From contig OX485809.1 in the NCBI GenBank assembly GCA_950295325.1, positions 12,834,001-12,898,000 of the forward strand: a DNA stretch of 64,000 nt, written 5' to 3'. This document shows, piece by piece, positions 1 to 64,000 of this stretch (its first letter is position 1; every line of letters begins with the position of its first letter). The notes beneath the pieces are model-generated. The model had not been told where the DNA came from, made no database searches, and worked only from the letters and a program-made list of their open reading frames with translations. This DNA comes from Polytrichum commune. Lineage: Eukaryota > Streptophyta > Polytrichopsida > Polytrichales > Polytrichaceae. Made by a program: the position numbers and the translations under genes.

Positions 1-15
1 ATTATGGGTAGTTGC

Positions 16-111
16 CACTACAAGGTAGACCTAGTGTAGTAGATTTGAGTAACTAATGCCTACATTGTAGTGGCGAAGAACCAATGACAACTACCTGTGT
101 TCCTTGTAGTG
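16..111. repeat. Short inverted-repeat element with CACTA-like tips
   Basis: CACTACAAGG at 16-25 is matched by its reverse complement CCTTGTAGTG at 102-111. The tips resemble those of CACTA (En/Spm) transposons and of the larger element at 9288-10275. No matching 3-bp target duplication is seen, so this could be a decayed mini-element or chance. The rest of 112-840 shows no gene or clear repeat. Confidence 0.3.
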
Positions 112-841
112 GGTTTTCAAATCCCCCTCGTTAAATCCTTTGGAATGCTATGGCAACACCAAAATACTATTTCCCAAGCTAAAGAAACTCCAAGACATAT
201 TTAGAAGCACATCATTTGAATGGTAGGAGTCTACATGTAGGACAAAATCACAAACTATTGAAGAGCACTAATGGACTTTAAATGAGGAATTAAAGATAAT
301 TAATGTTTTTAAATCCATATCAAGAAAGATGAACCATAGATTGTTATAGAATTCCTTCAGCCAATGTGACGTTAATTCTTTTAGATACTAGACGAGTCGA
401 TCTTGATATTTAGTCCCTTAAGTTTTGTAAATGTTTTGAGTTATACCAAAAAACTAACTGTAAGTGTGTACTTTCAATTGCGGGCAAATTGCTCACCTAC
501 AAAAAATAAATAACCTTGATGACAAACTCAACAAAATCACCATCAATCATAATTCCATTAACTATACATAATGCACACTTGGATTTTCAATGAGGTGTGC
601 CGTGGCATTGCATTGTGCATAATGTACTTTTGCCTTCAAGATGTATTTACATGTGAAAGGCCATTCATGCCGATACATTACCCCTACACACATAAAACTT
701 TGTCATGTTTATCTACGTGACAACTCATAAATTATGTTTCAATTCATGTACTATGCTCGGGAATGTAGGCCTTTTCAACAGCTCTATTTATCAACAATTT
801 TCAATGATGCCTTCATAATTGGTTCAACATATGTTGCCAAC

Positions 842-1306
842 TTAGAATTGAATTATTGATTCAAAAACAACTCCATAAACGTTTAGTGGATGGCCCTTGA
901 ATGAGATGTGTCCAGTGAAAATCTCGTAACATGTCATCGCATATCTATACACGTCCGACTTGTATGTGAACATGTCTTCATTGAGCTTGTGGTCTTTGAG
1001 TGCCACCAAAATCTCATGCGCCCTCCAAAATCCGATCCCCATGACTTCAACTAAGCATTTAAATTCAACTATGTTACGAATGAAGTTCAAGGCATTACGA
1101 TTAAATGGGGTCCCGGAGTTCCAAACCCGAAGAAGCACATTTGATGCCTTGAGGTCCTTGTGAATGATGCCATCCTTGTGCAATTGCTCCATGCCCATCA
1201 CGATCTGCACAGTTGGAGGGGTAAGTTGAAGGTTGAGGGAGGGGATGTTCACCACCTCTCTCTTTTGGAATAGGAAATTGACTAATGTTTGAGTAGATAC
1301 CGTCAT
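842..1306 (-). pseudogene. Protein kinase domain fossil (C-lobe fragment)
   Basis: The minus strand reads open for 154 codons and carries kinase signatures in order: a catalytic loop HKDLKASNVLL (normally H-R-D-x-K-x-x-N, so Asp, Lys and Asn are kept while Arg became Lys), an activation-loop end GFWRAHEIL (normally ...RAPEIL, Pro changed to His), and the F-helix segment YKSDVYRYAMTCYEIFTGH. The Mg-binding DFG is not recognisable; the position reads roughly V-E-F. The N-lobe (Gly loop, VAIK lysine, C-helix) is absent, and the frame upstream (1307-1500) shows no kinase match. It is therefore a truncated, mutated copy of a plant Ser/Thr kinase gene and probably not functional. The family assignment rests on motifs only. 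Confidence 0.65.
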
Positions 1307-1499
1307 CAGTCATTTGTTGGCCCTCTTACTTCACATGGAAGTGCTTGGACAACAAATTTAATGTTAACCGATCCCGTCACGATCATGTCTAAAATTACAT
1401 CAACATTGACAAAGTCTAATTTCCTTCTCAAGAGTGATTGGTACATGAAACTATTATGTAATGGATTAACTCCCTAGGTGAGCATTCAAGGTGGCCAAT

Positions 1500-4400
1500 T
1501 TGGGTTTTTCCTTGGCAAGAAAAATGTAATTTAGCTTTATATTCTAACTTCTAGTAGATTACATTAGAAATCTAGACCCGACTAAAAAAAATCAATTCAT
1601 TCCTCAAGTGTGCATTCAAATTGGTTGTATTTGTTAATTGGTATTGAAGATTTAGGTTCAATTACATGCCTCAAGGGAGCTCATCGTTGCAAACCTACAC
1701 AATATTTCAACTATCAATGTCACGTATGGGTATGATTGTATTTTCTCCTTGACATATATTCTACATGAAACTTCAAACCTATATCATAAAGGAGCAATTT
1801 TAGGACTCAATGAGGATAATAGACTTGTGTGTATACACATCGGACCCTTTGACCTTTTATGGGTTAACCTTTAGGGGTTGAAGCAAATGCCCCCCCCCCC
1901 CCTCCAAATCATCTAATTAAGTTAAGTCTAGTTCAAAAGTTCATTAAACAAAATCAACACCTCTTATGGTAGATTGACCATACATAGCGGGGATTTGTAG
2001 AGCTAGGATTGGTCTCAAAACATTTCATTGTATGTTGATATTGTTGGGCAATGCTGACTATTCGATAAAAACGTCCACCTCAACTTTAGGGGTTAATGAG
2101 AACTTGGCGTATGAATCAAATGGCCTCATTGTAAGGGAAGTTTTTGAGGTTGCCTCATTGGTCATAAGGGTCTCCCAACCTTAGATATTGTAGCCCACTG
2201 CTTGACCAATTGCATGAATGTCACCTTAGCTATTTAGTTCTACAAAATTCTATCATTCAATGTCAAGGTTTGCCTTATGATTTGTGTTCATGCAGTCCAT
2301 AAACCCAAGGGTGAGGAGAAGTGTCCTCGTGTAGGTATCTTGAAATCCTTACTTGCAAAACATAATTATATATAATTTCAATGGGATTTAGTTTCTACCT
2401 TATTGGCATATTTGTAATTCCAAAGCACTTCTTTACTCCCTTTGGAATCTACGTGGCCAAGTATTAGGTGCCCAAGTATTCCAAATTTATATTCTCCTAA
2501 ATCCACAATGTCAAGGTTAAGTGTCTTGCGAGAAATGGGTTGTGATTCCCAACATCATCACCAATATGTAATGTTAGGCATTAGATTATTCAATAAAATA
2601 AATGGTTGAAGTCCAAATTTTGCTTATGAAATTCCAAACCCGATTATGCTAGTTTAAGTCTAAGATCTTTCCATACTAATTATCATTCCAAGTATTATAA
2701 TAATAATAACAATAATAATTGATATGATGTGGCCTTAATACGATGTGAGCTCGAAAATCATCTTGAGTATGAAGGGACGGGTGATATGCCTACTTGACAA
2801 CTTCACATGATTTCCTCATGAACTTTGAGCCTCATCGCTCATGACGATTCCACATGTACCGATTAGGTACCATATGTTGAGTATGCCTTGAGGCCAAGAT
2901 CCAATACTAATTGAGAGAAAATTTTGGTAACCAAATCCAAACCTAGCTCATCAATCTAGAATATTTCAAGTGGTTGGGAATTTTTGGTATTGAGCTTAAG
3001 TATCCGAGAACATTCCATGTAAGTTCAACAACTCTCTTTTGAAGTTTTCATTAATTTACTCTTGTAATTATTAGCAAGATTACGAGTTCTTGAGGTCAAC
3101 CTAATTTTGGTAAGCCTTCTAATCCTTGACATTATTTGTGGTTACTCCTAAATCTCGATTTCTCCAAGACCTATAAGTAATTTAGTTTAAATCGCTAGAG
3201 TTTTAAAGTGGTTTCTCTGTAGCTTTTGCTAGGCCTACTTGTCAATTTTGAGTTGTATGCAACTTTTTTGTTTATTTTCTTCTCTTCTAAATTAAAGTGA
3301 CTTTTGAGTTCAAGTCTTCTTTTGAGGTTTCGCAAACTTCTACTTTTCCAAGTATATGTTTAAATCAAGTACCCTTTCAAGTTTCCCTAATGTCTATTTT
3401 TGGAATTCAAGTAACATTTAAAAGTTTTCCAAGTTTCTACTTTAGAGTCCAAGCATTTGATATTTCCATCTTCTAAGCTTTAGAGTTCAAGTAATTTTAT
3501 GAATCCTTTGGTCTCCAAAGGTTAATCCTAAGTAGTTTCTAAGGGGGTCTTCGAAAGGTCTTCAAGGGGGATCTTCAAAAGTCTTTAAGAGAATAAGCTC
3601 CCAATAAGTCTTCATGACGCTCACGTGAGATGTTCGATGTCGAATGAGGTGCTTTAGGTGGCCTATGTGCCTCTTTTATATAGTCTTTAATATCTAGGTA
3701 TGTTGAGATTTTTTTAAATGTTAAATTCAACCAAAATTAGTTATATATATATATATATAGTCAAAACCCCAAATATGTTCCTTTTGGTAGGTTTTCCCGT
3801 TGGTTGTTGGACATTCATTTATTTTATTGTCCTAAGGACTTCTAACTCCTTTCATCCGCTAGGGTCCTATGACATCCATCCATGATTTCATCCACATAGA
3901 CCCATATAAAGGCCTCTTAGCCACCCATCACTTATTCACCCTTTGCTAAGTTCCTTACACTACGCTTCTAGCCTATTGCCTCGTTCCCAATGTGTTATCA
4001 TGGCATTTCCCTGACTTTTGCCTCATTCTTGAGGTTTCCATAGCCGTCCCCTAGTTGTTGGGAACTTTGTCTATGTCCTTTGCCTTCTCAACAACTCTTC
4101 TTTGCAAACTCCTCCGCACACCCCGATTCTTGGTTCCTTTGTCGCTCTATAGAAGCGTGGCCCCACATCGGGGTCCTCACACATTTTTAGGTCAATTAGG
4201 GTCCACGGGTCACCCCAATACTTTGCCATCAAGAACAAAAACCTTCCGTTGTTTTAACAAAGACCCTTCATAAATCTCATGTGTGTGTGTGCACCATATC
4301 AATAGCCTTTGTTGTGGAGCATTCCTCATGGCCATTGTTTCTTCAGGTCCCCTAATGACGCACCTTCCTTGAACACCCACTTGTTGTCGTTCCCACCGTG

Positions 4401-5320
4401 GCCAATGTCACATGGACATGCACATCCTATATAATAAAAAGGACGTTGACAAAACAAGGGCTTCTTTGTCATAATACGACTCATGGGGTTGCCTCATTCA
4501 ACATGGCTATCATTTCTCAAAACAACGGCGGCCACACACAATATTGAAAACGTTAAAAAAAAATCAAAAGAACATTTCAAGCTATTTAAAGGCGACATTT
4601 CAACCTATATGTCCCACCTCTTATCTTCTTGACAAGGTGTTCTTCTTTTGTGGCGGTCTCTTTCGCCTTTCCTCCTATGGTCGCATCTCCATTACCTTTG
4701 TTATTTGGTGGCATTTGCGATCCAACACTTCTAATTTTGCATCATGAAACAACTGGAAATTGCTCAAATTCCTATTTACCAATGATTGTCCATACAATCC
4801 AAATTGTAATTGGTTTCACATAATCCAAGGAGAGTTATAGCTTCATTGTTGGGTTTTGGAACCAGTGCCATCTTGTAAAAAACTTGTCATCAAGGAGAAA
4901 CAATTATAAAAAGATTGTGCATTACAGATACACATACTAGCAAGCTCTGAAACCTTGAAGTTTTGGGAAGGCGGGAGGGACAATCCTCTGTCATGTCTTT
5001 AAGTATACATTCTAAGAGAAAATTCCGCTTTGAAATATTGTAGAAGATAGAGCATTAGATTGCTCATAGTCAATAGAAATGTAAGGGAAGAGGCATGAGA
5101 AACAATAAGGTTAGAATAAGACTACAATGCTAGTCCGAAGAGGTAAAAGAGTTATCCCATATTGTTTGTATGAACCAATGAAAAGAAGAAGAACAATAAA
5201 AGGCAAAGGAAGGAGAGCATGAGACTATCTCACTCCAAGCATTGTTCATATGCCTTTGTGTATGTGTATATGCTTGTGCAATCTTATCTCTAGTCCTATT
5301 GATATCCAAAAAATATTAAA
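1500..5320. other. Intergenic, no supported gene
   Basis: AT-rich DNA with only short, unconvincing reading frames. It contains a C-run at about 1890-1902, a TA dinucleotide run at 3742-3759, a short degenerate duplication near 3541-3600 (cttcaagggg/cttcaaaag type), and a relic at about 1860-2097 whose ends (ttaacctttaggggttgaag and aactttaggggttaatgag) resemble the inverted-repeat element at 22225-22812. Confidence 0.5.
3742..3759. repeat. (TA)n microsatellite
   Basis: Uninterrupted TA dinucleotide run of about 9 units. Confidence 0.9.
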
Positions 5321-5326
5321 ATAACA

Positions 5327-5625
5327 ATGATGGCCAATGACAATTATTTGACTGTCATTGGTTTGCCGGAATTTGCGTCAAGCCTATTTCTTGAAGGCAA
5401 CCTAATGCAAATTTTGGCAAATCATGAAAACCTTATTCACATTCTATCATGTAGGATTCCGTGTAGAATTTTAATCCATGAAATTTTCCTTAGACCTCTA
5501 GGCCTTCACCTTCCAGCGTGAAGTGAACATGGATGGTCTCTGCATTTTTGACCAATGAAAACTTTTAGATTGCAATGGTCATGGGCCTTCAACCTTGTGT
5601 GCGAAGAGGCCATGCGTTAAGTTGT
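5327..5625 (+). repeat. Decayed family B MITE copy
   Basis: Segments around 5445-5520 and 5540-5620 (gtgaagtgaacatgg..., gcaatggtcatgggccttca) align in order with the right half of the family B copies at 18645 and 52605. Both ends are worn, so limits are approximate. Confidence 0.45.
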
Positions 5626-5889
5626 ATGGGGACATGGTTATTTACAACTTATTGGTAAAGATCGCAAGTGTCTAGTTGTCATGAATCTCTAAAAAATAAT
5701 ATCAGTAAGTTGGCAATAAATGTGCTAGCTACATATCTTATATATTGTTCTCTCTCTTTAATATGTCATATTTGGTTGCGCAAGAAAGTGTTGTCTTCTA
5801 CATAATATGATATTTTGGCCTCAAATGTCCAACTATTGAGGTTTTCCAAGAATGAGGGCCTATTTTATTGTAAAATTCTATGAAAACAC

Positions 5890-6458
5890 GTGTATGGAAG
5901 AACAATTTTAGTAAAGAAGTATATTCACAACATCACACAAAATGGAGCCAAAATAAGTATAGTCCCACGATGGTGTCTTCACCATATTACGCAATATGAA
6001 AGTACAAACTCATTTCCTTTTGATGATGTTTGTCGATGTTGGAAATCGACATCTTGTTCAATTTATCCACTTAAAAAAGTTACATGTTCATCATATCTAC
6101 AACTGAAAACTCCGAAGAAAATTCCACTGGAAAATATGATAGTAATTAGGCATATTCACATACTTGACGAAGCTTGACTATTGGTGTTGGTTGGTCATCT
6201 ACATTAATCCCTTCCATTGACTCTTCATTTAAATCTATATCCAAATCGACCTCTCTATCCCATGCCAAATCCACCAAACTCATCCATGTTGTACTATGCA
6301 TTGACAACTTCCTTCATTGCACATATTCTTCAATAGGCATTTCTTCACTTTCAAGATTCAAAGATGAAATGAGACTTGCTAGTTCATTCAATGTTCTTCA
6401 TTCCTCATTTCTCACATTCATCATCCATGGCAAAATTGGCATTGTAATATGTAAGTAA
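5890..6458. other. Region with longer open frames, unrecognised
   Basis: Two adjacent + frames (5890-6177 and 6174-6458, 95 and 94 codons) are open but have no domain I recognise. The minus strand of 6170-6310 also gives a compact acidic stretch containing DLAWDREVDLDIDLNEES followed by DDQPTPIVKLRQ, which looks more protein-like than the + frames. This may be a fossil of a transposase or other gene on the minus strand. No function is assigned. Confidence 0.25.
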
Positions 6459-6849
6459 AATCGTGGACATCCTTCAATTGTGTCATATGATGTGGGGATT
6501 CATCCTCTCCACGCTTGAGAGCTCCGCGTAAGAATGTGCCTTACATTAGGCATCAACTTGGTCGTTGTCATGGTAGTGAAATTTCCATGTTTGTACTAGT
6601 CTAGTTTGCCTTATACAATCTTTCACAAAGACGAGAATGAACATGTGAACAAAAGCAATTTCAAAATTATGAGAACAATTGTAATTGAGGGCACATACCT
6701 TATCACCAAAGATGTTGGTAAATTCACAACAAAATTGAACACACATGTGTGTTCTATCAAGTTATATAAAAACTTCACAAGTGATGCATTATTGAGAGCT
6801 CCCCAATGCCATCCCTGGAACAACTTCACTATTGTGGGTGCACATTAAT

Positions 6850-8549
6850 TACCTATGTTATATGACAAAATGGGCCTAAAAAAGTTGTACTACAAGTGTC
6901 ATAGTTGTAATATTAGGGTAAATGAATACTATAAAGGTTGGTCAACGGAAAATGTGTCATATAATCGAGGTGTTATATTATTGAGGTGACATTGTAGGTA
7001 TGTAATGAAGGAATTTGGGTATACATCAAAATTGAATTGGATATGCAAGAGCATCTCCATCCACTTATGTATTTGAGTGTTATTTGGTTAGTTTCTCTTG
7101 TTATCCCTGTTGCACTGGTGGAGCCCATTTTCAAGGTCCAAGTCGGGCTTGTGGGTTGGCCAACTAAGGCCCACTTTATACATGGTATGGGCCCATCCCA
7201 ACTTTATCAACTTTTTGCAGGCCCAACCTTGTCACATGTAAAGTGACGAGGCCTGATTTTAGGCCCCGGTGTTCTTGAGGGGAAAGTGTAGTGAAAAGAC
7301 TTAACCACCGTGGACCGATAATAGAGATGTTCATTATCCAACATATGAGCTCAATCTGGCCCATGTTGAGAGTTCAGGCCGAGGAAAAACTTGTCTCGAT
7401 TTCTTCAAGCCGGCTTGAAGAAGACTTGGTGCCAAAATTGTGCCACCTAGGACGCCACACGGGATGAGTGATTGTTCGGGGCCAACCCAAGTATAGCACC
7501 CTTGGGCCAAATTTGATGAAATGAAGCGATCCTATTGGGCCAAAATTTTAGAGTTCGAGTTGGCCCTCAATCCGGCCCCAAGTATCAAGTGGGCCTAAGG
7601 GTTGGTTTCCACGTCCCTCGTAGTCCTGATAGAATCTAGATAATAGTGGGTTGGGTATGTTCTCATGAAAATAATAAAAACAAGCAAACAACCATATTTT
7701 GGTTGCCTATTAGAATGTGAAGGGTTGTGACCCTGGGCCACTAGAATTCCATGTGTTCACTAAACACATAAATTAACAGTGGTTAATTGGCACATACAAA
7801 CCCTACCCCATTATATTTCATGGACATTTATCCTTACTCCCACTAGAGTCTGATGGGCGAGCATCATACATGGATACCCACCCTAATACTATTATGATGC
7901 TTGCACATGCTAATCGTCGAGTGTATGGGAATGTCCAATGTTTTGAGAGTAGCTTTGTGTGCGTGAGTGAAAAGAGTTCCGACCATACGACATTTGGGTA
8001 AAGTGTTCTAGTAGAAAGTCATGACTCACACATGTGGATGAGAATTCAAAAATATTCTATTGTAACGGTGTTTGCACACACTTTGCATACCACCGGTCGA
8101 AACCAAGGAGTTCGGCTCTTCCTACTTGAATGAATCAATGAGAAACAATGCATAATACGAATAACATTATGTTTTTACTAAGTTGTTAACTAAATAGCAT
8201 AATTGAAATACTTTATTTCAAATTTTACAAGATTATGTTTAGGGTAGATCATAAATATGAACAATAAATTCTTATGTGTCCATCATAAGGGTTGGTTTAT
8301 ATCATATAGATTAATAATAATAATAAAATTTAATGTTTCTTATCAATAAAATACATAAAACATCTACATATTCACAATTTAGTAATGTGGATCATAGTGA
8401 CCTATACTTTCAAATGTTAACATCTAAATGTCCAAGCATTTTGCACATTGTAACAAACATTTTTTATGTGCCCTAAAAATCAAGGATTGCAAGACAAAAA
8501 GTAAAAAACTTTGTGAAGTGAACCTTTTTGATATGGATTTAAACCTTTA
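6850..8549. other. Intergenic, GGGCC-rich in part
   Basis: Between 7100 and 7620 the motif ggcccaa/gggcc recurs many times in both orientations, suggesting an old repeat, but I could not define ends. The rest is AT-rich with no gene. Confidence 0.4.
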
Positions 8550-8852
8550 GCGTCCCCACCAGACCGGGCATGGGGCATCCTGAGTTCTTAGGTGGCGGTA
8601 CCAACCCAAGTACATTTAAGACCTCCCCTGCCATGAATGCTTCATATAGCGGCTCTCCTCCGGCCTGCCAAGAGATTACTTTAACATTAGATACTTTGAT
8701 ATCTTAGTTTATCATGTGTCAGATAATAGGTGTCGTTGTCTTATTGATTGCTTCCTAATTATGGTGGGGGTATGCCTAAGCTTTGGTGGGCTTTGACTCA
8801 TGATGAGCTATTATATACTCTATTTGGCGTGTGCCCAGTCTGGTGGGGACGC
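8550..8852. mobile_element. MITE with ~26-bp terminal inverted repeats (GCGTCCCCACCAGAC...)
   Basis: The left end GCGTCCCCACCAGACCGGGC (8550 on) is mirrored at the right end, where GCCCAGTCTGGTGGGGACGC closes at 8852, with one mismatch. A short TA lies next to each end. About 303 bp, no coding capacity, so it must depend on a transposase encoded elsewhere. Superfamily not determined. Confidence 0.8.
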
Positions 8853-9429
8853 TCTAAGGGACATGCAAGGGGCTCAATATGCGTCTATATGCACAATTTT
8901 TTAGAGTGTCATCACATCTTTTGAAAGTATTTTTATACATTGAAGTTACAAATTTTTAAATCTTGTGTCAACATGCACTAGGTAGGCCAACATGTAGATA
9001 GATAGGTATGTAGGTAGTGGGGTCTATGTGCATTGGCATGCAACTTTTGCATGTTCAATGTGATTTTTGGAGAATGTTTCTATTCCAAATTGTTTGTTTC
9101 TATTTTTGAAAGTAAGTTCATTACTTCAAAATAAATTTGAAGACGAAGGCCTTGAAGGTAGAGGGGGACAAAATTAACACTTGAGCCAAAATCAAACACC
9201 TATAAACGCGCCCCAGGCTAGATCACATCTTCATTCTGTTGGGCCTCACCTATCCCACGCCTCCTTCATTAACCGGTCTTCTTACCCCACTACAAGAAAA
9301 AACGGTTCCATTCCAACAGAGTTCCAACAGAATTCTGTTGATTCTACCTGTTGATTTGGAACTCTTGATTCGGAACAATTTTAACACATATCTCTTGATT
9401 TAGGCATTCGTTAAATGTCCAAGTTATAC

Positions 9430-9632
9430 TAGTAAAAAAAAAAGTAAATTAGTAATTCCGCTCCTCACATCCCGGGCCTACACACAAACTACCAAGGACC
9501 ACCTTGCCTAGCCTAGAAATGAACTTAGCCACATACCTAACCTAGGCTAGGCCCAAGGGTGAAGTCCAAGGGTATCGATCCTTGAACCTCTTGGCTATCG
9601 CGAGGAGGCCTTAGCCACCAAGCCACCACTCA
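9430..9632 (-). mobile_element. tRNA-derived SINE-like segment inside the CACTA element
   Basis: Read on the minus strand from 9632, a Pol III A-box-like TGGCTTGGTGG is followed about 40 nt later by a B-box-like GGATCGATACC flanked by CAAGG/CCTTG, a possible T arm. Spacing and order match a tRNA-derived SINE head. A ~150-nt body follows and ends at a T run (an A run on + at about 9433-9443). No target duplication is clear. It could also be a decayed tRNA pseudogene. Confidence 0.45.
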
Positions 9633-9679
9633 TCACATGATGTGGAATGAGTATGTAAGACATTTGTATAAAGAGGCCG

Positions 9680-10085
9680 TAAAATTTATAATTACATAAT
9701 TACATAATTATATAATTATAGCAATTACATAAATTATTAATTACTGTAATTACTGTAATTGTTTTATTACTATAATTAGTCATTCCTGTAAATATTTTAA
9801 TTATTAATATCTGTAATTACTTTAATTAGTAATTGCTGTAATTAGTAATTATTGTAATTACTTTAATGAATAAGTACAATAATTAGAGTAATTGCTAATT
9901 AGTAATTAAATCTACTATAAATAGAACAAAATTACAATCATTCACAATTTACTATAATTGTAAATTTAAGTAATTAAAATAATTAAATATTGCAAATTAA
10001 TCAAACTATTTAATTATTGTAAATTATAGGAATCATAGTAATTGATTACTTCAACATAATTAGTGTTATTTAAAAATTAGAAAAC
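9680..10085. repeat. AT-rich degenerate tandem tract
   Basis: Repeated taattac / ctgtaattac / gtaattag units, almost pure A/T, form the centre of the CACTA element. It is likely an expanded simple sequence; no coding signal. Confidence 0.7.
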
Positions 10086-10550
10086 AATAATTAAAATTCC
10101 TCTGCTGAAATCAACAGATAAATGATCTTCCTTTGTTGAAATCAACAGATAAATGTTCCCTCTGTTGATTTGTGTCGCACAATGGATCCATTTCAACATT
10201 GTTTTTCCCAAATCTGTTGAAATCAACAGAAATTAGTTGATTTTATGTTGATTCGGACTGCGATTTCTTGTAGTGCCCGCACATGCATGGGAACTCTTCC
10301 CCGTTGGGCACCAATATGACAATACTCGGTCACTTAAGCCATTAAGCTCCTTTGGCATGTGAAGGAACTCCATCAATTAACTTGGGAATAAGGAAAGTGA
10401 TGTCAACTTGAATATTTGGAATATTGATCAAGTGTTGTCACATTGGTTCCCAACGGGAAGAGTTCCCACGCATGTGTGGGCAAGAAGACCGGGCAATGTA
10501 GGAGGCGTGGGAGGGGCGGGGCCCAATTGAATGAAGATGTGATCTAGCCT

Positions 10551-11590
10551 TGTCTAAAATGCAAACAACACCACATCCATGCCCTCCGCACCAAAAGACA
10601 CAATAAAGCAGTATGGGAATTAAAAAAACTTATAGTGTCATCAAAAAAGTCAAGATGTTATATTCTCATGAATGCAAGAACATTCAATAATGACCCCCTA
10701 GAAAACACGGTCCCTTCATGGATATTACCGTGTGTATGTGGTCAACAAAGATGCCATTGCAATGCTAGATTCAAACCCGATCTTTTATGTGTGAAAGGAG
10801 AGAGAGAAGAAACGTTGACCATGTGATGAGCGTGATTGGAATGCCCGTTCGACCCACCCTTGGCATTAAACCCTCAGGGCATAATACCAATGGTGTAGGT
10901 CCCGTGTGAAAGGACTACCATATCAGTCCTCACCCCCAATAGAACCTAATGACAACCTAACAATACAATTCATTGAATTTACATACTGTAACGATAGAAT
11001 ACCGGATGAAACTATAAACCGTAAAATATAAAAATATAAACCATTAATGGACAATATTGCCAACAAAGGTTGGAAGATAGACCCACTAATTGTCATTACT
11101 ACATGCGCTAGGGCTGCCACACATATCCCCTCTATGGATAACATTGAAACAACATTTAAAACCCCTAAGCAGAGCATCAAGAACACATTTGAGGCAATTA
11201 ATGTCATCGCTATACAATATGCTATGTCCATAATTTTGCACAAAAGAAGGATAGAAAATAACGAGCCAATACCACTTGACACACAACTACCATAAGAACT
11301 CCTAAAACACTAGCCAACCAATGAATAAAAAGATATCACAATAAACTAATGGAAGGCCCATGACTCAACATCCACCCCACAAAGTTATAACCTTTGCCCC
11401 TACAAACACTACAACCGCACCAACACATGGCCAACTTGGTCACCCCAGTTTCTATAGTGCCCACCCCGAGAGGGGTTAGTAGTCCTGCACCACTAATATT
11501 ATGTCCAGTGGACATAATATCAAGGGTGGGTCGAACATGCATTTCAATTATGCTGATCCCATTAGGGATCAAGGTTTCTTCTCTTTGATC
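10551..11590 (+). mobile_element. 5'-truncated LINE fragment, copy 1 (decayed)
   Basis: From about 10560 the sequence parallels the LINE at 46460-47676: aaatgcaa.caacacca, then codons for SKKSRCYILMNA, the cysteine-rich CVCGQQRCHCNARF, and further on GWKIDPLIVI and HKRRIENN. These are the C-terminal tail of a non-LTR retrotransposon ORF2. The frame is broken: a stop at 10826 is followed by about 110 bp not present in the other copy, and coding similarity resumes near 10950 and ends near 11295. A 3' UTR match (ctatagtgcccaccccgag) follows to about 11590. The 5' part is missing where the fold-back element ends. Confidence 0.75.
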
Positions 11591-11649
11591 TAGCCTTGGG
11601 GTATAAACGCCTCCCAATGTGAACACTCTGCTATCTTGAACCATTCCCA

Positions 11650-14600
11650 ATGGAAAGGAGTGTTTGGACCCACATAGTGATGGGTTTAGGTGTCATTAGT
11701 CACGCCATCTCATACCAACCTCCACTACCTCCATATAGGGTAGGTAACGGGCTCCACTCTATCTCGGGTTGGTTCACGGTGGTTTAGGGTGGTTTGTTAG
11801 TGCGTAGTCTAGCCATTCTAGAGTAGAGGCACCTATTACTGATCACTTAAGAGATTTTGTGTAAAATATGGAGGAGTACAATGTGGTGCAAATTTATCTC
11901 GTGTGGCCAAACCTGAAAGTTATCAAGGGCTAAAGTAGCTATTGAATGACACTAAAGTCATGAAGTAGGTAAATTCTTTGTTATTTACCATAGCTTTCAA
12001 GAAAATTAGTGCATGCTTGTGATTAGTGCATGCCACATGCTTGTCAGTGAATAGTGCCAAGTGCTGGTACTTTTATGCCAAGTCCTATTACTTTAAGTGA
12101 ATAATGCCAAATGCCAAGATGAAGAATGCTTTGTAGATCTTTTGGTGGCACTGCATTGTTTTGTCTAATTACTTTGAGTTACCATTCAGAGTATGTTATT
12201 TGGGTAAAAATGAAACTCTTAGTAAAATATTATAGCAATGTGTAAGACTAATTAAACAAAACAAAAATGTAATTTCATAGCATAAAGGAATTTAGTACCA
12301 CCTTCATTAATTTCCCACACTCACTAAATGGTATATTCAATGTAGTTGGGCTTTGATCTAGCTTGGAACTAGTACCCAACTATGTTGTGTTGGTTCTAGG
12401 GATGAAGGTGGGGTCCTCATCATATCCAAGGTTGTCATACACGGGGCCTAGGGATTGGTTTAAGGAAGCTAGTGGTTGCAACTTTGAATATTCATCAAAT
12501 ATTCAATTGAGGCGATATTTCTTTCTTTCTTTCTTTCTATATAAAGCCCAAAGGCTAATATGCAATTCTTTTTATATCAACCTGATAGCCATATGTATGT
12601 GCAACAACTTAAAGTGTTGGTTTAAGCACCCTCTACCTCATATAAACAAGGATATCATTTGAAGTTATTTGGTGCACATTGATTGTGAGGTTAGCCCTTT
12701 TGATGGCTCACGCTCCCATTTGAGTTGGAGGGTGAGGCCTTTGACTTGTGGGTGTACTTGAGTTGTTGGGTGAACCTTGCTTTGCGGTGTTTGTAATTGG
12801 TGTTGGGTTGACCAAGCCCTCGAGGTGTTGGTTGACCGCAACTTTGCACCCATTTTTGCTACTCTTTTGCACGTTGTTTATGGGTGAAATTGCGTGAATA
12901 CCTTTTTCCCATTTTGTGTCTTATTTTCATTTATATTTCACACATTTATCAACCAATTTGCAAAGAAACATGTTCATATCAATGTGATATTTTTGTGAGC
13001 AGTGTTTGCAATCTATGTCATTTTAAAAATTTGTTTTGCTTTCATTTGTAATTCATATATAGTATGCGATTCATTGCAATAAGACTTTATGAAGAGTTTA
13101 AAATATTCAGCTATATCTTTTCCAATCATAAATATTGTTTGATTCTTGATACCATACATCATTTCCCACAAACTTCATAAAAAACACACACATTTAAGTT
13201 TCATTTTAGCTATAATTTTTTGTAGGTTCCTATACATCTACAATATGCATTCCAATTTTGATATTTTTTTAGTCAATGATACGTGTTTTTGCACAATTTA
13301 ATATTTCAATAAATATGATGATCATACATTCTACCCTACTACATCCATGCATATGAAACTAGTATAGGTGGCCTCTTGAATCTTCAAAGCACATGTAATC
13401 ACATGGATACCATTCTCATGCATATTTACCATATGCATGTAGGCTACAGCCATGATCATAAGCAACCCAAACCCTCCCTAGACCTACCACCATATCCATA
13501 GGCTCCCAATGATATTTGATGGCATGTGGTTTTTATGGAGTTCATAATTTATTAAAAAAGAACCTTAAAGTGTTTTGTTTTAAACCATGTAATTCCACAC
13601 TTCTTCATTTCAAGTATTTGTGTATGTTTTTATATTAGCGCCATGGTAAGTGTCCCTTTAAGTAAGTGTTGTGAACAAGTGCCCACTAACATGTCCACTA
13701 ACTACTATATTTGACTTATTAAAGGATAGTTTGATCCTTAGGTGCCCCTAGATGTGCCAAAATGGGACTTAACATTTCAAATGATTGGGTCTCACTGACA
13801 AATAAGTATCTCCTAACCAAAAATGTTTGTCAAATGCAATTATTCTTGTCAATCGGGTCAAGGTTCTCATCAAAACAACGAGTTTTATTTTATTTTATTT
13901 ATTTTATTGATGAATTTTCAAATATTTAATGTTTCAAATGGTTATCACAAGTGTGTCAAGGTCCAGCATTAGGAATGGGAGTACCATGAGTATATGTTGG
14001 GATGAAAGGGGGGGGGGGTGTTCCATTTTCTAATCCTCAATCCAAATATTTAACTGATGCCATAGTTCTCTAGCAGCTTGGGCAAACAAATAACTAATTT
14101 TAAAGGTGCCTAAATTTATGGGAAACTAATTTCATTGAGTGTCAAAAAAGAAAGAAATAGAATTCAAAGAGTGCCTAAAATCACAATAATGCAAGTGACA
14201 TTCATTGAAATCCAACAAAGTAGCATCAAATCAAAGCAAGATTTGTTGCCAAGCAAAACCTTGACATACAAGTAAAAGACAAACTTTAGGGTAAGGAATA
14301 TTGGATAAGGAAAGTATTTAGGTTAATTATAGCCACCATAGATGAAATTAGAAAAACCATCCATGAATTATAAAAACGACTTGGATGAATGTCTAACCTA
14401 CTTTAAATTACTTTTGAATCCGCCCAATTTTAGAATATTATTTTATGGGCTGCCTAACTTACTTTCGCACTCTAATTAATCATTAGGCAGAAAGGTGCCC
14501 AAGCTGCTAGAGAGCTACAATTTGGTCGGACATTATTTGAATGCAATGTGGCATTATAATGTGCTACCATGCTCATAACTCGTTGGCTCCAATACACTTT

Positions 14601-14800
14601 TGCAGTCGCTCATAGTCCTTTGTATGTTGTAATTTCGAAGTGGCTTTGCTTGTGCATAATACAATGAGTTGCCTTTTTAAATTTCAAACGGCATTTGCAT
14701 TTGTGATACGACGGACGGTCTTACATCAAGTTTGTTTTTGAAATGTGTTTGATATTGAAATTTCATTTTGATAATGACAACACAATGATTAATTTTTAAA
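11650..14800. other. Intergenic, no supported gene
   Basis: AT-rich with no convincing gene. Simple-sequence tracts: TTTC repeats at about 12518-12538, TATTT-type repeats near 13885-13910, and a G run near 14008-14018. The text around 11995-12120 repeats the word tgccaagtgc/atgccaaatgcc loosely. Confidence 0.5.
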
Positions 14801-14804
14801 GCTC

Positions 14805-15635
14805 ACAATTATCATAACTTGGGGATTATCTCATCTAATTTAATACTCGGAGATCATGAAAACTGTCATTTCAAGTTCCAAAGTCAAAATCGAGATGCAA
14901 AAGCTATAAGAATGCAAAATGTAATTTCCTCTTACTCTTTAAGTGAACACACCATAACTTAGGGCCCCCCAATGTGTTTACCCACTATTGAATCTAGAAC
15001 GGTGTCTATATTTTGAGCACATGGTCCAATCTCTAAGTTATCTCTTTTTGGTGTGTGTTCTCAACTAAGTTAGGGCCGCTTCACACAAGAGACTGAGAGC
15101 TAGTGGCTAGTACACTTCAAGCACTCTCATTAGTGGTAAAGGCCGAGCTGGTCCAAGTTCGCTTCATACTACATTTGAGGGACCAATGGAGTATGTGAAT
15201 GCAAGATGGATGTAAAGTCTACATGGATTCCTATGTGGCATCGAATGGATCATGTTTCATGGTCACTTGGATTATTTTCAAAAACCACTAGGCCTAACAC
15301 AAAACCGGGAGACCACAACACTCTCCAAATGCTCACAACTGTTGGTTTATTTTATTTTATCATGTGTGAGGACCTGCATGAATAGAAATTCCTTGAAATA
15401 ACATTTAGTTAAGGGCCCGGCCACATATGGCTTCACACTACACTTGAAGGTCCGTGACCACACTACATGATTTTGGAGGTGTTTTGGGACGGCCTTTGGA
15501 CACTTTCTTTTGGGCTCTCATAATTTCATGGTCACGGCTCTTGGCTCGTGTGTGAAGTGGGCCTAAGTTAGAAGCCTTGCCATACAACACTCAAATATAG
15601 GTGCCTAATTAAGAAAAATATTACATAAGGCCCCT
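14805..15635 (+). mobile_element. Family A' MITE, interrupted by a family B MITE
   Basis: It aligns with the complete copy at 16088-16648: shared blocks are the cataactt/attatctcatc region, ttttgagcacatggtccaatctct, and the end ccactcaaatatagg...aagaaa...acataaggcc. It is split by the element at 15073-15563. The left tip is not clearly preserved, so the start is approximate. It forms the first half of the duplicated unit upstream of the mTERF gene. Confidence 0.6.
15073..15563. mobile_element. Family B-like MITE nested in a family A' MITE
   Basis: The ends GGGCCGCTTCACAC and GTGTGAAGTGGGCC are imperfect inverted repeats. The 9-bp word CTAAGTTAG overlaps both junctions (15065-15073 and 15563-15571). 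The interrupted family A' sequence continues across the site when compared with the copy at 16088-16648, so the insertion is younger than its host. No coding capacity. Confidence 0.75.
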
Positions 15636-16085
15636 ATAGCTCAGGTGTGAATGGGGCTTGAGTGGAAGGGGTTAGGGTTCATGATGGGAATGCTCGAGTC
15701 TCAAGCGTGCTCCGAAATCAATAGAGGACGTGCTTTTCAATCCCTGTGGCACATAAATTTACAGTGCATAGAATATGCCAGAGATTGTTAAAAAACGGTA
15801 AGAGAGAAAAAAAAAAGGGGCATTGTATTAAGAATGGGAAACATAGCTATGGCGGTGGAATTGGTTGAGGTTAGGATTGGGGCAGGTGCTGACGATACAG
15901 AATTCAACTTCTTGTGAGAGGAATTGAAGAAATTGAAGTGGTTTTGTGGTGGATATGTTGCAGATTGCAGGGTGTGTTGCATTTGTGGTCGAGGAGGTGG
16001 AGATAAGGGTTTAGGGTTTGGAGCATGTGTTGAGAAGAGATGATGACGTTCGAATTTAATCGACTCTGATGCGAGGAGGATTAAG
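15636..16085 (+). repeat. Tandem duplication upstream of mTERF gene, unit 1
   Basis: This aligns over its length with 16649-17103, about 1.0 kb downstream. Shared blocks include gagtggaaggggttagggtt, atagctatgg.ggtgga, gaggttaggattgggcaggtg, cttgtgagaggaattgaag, tgttgcagattgcagggtgtgtt and gttgagaagagatg...ctctgatgcgaggaggattaa. Unit 2 lies next to the mTERF gene, so the duplicated DNA is probably its promoter or 5' leader. No clear TATA box was seen. Confidence 0.8.
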
Positions 16086-16087
16086 TA

Positions 16088-16648
16088 AGGTATGTGGTCC
16101 TATGGTCGGCACTTCTAAGTCTACATACACTTATGCCATTCGGTTTGGATCAGGTTGGGAATTGTCTCATCCAATCAGCTATTTCAGATGTCATATCAAG
16201 TTGTAGAATTGGAGTAGAGATGCAAAAGTAAGAGTCCAAAGTAGAGATTCTCTTATTCTATAAAATTCTCACCTAGGTACTCGCAATAGTGATGTTATCA
16301 ATTGAACCTAGAATGTGGTCTACATTTTGAGCACAGAGTCTAATCTTGTTGTAACATATTAGCTTGGGCCTGTGGTATTTTGGCATGTTGCACCATGCAT
16401 GTCAATTAATGTTTCAGGCCATCCTTGCACCATTTGCTCAACATGCCACTGTCAACAGTTGTTGATGGCCATATTGCAGCTCTGGAACTGCGATTGCATT
16501 AATGCTCATGTGCTCTTGCCATTCCAAAGTTCCAAAATGTACAGTAGATGTCTTTTTGGTGTCCGTTCTTGACTTCAAGCCATGCCATAATACCACTCAA
16601 TTATAGGCGTCCAGTTTAGAAGAGTGACCACATAAGGCCACCACACCT
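16088..16648 (+). mobile_element. Family A' MITE between the two leader units
   Basis: It starts AGGTATGTGG after TA (16086-16087) and ends CCACACCT before TA (16649-16650): a TA target duplication, typical of Tc1/mariner-type elements. Internal family A' blocks are present. A stretch of about 190 bp (roughly 16355-16550) is absent from the other copies and may be a further insertion. No coding capacity. Confidence 0.75.
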
Positions 16649-17103
16649 TATGGCGTGAATGCGGCCTGAGTGGAAGGGGCCAGGGTTTATGAGTGTCAGA
16701 GTCATTTCTACATCGAAATTGAAAGAGAGGCCATGGTGATTGCCACTTGTCACATGTAAATTTAGAGTGTGTAGAATATGCTTTAGATTGTCAAATAAGG
16801 ATAAGAGGGCGAGAGTCTCTGTATTAAGAAGAGGAGTGATAGCTATGGTGGGTGAAATTGATTGAGGTTAGGATTTGGGCAGGTGCAGATGCAGAAACCA
16901 ACGACTTGTGAGAGGAATTGAAGCAATCAAAGCAATTAAAGCGGGTTTGTGGTGGAGAATTTTGACATGTTGCAGATTGCAGGGCTGTGTTGTGTTTGTG
17001 GTCAAGGATGTTGGCATTAGGATGCAGGGTTTAGGGTTTAGGAGCGGTTGTTGAGAAGAGATGGTGATTTTCGGTTCTTGAGCAACTCTGATGCGAAGAG
17101 GAT
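16649..17103 (+). repeat. Tandem duplication upstream of mTERF gene, unit 2
   Basis: The copy of 15636-16085 closest to the gene. It ends in gatgcgaagaggatta exactly where a family A MITE begins, just as unit 1 ends where a family A' MITE begins. It may contain the transcription start and an untranslated first exon; no splice junction could be proved. Confidence 0.8.
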
Positions 17104-17105
17104 TA

Positions 17106-17503
17106 AGGTATGTGGGTGTTATGCGGTTTTTAAAATTAAAATTTAATTTTAATAATTTCCATCTTTTATTAATCAGATTTGTGGCTTGAAAATTGTATTG
17201 CATTAGCAAATCTATGTTGAAGCGTCAGCAAAATTGGACTGAAAATCTTACCTCCCCTGATTTAGTTATGGTGATTGGAAGTGCATGTGTGTTGATTCCC
17301 CAAATAAATACATACATAAGTCCTTCCCAATTGTGTTGACTATTGAGTGTAGAGTAGTTAATAAAGTTTGAAGACACAGTCTATCTCTGTTAAACTTTTG
17401 TACTCTTTATGGTGTCTTTCTTACAACCACACCTAATCACACACCATGTATTCAATTATAGGTGTCCGTTCAAGAAAAGTAACCAAATAACACCCGCATA
17501 CTT
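17106..17503 (+). mobile_element. Family A MITE directly upstream of mTERF coding start
   Basis: It begins AGGTATGTGGGTGTTAT after TA and ends AACACCCGCATACTT before TA. The interior matches other family A copies (gcattagcaaatctatg.tgaagc, actattgagtgtagagtagttaataaa, ggtgtccg.tcaagaaaagtaacc). It ends 54 bp before the ATG at 17558, so it must lie in the 5' UTR, a 5' UTR intron or the promoter. Confidence 0.85.
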
Positions 17504-17543
17504 TAGTGTGCATGAGGATTTTGTTGCAATTTCTGGAGGGAGC

Positions 17544-17600
17544 ATGCCTTTGCAACTATGGCATTTGAACCAGTGGCGTTGCATCGGTGCCGGGGACTGA
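17544..17600 (+). promoter_or_regulatory. Possible upstream ORF overlapping the mTERF start
   Basis: An ATG at 17544 opens an 18-codon frame (MPLQLWHLNQWRCIGAGD) ending in TGA at 17598-17600. It overlaps the main ATG at 17558 in another frame. If the transcript includes this AUG it could reduce translation of the main frame. Inference only. Confidence 0.35.
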
Positions 17601-20600
17601 GCTTGGTGCTGAAACATCATAAGTTTGAAGTCCAGTTGAAGAATACTCGAAATGGTTTGAAATTGCTGAGGGTTTCACAATCTGCTGTAAGTTTGCGTCA
17701 AGCCCCAGGGGTGGTTAGTGTAAATCTGGCGGAGAATGCAAGTGCTCAAAAGGCAAGGGAGGTGAGGGAGGTAAGGGAGACAGAGAAGCTCATCAAGAAG
17801 GGTGCCACGGAGAAGCTTGAATTCGATGACATCCAGGACCTCATTGTGTCACCTCCCAGTGCTTCTCCCAACAAGGCTCCCACACCAACGCGTGAATCTC
17901 CAACCCTTCTGGAGCGAGAGGCCCTTGCTGTGGAGGGATCGGCTTACTTTTCTCGAAGGGAGCGGAATGAAGCGATGTATGGTTTGTTGGATGTGTTGGA
18001 GCAGAAGGGTGTAACACCTGGATACGCATTTGAGTTTGTCCGCCATGCTGAAAATCTTATCGATGTACTAATTGCTGAAGCCAAGGAGATTCCTGGTGAG
18101 GAGGGTTTAGGATCCCTTGACCAAACTCTAAAGGGCATTGATGATGCACTTTTTGTGGATAAAGGCAGAACTGAACAGATGACGAAGACACAGAAACCTC
18201 GGAAACTGGAGGGACTAGATTTGAATAACCGGTTATTGGATACAGTCCGTAAGGCAAGAGGTTTGTACACTGAGCAGGAAAGAGGGCATTGGAAAGGCTC
18301 GCTGTCCTCGAGGGTTTCCCTGTGTGCTGAGCAACAAGGTCTTGCAAGGCTTGTTTTCTACTTTCAGATGATAGGGATTAAGGCTGTGGACATACCAAAG
18401 TTGCTGCCATATGTGGGCCGTCGAATTGACGTTGTGATGGCCAAGGTGGAATTTCTACGCAGCATATGTGTCAGGTATGGCTGAAAACTTGTTTGCAATT
18501 GTCTGAGCTTTGTTCAGGATGTGGTATTTAAAAAAAAATATCAATAGAGAAATTTTAGTTAATGGAAGCTGATAATTCACAGTCTTTTGCACGTTGACTA
18601 CCACCCAATGTCAAAGTTGATATGCATATTGAACATCCTTACCGAAGGACCACTTTACACTATGGGAAAGGGCCATGACCATGATATTGTGAGGGCCCTT
18701 GAAACTTATCCAAAGGTCGTACCATGGAAAATTGAGATTGAATTTTCTGTGGTCATGGGCCTTCAAATGACTGGACTCTTAATCGAATGCTTTTTGATTA
18801 CCATCCAATTTATGTGGGCCCTTCTACACAAAAAGTTTTAGTATATCAAGGATTGTGAGATTTTGGAGTTATGGTCTCCTGGTTTTGTTCTACACCAAAG
18901 GGCTTGACCCAAAATTCGGTAGACCATGAAACAGTATCCATTGCATTCCATGTAGAACACCATGTAGGTTTGTTCATCCAACTTCCTTGGTCTTGTAGGC
19001 CCTCAAGCTTTTGTGTACAGTGAAGTGGGACAGTCTTGGCATTTTTCCATCAATGAGAGACTTTACATTTCAATGTTCATGGGCCCTGAAGGTCCAGCGT
19101 TAATTGGCCCTTAGCATGTATGCATTTTCTGGGTTGCAATCTGTTGTCAGCTCCATTCCATCATTTTCACAGGATAGTTATATATAACTTCTAGACGAAC
19201 TGTACTTTCTACGTAGCGTCCATGCCTGTAATTTGTTGGGCTTTTCCCTCTGACTATGGAATGATTGAACTACACCACATTTTGAGTGCTAGCCGATGGT
19301 TCCATTCTATCGTACTTCAGCCAGAATTGTGAGTTAGAAAAAGATCATCACATCCGACACCTCTATTTGCCTTGGGGAGTATGGATGGCAGTTATGTGTG
19401 ACGGTAACTTATTTGGGCTGGAGTGCTCTTGAGGAGCAGTACTCTCATCACAATTTTCCGAAGGGGGTTGTAAATGTAATCATCCTAATAATATATGTAT
19501 ACAAGTACAAAGTTGTGTAATTATCATGATCTTAATTCAAATTCATGATGTTATTACATGTTATTTTTATATAGTAATTTTTCCTCCAGAAGTTTGTGAT
19601 GCTATCCCTTGTTGTGTGATGCAGTTGGCTGGATGCATGCTATCATTTGCATAGATTTGTCCCTTTATGTACAATGGCTCTATGCATTTGATTTAATGGA
19701 AGGTGCAAAGTTTGAGTCTAAGTGTTTGATGTTGCAGGTATGAGCACCTTCCAGGTATCCTTGCGGTTTGGCCGCAGCTACTATCGTATGAGTGCGATAG
19801 CTTAGCACTTGTGGCAGAGTATCTCACGTCCATCGGCATGACCCAAAAAGAGATTGCGATACTTGTTACAAAGTACCCCAAAATTCTGGGTAGGGATGTC
19901 ATACAAGACTTGCACTCTACCATGACTCTGCTTGAAAATTTGGGAATATCAGTGAAGGATGCAAAGCAACTTGTCGTGAGGTACCCTACTTTGCTAACAG
20001 AAAATGCAGAGAAGAAGATTGGGCCTGTTGTGAAATACTTGGAACACATTGGCGTTAAAAAGAAGAACATCGGTGCGCTCCTTGTGCGGAGACCTGTTTT
20101 ACTTGACGCTGACGTGGAGAAGGATTTGGGCCCAATCGGTGATTACCTGAAGAGTATACATGCAAGTACAGATGATATAGATAAAATTGTGACATCCTTC
20201 CCTTGGTTGTTTTGCTACGACATTGAGCAGGATTTTCGGCCAACTGTCCTCCATCTGGAAAGTTTAGGTGCGTGGTAACTCCAGTTTTTATGGTCTTTTT
20301 TCTGGTTGCCAGTATGCTCTTCTAGTCACCAAATTTATCAATTGCTTAATTATCACTTTTACTTGCAGTGTTCTACACAGTAGAATGAACATGGATGAAC
20401 ATTCTATTTGATTTGAAAGTAGGACGGGTGCTGGAGTCTATGGGAACAATACAGTTATCCTTCAACTCAATGGGCTTTTGGGGGATGTTAGTTCCCTATG
20501 AGTATCTGCTGTACAAAATCAAAACTTTCTTTCCACTTGTAGTGCATGCTTGGAGGTAATGTTTCAATTCATTGAGGGCCAAACTTGTTTTCACACCCTC

Positions 20601-22033
20601 TTGGCATACCAAAACGAGTTTGACCGTCATTGAATAGATTTAGAACGTTCTTTGTTCAAACCTCCAGACTACCTTTGAGCATGCACAGGAAACTCACTAA
20701 ACATGGAAGGTGTTGTATGCAAAACGACCGATCCTCAACCAAAAGTCTTATTGAGTTTAAGGGTATCTCTAATGTTCTATCCCAACTTGCAAGTTTGATG
20801 ATGATGGAGGGATAGGTTTTCAAACTGATGCAAATCTTTGTTGTGTACTTATTACATCCCAGATTATTCAGGAAATCTGGTGGTAAATTTTTTTGCAGAC
20901 TTGGATATGAGCAGGATAGATGAAACAAGTGGTGTAATGTGACAGAACTTTATAAGCTTCGAGGACCATCTTTTACAAAATTTGAAGTTTGTGAAATTGC
21001 ATCTAATAGAAAGTGAACAGTTTGGCCAATTGAAGTGACTTGTGATTTATTCAGAGCTATTGTGTGCACTTGTGCAGAGGGGCATACTACTACAGTAGTA
21101 ATGGTGATTTTATTTCAATTTTTAAGAATACTGGTTATACTTTGATGTTGAATTATTCAGTCCACTACAAAGAATCTCTATGCAATTTTGAATCACCTTC
21201 CACAGATGTTTTCACATGTAAGATCTTATCACTTATTAGTTAATCGGATGACTGCAGGAGTGGAGCCTAGTTCAATGGGGAAGTTGTTTCGTCGGCACCC
21301 ACAATTATTGAAGAATCGACACAACTTTGAAATGAAGACTGAGTTCCTCCTTAATCTTGGCCTCGAGCAAAAAGATCTTGGGAAAGTCATATACAATGCT
21401 CCCCAGCTTTTGGGTCTCAGTGTCGAGGAAAACATGGTTCCAACTGTAAAATTTCTCAGTAGTTTGGGAATTGAAGGGCCAGCACTGCTCAAGGTTCTTA
21501 AAACGAAGCCAATGATTCTAGCATACAGTGTAGAGGCAAAGCTCCAGCCAAATGTAAAATTTCTAGAGAGTCTTCAAATTCAACCTGAAGACATTGGAAA
21601 GTTGGTGACAAGGCACCCACAATTGTTAACATTGAGCATAGAAAAAAATTTAGAGCCAACTGTAAGTTATTTTCTTGAGCTTGGTTTCACTAAAAAGGAT
21701 TTAGCTGATATGATTAAACGGCTACCATCCTTGCTAGGATTTAGTGTCAAAACTGTACTAGAACCTAAATATAGATACCTTGTCGACTCGATGAAGCGCT
21801 CTCGACAAGAGCTAGTGCAATTCCCACAATTTTTTAGTTACAGCCTTGCAAAGCGGTTAGTTCCGCGGCATAAGAGCCTACAGGATCTCTTTCCGGAACT
21901 CTCTTTGGGTAGTGTATATGGGTGTAGTGATGAGGTCTTCGAAAAGAAACGAGACCGGTGGCTGCAAGCACAGGAAAAGATGAAGAGTGCTGTTACACCC
22001 TCAAAGGGGAATAGAAAGAAAAAACCAAATTGA
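17558..22033 (+). CDS. mTERF-domain organelle protein (three exons)
   Basis: Exons 17558-18474, 19738-20267 and 21258-22033 join in frame across GT-AG introns of 1263 and 990 nt, giving 740 codons and a TGA stop. mTERF proteins bind nucleic acid in plastids or mitochondria and act in transcription termination, intron splicing or ribosome assembly. The N-terminal ~40 residues are rich in Arg/Lys and Ser with few acids, as in a transit peptide. Residues ~60-305 are unlike a classic repeat and end in an Arg-rich helix region. From about residue 306 come ten or eleven mTERF repeats of ~36 residues with the signature P-x-L-L followed by L-x-x-L-G, for example DIGKLVTRHPQLL and DLGKVIYNAPQLL; the second exon junction falls inside one (LESLG/VEPSS). 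The tail is basic (KGNRKKKPN). It is longer than most plant mTERFs. In-frame stop upstream at about 17516 fixes this ATG as first. Intron 1 carries a MITE. Confidence 0.93.
18645..19113 (+). mobile_element. Family B MITE in mTERF intron 1
   Basis: It begins aaggaccactttacactatg, matching the family B left end, and ends near taattggccctta. The interior (ggccatgaccatgatattgtgagggccct, ttccatgtagaacaccatgtagg, gaagtgggac) matches the copies at 24227 and 52605. Fully intronic and on the same strand as the gene. Confidence 0.75.
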
Positions 22034-22224
22034 AACAAACATGAGGGCTGTATCTTGCACTTCATTCCTTTTTTTGGTGTTGTTGATGGCAATTAGTAGA
22101 TCATTGAGGGTTGGATGCTGAAAGCAACTCTGTTCTACCCTGTTTGTCGCGGTGTTGTTTAGGTTTTCTGGTTCTTCTGTCTCTTATTTGATATCTACTT
22201 CAACTTTTCTTCTGATTACTTATG
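22034..22224 (+). other. mTERF 3' flank
   Basis: Non-coding DNA directly after the stop codon, T-rich in places. A polyadenylation signal could not be placed with confidence. Confidence 0.4.
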
Positions 22225-22698
22225 TTAACCCTTGAAGGCCGAAGCAAAACCGCCCCAAAATCGCCTAAAACAGGACAGTCCAAATCAGAGCTCATCAAAG
22301 AAAATCCGCATCGCTTATGGTAGGTTTGACTATACGGATGGAAGCTTTGTAGAGTTAGGATTGTTCACACAAATTTTCAACTGTGCACGTCTCCAAAATC
22401 AAAAGATTATAATGTGATCATGAATGTTGGTATTGTCGGGTAGTAGTGATTGCTTGCACAAGAACGATTGCCATTGCCTTTAGGGGTTAACGAGTTTAGC
22501 CTTGAAAGTTAACCTTGAGTTTAATCCCCAAAGATCGAGGTGGATGTTTTTGTTTGGACAATCATTGCAACCCAACCATACTATCTTACATGTTTATGTT
22601 ATAATCTTCTAAATTTTGACAAGGGATGGTTGAAAATTTGTAGGAATAATTCTAACTTTACAAATGCCATCCACACGGTGTAATCTACCATAAGAGTA

Positions 22699-22729
<31 letters not shown>

Positions 22730-22812
22730 TTCTAAACAAGATGTTGAATTGCACTAAGTTGTTTTAGACGATTTTGGGAAGATTTTGCTTTGCCCTTTAG
22801 GGTTTAATCCTT
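22225..22812. repeat. Inverted-repeat element with TTAACCCTTGAAG-type ends
   Basis: The left arm gttaacccttgaaggc...gaagcaaaac..cccaaaatcgcctaaaac (22225-22273) is mirrored by gttttagacgattttgggaagattttgctttg...gggtttaatcc (about 22760-22810). It includes an A run at 22706-22729. Relics with similar ends lie at 1860-2097 and about 41200-41280. Probably a MITE family; the transposase class is unknown. Confidence 0.65.
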
Positions 22813-22879
22813 GAAGCATTTGTTTTGGGATCACTCTTGGTCATTACCCCTTCATGTATCATTGTGCAACTTCCACCCT

Positions 22880-23790
22880 TAAATTGTGTCTACATTTGGT
22901 AGGATGATAATTACTTTGGCTTAGAAATGGGACACAAAAAGATGTGCTTAAAAAAGATTGACCATGTGCTCAAATTCTGTTAACCACTCTAGACTCAATA
23001 ATGAATATATCCGGAGGGACTTATATGTTCATATAAGAAGAGTGAAAATCTTCACTTTGATACATAATAAGATATTCATTTGAGCTCCAAAAATCATTAG
23101 GCAAATGGTTACGGTGTGGTTATGGATTTGGTAATCATCTCGCACTATTATAGAAGGTTTTATATTTCATCTTTACACGCACCCATTTGTAATTTCCAAA
23201 TGAGATACAAAGTGGATCACGGCGAATTTGAGCATGATGCGTGCCAAAATTCAATAAAAAAAAATGATTTTGTGTCGGAATAGAGAGTTCTCCATAGTAT
23301 TGCGTGTTTAGGACCGCTTACCTTAGGCCTTCAGCATGATGTCCATTCCTGCTGAGTTTGAAAGGTGCTGATAAAATTCATTAAACGGTGTTCTTCCATT
23401 CAAGAAAAGCACTTGAGGAGCAACATGTCCATGTTTTCCTCATTCGGGGCATGAAAGTCTGTGAGGCATTTCATTCGTCCATGCTCTCAAGTTGGATGGA
23501 GTCTATGTTGTTTTGTGTAAGGTAGATGTGCCTAATTTGGTCTTCACATGCACCTATATTTGAGTGCTGGATGGTTGAGTGTGAATCTAAGAACATATAT
23601 CAAAAACATATACGTATTGAAAAGAGATTGTATTCGGTGCTCAAAATTTGTTAACGATATTCAACTACTCAACATTATTATTTTATACATACATACAAAC
23701 ATACATTGGGGGTATATAATTTAGAGAATCCTCACTTTGACAAATGATGAGATTTTCGTATTACATTGATTATCCCAACTAGCGAGGGAG
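22880..23790 (-). repeat. Two decayed family A' MITE copies, reverse orientation
   Basis: Blocks such as agattgaccatgtgctcaaattctgttaac...ctcaataatg and gagtgaaaatcttcactttga (22960-23110), then agagattgtattcggtgctcaaaatttgttaac (23620-23660), are reverse-complement matches to family A' (ttgagcacatggtccaatctct, agtgaagattc). Ends are too worn to fix. Confidence 0.5.
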
Positions 23791-24226
23791 GGCTAATAGT
23801 GTGTGCGGGAAATTAGGGAGGTGATACTAAACTTCTTTACACTATGAAATTAATATTACTCAGTAAAAAATCATCCCTCACTAATTATGATACTTGGCAA
23901 TATAGTGCATGATTTGAGAATTAGTGTCACACACACTAATTGGGATAATCAATGTAGGTCATTTTTTTTTTGAGGAAAGTGGCTACAAGGATGATATAAA
24001 TTTGTTGATCATCACGCACTAATTGCATGTTTCATACCCTACGAGAAGGGAGGAAAATGTCCGCTGAAGGCCCCGCCTATCTTAGCAAGTTCGACTTTAT
24101 TGGACATATTGCGTGTTCAAATGCCCCACCTGAAGCGTTTCATAACTAGCATCAACTTTGAGCAATGGATAAAATCAAGCAAGATTTACGAGATTGACTT
24201 GAATTGCAAGTTTGAACTTGAACTAA

Positions 24227-25086
24227 GGGCCACTTTACACTATGGCCAAGGGTCATGACCATGAAATTGTTGAGGGCCCTTGAAACTCATTCTTAGGCCA
24301 TACCATTGAAAATTGAACAAAAATTATATTTGGTCATGGCCCTTCAAGTGTCTTGTAAAGACATACACAACTAGGCTTTCAACGGAATGCTAATTCGTCA
24401 CCATTCTATTCATGAGAGCCCTTCTACACAATAAATTATAATAAATCAAGGGCTTGTGAGATTTGGCATTGTCAGGGTCTCTTACCCTATAGGGAACATG
24501 GGTAGTTATCAATGTTCTTGTGACTTATATCACCACCATGGGGCTAACATATGCATGTAGGCAAAAATTGGTGTTAAATTTATTGGCATTGGACCCACCT
24601 CAAAGAGGTGGACTCAACGCACAATTTGATACACCATTAAACATTATTCATTTCATGTCATTTAGGATTCTATGTAGGTTTTTCATGTGTTCGAACTTCC
24701 TTGATCCCGTAGGACATCAAATTCTGAGTGTAAAGTGAAGTGGGACGGTCCCGGCGTTTTCCACCAACGGGAGATTTAGAATTCAATGTTCGCAGGCCCT
24801 CGAGGTCTAAGGTATGTGGGTGCATTTGCGAACCTAAGATGAAACATCAACAAAATCCGGATTAAAAATCAGACCTCCCTTGCTTTGGTTATGGTTGTTG
24901 AAAGTGTTCAATTTTGAGTGTGGAGTAGTTAATAAAATTTGAAGACACAGTCCAATCTCTATCAAACATGTGTCTGTATGGTGCTTGTGTCTTCGATCCT
25001 CACAGACCCACACACCAATCAAACATTGGTGTCTGATTAAGAAAAGTAATCGAATAACACCCACATACCTTAGTGTAAAGTGGCCC
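24227..25086 (+). mobile_element. Family B MITE interrupted by a family A MITE
   Basis: The left end GGGCCACTTTACACTATGG and right end TAGTGTAAAGTGGCCC are inverted repeats. TAA flanks both sides (24224-24226, 25087-25089), a 3-bp target duplication of the PIF/Harbinger kind. Subtracting the nested element at 24810-25070 leaves about 600 bp, close to other family B copies. Confidence 0.88.
24810..25070 (+). mobile_element. Family A MITE nested in a family B MITE
   Basis: AGGTATGTGGGTG opens after TA and CACCCACATACCT closes before TA. The host sequence resumes across the site (gaggtc-TA-gtgtaaagtgg), which proves both the insertion and the 2-bp TA target duplication. At 261 bp it has lost part of the interior seen in the ~370-400-bp copies. 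Confidence 0.9.
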
Positions 25087-25089
25087 TAA

Positions 25090-27861
25090 GCTAGTGATAA
25101 TCCTCCAATTTGTCGGCAAGTTAGGGAAGTTTTGTAAAATATCATCCTACAACACTAATTTGCTAGTGACTTGGTGATTATCCAATCAATTAGCCAGCTT
25201 GTGCCACACTCAAGTTAGGTCAAGACCTAAAGTTGGGTTCTTGCTTCGATCAACACATTTGCACACAGATCTCACGCCCGGCAATTTGAAGCAGTCAATA
25301 GAATGGATGCCGTTGCTCTGTCGTTTCGATCTGTGTGTTTGAAAATGTTCCATCTAATTTAAGGCGTTGACAGCGTTTCTCCCCTGACTGCACCGATTCA
25401 TGGCCCACGTCGAATTGTGATGAGTGCGTGAGTCTCCAAATTCTTCATGGATAATTTGGGTGACGTGAATCAGTTACAACTGTTTGCATCAATACTGATA
25501 TTCTTATTGGTTCTGGTTACAGTGCCCACACTATGTGCGAGAAATTAAAATACAGTGTGGAGAAAGGAAACAAATTAAATATAAGTACATAGCATTCTTC
25601 AACTTGAGAGTTCTCGTTCGCTTTCCACAAGGTGACGATCGGTTAATCTGCAGGACTCAAAATTTAGTTTGACACTGAGGACATATCCGCATCCCAAACC
25701 ATGGATCCCAACATCAATCGCCCTTGTCTCTTAGACCCGTTGAAAAATATATTATGTAGTTTTCCAAAACATAACAATGCATCAATACGGTGATATATCA
25801 AAATGGTGTTTATAAGATCTGACGACTATAGCGATGTAATACGCATCGAATCTCGATGAGCTTGGAAGTAGCGTACTCCACTTGGCTCAGTTATAAGCAA
25901 CACTCTAATCCGACCCCAACTAACGGCGATACTCAGTGTAGGCTTATCTCTATGTGCCGAGTTTTTTCAACGCTCTATGAAACGTTGGATCATTCGGGGT
26001 GGGTTGATAATGATGTAGGGAGGCAACTTTATGGGTTTCTGAATTCTTAATTGCTTCGAACAATGTAACTGACTTCACCACTGGAAACACTGGAGTTCAA
26101 AGCAAACCCCGACCAATACATGATGTCAAGTTCTCTGTAGACTAAGTAAGAGAGGGATTTTTATTTTGATATTTTTTTTAAAAGAATTTTTAAATCAAAG
26201 TACGAAGATCAAAAGAACTTTGGATTCCATCGCATCGAGAAAAATCAAGGTCACAGGGAGGCCGACGTCACTAAAAAAAGGAGCCTGTGCCCATGTAGAT
26301 GCAGCCTAACCAAGGATTCGGAATCACGTGAGTGGGCCATGAGGTTTTCTTGGCCACCTAGGCTGTCGGTAAGGTAATCGAGACCGCGACCACTTTCCTC
26401 GTAGTTTTCGGAGCTCGTATGAATATCTTACGCATGATGAAAGTGAAGATTCTCGTGCTCATCGAATGGTCGTACATGCCCCCAATTATGTCGACGGTTG
26501 AGTGTAGAATGGTCACCACATTTTGAGCACGTAAGCGAACCTCTTTTGAATGCGTGTTTTTTTTCTTTCTCATACCCGTTTCTTGGAGCCACACCCTACC
26601 ACATACCACTCAAGTATGGGCGTTATGTATAAAAAAGGAAGTACCTGAATAAGGGTTGTCTACCTTAACAAGTAGAGCATGTTTAGCTCATTCATGTTTG
26701 TAGCCTATAATAAGTTATTGTGGGCACTTCCCACTCCAATCACGATTCTGACCATTGGGTTGGATTAGGAAATGACTCATTTTTTTTAGCAATTGTGAAT
26801 CACAAAGATTGTCATTTATGCTTTGGAATCAACGTTCAGACCCGAACACTATAGGAGATCAAAGTGTAGATTCTATTTCTCTTTAGATGATGATCACATA
26901 GGCCCTCTTGATTAATTTGTTAACTTAAGAAACTACAATGGTGTATATTATAATTTTGAGCACACACTCCATTCTCATCTTAACGTGTGTCTTTAATTTT
27001 TGATTTTTTTAATATGTTTGTACATAACAACATGCCTTGCTATTTACTTGTCTAATATAAGTGTTTGATTAAGAAGAGTAACCTTCGAGGGTGGGGCACT
27101 CCCTCTCAAAATAAGTATACACGTGGTATACACCTACGATAACGTAGTATGTCATGGGGGGGGGGGGTATTTACCTGCTAGAATGGATTATAAGGCATAC
27201 TAATATTCAAATTGATGGTAAATTGTTGTGACTGCTACACACCCTGTGGGTAATTCTAAATTGTTGAATGATTGATTTAATGGTTCTTTATATTAGTTAT
27301 ATGTAAACAATAACCCTCAATTCTCCAAAGTCCTTAAAATGTAGTATATTAAACTATAAACCTTGTTCATTTCGCTACAACTCTTTTGAAAATAAAGAAT
27401 AATGAAACCATAATCTAGAAGCCAATGGGGGTGAGAATTTCATGAGTGATTTCATCCATCCCTCTATTCTTCACTGTATATTAACAATTCATTCATCCAT
27501 GTCCTAAAATTGAAATGCAAGGTATATGTTTTTTCCATATCTAGCGCCTTATTTCCATGGGTTTTATACGTACCACTTAGGTAGGCTTATGATGTCATGT
27601 CAAATGCTACATTATATATATAATAATGGTTCACACACCTAGAGGTCCCTATACCATATGTCATTATTTTACAAATTTTACCCAACATTAATATATTGAA
27701 CCCTATATTTTATTGCACATAGTTCCTACATTTTTACTTAGTCTACATAGATTGCACAAAGCTCTTAGGGCTTGGCTCAAGATAGCCTAGATTGGTGCGA
27801 GGGTAGTTTGGTGCAAAGGCTTGGTGTGAGGGCAACTTGGTTAAGACATGCAACCATGGGA
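25090..27861. other. Intergenic with family A' relics, no supported gene
   Basis: Two + strand family A' relics lie at about 26380-26640 and 26740-27090 (cctcgtagttttcggagctcgtatgaatatctta..., ttttgagcacgtaag, taccactcaagtatgggcgtt). A G run occurs at about 27157-27167. The rest of the interval has only short open frames. Confidence 0.5.
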
Positions 27862-28386
27862 CCCGGGGTGGCAACTCAAACAAATAATCACAGGGGGCTC
27901 GTCCAATTTTTTTATAAAGGCATGGATTATGTACACATAATCATACATATAATTTAGATTATGTTTCAAATAATCTACAACTTTCAACTATTGAAGAGGG
28001 GTTGAAGAGTTTCAAAAGAGAAGTGGGAGAGAAGTCACCGAGAGAAGTCGGGAAGAGAGTTAAGGTTACGGCTTACAAGCCAAAATAATCTATATTGTCT
28101 TCAAATTTTGTGTAGATTATATAAATTATAATGAGGTATGATGGAGACCAGATTATCGACTAGCCCCCCTCTCCAAGAGAAAGTCCACATTATTTTCAAA
28201 TTATTCATGTATTATAATACATAGAAACGTTCATATCAAAAAATAATTACGTATTATGGACGGTTCTCAATGTGCACTACATCACTCCATTCTAAGTTCT
28301 GTAAAATTCTTCTTTGGTATGAATGTACAAGGATAATATGGATGTATTATCTGTTACAAATTATTTGTTTGAGTTGCCACCCCGGG
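27862..28386 (+). mobile_element. Family C MITE, hAT-like, copy 1
   Basis: The ends CCCGGGGTGGCAACTCAAAC and GTTTGAGTTGCCACCCCGGG are inverted repeats extending some 30 bp (into aaataat/attattt). The 8-bp flanks CCATGGGA and CCCTGGGA differ at one position, consistent with an hAT 8-bp target duplication. A second copy lies inverted at 32174-32696. No coding capacity. Confidence 0.85.
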
Positions 28387-28399
28387 CCCTGGGATTTTG

Positions 28400-28660
28400 G
28401 CTCTATTGCCTTCATGCCGATCGCAATTGCTTGTTGAAGTCCAAGCTCCTTCTCATAGCTCCGGTGGTGGAGTGCCGAGATCTGGGAGTGGCATTGCCCT
28501 TTGCCCATCCAACCCATTTTGGTGAGCATCCTCTCCCTCTTCCCTCTCCATTTCAACCACTTAGCACATACCCATTCCGAGAATCTTGCGTTGAATGAAA
28601 CTTAGGTTTAGGTTGATTCTAGTTGGCTGAGTCCTCCAATTTTCTTGGATATTGGGTCTG
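28400..28660. other. Unassigned segment before the minisatellite
   Basis: Less AT-rich than its surroundings (ccgagatctgggagtggcattgcc...). It has short frames on both strands, but no domain or splice pattern supports a gene. Confidence 0.3.
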
Positions 28661-28702
28661 AAATGGTCCTTTAGACCTTGAATTCGAGTTCCTGTTGCTT
28701 CA

Positions 28703-29430
28703 GACTTGCATGTACCTTGCTTGGCCGATAACCTCTGTGATTAGATTGGAAAGTACATTTAGGTGTCGATTGTGAAGAAGTTGCAATCGATTCGAGCCCT
28801 TGGGAGATTTCATTCACGCTCACCATGCCTTTGATTTGCATGCTATACTACTTGGTCGAATGCCTTTGTCACCGGTTTCTCAATAGAGTTGGGTTTAGTT
28901 GTAGCTCTAGCTGCACTTGAATCGACCTTCGGAGATCACCTTGTGGCTTGCCATACCTCTAATCTGCATGCTATCCTATTTGACAGAATGCCTCATAGGT
29001 TAGATTCTCAACGTGGTTGGGTTTTGTTTGAGCTCTAGTTGCACTTGAATCAATTCCGTGGGAGCTCTCATTCAGGCTCACCTTGCCTATGATCCAAATG
29101 CTAATCAATTTGGTTGAATGCCTCTTGAATTGGATTCTCAATGTGGCTGGATTTGGTTTACCTCTAGCTGCACTTCAATCAATCCCTTAGGGGCTCACAG
29201 TTTTGCTCATCTTGCCTCTGATTCAAATGCTAGCTTACTTGGCTGAATGCTTCTTGGGTTTATCTAAATATACATACATAGATTTGGGTCGTGATTGAGA
29301 TCATTGGATTTTTGTTAGCACATGGGTGTGGTCTAAGCTCAATCAATTGATACAATTATTGTGAGCTCTCAGTAGGACTCATCCTCCCTCCGATTTGTAT
29401 GTAGCTTACTTGGTTGAATGACCAGGGAGA
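28703..29430. repeat. ~129-bp minisatellite array, about 5-6 units
   Basis: The phrase gacttgcatg / gatttgcatg / aatctgcatg / gatccaaatg / gattcaaatg / gatttgtatg recurs at 28703, 28833, 28961, 29091, 29220 and 29392. Spacings are 130, 128, 130, 129 and 172. Each unit also contains a (t/g)gctgaatgcct-like word, attctcaa.gtggttgggttt, agctctagctgcacttgaatca and a gggagctctcattcaggctcacc-like word. Units have diverged by point changes, and the last is longer. Confidence 0.85.
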
Positions 29431-29439
29431 TCACAAGCT

Positions 29440-32173
29440 ATATGCTCATGTAAACCATGTGTGATTAGGGGTTGATTAAAGATGGGCTATTTATCTAAAT
29501 TTCTTGAATAATTGGAACCTTGTTATTAGATGAAATGCTACTTTGAGGTATAATACCCTATAGGTAAATATAATTTACACCGTAAAGTTATTTTATAAAC
29601 TCTATTTTGTTTGCAGACCATACCATTTATCAAACTCTTGGAATTTTGTACATGAAAATAAAATTGAGTGGTACTTGGTTGCAACACTAGCTTGAAACTC
29701 TTAATGACCACTAAAAACCTGTACACAAGACCAAATCACACGGGTGGATCATTATATAGGATTTTTGTGCACCACGTGCGACAGAGGGGTATTTGTTTAG
29801 GGGTTATTTACTTCCAATGCATGAATTAAAGGTTCCCTATAATTATCTAATCTCTAAAACAACCTATTTGTTTGCACCCTATTGTTACTTATGTTTCTCA
29901 TACCAATGCAATTTATTGTAGTCAATACTTCTTTTAAGAATAAAAAGTAATCCATGTCCATACATATTATTGCAAACACAAATACTGATGTCATGAACTA
30001 TGAAGGAAATTTAGACAATACAAATGCACATCACACTTGCATATCATACACAACCATATCAACAACTAGAATATTATACACCATATGCTTTACAAAGTGC
30101 AAGTGTATAGAATGATTGTGTGCTTAAACACAACACCCGCTCCATGGGAATTTGTGCATGAGCACAAAGAAAATCCTATATGGATACAAAAAAATGACAA
30201 CCTTAAAATTTGATAATTTCTTGCAAACCCATAATTCCCTAGCTACCAATTGATCCTACTAAACATAAACCCTAGGATCCTAAACTTCAACCCCTATATT
30301 AGTTTTGCCAAAAAGTAATGGCCCACATTTTACATCTATCTACTTTACTTATAATGGGATTGTCTACTTTTAATGTACCCTTTATTATTTGGAATTCCTT
30401 TATAGTTTTTATTTCAAATGAATTTAATCCCCCCTATATTACGTTGTATGTTGTTTGTAAAATGCACTAAGTGGCCCACCCGTGCCAAATCATCATTGAG
30501 TTAATGCTCCTAGTTATTATTTGTTTGGCGACCCTCCATGATGCTAGAACTTCTCTCACCTTCCAGTCTCTCTCTTTCTCTCCCTAACAAACTTGATTCT
30601 TCCTCGAGTCTTCAACAAGCAACCCCTTTGCGGCCCCTCAAACTTTAGTAAGTATGCCCTGCTCTAAGTCCCCCTTGTAAGTTGTCCTTACTCCCAAAAG
30701 CAATAATCAAGTGTGGATGGGCTTAGAAGTGTAAGGACATGTGCATTAATGCTTGCCCGAGCCAAAATATCTTGGAATTGCAATGGGCTTAGTTGTAATG
30801 AACATTCCTAATTTGAGTGTGTTCAATTTTGACCTCAATTTGTTTTTGCCATTGAATGTGCCTATGTGTGTTGTTGTTTTTTCTTTATGATGTGTCTATG
30901 GTAAGCAGTGTAACAACTCAAGATGTTAAACATGGGAGTCCACTACATATGCCACTGCTACTTCAACATCACCAAGGTTGAATGACGTGTCGGTGGACGA
31001 TGAACCTCCTCTTCCATTTTGTTGGCATTGAAGTAATTAGCCATGCCGCTTGCAACAAACGATATCTTCCAAATTCAACTCCATAAAATATTCATCCTCA
31101 CTAGGGCCTCTGTACTAGAAGCATCCTCCCAATTAAAGCTAGAAGATGCAAGTGAGCTCTCATCACTCCATTCATTATCGGCATTGGCATCCGACCTTAA
31201 AGTACTCATTGATTTTTAGCCATTCTGTTTAACCATTCTACAATTCCTTAACAAAGTAGCCTAGTTAGATCTATGTTGATTGAAAAGATTAAATTCATGC
31301 ACCTCACACCATTTGTAGCCAATTGCGTTGTTGGACATACAAGTGGTTTACTGGGTGCATTATTGATAATCGGCTCACGTTATTGCATGAATTACATCAT
31401 TATTGATTGATTTATGTCATGATTGCATTGTTGATTGATATATGGCATTAATGTGTGGTCTACATAACCAAGTGATAAATGATGAGGTTAGCTTATTTGA
31501 CAAAAAATCACTCAATTTTGTGTGTTAGTTGAAGGATTTGGTGGTTGTAGGCACTACATGGCCAAGGCTAAGCGAGTTAACATGATCGCCAAAAGTAGGA
31601 ACATGTGCCAAAGTAGGAACCTAAACTAGCAGCATCGTGGAAACAACATCTAACCACATCTTACTCAATTGGGTGACTCAATACACTATATTGCATTGGC
31701 TAGTGTAGCCTCTTGTTGGGGGTGGGACCATAGAGGTTGGTTGGCTAGAAGAGGATAGGAAACATGCTTATCCAAATCTGCCTGCTTTGATTAGACCCCT
31801 GTTAGGCAATCAAACCCCAATAAATTTGATCAACCCCCATGTGCTTTGAATAATTGCTAAACATCACACATGGCACTAAAATGGTAGTGTTGGACCAAAC
31901 CCCAAGTAATATGATGCAGTAATTAACAAATAACTCTAATGCCCAAAAAATTCATGGCTCCATAGTGCATCAACCTATAGGTAAGGGCAACCAGTTCACA
32001 TCAAGTCCCAAGTCTCAAGTCCCACTCATGTTAGCAAGTCCCAACATGGAGGCAAAGTCCCAACTTTGGAGCTTCAAGAAACCATTAAAATATGGTGAAT
32101 TATCATTAAAGTTGGATGACTATTTCATGAAAAAATAATTCGTAGGATTTTTGTTGAGAGTTGGGTCTAACTC
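29440..32173. other. Intergenic, no supported gene
   Basis: AT-rich sequence with short frames only. Near 31980-32060 the word agtcccaa recurs (aagtcccaagtctcaagtcccac, caagtcccaacatgg, aaagtcccaacttt). Similar words reappear inverted or direct at 32725-32830, suggesting an outer repeat around the family C element. Confidence 0.45.
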
Positions 32174-32696
32174 CCCGGGTGGCAACTCAAACAATTTCAT
32201 TTGTAATAGATAATCCATCTGTATTATCCTTGTACATTCATATTAAAGAACAATTTTATAGAACTTAGAATGGAGTGATGTAGTGCACATTGAGACTGTC
32301 CATGAAAAGTAATAATTTTTTATTTGAACATGTCTATGTATTATGATACATGAATAATTTGAAAATAATGTGGACTTTCTCTTGGACAGGGGGCCTAGTC
32401 CATAATCTGGTCTTCATCATACCGAATTATACTTTATATAATCTTCAAATTTTTTGAAGATAATATAGATTATTTTGGCTTGTAAGCCGTAACCCTAACT
32501 CTCTTCCCGACTTCTCTCGGTGTCATCTCTCCCGCTTCTCTTCTGAAACTCTTCAACCCCTCTTGAATAGTTGGAAGTTGTAGATTATTTGAAACACAAT
32601 CTAGATTACATGTACGATTATGTGCACAAAATCTATGCCTTTGTGAAATTTTTGGACGAGCCCCCTGTGATTATTTGTTTGAGTTGCCACCCCGGG
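32174..32696 (-). mobile_element. Family C MITE, hAT-like, copy 2 (opposite orientation)
   Basis: CCCGGGTGGCAACTCAAAC at 32174 and GTTTGAGTTGCCACCCCGGG ending at 32696. The interior is the reverse complement of copy 1 (aagccgtaaccctaactctcttcccgacttctctcgg and its partner). An 8-bp target duplication is not evident. Outside it, gttgagagttgggtc (left) is mirrored by gacccaactctcaac (right), so it sits inside another inverted repeat. Confidence 0.82.
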
Positions 32697-33050
32697 ATGT
32701 AGCTCTTTGCTCGACCCAACTCTCAACACAAGTCCCAAACCTCACCTCCAAAAAGTGTTGCCATGTAAGCATCCATGTCATACCTTGGGACTTAGAACTC
32801 AGAACCCTGTGTGAAGTGGTGAGTCCCAACCTCCATGCTCTCAACGGCTGGGATTGCACGGATTGACCTCAAGTGACTGGGGCCTTAGGATTTGGGATCC
32901 CGCGTGAACCCATAAGTAATGTTTCGGCCGACTCCTCGAACGTCTACATTTCCTGCAGTCTACCGCTGCAGTAGATGTTCATTACATAGCTTGTTGAAGG
33001 TTGACTTCTCGTACCACTGAAGTAGCAAAAAGCAACCACTTGCAGGCCAC

Positions 33051-33076
33051 GCGACCAAAGACCAAAGACCAAAGAC
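33051..33076 (+). repeat. Short tandem repeat (gaccaaa)n
   Basis: Three to four copies of gaccaaa lie about 40 bp upstream of the TATA box of the next gene. Confidence 0.6.
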
Positions 33077-33113
33077 CCACTAAATATAAGCCACTCATCG
33101 CTCAGCGAGGGAC

Positions 33114-33121
33114 TATATATA
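33114..33121 (+). promoter_or_regulatory. TATA box of the gene at 34038
   Basis: TATATATA lies in gggactatatatagttc. About 30 bp downstream comes CAATC-rich leader-like sequence (tcaatctttctcaacaaacatcaacc) and then a possible donor ccag/gtacaat at about 33200. This suggests an untranslated first exon and a leader intron before the ATG at 34038. Position and sequence support a Pol II promoter; transcription is inferred. Confidence 0.5.
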
Positions 33122-33558
33122 GTTCGTTACAATCAATCTTTCTCAACAAACATCAACCAGCACGCCGTGGCTTTAATTTGTCTTCGTCTGTCTCTTCCAG
33201 GTACAATACAGACGTTCCTGCTGATTAATTGTGTTCTTCGTGTCTGTGCTCACATACTCCAGGTGGTGTTACAATTGAGTTCCTCTCGAGGTCGACCAAA
33301 TTGGTTTCGTTGAATTGGTATAAATGTTTGTATGCTTTGAGTGGTTCAATCTAGGTTAGGCTGCTTTTAATTTGCAATTGGTGCTGTGCTACAAGGCTTA
33401 GGTTTTGAGTTTGTGACCTACTTCAAATGACTTGCAGGCTTGATTATAACCGAAGGCACTTCATTCAAGCTCAACTGTTCTAATCTGATGCAGGCAAAAT
33501 ATAGAGCACTCCACAGCATTGTTGAGCTGCAGTAAGTATCAATTGCCCACTTGAGATA

Positions 33559-33925
33559 AGGTATGTGGGTGTTCTTCGGTTCGTTTTCCATGTTCTCCAA
33601 ACTTCAACCATTTAAATGTACATAACGAAGCTTGTGTTGCATTAACAAGTTCATGATGAAGTATCAACAGAAATCGGAGTGACTATCAACCTCTCCTTAA
33701 TTTAGTTATGGTTAATGAAATTGTATGCTTGTTGATTCGTTAGCTGAATATACAGGTCCTCCCAATCGTGTTCACTATTGAGTGTGGAGTAGTTAATTGG
33801 AGTTTGAAAATCTAGTCCTATCTCTTTGTGACTTTTTGGTGTTTGTTCTTTGATCCTCACCAAACCACACATCAATCAAATATAGGTGTCCAATTAAGAA
33901 AGGTAACTGAATAATTCACAAACCT
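33559..33925 (+). mobile_element. Family A MITE upstream of the gene at 34038
   Basis: AGGTATGTGGGTGTTCTTCGG after TA; the right end gaataattcacaaacct before TA, with the right inverted repeat partly worn. The interior is typical of family A (tcccaatcgtgttcactattg, ggtgtccaattaagaaagg). It probably lies in a leader intron of the gene. Confidence 0.85.
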
Positions 33926-34037
33926 TAATTTACACCCTGCCAGCTTGTGGGAGGATCTGCAGATTCTTTAATGAGTGTGGACTTTGACTGCAGTTATTAG
34001 TTGGTGGTAGATCACCAAATTAAAAGAAAGGGAGCAG

Positions 34038-37000
34038 ATGGAGCCTGTGAAGCTGGAGGAGGTGGAGCCTGTTGTGGAGCCTGTCAGGATGGCTTCAATT
34101 ATCGACGCCAAGTCGATGCTCGAGTATAAGCGGCAATACGAGATGTATTCGAAGCAGAACAACACTGCGTCAAGTAAGTTTTAGCTGAAATCATGCCTAT
34201 TCCTTCTGGCTACACATGTGTATGTCGAAGATGAGTGGAGAGTATAACTATCAACCCATAAGGTATGTGGGTGTCATTCGGTTCGTTTTCCATGTTCTCC
34301 AAGTTCTACTGATTACATTGACACAGTGACGCATGTCGCATTAGCAAATCCATGATGAAGCATAAGCAAATTCGGACTGAAAATTGGACCTCCCTTGTTT
34401 TAGTTATGATTATCAGAAGTGCATGTTTGTTGATTCCTTAAGTGAACACATAGGTCCTCCCAATTGTGTTCACTATTGAGTGTAGTGTAGTTAATAACAT
34501 TTGAAGATGTAGTTGAAATCTCTTTTACACACGTTCCTTTATGGTGTTTGTTCGTTGATCCTCACCTAGCCACACATTGATGAAAAAAAGAAGACGTTTG
34601 ATTAATAAATGTAGTTGGATAACACCTACATATGTTAGGTCGGTCAAGGGTTTGTGGTGTCTACGTAAAGTCATTCATTAGAAAGGCAAAAACGCATTGA
34701 ACTATATATTCTATATAGCCAACAAGGTTCATCTCAAACGATTTGACTCTGAAAATAACACCAAAAATGTTGGATTAGTCTAGTAAGGTCTAGTTGAAAT
34801 GAATCGGACCTCAACATGTAGGGGACTTGTATTGAGTAGAGCCCCTTCATCCATGGTGGGTGAGTTCACATAAACGCCATAAATGATACATATACGTGAC
34901 AGTGGTGTAGTTTTACGCACGTCTCCTTACATACTTGGGCATCCTGAAAGTAGATTTGAGAGAAATCAAGATTTTATTTCTTTACGCTCAGAGGTTTGTA
35001 ATTGCTTGCCATGAATGATCCACCTTAGTGCAATCATACAATCAACTGCATTCTGCATTGCAATCCTGTTCCAACAATTGTGTAGTTTTTAGGTCCTGGC
35101 GAGGATTCGTCCCTGGCGTGACGTCTCTGTAGATGTCATCGTCATTAGAATTTGGTTTAGAGAAGCTACCACATTTTAGAGTATAGGCATTATTTTGGAG
35201 CTGCTTTCACATTATAAGCATCTATGAATCCTCTTAGAAGTGAAAATAATTACCTAGGGTTGTCTGGATGATGACCCTTGCTTCCAAAAAAAATTGCTTC
35301 AAATTAATTTCAAAAACAATATTTGAGAGTGTAGTGTCACCTTTTCTAATTCAGACCCAAATAGTATCAACTGATTCCTCCATCTCAATGCCCTCTGTTT
35401 CCAAGCACGTTGCATGTCCTTATGTTGCAACAGATCAATATGTCACCATAATTGATTTAGAAACAACTGATTCCAAAGGGAGAGTTGGCACGCATGCCAT
35501 CCTGGTGTAACATTTGTGTAGTTTTCGGGTCTTGATGATGTGCCTACAGTTAGTAAAACCCCAGAAAAAACCCGACATGTCAAGAACCAAATTTAGATAT
35601 GTTTTCCACCCAAGCTATTCACTCTGGGCCAGATACCATTGAATCCAACTAAATGCAAAGATGCAATATTCGTTCTCTGAACATCACACTTCATGCACTG
35701 GCTCCTCGATCTGAGATTCAACCACTCTTTCGGCCAAAACAAAGGAGGAGACTCCAACTAGAAGTGCAAAAGCAGTTTCCAACTGTTCATTGTACAATCA
35801 TGAGGCAATCATGTTGAGTTTAACAATCGTATTGCATAAGCCTTTGTATCGTTTTCAAGTTCTGACAAGGATTAACTGCTATGTAAGGTTGACAACCCTT
35901 CTTCAGTTACTTTTCTCATTCGAACACCTATATTTGACTCGTATGTGGTTTGATGAGCTTTACATATGGTAAATTTTCCAGGCTTAATAATCAATATAAA
36001 TGGGGGGACCTGTGTGACCATTTAGTGGGCACAAGAATCCTCATTTGGACAATGAAATGAGGTATTCATACGAACTCCAGAAATTATGAGGATAGTCGCT
36101 ACGGCCTCGATCTACACTTGCTAACCATGTGTGTACAGTAGGCTACGTAATCGCATGTTTCGTATCCTGGGAGAGAGTAGGCTAGTCTGACACAGTAACC
36201 ATTTAAGACCCACCTATCTTAATTACAATGCACATGCAGAGGAGGAGCTGTTCGGTCGCTTGGAGGGCTTCATCAAGAAGAAAATCGATGACAGGGTGAC
36301 CCGCGAATGCGGGAAGCGGTTGATGGACATCTCGACGGTTGCGGTGTCCACCGGCTGCAGCATGGTCATCCCCTTCTCAGGGGTGGCGCCCGTTGTGGCT
36401 GCCACTGTCATCCAGTGCCTCACGTTTGCAATGGCGCTGGGCTTGATACCGCTGCTCAACGTGCGCTCCTTCAACGACCTCAACAAGCTGAGCCGCCAGG
36501 TATAACCGATTTAAGTCTAGTACTACTGGTCTTCACTAAGTGGTTTCGGTGGGGCCTGCCCTAATTTCAGGCTTATTGCCAATACCCAATAGAGTTATCC
36601 TTTAACTCAACAGGAGTTTCGGACAGGAGTTGGTTGTTTTGAATACGAAACTTTCCATGTTCATAGTTTTCGGTGCGTGCTTAAAGTCAGTGTGGAGGTT
36701 TGAACGAAGAACATTCTATATGGGTTCATTGGGGGTCAATCCCATTTTAGCACATCCTGGCGTGCGATATTATGTAGAGTGACGTATTACGCCACACACC
36801 TAGCATTCTTACGAGACCACTATCCAGTCTTATGCCTAATCTGAGTACAACGTCTCTGAACATTTTAGTGTTACAGTGTTTGACCAATTGTCATCACTGG
36901 ATCTTCCCTTGAACCCCGGAGATCCTCTACGTGAGCGCTCCACTTCAAGAATCAGTCTGGAAATGTATGTGGGTAGAAACATTCTCTGATCAAAAGTCGA

Positions 37001-38582
37001 ATAGGATATTCTATGTCATAAAGAGCAGGTAAGCATTTGAAACTGGCTGTTCATGTTATGCATCCTCATTGCTCATTTTAAGTGGTTGCTGTAACTTAAC
37101 CCGGGCGGGTGGGCGGACAGGTGGGGACGACCATCAAGCGAAGCTCCAAGAGCGGGCTGTGGGCGGGCATTGAGACAGCGGTGATTGAGATTCTCAAGGA
37201 GCTGGGTCTCGGCGACTGGCTGTGGACGGATATCCTCAGGGACGTGTTGATCGAGATCATTGGGGAGGGTGCGTCTGGGGCCGCCTGGATCGTCAGCCCG
37301 ATCCTAGCAGTGCCCAAATACATGCTTCACCGGCACACAATTAAACGGATGTACCGCAAGCTCGGTGACAGGGCCATCCTCGTGCACACAAGATGGGCAG
37401 AGCTCGGTGTCATAGGTATTGAGATCACAAATTAACCTTAACCCATACCATCCTTTCTTGTGGTCGCCTGGTTTATCAAGATCTGCACAATTGATTAATC
37501 ACAAATCGGTGGGCGGAACTGGCAGTCACAGGTGAGTATTACTTATTAACCCTAACCCAGGCTGCCTGGGTCGTCTTCCGGTTCTCTGGTTTCTGAGCAT
37601 TTGGTTTGCTCCTGTCTTTGAATTTGCAGAACGATATTACCCATAGGATGTTGTCTGGTTCAACACAAAATAATGAATGTGTCAAGAAATGATTTTTCCA
37701 CATGCCATATACAGAGTGGTCAAGGCAAGTTCAATCCAATGTGGAAATTAGCTTTCGGCACTCAAAGTGTTCAATGAGACATCACTCTACGGTATGCTTG
37801 TTGTTAGGCACAGGGAACTTTGGAAAATTTCCACCTAGGGAAAACATAGGGTAAGGTGGACAAATTGCAATAAATTCCCGAAAGTTCCTTGTGAGCAACC
37901 ACAGAAATAAGAGTTTGGGTAAGTGTAATGAAGACTTACCTGCTCCCATGTGGGCCTTAGTGAATTGGCGTACAATGAAAGCACCTTGATATGCCTCTTC
38001 TTGAGAATTTTGAAAAGCTCCAGGTAAGCTCGTCAAGGTAAGTCTATGATGTCTCTGTGACACATCTTGGAGGAAAGTTTGCTCATGATCACATTATCCG
38101 TATTGAATATCTCTTCTTGCCAATATTGGGAAGTGAATCGAAGATCACTGGTACGTAGCTGTTCTGATGATTTGTCCGACCTTGTTGATTTCAATTTCTC
38201 TGTTCAACAACTGACGCTTGCTGCAATTGTATTATCCTATGAAACAGTGCCAGTAGTGATGGTGGAAGCAACCGTGGTGGAAGCAACTGTGCTGGAAGGA
38301 GTGGAAGTCGGAGCTACACCACCTGGAATCTCCGCCCCTACCGACACCGCCACAAAACCGCAACCTGAAAGGAACACTCCGGCTGCGATGAACCCACCTC
38401 GTAGAACAATAATATTCGGGTACACGCCGCCCTCGAATTCCTCCTTCTTTCAACCTCAGATCCAAGGTGTGCCTAACTCTGGATCGCAGCCATTTCTACT
38501 CTCAACCTCAAGCCGCGGCTCCCAAAGCAGCAGATCAGTACAATTTCAACGTCACAGCGACAGCTCAGCCAACGTATCATAA
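34038..38582 (+). CDS. Unrecognised membrane-type protein gene (four exons)
   Basis: Exons 34038-34173, 36240-36499, 37121-37415 and 38248-38582 join in frame over GT-AG introns of 2066, 621 and 832 nt, giving 341 codons. I do not recognise the family. The N-terminus is acidic and proline/valine-rich (EPVKLEEVEPVVEPVR), then a charged helix (AKSMLEYKRQYEMYSKQNN) and a basic helix (EGFIKKKIDDRVTRECGKRL). Residues ~75-105 are a strongly hydrophobic, Ala/Val-rich stretch (VAVSTGCSMVIPFSGVAPVV, then VAATVIQCLTFAMALGLIPLL), fit for one or two membrane helices. Exon 3 encodes an amphipathic part (ETAVIEILKELGLGDWLW) and a second short hydrophobic stretch (GAAWIVSPILAVP) followed by basic residues. 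Exon 4 is Pro/Thr/Ser-rich. Exons 2 and 3 are far richer in G and C than the flanks. The last ~25 codons look like the wrong frame (see 38583-38865). Confidence 0.7.
34261..34635 (+). mobile_element. Family A MITE in intron 1 of the gene at 34038
   Basis: AGGTATGTGGGTGTCATTCGG after TA, ending aacacctacatatgt before TA. The interior closely follows the family (gcattagcaaatccatgatgaagca, gtgcatgtttgttgattcctta). It starts 87 bp after the exon 1 donor. Confidence 0.87.
35960..36235 (-). repeat. Family A' relic in intron 1 of the gene at 34038
   Basis: Reverse-orientation words such as tgaggtattcatacgaactccagaaattatgagg and tcgctacgg recall the family A' segment seen at 26380-26460 (cctcgtagttttcggagctcgtatgaatatctt). 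It runs up to the exon 2 acceptor; ends not definable. Confidence 0.4.
37391..37590 (+). repeat. Tandem duplication of an exon 3 end / donor region
   Basis: The text around the exon 3 donor (gggcagagctcggtgtcatag/gtattgag...aattaaccttaaccca) recurs about 117 bp later as gggcggaactggcagtcacag/gtgagtatt...tattaaccctaaccca. The second copy has a better donor (CAG/GTGAGT), but an in-frame TAA at 37433-37435 stops read-through to it. Confidence 0.6.
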
Positions 38583-38865
38583 ATTTCAGCCGCGTGGGTA
38601 CCCTCCTCCAACTTCGCAACCAACTTTCAGGAACTCGGTGCCACCTGTGGGATTGGCATTCTTCTATGCACAAGGAGCTCCTACTCCGCAATTTAAAACC
38701 ACTATGTAAGCACCACCTGCAGCAGCTTTTCATCCCAAGTTTGAGGTGGAGACAATTTCGAAGCAGGGAAGTATGAATTCGGCGGGAGTCGATGCATCGA
38801 AAACAACCGATTTCGAGGATTATGGGTACCCTCGACAAGTCATGGGGTATCCAGCTCAGAGCTGA
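38583..38865 (+). pseudogene. Out-of-frame 3' continuation of the gene at 34038
   Basis: After about 38495 the protein-like composition moves to another frame: HFYSQPQAAAPKAADQYNF, then RGYPPPTSQPTFRNSVPP and FFYAQGAPTPQFKTTM. A TAA at 38707-38709 interrupts it, after which the same frame stays open (APPAAAFHPKFEVETISKQG ... DYGYPRQVMGYPAQS) to TGA at 38863-38865. The simplest reading is a single-base indel near 38490-38510 plus one nonsense change in a Pro/Gln/Tyr-rich tail. Either the allele is a recent pseudogene, or the protein now ends at 38582. A sequencing error cannot be excluded. Confidence 0.55.
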
Positions 38866-38869
38866 ATGC

Positions 38870-39062
38870 TACACTAAACATCTGATTTAGTGTGGCGTCA
38901 AGTTTAGTGTGCCAAGCTAATTAGAGTGGTCTTTTGTGACTTGTTGTGTAGTACCAAGTGTCATGTGACACCCTCTCTAGTTGCTGCCCAATGATTTGTA
39001 AGATAATCCATGTGGGTCAATGATGAATAGCATGGACCGCACTAAATCAAATGTTTAGTGTA
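38870..39062. mobile_element. Short MITE with 23-bp inverted ends (TACACTAAACATCTGATTT)
   Basis: TACACTAAACATCTGATTTA at 38870 is mirrored by TAAATCAAATGTTTAGTGTA ending at 39062, with one mismatch in 23. Length 193 bp. It begins five bases after the TGA at 38863. A related sequence without clear ends lies at about 42425-42560 (shared ...cttgt.atgtag.accaa.tg... and gtcaatgatgaata.tatgg). Confidence 0.85.
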
Positions 39063-42000
39063 GTGGGCCATGATGTATTTTGTTAAATTGTGCAAAAGCA
39101 CCAAACAAGGAACTCTGAATTTACTGCTAATTATGTAGAGTGACTTACAACCATTGAAGGTAGTGTAGACTTTTTTTTGTGACGTATATATACATTTGCA
39201 TATGTATAGTATAGATCCTCAAGTTAATTTTCCCAATATTGGTGGCGTTTTTGGTTTGACTTCAACAGAATGGGACAAAGCGACAAGTATAGGGAGGTAG
39301 ATGAGCCTCCTGTAGTTACTTCCACGAGGTTTTATATTGCCAAATTTGCAATAATTTCCCAAAACAAAACTTAGTTGATTAGCAACTACAATATGGATGT
39401 AATGCAATAAGAGTGAGATCAAGGTCACAAATTGTCGATTTATGACGAATATTCAAAGAGCATAGATGTAATCTTCTTGGTGGTTATATAGGTGTTGAGA
39501 GTGTTCACTATTGAGCATTGACTTTTGGGCTATCCCAACCAATGAGTTGTCATATGAAACCTTAAATTAACTTTAGAAGTATTTGTTGTAGGTGAATGTT
39601 GAGCCATTTTACACCCAAAAGTAGGTGTTCGAATAAGAAATGTCTCCCTTAGTACCTAGACTTTCATGGTAGGCACATAGTTGCAACGTGCTTTTTTTTT
39701 TAAAAGAATGAAAGACGTTAGAAAAATGATGTGAAATGTTTCAAAATACACAAGTTTCAAAGAAAAAACTAGAGTATGTTATAAGCTCTAGGATTATGAT
39801 CCATCACTTGTACAAAGCCCTAACAAGGCTAAAGCATGGTTTTTTGCGAGAATAAGCATGAGGGTCTTTATATTGTCAAATATAGGAGCAACACATGCAC
39901 AACCATAACGAAACACAAAACCCTAAATCTAGACTTTTGTTTCAAAACACCATTTGAACGAATGTTTATGTTCATTCCGAAACAAATAAAAGCATGTTTT
40001 ATTACAACTATGGTCAACCACTACACCATTTTCATTGTGACTTGTATTATTTGGAGATGTCAACTCAAAGAGAAAGGACATGAATGAGGGATGTTTCACC
40101 CTTGATCATAGCTGCATACTCAAATGTAAATCCGTAGTTGATTTACGGAGCATGGTTATTTAGGACAAGTATAATTGCCCTTTTGGCAGAGGTGATCCAT
40201 TGGGATACATCAAACCTTTTTAATGAAAAATCATCATCAAATTTAATTATTACCCCCCAAAAAAAGGCTTGGTGTGGCACACGTATGTAGGTTTGTGAAT
40301 GGGAGACAATCAATAACACAATATTAAACATTTTGCTCGACATCAGGCTTTCCATTAAGGTCGTGTATACACCACACCAATATAATTTTTTATTGGCATG
40401 TGCATGTAAAATATTCAAAAAATCAACAAAAACAAATTCCCCGTTACCCTGAGACGGCATGGTCTCCATGGACTAGCAACCGAAAAGTGTTAATTAATAG
40501 TGCAAAATATATGCATGGTATTGTCGATGTGATCCACACTATCAACTAACAAAAAGCAAAGGACAAATCTCCCTTTTCATTCCTACCACCCTACGTATTT
40601 CCTTCATCTTTGATCATTGCTGACAAGGGGGGGTTGTCCACAAGATGGACATCCCCCGGTTGCACAGCCATGGCCTCCCCGTTGTGCACTAGAGACACCA
40701 ATGTCCTCCACAACCACCCTCCATCCACATCTTTGTGCAAAACAATGACGAAGGTTACCTTTGGAAAATCCGATTTGCTCTAATGGAATAATATTCTTCA
40801 GGGGCTCAACATCTTCATGTTCTAGGATATGCCTAGCCGCCAAGATGCAATCGATTGGTGGTTAGTCACAAATGAAGTATTTCAAGTCACGTTTCCACTT
40901 GAGGTGGGGTTCGAGTTCCACCCAATTCATTTCTTTGATAGGTCTCTAGCAAGTTGAAGTGGGGATGAAATATTGTACAAGAATATGATGGGGACCTAGT
41001 GACCGCCAAGTTAGGTGGAGACTTCATGTCCTTCTTATAGTCTCCTTCTTATAATAGAGTGTTTATGAAAAATTTAATTTTATGATGTAGAGTTGGACTT
41101 CGTCACATATGATGACCTTGGAAACAACATTTAATAAAGGACAAAAAGTGTTTTATGAAGATCTTGTGTGAGCATCAAAATTATGTTGAATTAAAAGTTG
41201 CCCCGTTATCCACCCCTAGAAGTTCTTGAGACCTGTTAACCCTCCAAATTAACCCCTAAAAACCAAGAAGGATTTTTTTTCGTCTAGGCAATTACCTCTA
41301 TCGTCCATCCCAATATACATTTTTTTTGTTATAATCTTTTGAATTGGGACACATGAACAATTGAGTTTGTGCAAACAATCCTAATTTTAAAGATATGGCA
41401 CATGTACAGTCATATATGGCATTAGTGGTACAAAATCTCTTTATTGAGCTCCTAAATTGGGATAAATTCTTACATGATTTTGAGGGGATTTGGGCTTGGA
41501 CCTTTCAAGAGGTTAATTATCCGGGGAACTGAGATATTGGAGTTATAGACCCAAGTGGTGGGCCGGAATGTATGCTCTTACCAGATATTGGTGATCATTA
41601 CAAAAAAATTCATTTTATATTTATTTATAATAAATGATAAATAATAAATAAAGAGAGATATCACACTTGCTCTAGAGTAATATGCTCATTTCTACTCAAT
41701 TATAACAAAAGAAAAATCAACAACATGGTCAAAATTTGAAGGTATTTGATACTAAAGTTCATGCCATCCAATCCTATCAAAATTTGTTCGTGCCGTTTGA
41801 TTCAAGCTTGATTTTTGAGCTTGGTACATATACATTCATGACAAATTATTTCGAAATTCAAACTCAGCCTGATAAAAATTTAATAGTAAGTCCAAAAGAA
41901 AAACACACTTATTTCATCACACTTGAAGCCAAAAGTAGTGTCACAAGTAGTGGAAGTTATACTTCTTGGAGCACTTCATCGCGAATGTGGGTAGGACATC

Positions 42001-43463
42001 TTGTGTGAAGTATTGTAGTGATTGAATCTCAACCATCTTAAATCCGCAAACCATTTTGGCTCCAATTCCACTATCAACTCAAGTGTCACATCCGCCAATT
42101 CTTGCACAATCGGATTATCATATGACTACTCGAATGCCAACACACACACACATAAAGTAATTGTGAGTATTCTACATTTTGATATATTTCAAGGCTCCAA
42201 CCCAAATTTCAATGTATATGCTTATCAATCTCACATAACTACCTACACTCACACTACTTTTCACCCTTCAAGGAATTGGGGTTAGAGCTCACATCAAAGG
42301 TGTAATACAAACTATTATTCAAAAACTATGGTATACTTTGACATCGACATTGACATCTCCAAACGAAGAAAAAAAATGGATTGTTCATTACCCTATAGAT
42401 CTTATCCAGAACGGCATTAGAATTGATGTGTCGTGTCATGACTTGTCATGTAGCACCAAATGCCTTGAGCCGCTTCTCTAATTCTTACCCAGTAATTAGA
42501 AGATAATTGAAATGGATCAATGATGAATAATATGGGCTAGACCAAATCGGATGTCTATTGCAAAGAACAAACCAGAGTGACATTGGCACTAAGATGTTCG
42601 AACCTAGAACATATGCACACGCTTCTCTTTGAAAATACATAATTGGTGCAAGATGATTAGAATCCAAACAGAGCCCATAATCACTTTCGTTATAATTTAT
42701 GATGATCGTATGAACATCTTATGCATTATCAATGTGGAGATTCTCTTTCTTGATGAGGGATCATGTAGATTCCCCCCCCCCCCTGATTATATTGACTATT
42801 GAACTTGGAATGATTAATAAATTTTGAACACATAATCCAAAACTTGTTAAACACGTGTCTTTTTTATGTCCATTCTAAGATCCATACCTAAACACATACC
42901 ACTCAAATATAGTTGTCAATTAAGATAAGCCCCCCTCTCTCTCTCTCTCCCCCTTCATACAATACCAACTATTTACTATATCTATTTTGAGGTTGGATGA
43001 TGTGTGAACTAAAACCTGGTATATTCTGAATATACGCCCAATCACCTGAAAACATCATTGATATACAATGTATCAAATTAAGAGGTTTGAGTTCTACAAT
43101 CGTATAAAACGGAATCAAAACCAAAAATATATTATTACTATTATTATTATTAAAGTTGTTGTTGTTATTTATTTCACCTTTTTATCAAGCATGAAGACAT
43201 CTCTTCTTGTAGGCTCGTAGAGTAGGAAATTGTCCAGTGTATATAAGCACTGAGGATACAACAATAATTTGAGTAAGTTCAACAACATCTTATGAACTCA
43301 CTTAATTTGTACGATAGGTTGATGGATAGATATATAGATAAATAGATGAACCACATTCATGATATGTCTTAACTTTATTTACTTATCTTTTCATTTTAAC
43401 CAACTACAATTATTCACTTTTCATTCTCGTGTTTTCCATACTTATTGAACGGTCTTGGGTACG
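39063..43463. other. Mostly intergenic, no supported gene
   Basis: Contains a relic at about 41190-41290 with ttaacccctaaaa words like the element at 22225, the MITE-like relic at 42425-42560, a family A' relic (+) at about 42690-42930 with a C run at about 42772-42783 and a CT repeat near 42935-42950, and scattered AT-rich DNA. A minus frame at 40604-40843 (80 codons) starts plausibly (ARHILEHEDVEPLKNIIPLE) but has no recognised domain. Confidence 0.45.
41736..42285 (+). other. Two consecutive Ser/Thr/Asn-rich open frames, unrecognised
   Basis: Frames 41736-42008 (90 codons) and 42022-42285 (87 codons) have similar character: Ser/Thr-rich segments SSVTSSGSYTSWSTSSRMW and GSNSTINSSVTSANSCT. 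The first also has a Phe/Tyr-rich part resembling a beta-strand protein (FDSSLIFELGTYTFMTNYFE). They could be two pieces of one decayed gene separated by stops. No domain recognised. Confidence 0.25.
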
Positions 43464-43617
43464 TAACATTACTCAGCACTCACTAATCATTTAGTGGCGC
43501 CCCATAATATGATAGTCGGATGCTCGGAAAGACGAGTCTCCCTGCTCATCATTTCAAGCATCCAATTGTTATGTTCCAGGGGCCCACTGAACGACTAGTG
43601 AGTGTTGGGTAATGTTA
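43464..43617. mobile_element. Short MITE, almost wholly inverted repeat
   Basis: The left arm TAACATTACTCAGCACTCAC...AATCATTTAGTGGCGCCCC pairs with the right arm GGGGCCCACTGAACGACTAGTGAGTGTTGGGTAATGTTA over about 40 bp with a few mismatches. Total length 154 bp. As RNA it would form a long hairpin. Confidence 0.85.
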
Positions 43618-43670
43618 TGTTTGTTTGCCTTAGGGTTTAGAGTTCATAGTTTGATTTGCTTGTTGTCAAA

Positions 43671-43793
43671 GGGTGGCTTAAACCCAAAGCCTTAATGGCA
43701 GATCCCATGGGAACTCCAAGATTAAGCCGCCTAAGGTTGAAATAAGTAGTATTCTAATGGGTGACCTTCCTAACACTTGATTTGTGGTGCACC
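43671..43793 (+). rRNA. 5S rRNA-like sequence (pseudogene or 5S-derived SINE head)
   Basis: Over about 123 nt the sequence follows plant 5S rRNA: start gggtgg..., then cttaatggcagatcccatgggaactcc, agattaagccgcctaaggttgaaataagtagta, ttctaatgggtgacc and end tttgtggtgcacc. The internal Pol III promoter blocks are recognisable (A box aagattaagcc, C box taatgggtgacc). Many substitutions and a few indels make a working 5S gene unlikely. No run of 4 T follows at the 3' end; instead unrelated sequence continues, as in 5S-derived SINEs. A lone dispersed 5S pseudogene is the alternative. Confidence 0.7.
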
Positions 43794-43799
43794 TTACCA

Positions 43800-46455
43800 T
43801 CTATGATCCACCCAATCATAGTGGGGGTATCCAAGTAAGCCATATATAGTTAACCAATAATGTGAACCTACGGGGTTGCCCTTAAGGGAGATAGGTGTTG
43901 GCCAACTTGTCTGCATCCGTTCAAGGTGTTCACCTTCAAAAAGAGGCAACAATCGCTAGGGGCTCACTAATTCTCGTAATGCCCGTTTCAAGATTGCACA
44001 TAGATTTGGACCAGCTCAAAAATGAAGCAACACCATTATTCACGTCGATGGCAACATCATAGTCATCTTTCTTTTTCACTTTCCATATAAAAAATGCTTA
44101 CAAACACTATTCAACAGTTGGTGTTGGTCTTGAGTCCATGTATCCATAGGGAATTCAAACCCATGGGGATGCTTGTAGGATACCTTTTGCATCCATATTC
44201 ATGTTGAACTTGGATTATGAATGAGAGGGTTCTAACGGTCTAACCCCTAACTTCCCACGCCCAATTTTCCTCAAATCTGCCCAGAAAATAGGACCTCAAT
44301 TTCATTGACAGTTGCTGAAGAGCTTTTTTTTTTTTTGACATGTCCAATTGTATAGATTTTTCCAGTTTAGAGGTCCAAATTTTAAATGTTGAAGTTTTGT
44401 TATGTAGGAGATTATAATAGTGTGTCAATAGTGGTCTAGAGGGGCAACAATTTAGGATTTAAATTGGGGTTGGTTTTTTTATCAAACCTCCACTCAAATC
44501 ATCTCCAAATGACAAAATGTTACCCCTGTTCAAAAAAGGAACAATACACCTACTCAAATCAGCTCACAAACCTTGAAACCATTATTTTATGATTTTTTAG
44601 GAAGCTTTGCAATTTGAGCGGCGGTGCCACAACTGTGCACCTTTCACAGGGGTTTACACCCACCAACACATCTCCAACTAATTTTTATCAAGTAACATTG
44701 TTAATATTGTATAATGTCCAAACTACCAATTTCACATTTCTTGATCAAATATGAGATATACAATAAAATAGATATAGCATCGCGTGATTCCATATAGTAA
44801 GTGACACTAAATAGTATATTTAGTGTAGTTAATATGATGTTTAGTTTTATTCAGACCCGAATCCCACGGCTAATGGTGATATTAACATAGACTAACTTGG
44901 GTAATCGTGTCTTTGTCCCCAATGCATGCTTCAAGCAAGCTGCACATCCTAGCCACCTGCACACTCATTTGTTGGTTCATCAAACATGTTAGTCCACAAA
45001 ATAAATAGAACAATAATGTTAGTTTACATGGTGCCTTTTGTGGAGAGCTTTCTCATACTTGTATGATGGGGATATTGCCTCGATTAGGGAGCGAGGGGGA
45101 ATACCGTATACAAGCATACATTCATCCAACCAATATAAAAACATGACCTCATGTAGGTTTGTTGTTGATTCACCTCAAATGATTTCGTCTAAGAGTAATG
45201 CGGGATCTTCAAAGCTAATTTTGGTGTCGAATCTACTTCTTTTTTTAAATCTCTGGGCTGCATACTATTTCAAAGCTTTGTGTTGGAGGAATGAGAGGTA
45301 CGCTCATATACAATGATTCCCTCTCTCTCCCTTAATTTTGAGGTAGACATTTTTTGACTATTGTGATCAGGACATCAATGGATTGTTCATTATTCCTTCT
45401 CAAGGTCCAATTTGGCATCTCTTTGTCTCAATTCAAGTTCCACATCATCTTTTAAGAGGTTCTAACCGATCATGGGCCAATCACTTGATGACATCTGACA
45501 TTTAAGTAAGAAGCCATCAATTTACGCCTATATGGCCTACGTGTAGGGTATTAGGGCGTGTATACATTAGTTATCACTGACCACGACCATCACTTTCTAA
45601 ACTCTTTCACAAGGTTGACAAGTGATTGTCCCACTTCACTTTACACAAGGCCACCATAAATAAGAGTGACCATGTCCAAAAATAATAAGAAAGGAAGTGA
45701 TACGGAAGTGACATGGAATCCTACATGTCCTAAACTGAATAATGGTTGGTGGTCACACGAATTTTGCGGTGAGAAAATAAAAATAGTTTGTGTTAGTATA
45801 AAATGAAGATTACCATCTGAAGAGAAGGAAAACTATGTTTAGTGGATATGAATTTTTATAAAATATCTCAATTTAGCACAACCCTTTTTTTAATAACCTT
45901 CTATTTTATTTTTATTTTCATTAAGAACACTATATCCCAACCTAAGCATGCCTTACATTGTTGGGACTCGGGGGATTCATATAACCAAGTAATAACAACC
46001 CTTAATTTCTTGGAGCGTATTGTGGTTTCATTAGATCATCTAAAAAGTAAGCTTTATGAAGCTCAATTTTTATTGTACCTAAATGAAAAGTTATTGCTAA
46101 TGCTTATCAAATCACATCAATACAATAGCAATATTTAGTAAATTTCATGATATGTTTATAATCGATTTAGAATCATCAAACTTCAAGAAATTACAATAAA
46201 TATATGTAATAAGACTATAGTCCAAATTGTCAAGGTTATGTTAAGAATAAATATACACCTTGAGGTAAGAAAAAGAGTCCATATAAAATTGTCAATCTTC
46301 AATATTAAAAAAATGAAGTTTCTTTACATAGAAATGTATCAACAAAAGAAAATATTTGTTCATTCTTGAATTTAAATTTTTCTTGTGAACAACCATCTTT
46401 TTGTATTGGAGTGGGATCATTGTCATTGGCAAGAAAATTTCATGAGGAACACAAT
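43800..46455. other. Intergenic, no supported gene
   Basis: It may include the body of a 5S-headed element (to about 43985). A T run occurs at 44325-44336, a worn family B fragment (ccacttcactttacacaaggccacc) at about 45630-45655, and AT-rich DNA elsewhere. I looked here for the missing 3' exons of the KAP gene on the minus strand and found none. Confidence 0.45.
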
Positions 46456-47315
46456 GCTACATAATGTGACCTTCCTTTACATGATCTATCACATGCCCAA
46501 TCTGTAACTCCTAGCTTGGATGCAGATACATGGCTACATGTACTGTTAAAATGCAATCAACACCATATACATGCCCTAAGAACCAAAAGGCATAACAAAG
46601 CAGTATGGGAACTAAGAAAACTAATCCTATCATCGCAAAAATCAAGATGCTACATCCTCATGAATGCAGGGACATTCGACAACAACCCACAAGAGAATAC
46701 AGTCCCCACATGGCTCCTACCATGTACATGTGAACAACAAAGATGCCACTGCAACGCACGATTTAAACCCAACCTCCTATGTATCAAAGAACTCCCACAC
46801 CAAAGCACCCCACCACCACACCCAACAGACAACCTCACAGTACAATTTATTGAATTCACATACACAAACGATAGATATCCGCAAGATACAATTGACAATA
46901 AAATTCAAAAATATCAACCACTAATTAATGACGTCACTCAACAAGGCTGGAAAGTAGACCCACTTATAGTCATCTCGGCTGGAGCTAGAGGAACCACACA
47001 CACTCCGTCAATGAAACAACTTGAACAAACATTTAAACTACTTTAAAATTCTATAAACCATACATTTAAAGAAATAAACACCATTGCCATACAATATGCT
47101 AGTTCAATCCTTCTACATAAAAGACGAATTGAAAATAACCAAGCAATACCAACAGAATAATAAATGAATAAACAAACAAACAAAATAACAAGAATAAGAA
47201 AAGGATCATAAAATAGTCCTTTATTTATTGAACAATATAAACTCCAATAGCTCAGGAAGATGGGTAGGAGCCGGCTGGTTGGTACAATTTTCCTGCCTTT
47301 AAATCACTAGCAGCA

Positions 47316-47428
47316 CCAAGTCATGTATAACACACTAAACGCTCAGACGGACTCAACGGGAGTCGAACCCGGACCGTCTACATGTAGTTAAACATCCTCC
47401 CTCAACCAACCAAGGAAACATGACTTGG
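47316..47428 (-). ncRNA. tRNA-like folded block in the LINE 3' UTR
   Basis: CCAAGTCATG (47316-47325) pairs perfectly with CATGACTTGG (47419-47428), enclosing 93 nt. Inside, AGACGG (47345-47350) pairs with CCGTCT (47374-47379), ACTC with GAGT (47351-47363), and ATGT with ACAT (47382-47395). On the minus strand there is a Pol III B-box match GGTTCGACTCC (47369-47359) preceded about 39 nt earlier by an A-box-like TGGTTGAGGGAG. The order fits a tRNA-derived segment with an extended closing stem. The LINE copy at 10551-11590 lacks it. Confidence 0.5.
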
Positions 47429-47657
47429 CGTCCACCAAACACAACAAATTACAACTTATACTATAACATTGACGCAACTACGTGCTAAACAACTAAGGAG
47501 GGTTACCTTTATTTTGTTTTCCGGTACTATAGTGTCCATCCCCGGAAGGGGAGAGTAGTATTGTCCAAATTTCCCCTTGTCTGGTGGGCATCGGGTCATT
47601 TGACAATACGAACGGACACTTCATTCACACTGGCCCCTTTAAATAGGGACCGGAGTT

Positions 47658-47672
47658 TCTATCTATCTATCT
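47658..47672 (+). repeat. (TATC)n tail of the LINE
   Basis: Three to four tatc units directly after the conserved 3' UTR block; simple-sequence tails are common at LINE 3' ends. Confidence 0.7.
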
Positions 47673-48362
47673 GACCTTCCTTTTGGATGAATTTGCCTTC
47701 AAAAGTCAATCATAAGCCCAACACAAGCCTCTCCAAAAATTAAGGGTTAACATGAGTTCGATGTGAAAATTGCCACTTTGAAGACAAACATGAGTCCCAT
47801 TACTATATTGTTAACTTGATCCCAAAAATTTCAAATATGTGAAGACTCCAACCATAACATTATCATGTTGCATGGTTGTGTTGTATTCTAAATCTAGCCT
47901 CTGACATGGGCCTCCACTATCTTACCTTCGTGGGAAGAAGCTTAGATAATAAGAAGAAATTGATGCCAATATGAATAATGAATAATGCTAACATGAATAG
48001 TACAACTATTGTGAATAGTATCAGTATTGTCAATGAATAGTGTTGCTATGAATAGTCTTTTTCAGTTAATAACGCCCGGATGATAAATGACTCCTATGAG
48101 TAGGCCAGGATTAAAACTCCACCCAAATATAAATGTCAGCCTGAATGTATGATTAATAAACAAATATTACTACTTTGTTCCACGGAAACCTAGAATATAA
48201 ATAAAATATTCCACAATTAGTAGAACCAACCTACATGGATGAATAATGTTATGACATTGGGAAAATATAATATAAAAATCTTATGATTTAACAATTAAAT
48301 AAAATTTACATCAAATATTGATCCACTAGAGGATAATGAAAATAGAAATTTAAGTAATATAC

Positions 48363-51300
48363 CAAGCCAACATTCGAAATGGTGGGTGCTGTATTTTGGG
48401 AGCATATACCACCCACAAACATGATGACCTGCACAGATACAATGCAACCAACACTTAAAACTGCACTAATTCTTGTTGAGATGAATATTGTAATGGACAC
48501 GGAGTTTTGGTCAAAAAAATTATGAACACAAGTTTTGACCATGAAAGTTGGTGATGCTTGTTCACTCAAGTCCACTTTACACATGAGCTTTTAACTTGAA
48601 TTGAAGCTAAAATTTGAGACCAAAATGTGACAAAATGAAGTGGCACAATGTGTGACATAACTTTCCCACCAAACCTTGTCAAACCTGATCCAAGAAAACA
48701 TTCCTTCGAAATTGAGAAACCAATCTTCGAGCTTGGGTCCCATCTTGACTTCCAAAATAAAGTCCATTAACCCTTAAATGCTCATGCAACTCAAAATTGG
48801 TCGCCACCTAATATTTTGATGGGGTTTGCGACCCACTAGGTGGCAATCTACGTGGATGAAAGGTATCTACTGGTGTAGGGTGGTGCCCACTACCATGTGG
48901 CCAAAAATAACATACAAAAACCTCATACTCCAAGCACGTAGGATTTTTTGTTAGTTTGGAATTACGTTTTGGGAGGCAGTCCCATGAGCTGCCCTAATGT
49001 AAGAGCCAAATTTAAGAGGCAATATGATATGATGCCTAGTTTGAGTGGGTTTTTTCCTTTAGGATAAGGTGGCGGTTGTGCACAACTTGACCAAACGGAT
49101 TTGAAAGAAAAGAAAAGAAAAGAAGGGAATTTTATATATAATAATATAATACTATAATGCTACTTTTTTTAAAAGTAGACATGTTGCTTGCTCCATGAAA
49201 AGGGGGTAATCTCCCAAAATGACCTCATGTGGCCCTCCAACTTTGAGAGTGACAGACTTCATCTGAATTTGCTCCCAAAAACCCAATTCTTTGGGAGTAG
49301 CTCATTTGTCATCCACATAACATATTATGACAAAGTTGTCAGCTATCAAAAATTTGTGGCACGACCAGAGTGATCATGAAACGGAAAAATTTCATAGTTT
49401 TCTTTAGCTACCCCCCGGATGAAGGCTATGTTCATATGGCATCTAACTTCGCAAATATGGTCTGATTGACTTCAAATTTTCACAACATGAACATATGATA
49501 ATCTAGTTCAGATCTGTACAGTTGGATTTCAAGAAAAAATAGTTTATTCTGCTACATGGAAAATGTTTTCAACACTAATGCTGAAAATGCCCGAAAATGA
49601 AATTCGAAGGCTTGAGCGTTTAGGGGTTCAAGGTTGTTTTGGACCCCAAGCTTCTTGGATCCAGACCTTACTATACACCCACCATACCATTACTTAGATC
49701 ACTCCAAGTGCTATCTTTCCAAATCAATCACTATGAACTGGTGAAGATCATGCGTCTTAGAGTTGGCTTATGACACTCCGGTACATTGGACCATCATGTA
49801 GTCGGTAATGTGGCCCCAAATACTATGGCCTATTAAGCAGCTCAGTTTTCTTATTTTGGACCCTTAAATGTGATTGGTATGTGGTTCAGTGGGCATCAAA
49901 GAACAAACATCATAAAGACACGTGTTCAAAAGAGATTGGACTGCATCTTCAAATATTAATAACTACTCCGCACACAATAGTGAACATAATTGGGAGAACC
50001 TATATGTCCAGTTAAGAAATCAACAAACATGCACTCCTGATAACCATAACTAACTAAGGAGACGTCCAATTTTCAATCCGGTTTTTGCAAATTTGCTAAT
50101 GCAACACAAGTTTTGTTGTGTAAATTTGACTGGTAGAAATTGAAGAACATGAAAAACAAACCAAATAACACCCACATACCTTGTTACAAAGGTTGTGATG
50201 GCAGCAGTTGGATGGTACATGTAGACTACGACCATACCATACTACGTGCGAGACAATTATACTAAGGAATGGCCCGATTGGTTCAATGGCAGGTCGCCAT
50301 TCTTATTGCGCATGCCCCTCCCATATACAATGCTTAGAACCTTGGATATGGATGGAGGAGGATCCATAGTTAATTTCTGTAATGCAAATATCATATTATT
50401 CCCAAGTTCTTTTCCATGGTCCGACTTCATGGTCCAACTTTTGATCAAATCGATTTACAAAGCCTTTGGGCCCCTCACTAGGTGTAAAGTAAATGTGGAC
50501 CAAGAGGAATGACCATGCATCAAAAAATGAATGTGCTGATTTTTTTGATATATGTCCAAAAAAGGCAATTTTTGAAAAAAAAAAAAAAAAAACAAGTTTG
50601 ACCATTCTCTTGTCTTTTCTTGTCTTCATCCTCTCTTCCCCAAAAAAATCATCGGAATATTTATTATAGCAATATTTCTTTGTCATGGGGCCCTTGCCTT
50701 TTTCTATCAGAGCATTTCTTTTGTCTTTCCCACCGCAAAAGCCATTGGACAATGTCAGTGGATAGTGTAGGCCTTAAAACATGTCTTTCGGGGACATCGA
50801 ACTCCATGGTCACTCTGACATTTTGTCCTTGGTGTAAACCGAAGTGGTCCCGGTACGAGTTCAATAGCCAATCATAGGTTCTACAGGGCCTTGGGACAAC
50901 TTCATGGTCCATGGTGTAAACAACCCCTTAATAATGTAAAGTAAGCAAGTAATTAATTAGGTTCCACCTCAAGAATGAGATCGTCCTCCAAAATGCCTGC
51001 CTGCAAGCGGGCTGCCATGAACTGCAGCACCTTCCTTTGTTCGAGGATCACGTCAAAGCTCCCTGCCATGCTCGAGAGGTTTGTCAAGGTGCCCATCACC
51101 TCCACCTGCCACATGTCACGCTCTCATTGGTCACTTGACATGATGTGGCACTTAAGAAGAAAAAAAACTAAAGAATTTATTTTATTTTTTAAAAAGGAGA
51201 CAATATGACACAGATGGTGGAAGTTAGAGAGGAAAATTTTCCCGTAAGAGTAACTAGCTAGGCTTGCAGAAAGAAAGACACTGGCAGTTGTAGTGTAAGG

Positions 51301-54300
51301 TGAATGCACACCTATCGCAAACTGTGACCTATAATGAAATTTATGTATAGATACATATCCAGGTTTGTAATGTTATGTACCTGAAACAAAATATTATAGG
51401 TCATGTATGTCTCTCACTCCAAGAATTCAAGAGATATTCATTTCGATTTCAGCAGTAGCTAGTTCAACTCTCATGTTCTTTATTTGGAGCTGTTAATGTG
51501 TTTATGTCGCTTGTTGTATCATCTGACCTCTACATATGTACCAAAGTATCCACAATACGTGCCCTCGCTTTACATTTGTAACCCACTTTTAAACATACTC
51601 TTGTCAGGTGAATTTTTATGTAGCACACATGTTCATGGAAGGCAAAACGTGTATAACCAATTTAAAAGCAAGATTGTCTTTCATGAAAAACCTCTCCTGT
51701 AAATTTCATCTCCATAAAGAACGAGTTTTGTGAAAAGTACAATGTATTTGTGTTGCAGTCAACTAGAGGAAAGAAAAGACAAAAATTGCTTATTTCTTTC
51801 AAATTCTTTCAACATAATCGTGGCGGAAAAGCTATATCCACACTAGAACACCAGTTAGCGTATTAACAAGTTCTAATTGTCGTGTAATTCCCATCCTTCA
51901 CAATATGCTCACTTATGTAACCTTCAATTTAAGTCTTCACATCACTACAAATAATGTATTGATATTTTAATTTAGACCATTTTCCCATAGATAGATGGAT
52001 GGATAGTAATAAAAAGCACCTCTAGTTGTCAAAATACATGAATGAGAGCCTCTTCGCCCACAGGCTACTAGTGTCCCATTTCAAAGGTGGGCATGTTGTT
52101 TAGATATAAATATGCATTTTAACTTAGAATGCTGACAAGAACTCAAACTAACTTGCAAGGCGAGGTTTGTCTCAGAATCCATCAATAGCTTCACCAGTGC
52201 CGGCAACGCACTACATAAATCAAGCAACCATGTCCGTGAATAAAAACCCACTTTATTGATCTATTATTGATCACATTTATCATCAACGTATGCAGTGATT
52301 GCCCAAGGCTCAAGCTGTCTCCTCTCATAAATGGAGCAGCCAAACCATGTACAATGCAAATCCTTGAAACATTATTAAGACTACTTATGCTTGAGGCATA
52401 GGACAACCCACCCGGCCATTAAACCAAGTAGTGATGGATCGAGGATGGGAATCTAAATGCGGGTGGAGTAGAATCCAAAAAACGTCCAACTTCACATACT
52501 TTCAATTAAAAGCACATTATTTCGGGAACAGATGAACGCATTTGTAGGGCCCAACCCCCTACTAGATGAGGTGCCTACCCAGAAGCCCACAAACCACTTA
52601 TTTAGGGCCATTTTACACTATGACCAAGAGCTGTGACCATGAAATTTAGAGCTCATGAAACTCATTCAAAGGCCTTGCCATGGAAAATCGAAGATTTAAT
52701 TTTGCATGGTCATGAGCCTTCAAGTGTGGTGTAAAAACGTACACGACTAGGCTCTCAACTAAATGCCATTTCATTACAATCTTATTCATGTGGACCTATT
52801 CCATATGGCATCATAATAAATCAAGAACTTATGTGGCATTTTGTGGAACCACCCACCTCATGAGGTGGACGTGACCCAAAATCCGATAGACCATGAAACA
52901 TAGTCCATTTTATGCCATGTAGAACTCCATGTATGTTTTTCAGCCATTGAAACTTCCTTGGTCCTTTACGCCCTCAAACTCTAGTGTGAAGTTTCTTGGG
53001 AGGTCTCAGCATTTTCCACCGAGACAGATTTTAGAGTTCAATGATCACAGACCCTCTACCCCTAGTGTAAAGTGCCCTACTTACATGCACCTGGGACAAC
53101 TTGATCTTTTAAACCCAATTTCCTTATTAATTTCCGAATATATCATTCTAAAATCACATGCTTACAATAACATTTGAAGCTTTGCACTCTCAAGCTGGCT
53201 TATGTTCCGGATGACCTGAATTCAAGCACGTATGAATACCGATGTCATCTTTTTCCCGTCACCTCGTATTCTTGCTGCATAAGAAAGTTTTGGAATCCAA
53301 TTCAATAAGTTACTCATGCATCAAACAGCTAAGCTTAGGCAAGTCTCCTATTGATCTTGAAATATTGGCAGAATGCTTAAACAGGTTGTACCAGAGGAAA
53401 TTCTCAAAGTGTTATTAATTTCTAACCTTGAAGAGTAGAGGGTCCTGGAAATTGATAGCCTGAGCTAAAAGCTGCTCCATAGCCCAAGGCTTGCACAATA
53501 GCTGTTCCGTGCATGGAGAACAAGTGAATAAAGATAACATTCAAGTTGTCATATCACGACATTCAGCTCAAGCTCAAGGCATCCTCATCAGTGATCACTT
53601 TCCAGTCATTAATAATCCATACGCATTGATACACTCACAAGCAAGCATATATGACACCTCAAGTATATATCATCACTGGTAGGTTGAGACAGAACACCTT
53701 ACAAGTTGCAACCCCACAATAAATTTGAAAAGGAAAAGGAAAATATTAATACTTGGAACTCCGTGTCTTACAACTTGAGGAATTGCACAAACATCACTCC
53801 ACATCTCATAAAAGAGGTGCAAGGAATCTACTGTAGTGCTATCCAGACTATTACTATTAAATGACGTGTCTGCTGATTGCTTGACACCAATGATGTGCAG
53901 TTATCATCTCTCATAACACGGCCACCATTATGAACCCACAACATTGAACACTTCTCATTACTTTCAGCTGGTCGGCGTAAACCCTCTGTTAAGGTTCATG
54001 GGCGTACAAATGGGGAGATCCAACCACTAGTTACAGATGAGCTGGTTGAGTTTGAGAAATAACCAGTTCAAGTTCAAGACTTTAGACAAATCGCCGATTA
54101 GTTTAAAGGAATCTTTGGAATATATCTTAAATTGATAAAGAACACCCAAAGATATCAACATGTAACCAGTTGGACTTGAAAACACTTGAATCTTAACCAA
54201 TTTTGTTCAAAATCTCCCCGGACATTGATGTGGGTCTTATGTGATCACTCTACTTATTCAGACACATGTATTTGAGTGGTTATGGCAAGACTTACTGTCA

Positions 54301-57300
54301 AGAATGGCCACCGAAAAGACATGAGTTACTATGAGATTGGACCAAAATGTAGAAGCCATTCTACATTTGATTGTTAACACAAATGGGTAGACCTATGTGA
54401 TCACTCCAAGAGGAAGAGTATCTTCACTTTGACCTCCTTTGACTTCTGCAACTAAACTCCAATTCTGAAAATTGAAATGACAATTTGCAATTGCTTCCCA
54501 CTTGAGACGATTCCCAATTCGACTCAACAGTCGAAATAGTTTGTGGAGTTGTAAGTGCCCACATTAAGGCCACATACCTCAGTTGATCCCTTTAAAACAC
54601 TAACACCTTACTTGCTCCATAATAATAGAAATAGAACGTCCAGCAATAGAATCTTCAGTGGATGTGGTTGAGGGAGGACTTCACCTCAGAGTTAAAAGGC
54701 ACATGAGTTAGATTGATTGTTAAAGCTGTCAACTCCTGCGTGGTGAGGTTCATTGGCTTTGCTAGAATCATCTGGACAAAAGACAAACCATCCATCTGTA
54801 AGTTAAATATCATCGCAGTTTCAACTATTTCAACAAATTAATGACACACAGAATTTTCGAGCCCTTTCCAGAAGACTGCCATTGTTGTCCACTTGGATTA
54901 CTATCTTCAGTTCAGTACACCATATAATCCTATTATTGTGGGTTACCATTTGGGATTTCCATGTTGCTATGACCTTTTATTGAGATTATCACTTTTTATT
55001 CAGATGAGACTGCTAACTAGTATGCACGTCAAGGAACATGCCATAAGTTACTTGGTCAAAATAATATTCTTGATAAATATTTACAGCAATGTGCAATCCA
55101 TATGGTACCCCACAATACAGGACCAATCAGTGTAGCTTCAGTATGAACACAAGGCAAGCAACCACCTCATCAAGCAAAGACATGGATATTTTCATTTCTC
55201 CATGATGAGCTTGTATTATTCAATGCTTGAATCTGACAATGCATTCAGTTTTCTGGGAAGTTGGAACTGCTGCTTCTCAACTTTCTTCGCACGTGATGAA
55301 GAATCATGCAGACCAGGAGGCAGGATTTGGTTCTCCATTTACTTCAACTCTAGTCAGTCTAGTGGCTAGGGAGTTAAATAGTAGGACCTGAAAGAGCATA
55401 GCAACAACTTCTGAGTCCGCATACTTGATGAGCCCAAATGAGTCTTTAGAAATATTGTACAACAGCCCGTACACCTGAATATCAAGAAGAGAGGAAGGGT
55501 TATCAGTTCTACTAAGCTTTCTTAATAACTTCTCCTTCACAACACCAGGTCCCACACAGGTGAGTGATCTGTCACAGTTTTCCCAGTGATCGCACCCTCA
55601 CCGGACTCTGAGAAGATCTGTCTAAGCATTCCACAGCTGTAATAAGATCTCTGGTCTTCACATTCTTCGTTTTAGTACAGGGTTAGTATTATAACAAGTG
55701 CTTATGGAGCTTCAGAACTTGTAGGATTTTTCTTATTGCTGAGTAGTTTAGCTGGTGACATTGAGATTACATGCTTATAGCTAAGTCAATATTGAATACA
55801 TGCCAACGAAGTGGAACTGAAGCTGTTACAATGTCATTTGACAAGATATTTGAATTATAAAATACCTCACTTGACAGAATACAGATAAAGCACAGGAAGG
55901 ATACCACACCAAATGCTCAAATTTGTTCTTGTGCACAAGGGATACAAGCACAGGTATAATGTCACACCGCACCTGCCATCAATATCCCCGCACCAATACA
56001 AGCACAGGTACAATGTCAATCTCAAGGAATTAGGAATTTCAAGATGAGGATAATGCTCCACTATAGACCAGATTTCATAAAGTCATGTAAGTAAACACAT
56101 TGAGAAGGTATTTATGACTTAAGTGGGTGTATTATTGATTTGAGTGCAAAATACCATGTCACTCCGAAGGCTTAGGTCAAACGAAAGGTTCCAAAGTAGC
56201 CTCAGAGCACCAAATAACAAAGACTGCAATCCAGCAATCTGTGGATTATAATCAAGAATCTCATGCAATACAAACTATGCTTTTCTAACTTTAGTTCCAA
56301 TTTAAACTATTTTCATAAACCATCCAGGATGAGTATTCCAGGGCACACTTAAATTTCTTTCTGGGCATACAATTGTTTTCATATGAGCTGATTTATTGCA
56401 ATCTCCTACCCTGAAAATGGGTGGACTTATAGATTTGGTGATCCCTCTTTGGAAGGATCAGGTAGGCCAAACTGTCAGTTCATAGAAGTTCAGACACGTG
56501 GATGTAGAGCATTTGATTTCATAACCAAAGAAAATATCAATACCTCCTGTTGACAGGGAAAAACGGCTGATAGTCGAGAAATGATGTCACACTCTTTCAT
56601 GGCATCCGTATTCTCTTTGAATATGCTTAATTTCTTCAAGAAGGACATTGTTCTGTTAATCCCAACAAATTGATTGCATGACCTCTCTTTGAACTTCAAG
56701 ATTTACTGGCCATAAGCAGCTCTAATTATTTCAAAAACTTCTTAACAGAAAAATGGGAACTGGTCAAGTACTGTGAAATCAGATCAAAAAGAGATTTTAA
56801 CAATATTGAACTATGAGATCAGTCTCAAATCCTGTGTGGACAATCTGTGCACCACTGCAAGCCTTCTTCAAACAAAGTTGGTCATTCTAGGAAGGTCACT
56901 AAATTTGAGATCATTTTTATGTTTTGCAAAGGCCAACAATGGTACCACATAGAGAAGTAGAATCTTCATGAGGTTTAAAAATCAAAGAAGTTTAGGATTC
57001 CAGTCAGCAAATCAGATATGGGACTCACATGGTAAGCAAGGCAACATTTTTCCAGCTCAATAGCTTGCACAATGTGTCCTGTTCCAAATGCAGACCAGGA
57101 ATCCTTCTTGTCAGAACAAACGAAATATCTCCAAAAAGTGTCAGTATTATGAAACTGAGCAGCAGCAATGAGTTCTATCTCCTATCAAGCTTAACATCAT
57201 CACAATGTACTGCCAGCTTCTCAAAACATATCACAGCATTGTCTGTCTTAAAGAGAGGAATAAATAGAGAGGAAAAGTAAAACACCAGAACATTCAAAGT

Positions 57301-59991
57301 CCACACGTTGGCTTGTCCTGCTTCAACTAATTATCATTGCTGAGTGTGAGGAACACTGTAACATTCATATCCAGTGTTCCTCAGCATAACACTGTGATTA
57401 CAGGATAAAACTATCGTATGCTGTAATTTGCATACTGTAAGTAGGGAGAACAAACGCTTTGGAAAACAGTATTAGAGAAACACCTTAGCTTACTGTTCTA
57501 TTTTGCTCCAATTCAACTATTTGAGATCGTTTTGAGTGGATTGCGGTTCAGTTTGGACTGCCGTGTGCACTTCGACTTCTATAAGTATCAATCAGAAACT
57601 GTCAGGTTTTATCTACACCATGAAAGGATAGGCAAACTTGCCACAACTCCCAGTGACTGCACCAGGCCATGTTGAGAAAATTGAGGATGTTGATAAGGAA
57701 AGCAAAAAGGAATTCGTAATAAAACAGGAGGTTCGCTGAAAAACCCTATGGAAAAGAAGAGGTACCACAAGATTGCACTTCATCATGCGTTTCTCCACGC
57801 TTACATCTTCAGCCATATTGAGCAGCAAACTAAGAGCTATGTACAGAAATCTCTCCTGCAATATTTAATCAACATTGCATGGATGCATGTTGTCTCAAGG
57901 GACATGTCTACAATAGCAATATATAAATTGGAAGAGCCCCAAATCATGTGACTCAAGTAGATTTGAAAGAGTTGAAAAAGTTGAAAAACATTGTTGTCTC
58001 GTCCTGCTTGTACAAATTAGACAAGCACCTTTTACTAAAGCAAATTTCAGGAAATCTGTTCACTTACTTGCTGGCCATTGTGAAGGACGCCCCCCAAGTC
58101 CGGGATGCTGGAAGTCTCCTTGAATGAACCTAGCCTTGATTTTCGAGCTCCTCTCTGTGGGCACCTATGGTTACATGAATCTCAAAAAAAAAGCCCAACA
58201 TTGCAGAATGCTGGTACTAAGCGGTTAACCCATTATGCAGGGAAAAGCAATGACAAAGGTTTTTTTGCACTAATTGCACTTCCAAGATAAGACCTGATGA
58301 ATGCACCCACAAGAAATGTTATCAATAGTCCTGTGACATCTTCAATCGGCAGGGAACAGGATCCTGTTTTGATGGACCAGGTAACTTCAAAACGTTCAGA
58401 CATGAGAATTCTTAATTTCCTTGCTTTGTTCTTTCTCATGACAATGCAGTGTGGAATTCTACTATATTAAAAAAAACTTGCATGATCTTCAACGTCCAAG
58501 ACCCCAGGCCCTTGCAATCAAAGAAGAACTCTTGCGTATGGCACAACTAGCAACAGAATTCTGCTGCTCATGCATGTCATGCTTGCTTTGCAGAAGAATC
58601 CACGAAGTGCAAAGGCATGAAGAGGACAACCATATAACCATTCCAAACACAACCTCCTACATGCAACATCTCATGGAATCGGAGTTTGGGAAATTGCCAT
58701 ACTTCACGTAGCTGCAACTCAGCGCATTGGATCTCTAGAGTCAGCAGGTTCAGAGTAGTCTTCCCAATCTTCTGTTCTAAGAGGAACTGCAGTCATACCA
58801 AATTAATCATCAAATGCCCGGGCCTCAGGACTTAGCATCGTGAACAAAGGAGACTGTAATAAGGTATGAATGACAGTAGACATACCGCATGGAAATTCCG
58901 GAACAACGACAACATGTAGAACGTTGAAACGATGTTTAACCGCAAATTGAAGCACTTCCTGCCTTCCTCGCGCAATACTCTCGCCAATGCACCCTACGCC
59001 TTGCCCAATGCCCAATGGCTTCTTTCGATGAGCCAGTCCAAAATTTAGCCATCACTTTCGGTGCTACATCCTTTGTGTCCTCGTAGACATGTCGGTTTCA
59101 GGATCAAAATCTTGATGCACATCACGATAGATGACCTTGCCTCGCATGCAACACCGTTCTTGCAATTCTGGGCTTTCGACTGAAACCCTAATTTTCAGAA
59201 ATGGCGAGTCACATATCATGGCAACGCCATCAATCGAGATGTTCACAGGATTGGTGATTCTTACATTGTTTTTTTTTTTTGTCAGATATAAGGATCACGT
59301 CAATCAACCTAGAAGACACATGTCAAGAGCAAGGTGTTCAACCGTAAATTGAAGCTCTTTCTCCCTTGCCCCATGCCCCAAGCTCATGGACACTTTGAAA
59401 TTAGCGACCACTCCCGGTGCTACATCCTTTGTGTGCTCGTGCGCATGTCAGTCCCGGTGCACATCATGAATGATGACCTTGCGTTACACGGAACACCGTC
59501 ATTGCATTCTGGAGGTTGGACTGAAACCCTAACTTTCAGAATTAGCGAGGTCCACACACAACCCGGCAGAGCCATCAATCGAGATGTTCACAGGAGTGGC
59601 GATTCACATACTAATTTGGTTTATCAATTGTCCTCGTAGACATGTCGGTCATGAAGCACATCACGAATGACGACCTTGCCTCACATGCAACACCGTTCTT
59701 GCATTCTGGAGGTCCGACTGAAACCCTAACTTTCAGAATTGACGAGGTCCACACACATCCGGCAAGCCATCAATCGAGATGTTCACAGGAGCGGCGATTC
59801 ACAAACTGTTTTTGATTGTCAAAGTGGAAGTTACAATCGCACAAACCAACCCCCGAAGAACGTGTCACTTGATCATATCACCAGCACAGCAAGGAGGTTG
59901 GGGATCTCACAAGAGCACTGCTGTGGCGGGAGAGTGCTTCCAGCCCTTCAGTGCTCCGAGACAATTTTTGAAACATAAATGTTGCACGGAT
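48363..59991 (-). CDS. KAP3-like (KIFAP3): Kinesin-associated protein KAP (kinesin-II accessory subunit), partial, 16 exons found
   Basis: Minus-strand exons in order: 59991-59911, 58993-58886, 58786-58661, 58154-58068, 57855-57766, 57078-57029, 56652-56544, 56223-56155, 55972-55910, 55474-55388, 54771-54685, 53501-53427, 53215-53166, 52210-52153, 51105-50968, 48428-48363. All introns are GT-AG and phases agree, giving 448 residues without a stop. KAP binds the tails of the two kinesin-II motors and links them to intraflagellar transport cargo; it is an armadillo-repeat protein. Family hallmarks appear in the known order: GALARVLREEGRK, NIVSTFYMLSLFRNFHA, ALSLLLNMAEDVSVEKRM, TMSFLKKLSIFKENTDAM, IISRLSAVFPCQQE, ALRLLWNLSFDLSLRSDM, VYGLLYNISKDS, AQAINFQDPLLFKVIRNISQ, EVMGTLTNLSS, ILEDDLILEVIMFVGGICS. 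Exon 58154-58068 (linker) is the least certain. The first ~140 and last ~200 residues expected from animal KAP3 were not found; the N-terminus may lie beyond 64000. Introns hold several MITEs. Confidence 0.9.
49818..50181 (-). mobile_element. Family A MITE in a KAP intron
   Basis: The right side reads ccaaataacacccacatacct ending at 50181, the reverse complement of the family A left end. The interior matches in reverse (cacaatagtgaacataattgggaga, gcaacacaagttttgttgtgtaaatttg). The left tip near 49818 is worn. It lies in the 2.5-kb intron between exons 51105-50968 and 48428-48363. Confidence 0.75.
50395..50935. repeat. Decayed family B-like repeats in a KAP intron
   Basis: Words such as ttccatggtccgacttcatggtcc, gggcccctcactaggtgtaaagtaaatg, ccttggtgtaaaccgaagtgg and catggtccatggtgtaaacaacccctta recall family B ends and interior. 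An A run lies at 50577-50592. Limits uncertain. Confidence 0.45.
51420..51580 (+). repeat. Dispersed repeat shared with 60275-60420
   Basis: gaattcaagagatattcatttcgatttc...tcaactctcatgttctttatttgga...aatgtgtttatgt...cctctacatatgt aligns with 60278-60400 in the same order. In the second place the block sits inside a family A MITE, so it is itself mobile or a transduced fragment. Confidence 0.55.
52605..53077 (+). mobile_element. Family B MITE in a KAP intron
   Basis: GGGCCATTTTACACTATGACC at the left and CCCCTAGTGTAAAGTGCCC at the right are inverted repeats. TTTA and TACT flanks give no perfect target duplication. At 473 bp this is the best-preserved uninterrupted copy. It sits between KAP exons 53215-53166 and 52210-52153. 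Confidence 0.85.
54221..54580 (-). mobile_element. Family A' MITE in a KAP intron
   Basis: The reverse-orientation end cattaaggccacatacct closes at 54580, and the other end, near gtgggtcttatgtgatcactct, starts at about 54221. The interior (gagattggaccaaaatgtagaagccattctac, aagagtatcttcactttga, gatgattcccaattcgac-like) is the reverse complement of the copy at 16088-16648. It lies between KAP exons 54771-54685 and 53501-53427. Confidence 0.75.
59085..59806. repeat. Three-unit tandem repeat with telo-box motifs in a KAP intron
   Basis: Units at about 59085-59270, 59435-59616 and 59633-59806 share gacatgtcggt...gcacatcacga.tgacgaccttgcctcacatgcaacaccgttcttgcattctgg, then the telo box aaaccctaa (59183, 59524, 59721), and ccatcaatcgagatgttcacagga..ggtgattc. 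The spacer before unit 2 (about 59325-59372) resembles the neighbouring KAP exon 58993-58886. On the minus strand it still reads F-N-L-R-L-N, so the duplicated block once included part of that exon. The array lies wholly in the intron 58994-59910. Confidence 0.8.
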
Positions 59992-60094
59992 CTGCAATCG
60001 CACAAACACACGAGATGATGAGACAACTTGCATTCGACACAACTAACATATGCGGATTAGATTTTGCGTCTTCAATTAGCCTGAAGTTGCATTA

Positions 60095-60748
60095 AGCTAA
60101 ATGGGTCTTAAGTGGCTCGTTTTCTTAATCGGACCCCTACATTTGATTGGTAAGGTATGTAGTCTTAAAGTGGTATGTGATCTTCAATGATTTCTAGCAT
60201 ACAAGTACATATTTAAGTCTGAAACGTACATATATGAAAGAAAATCGTTTAAGAAAATTTATGAGCACCACTTCAAAGAATTCACAAGATGTTCACTTTC
60301 ATTCCATAAATAACAAGATCAACTCTCATGTTCCTCATTTGGATTTCCTAATGTGTTCATGTAAGTTTTCTTGGATTGTCAAACCCCTGCATATGTTGGA
60401 ACGTTGGAAGTGTCCCCTTTAGGCACATTTAGCTTATGTCGTTCAGGGAGGATCAAAGAGCAAACATCCTAAAGACAAATGTTCGAAAGAGATTGGAGTA
60501 TGTCTTCATATATTAATAATTGCACTACACTCAATAGTGACCACAATTGGGAGGACTTGTGTATTCAGTTAAGAAATCAACAAACATGCACTTGCGATAA
60601 CCATAACAATATTAGGGGACTTCCGATTTTCAATCCGGTTTTTGCAAATGTTTCATCGTAGATTTTCTAATGCAACACAAGTTTTGTTGTGTAAATTTGA
60701 TTAGTAAAAGTTGGAGGAAATGAAAAACCAAATAACACCTACATATTG
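60095..60748 (-). mobile_element. Family A MITE with an internal insertion
   Basis: The left side (taaatgggtcttaagtggctcgttttcttaatcgg) and right side (ccaaataacacctacatattgta) are worn family A ends in reverse orientation. Interior blocks are split by about 290 bp (60155-60445), of which 60275-60420 is the repeat also found at 51420. Confidence 0.65.
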
Positions 60749-61033
60749 TAGCAAATCTATGATGAACATAAACACAAACTAGATCGAAAGTCATACCTTA
60801 TTTAGCTAGGGTCATTGAAAGTGCATGTTTATCAATTCCTTAATTAACTACATAGATCCTCTTGATTGTGTTCACCATTGAGTGTGGAATAGTTGATAAA
60901 ATTTGAAGCCATAGTTCATTCTTTTTTAAACATGTTTTTTTTTATGGTCTTTGTTCTTTGTTCCTCACCTAACCATACACCAATCAAATAGGTGGTTGAT
61001 TGAGAAAAGTAACCAAATAACACATGCATGCCT
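60749..61033 (+). mobile_element. 5'-truncated family A MITE
   Basis: It starts within the family (gcaaatctatgatgaaca) and runs to the right end aagtaaccaaataacacatgcatgcct. It abuts the reverse copy at 60095-60748 head to tail, suggesting rearrangement rather than simple insertion. Confidence 0.65.
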
Positions 61034-61069
61034 TGAAAACCAAAGATGAGATCGGGACTCACAAAATTA

Positions 61070-61440
61070 AGGTATGTAGGTGTTATTTGGTATGTTTTTC
61101 ATGCTCTCCAACTTCTACCCATTAGATTTACCCAACGAGACTTGTGTTGCATTAGCAAAACCTACAATTAAGCCTCACCAAAAATTGAATTGAAAATACA
61201 TCTCCTTATTTAGATATGGTTATTATAAGTGCACGTGTGAAGATTTCTTAATTGGATACATAGGTCTTCCAATTGTGTTCATTGTTGAGTGTGAAGTTGT
61301 TCATAAATTTTGAAGACGTAGTCCAATCTCTTATAAATATGTTTCTCTCTATGGGTGATTGTTGTTTGGTCCTCACCAAACCACACATCAATCAAATATA
61401 GGTGTTCAATTAAGAAAGGTAATCAAATAACACATGCATA
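61070..61440 (+). mobile_element. Family A MITE
   Basis: AGGTATGTAGGTGTTATTTGG after TA; interior typical (gcattagcaaaacctac, ggtgttcaattaagaaagg). The right end reads aataacacatgcatatcac and is worn, so the exact end is uncertain. Confidence 0.75.
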
Positions 61441-64000
61441 TCACAAAACCTAGTTATGTTCACTAAGCTTCTTAGTGTAATATAAGTGGCCCTAAGATGG
61501 ACACTATTAGCATTGCACCCACTTCTCTTAGGATACTAAACACATGATTAGCACAAGGTACTTGTAGGAGTTGGTCAACAAATCCTAAGCAAGGCCGAAG
61601 CCATTTTCCTCGTGCTTTTTGGAGCTCATATGACTACCTTATTTATTCCTCAAGGTGAAGATCCTCTTTCTTCTTAAATTATTGTATTATAGTTTGCAAA
61701 CTTTGAGCACGTAAGGTAGACAAGTCTTAAATGGTCACCTTTTATATTTAGCCCACTTCTTCTAGGACATTGGACACATGATTAGTACAACTCAATCATC
61801 AAACATAAATTGAGACCATAGCCATTGTCCTCGTGATTTCTGGATCTCATATGGATATCTTGTTCATGGTTGAAGTGAAGATTCTTATCTCTCTTGAATG
61901 ATCATATAGGTTGACTATAGAACCCATACTAATGGACAAAATTTGAGCATGTAATCCAACATTTTTTAAACAAACATCTTTTTGGTGTCCATTCTTAGAT
62001 CCACATGTATTGACATGTGTCATAATGGTACTATTATTTCTATATATAGTTTGGGTATCTATAATGATATTTTTCATATTTTTTGGTACCACTATGGTAG
62101 GGGTATTTGATATTACTTATGTTTTCATTACCAATTGGGTTTAGGTGCCATGCAAAAACCTTTGTACATAGGCCAAAGAACCCTAACATCAACATGGTTT
62201 ACAATGGTATTGACCCAAGTAATAACTCATGTACACAAAGATTTCTCTCACCTTGATATACCCACCAAAACACCCATTGTGTTTGGTGTTACAATTTTGA
62301 TACACATGGACATGTTCTTTGATACCACTATTGATGTTGATTATTGATACCATGCATCTACATGTAAACCATACCAACATTGGTAACAATGTGCCACTAA
62401 ATACCTATAGGCATTTGATCAAGATAAGTAACCGACATGGGCCAACTTACCTTAAGCTAATTACGTTCACTAAGCTTCTTTGTGGTATTCCTCGAAAGCA
62501 CAAAGGCTTTAGTCATGATCATGCTAACTTCACTTAACCCCTAAAGCACCCAAGAGGACCATATCGGGTCTCTCCAAACAAACAAAACTGTCAAAAGCGG
62601 TGGCATATGTGAGATACATACTGTCAATTTGAGTCAATCATGTCAAAAGTGACCCTATCTAAACCCAACCTATTCTTTAAGTGCGTTAATCGAATAAGTC
62701 AAACACTTCAACGTTACTGAAGTTTCAAGTTCAAATACACAACCCGTATGCCCTTGAATGCAGATGCATACGTTGTATTCTTATCATCGGGTGTCTAGTA
62801 CGAGTATATTTTAATTATGTCCTTGACATACGACAAATGTCTATAATAAAATTCAAACACATCAATACATAAAATATGATTTATGAACTTGGTGAAGCCC
62901 ATTTGGGTTGTGTATATTGGGACCCCACGTCCTTTAGGAGTTAAGGATTTAAGCTAAGCTTGCATCAGGACGTGTCAGATTTCCACAAGCACGTGGGGGG
63001 TTATTATTTACCCAATGACTTGACTGTTACTTGACTCCATCATTTAAACTACACTCGACTGCTATTACTCCTTGTCACGTTTATATCATTTTTGTTTCTT
63101 TATTGCGGACTAAGATGGTAAGTTAAAGCAAGTCTTAAATGGTTGGGTACTTTTTTCTTTTTCCGATTAGCCCACTTGTCCCAAGATGTTAGGAGCGTGA
63201 TTAGTGGATCCCAATCAAGATTATGCTAATTTCCCTCACAATTATTGGGGCTTGCAAGATTGCCTTGTTCATTGACACCCACATCAATACCCAACACATT
63301 ATTATAGGAGTTTTGACTAGGGCATTCCACGGATCCTTTTTTATATGGATACCAAAACGGGAGCACTTCTCAGAGCAAGTGATAGCACTTCTCATAGCAA
63401 GCGATAGCATTGCTCCATACTTCCTGCTCTTATACATGTTTTGAATTTACATATGAGCTCGTAGCTAGGATCAAGGTGAAGTGTCCATCATTTACACCAA
63501 CACGAGTGGTTGGTGTCATCTTTGTCACACTCTCTCTCGCTTTGTGAAAAGTATAATATCATTTTAATCATAAACAATCGTACATAAGATCAATCTTTTT
63601 TTTCAGTTGAATCAAGTATTGAAGCTACAATGGTTAACACTAATTGAGAACTTAATCTATTCTATTGTGTGTGTGTGTGTGTGTTATTTTTTTTCCTACA
63701 AATTAACTATATTTGTGCAATATTTCGATTTAAACAAATTGAGTGGTACAATTGATGAACATGTCATTTGCAAGGAACCTCAACATCGAATGACTTCGTC
63801 CCAACAACATATTGGCTTTGCAAATCTAATGTTGCAGCCAATTTCCATGAATGCAATACAACAAACAAGGGTCCCCCGCCTTATTCAAACTTAATTTATT
63901 AGCACTAGTACCCCATCTCTCCCATACCAAAAAGAAACACAAAGGATCCATGCTGCAACACAAGAAGAAACAAAACACCCCCGCCCACACAGCCCAAGTG
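61441..64000. other. Right end of window, no supported gene
   Basis: Family A' relics (+) lie at about 61590-61680 and 61800-62010. A loosely repeated block (cccacttct.ctaggacattggacacatgattagtac) occurs at about 61515, 61748 and 63167. A TG dinucleotide run is at 63666-63684. If the KAP gene's first exons are close, they should lie on the minus strand here or beyond 64000; I saw no candidate. Confidence 0.4.
63666..63684. repeat. (TG)n microsatellite
   Basis: Uninterrupted TG dinucleotide run of about 9 units. Confidence 0.9.

Follow-up and report, generated by a model that had tools for sequence, protein, structure and literature searches.

The locus described here raises the question of whether the small open frames scattered over positions 48363-59991 of the minus strand belong to a gene for the kinesin-II accessory subunit (KAP) and, if so, what such a gene means in a plant genome. 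Coordinates refer to the window, the whole stretch of 64,000 nucleotides that was analysed (C7:12834001-12898000 of a 407.8-Mb assembly, in which contigs C1 to C7 account for 406.1 Mb). We consider it about 80% probable that this interval is the middle of the sole KAP (KAP3/FLA3 family) gene detected, whose 20 small exons span 65211 to 41976 of the minus strand, that the host is a plant, most probably a moss, whose sperm are flagellate, and that the gene was the source of DNA for a pogo-like transposon family. Elsewhere in the window, two mTERF-type frames, which may form a single mTERF gene, were observed on the plus strand at 19811-20275 and 21188-22030 (5e-33 and 3.1e-57), along with a protein-kinase fragment on the minus strand at 842-1306 (6.4e-12).

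The gene was rebuilt with a purpose-written protein-to-genome spliced aligner that has intron states and allows frameshifts at a penalty, with human KAP3 as the query against a 25-kb minus-strand segment. The spliced score on the gene strand was 603.5, compared with 200.5 to 247.2 in nine controls, which used the opposite strand (one run), two further regions of the window (three runs), shuffled proteins (four) or a reversed one. As this high control level indicates that tiny exons allow the aligner to fit noise, exons 11, 12, 15 and 16 were set by hand. The rebuilt model confirmed the existence of the 16 minus-strand exons of the original prediction, running from 59991 to 48363 (59991-59911 to 48428-48363) with sizes of 50 to 138 bp, GT-AG at all 15 joins and one frame throughout. 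The sequence motifs reported earlier were likewise present in the same order. The joined product is nearly as long as had been claimed, although it counts 441 aa and not 448 residues. Among the ORFs listed across the window, just one in the interval reaches at least 110 aa (118 aa), in agreement with the earlier statement that no single frame there is longer than about 120 codons.

The aligner placed exon 2 (59911-59991, 81 bp) and exon 3 (58886-58993, GALARVLRE...), which are followed by two exons with uncertain limits, exon 4 (58786-58661), whose donor end lies at either 58661 or 58703, and exon 5 (58154-58089), the least certain exon of the core, whose omission would keep the frame. Exon 6 (57766-57855) encodes IALSLLLNMAED and is missing from the transposon copies described below. 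Exon 7 (57029-57078), exon 9 (56155-56223, LRLLWNLSFD) and exon 10 (55910-55972) were also placed by the aligner, as were exon 13 (53427-53501, DPLLFK), exon 14 (53166-53215, VIRNIS) and exon 17 (48363-48428), the final exon of the interval. Exon 8 (56544-56652, SFLKKLSIFKEN) matches PF05804 without any join, and by itself, with 26.4 bits, exceeded the Pfam cut-off in an unguided profile search of the genome. The hand-set exons are exon 11 (55388-55474, LLYNISKDS; aligner end 55349), exon 12 (54685-54771; aligner start 54735), exon 15 (52153-52210) and exon 16 (50968-51105, MGTLTNL).

Searches with the joined protein against the Pfam KAP family and solved KAP3 bore out the assignment. Open pieces that were only roughly joined gave E-values of 1.2e-45 for Pfam KAP and 5.4e-35 for KAP3 of PDB entry 9w9h, and the 441-aa core matched PF05804 with 281.7 bits over profile positions 140-566 (1.5e-83; cut-off, 25.6 bits); the E-values are optimistic, since human KAP3 guided the choice of exons. 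Arm repeats alone (Arm, 40 bits) exceeded the cut-off among other Pfam families, and the only PDB sequences reached at an E-value of ≤0.001 were two KAPs, 9w9h_C (1.1e-81) and 9ikb_G (4.7e-36). Judged by these PDB matches, the predicted protein resembles KAP more than it does other armadillo proteins. The locus is a new KAP gene of an already known family.

The proposed KAP gene is thus found within 48363-59991, but the limits originally assigned to it did not hold, as the gene runs past this interval on either side. Exon 1 (65211-65131, minus strand), which lies outside the window, provides an ATG start with an in-frame stop upstream; together with exon 2, it matches the KAP profile at positions 118-165 (E-value, 3.1e-4), with 19.6 bits, which is below the cut-off of 25.6. 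At the other end, the aligner placed probable exons 18 (44897-44956) and 19 (43178-43249), followed by probable exon 20 (41976-42125), which is coding from 42125 to 41979 and then ends in TGA (tblastn E-value, 0.081 within 73.9 kb). The full model has 20 exons from 65211 to 41976, 19 of 19 introns with GT-AG ends and a 561-aa product running from ATG to TGA, whose identity to human KAP3 is 30.9% across 556 columns. With the three 3' exons and one 5' exon added, the Pfam KAP score rose from 281.7 to 322.9 bits and the match came to span positions 119-668 of the 708 in the profile (run from 65217, with the stop left out). The added terminal exons are weaker than the core: the spliced score was 59.0 for the 3' part, compared with 36.1 to 56.4 in 15 controls, and 60.5 for the 5' part, compared with 37.7 to 63.7 in 10 controls, one of which exceeds it. 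By themselves, the three 3' exons gave no Pfam match, and a genome-wide search with the C terminus of human KAP3 gave no match in the window, so that exon 20 was not recovered.

The N-terminal lobe of KAP (residues 1-126 of human KAP3) was not found by tblastn, spliced alignment or genome search, which divergent small exons can escape. In the 18.6 kb upstream, query residues 11-126 scored 47.1, compared with 40.2 to 64.1 in 11 controls. A 77-bp relative of exon 1 (size estimated by eye), which carries an ATG and a GT donor of its own, was observed at 64926-64850, about 0.3 kb downstream of exon 1, in a duplicated block of about 0.28 kb that is 68% identical and lies just outside the window (L014). 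As this relative is out of phase, it is probably a decayed duplicate. Three repeat blocks of about 200 bp, 74 to 84% alike, were also observed between exons 2 and 3 (59042-59822). No second full KAP copy was found genome-wide; the strong matches elsewhere were the five transposon copies and a further element, L015, and an additional PF05804 match at C6:13795699-13796103 scored 24.6 bits, below the cut-off.

KAP exons 3, 4, 7 and 8, together with introns, are present in five transposon copies of 2,445 to 2,456 bp (L009 and L012 on C5, L010 on C6, L011 on C2 and L013 on C1). The window segment with exons 3 and 4 and their flanks (58274-59271) is 98.5 to 99.0% identical to these copies and the segment with exons 7 and 8 and their introns (56340-57165) is 97.2 to 97.3% identical, while the 1.1 kb that separates the two segments is missing from all five. 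Each copy has 26-bp inverted ends, with TA at both flanks (5/5); in L011, these ends agree at 24 of 26 positions. Across 1,825 aligned columns, the majority sequence of the copies and the window disagree at 24, and individual copies carry 9 to 18 private changes, with a stop in an exon of one copy. Allowing up to three mismatches, the element ends occurred 52 times genome-wide and never in the window, compared with no occurrences of a reversed-pattern control.

Fourteen members of the family, a subset of the paired ends listed, were read, and 11 of them contain KAP DNA (the five copies, L015, L016 and L020 to L023), whereas L017, L018 and L019 contain none. The KAP part of L016 and L020 to L023 is an intron piece from within 56305-56535, and that of L015 (C1:19172700-19178500) extends into exon 8. 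In L015, we observed a pogo-like transposase frame that continues straight into KAP exon 8 (LSIFKENTDAMKE; 2240-2911, minus strand), the transposase being split in two frames. L017 (C3:19446950-19455030) encodes a 682-aa pogo-like transposase on its plus strand at 4239-6284 (DDE_1, 4.7e-19; HTH_psq, 2e-8) and has ends of the same kind as the five copies, which makes it a transposase-coding relative. A further piece present in the five copies is 98 to 100% identical to C5:39751236-39752040 (L024), a second host source, which is matched in two parts 558 bp apart on C5. Capture of this piece from a spliced transcript was considered and rejected; the 558-bp gap does not have GT-AG ends as aligned, and separate captures are therefore more likely.

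The KAP gene is, as far as these sequence comparisons indicate, the source of the DNA that was captured and spread by the pogo-like family. Gene-carrying Mariner elements (Pack-Mariner) are known from rice, according to excerpts of PMC8903248, and the elements described here resemble these Pack-TYPE elements in having terminal repeats, TA on both sides (5/5 here) and host gene pieces inside. The rice and maize sets were built with Stowaway ends. In contrast to the rice elements, those described here occur in a probable moss and have a relative with like ends that encodes a pogo-like DDE_1 transposase. Neither "pogo" nor "moss" occurs in the main text of PMC8903248 and PMC13317346, and none of the literature titles listed (the best 12 of 22 and the best 6 of 68) names gene capture by pogo elements or in bryophytes.

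Other explanations of the locus have to be weighed against this evidence. If it were a pseudogene or decaying gene, with KAP inherited and no longer made, this would fit the low identity to human KAP3 (only about 31%), the weak terminal exons, the out-of-phase 77-bp relative near exon 1 and the N-terminal lobe that was not found either in the 18.6 kb upstream or genome-wide. However, the chosen exons hold one frame across 19 of 19 GT-AG introns, amounting to 561 codons without a stop, and the main aligner run used no frameshift, though another run used one at 51150. Decay of the gene is, on balance, unlikely.

It is far less probable still that the locus encodes a different plant armadillo-repeat protein that merely resembles KAP. 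Armadillo proteins are common in plants and Pfam Arm also matches here (40 bits), but the KAP match of 281.7 to 322.9 bits is colinear over profile positions 119-668, and vacuolar protein 8 and beta-catenin chains miss an E-value of 0.001 with this protein yet reach it with human KAP3. The copy in the window might also be a member of the transposon family itself and not the donor gene, an even slighter prospect. KAP similarity extends far beyond the shared segments, the mobile copies have neither exons 2, 5 and 6 nor anything 3' of exon 8, and no terminal repeat (up to three mismatches) lies in the window, whereas both ends are present in five of five copies; what speaks for membership is the 1.8 kb that is 97 to 99% identical to the five mobile copies. 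The reading preferred here remains that of a KAP gene that donated DNA to the family.

Kinesin-2 motor genes, which the original prediction suggested looking for in the same genome, were represented by one locus (C5:38353728-38359357). Two genome searches, with human KIF3A (69 of 249 candidates scored) and then with the protein of the locus itself (69 of 160 scored) as queries, revealed no second kinesin-2 motor, although a divergent one could escape them. Among PDB sequences, the motor protein joined from this locus matched KIF3B (437 bits), KIF3C (402 bits), OSM-3 (389 and 365 bits) and another kinesin-2 (333 bits) above the best kinesin from outside kinesin-2 (281 bits, among the best 60 of 113 matches). 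Its coiled coil and tail matched the KIF3B chains of 9w9h and 9w9i at 6.2e-13 and 1.2e-11 and the KIF3A chains at 3.2e-10 and 6.2e-9, and also two chains of 9ikb; within these complexes, 9w9h_C is KAP3 and 9ikb_G is a KAP. A further stretch of the motor matched the tail end of KIF3B (E-value, 2.2e-8 within the 9-kb locus), while the equivalent region of the KIF3A tail had no match within the same 9 kb. The motor tail is thus more like that of KIF3B than that of KIF3A (L035, C5:38352001-38361000). The P-loop of the motor reads GQTASGKT, compared with GQTGTGKT in the KIF3A query.

The gene content of the genome fits the original inference that the organism makes motile sperm, as dynein heavy-chain matches at eight places accompany the kinesin-2 motor gene. 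The genome search yielded 13 dynein heavy-chain exon matches at these places, of which 12 exceeded the cut-off; to our knowledge, flowering plants do not have dynein heavy chains. A flowering plant, which the genome size of 408 Mb had initially suggested, was rejected as the host on account of these matches. IFT57 is only suggested by five weak colinear matches (C2:54067787-54074820; E-values of 0.016 to 0.66), since 7 of 14 control genomes give a signal at that loose threshold, none of them over the cut-off. IFT57 matches that did exceed the cut-off, at C2:59.30 Mb, fall in three overlapping frames, look like a coiled-coil repeat and were discounted. The claim that kinesin-II based transport is retained holds insofar as one kinesin-2 motor gene was found, whereas kinesin-II in the strict sense, in which KAP joins two distinct motors, is doubtful given that the searches yielded a single kinesin-2 locus.

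The plastid contig C8 (146.6 kb) carries rbcL, trnR-CCG and then an apparent accD (read by eye) in a row. The best three PDB sequences for plastid PsaB (394 residues searched) were 8htu, 6l35 and 7ksq (889 to 893 bits; the next, 865 bits), which we take to be from Physcomitrium patens. Taken as a whole, the host is a flagellate land plant and probably a moss.

Previous research has described a single kinesin-2 in Physcomitrella (excerpts of PMC3472504) and in Marsilea, where the partner of the motor was called unclear (excerpts of PMC4947347), and an absence of kinesin-2 from flowering plants (excerpts of PMC1434745). The genome analysed here resembles these accounts in that one kinesin-2 motor was found and differs from them in that a KAP gene is present as well. 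Likewise, the gene shares with KAP3/KIFAP3 of animals and FLA3 of Chlamydomonas (PF05804) the colinear armadillo region, at profile positions 119-668 (human KAP3 being the one compared), but the present gene has a short C terminus and no N-terminal lobe that could be found, and its genome shows one kinesin-2 motor locus and not two. No report of KAP in a moss was found in the literature listings and excerpts covered; one may nevertheless exist, and genome databases may well list such a gene.

KAP is accordingly a candidate partner of the single kinesin-2 motor, as far as sequence can suggest, and we infer antheridial expression, binding and a role in flagellum assembly. In such an arrangement, KAP would cap the motor tail and would help the motor to reach basal bodies and transport trains. 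In excerpts of PMC12527917, KAP3 contacts the KIF3A/KIF3B tails in three places, the third being between the tail end of KIF3B and the N terminus of KAP3. Because the motor here retains the KIF3B-type tail end while searches for the KAP lobe came up empty, this contact has changed or else the gene model lacks part of its 5' end. In Chlamydomonas, a FLA10 homodimer binds KAP and not IFT, FLA8 shows the opposite and homodimers are unstable in vivo (excerpts of PMC7652414). By analogy, this would count against one motor plus KAP, and the arrangement would differ from that of Chlamydomonas and hence be new. It is a tentative suggestion, and one that could easily prove wrong, that mosses use a simplified kinesin-2 in which one motor with a KIF3B-type tail acts as a homodimer with KAP, so that plant sperm flagella could be built without the pair of motors that is the rule in Chlamydomonas, worm and mammals. 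KAP would perhaps be trimmed of its N-terminal lobe in such a system, and the KAP copies in transposons could feed small RNAs back on the gene.

Overall, it appears that pieces of a flagellar gene, exons included, were passed to a pogo-like transposon family in what is probably a moss. The occurrence of KAP beside one detected kinesin-2 motor would turn the question of whether the motor acts alone or together with KAP into one that is testable in a laboratory moss.
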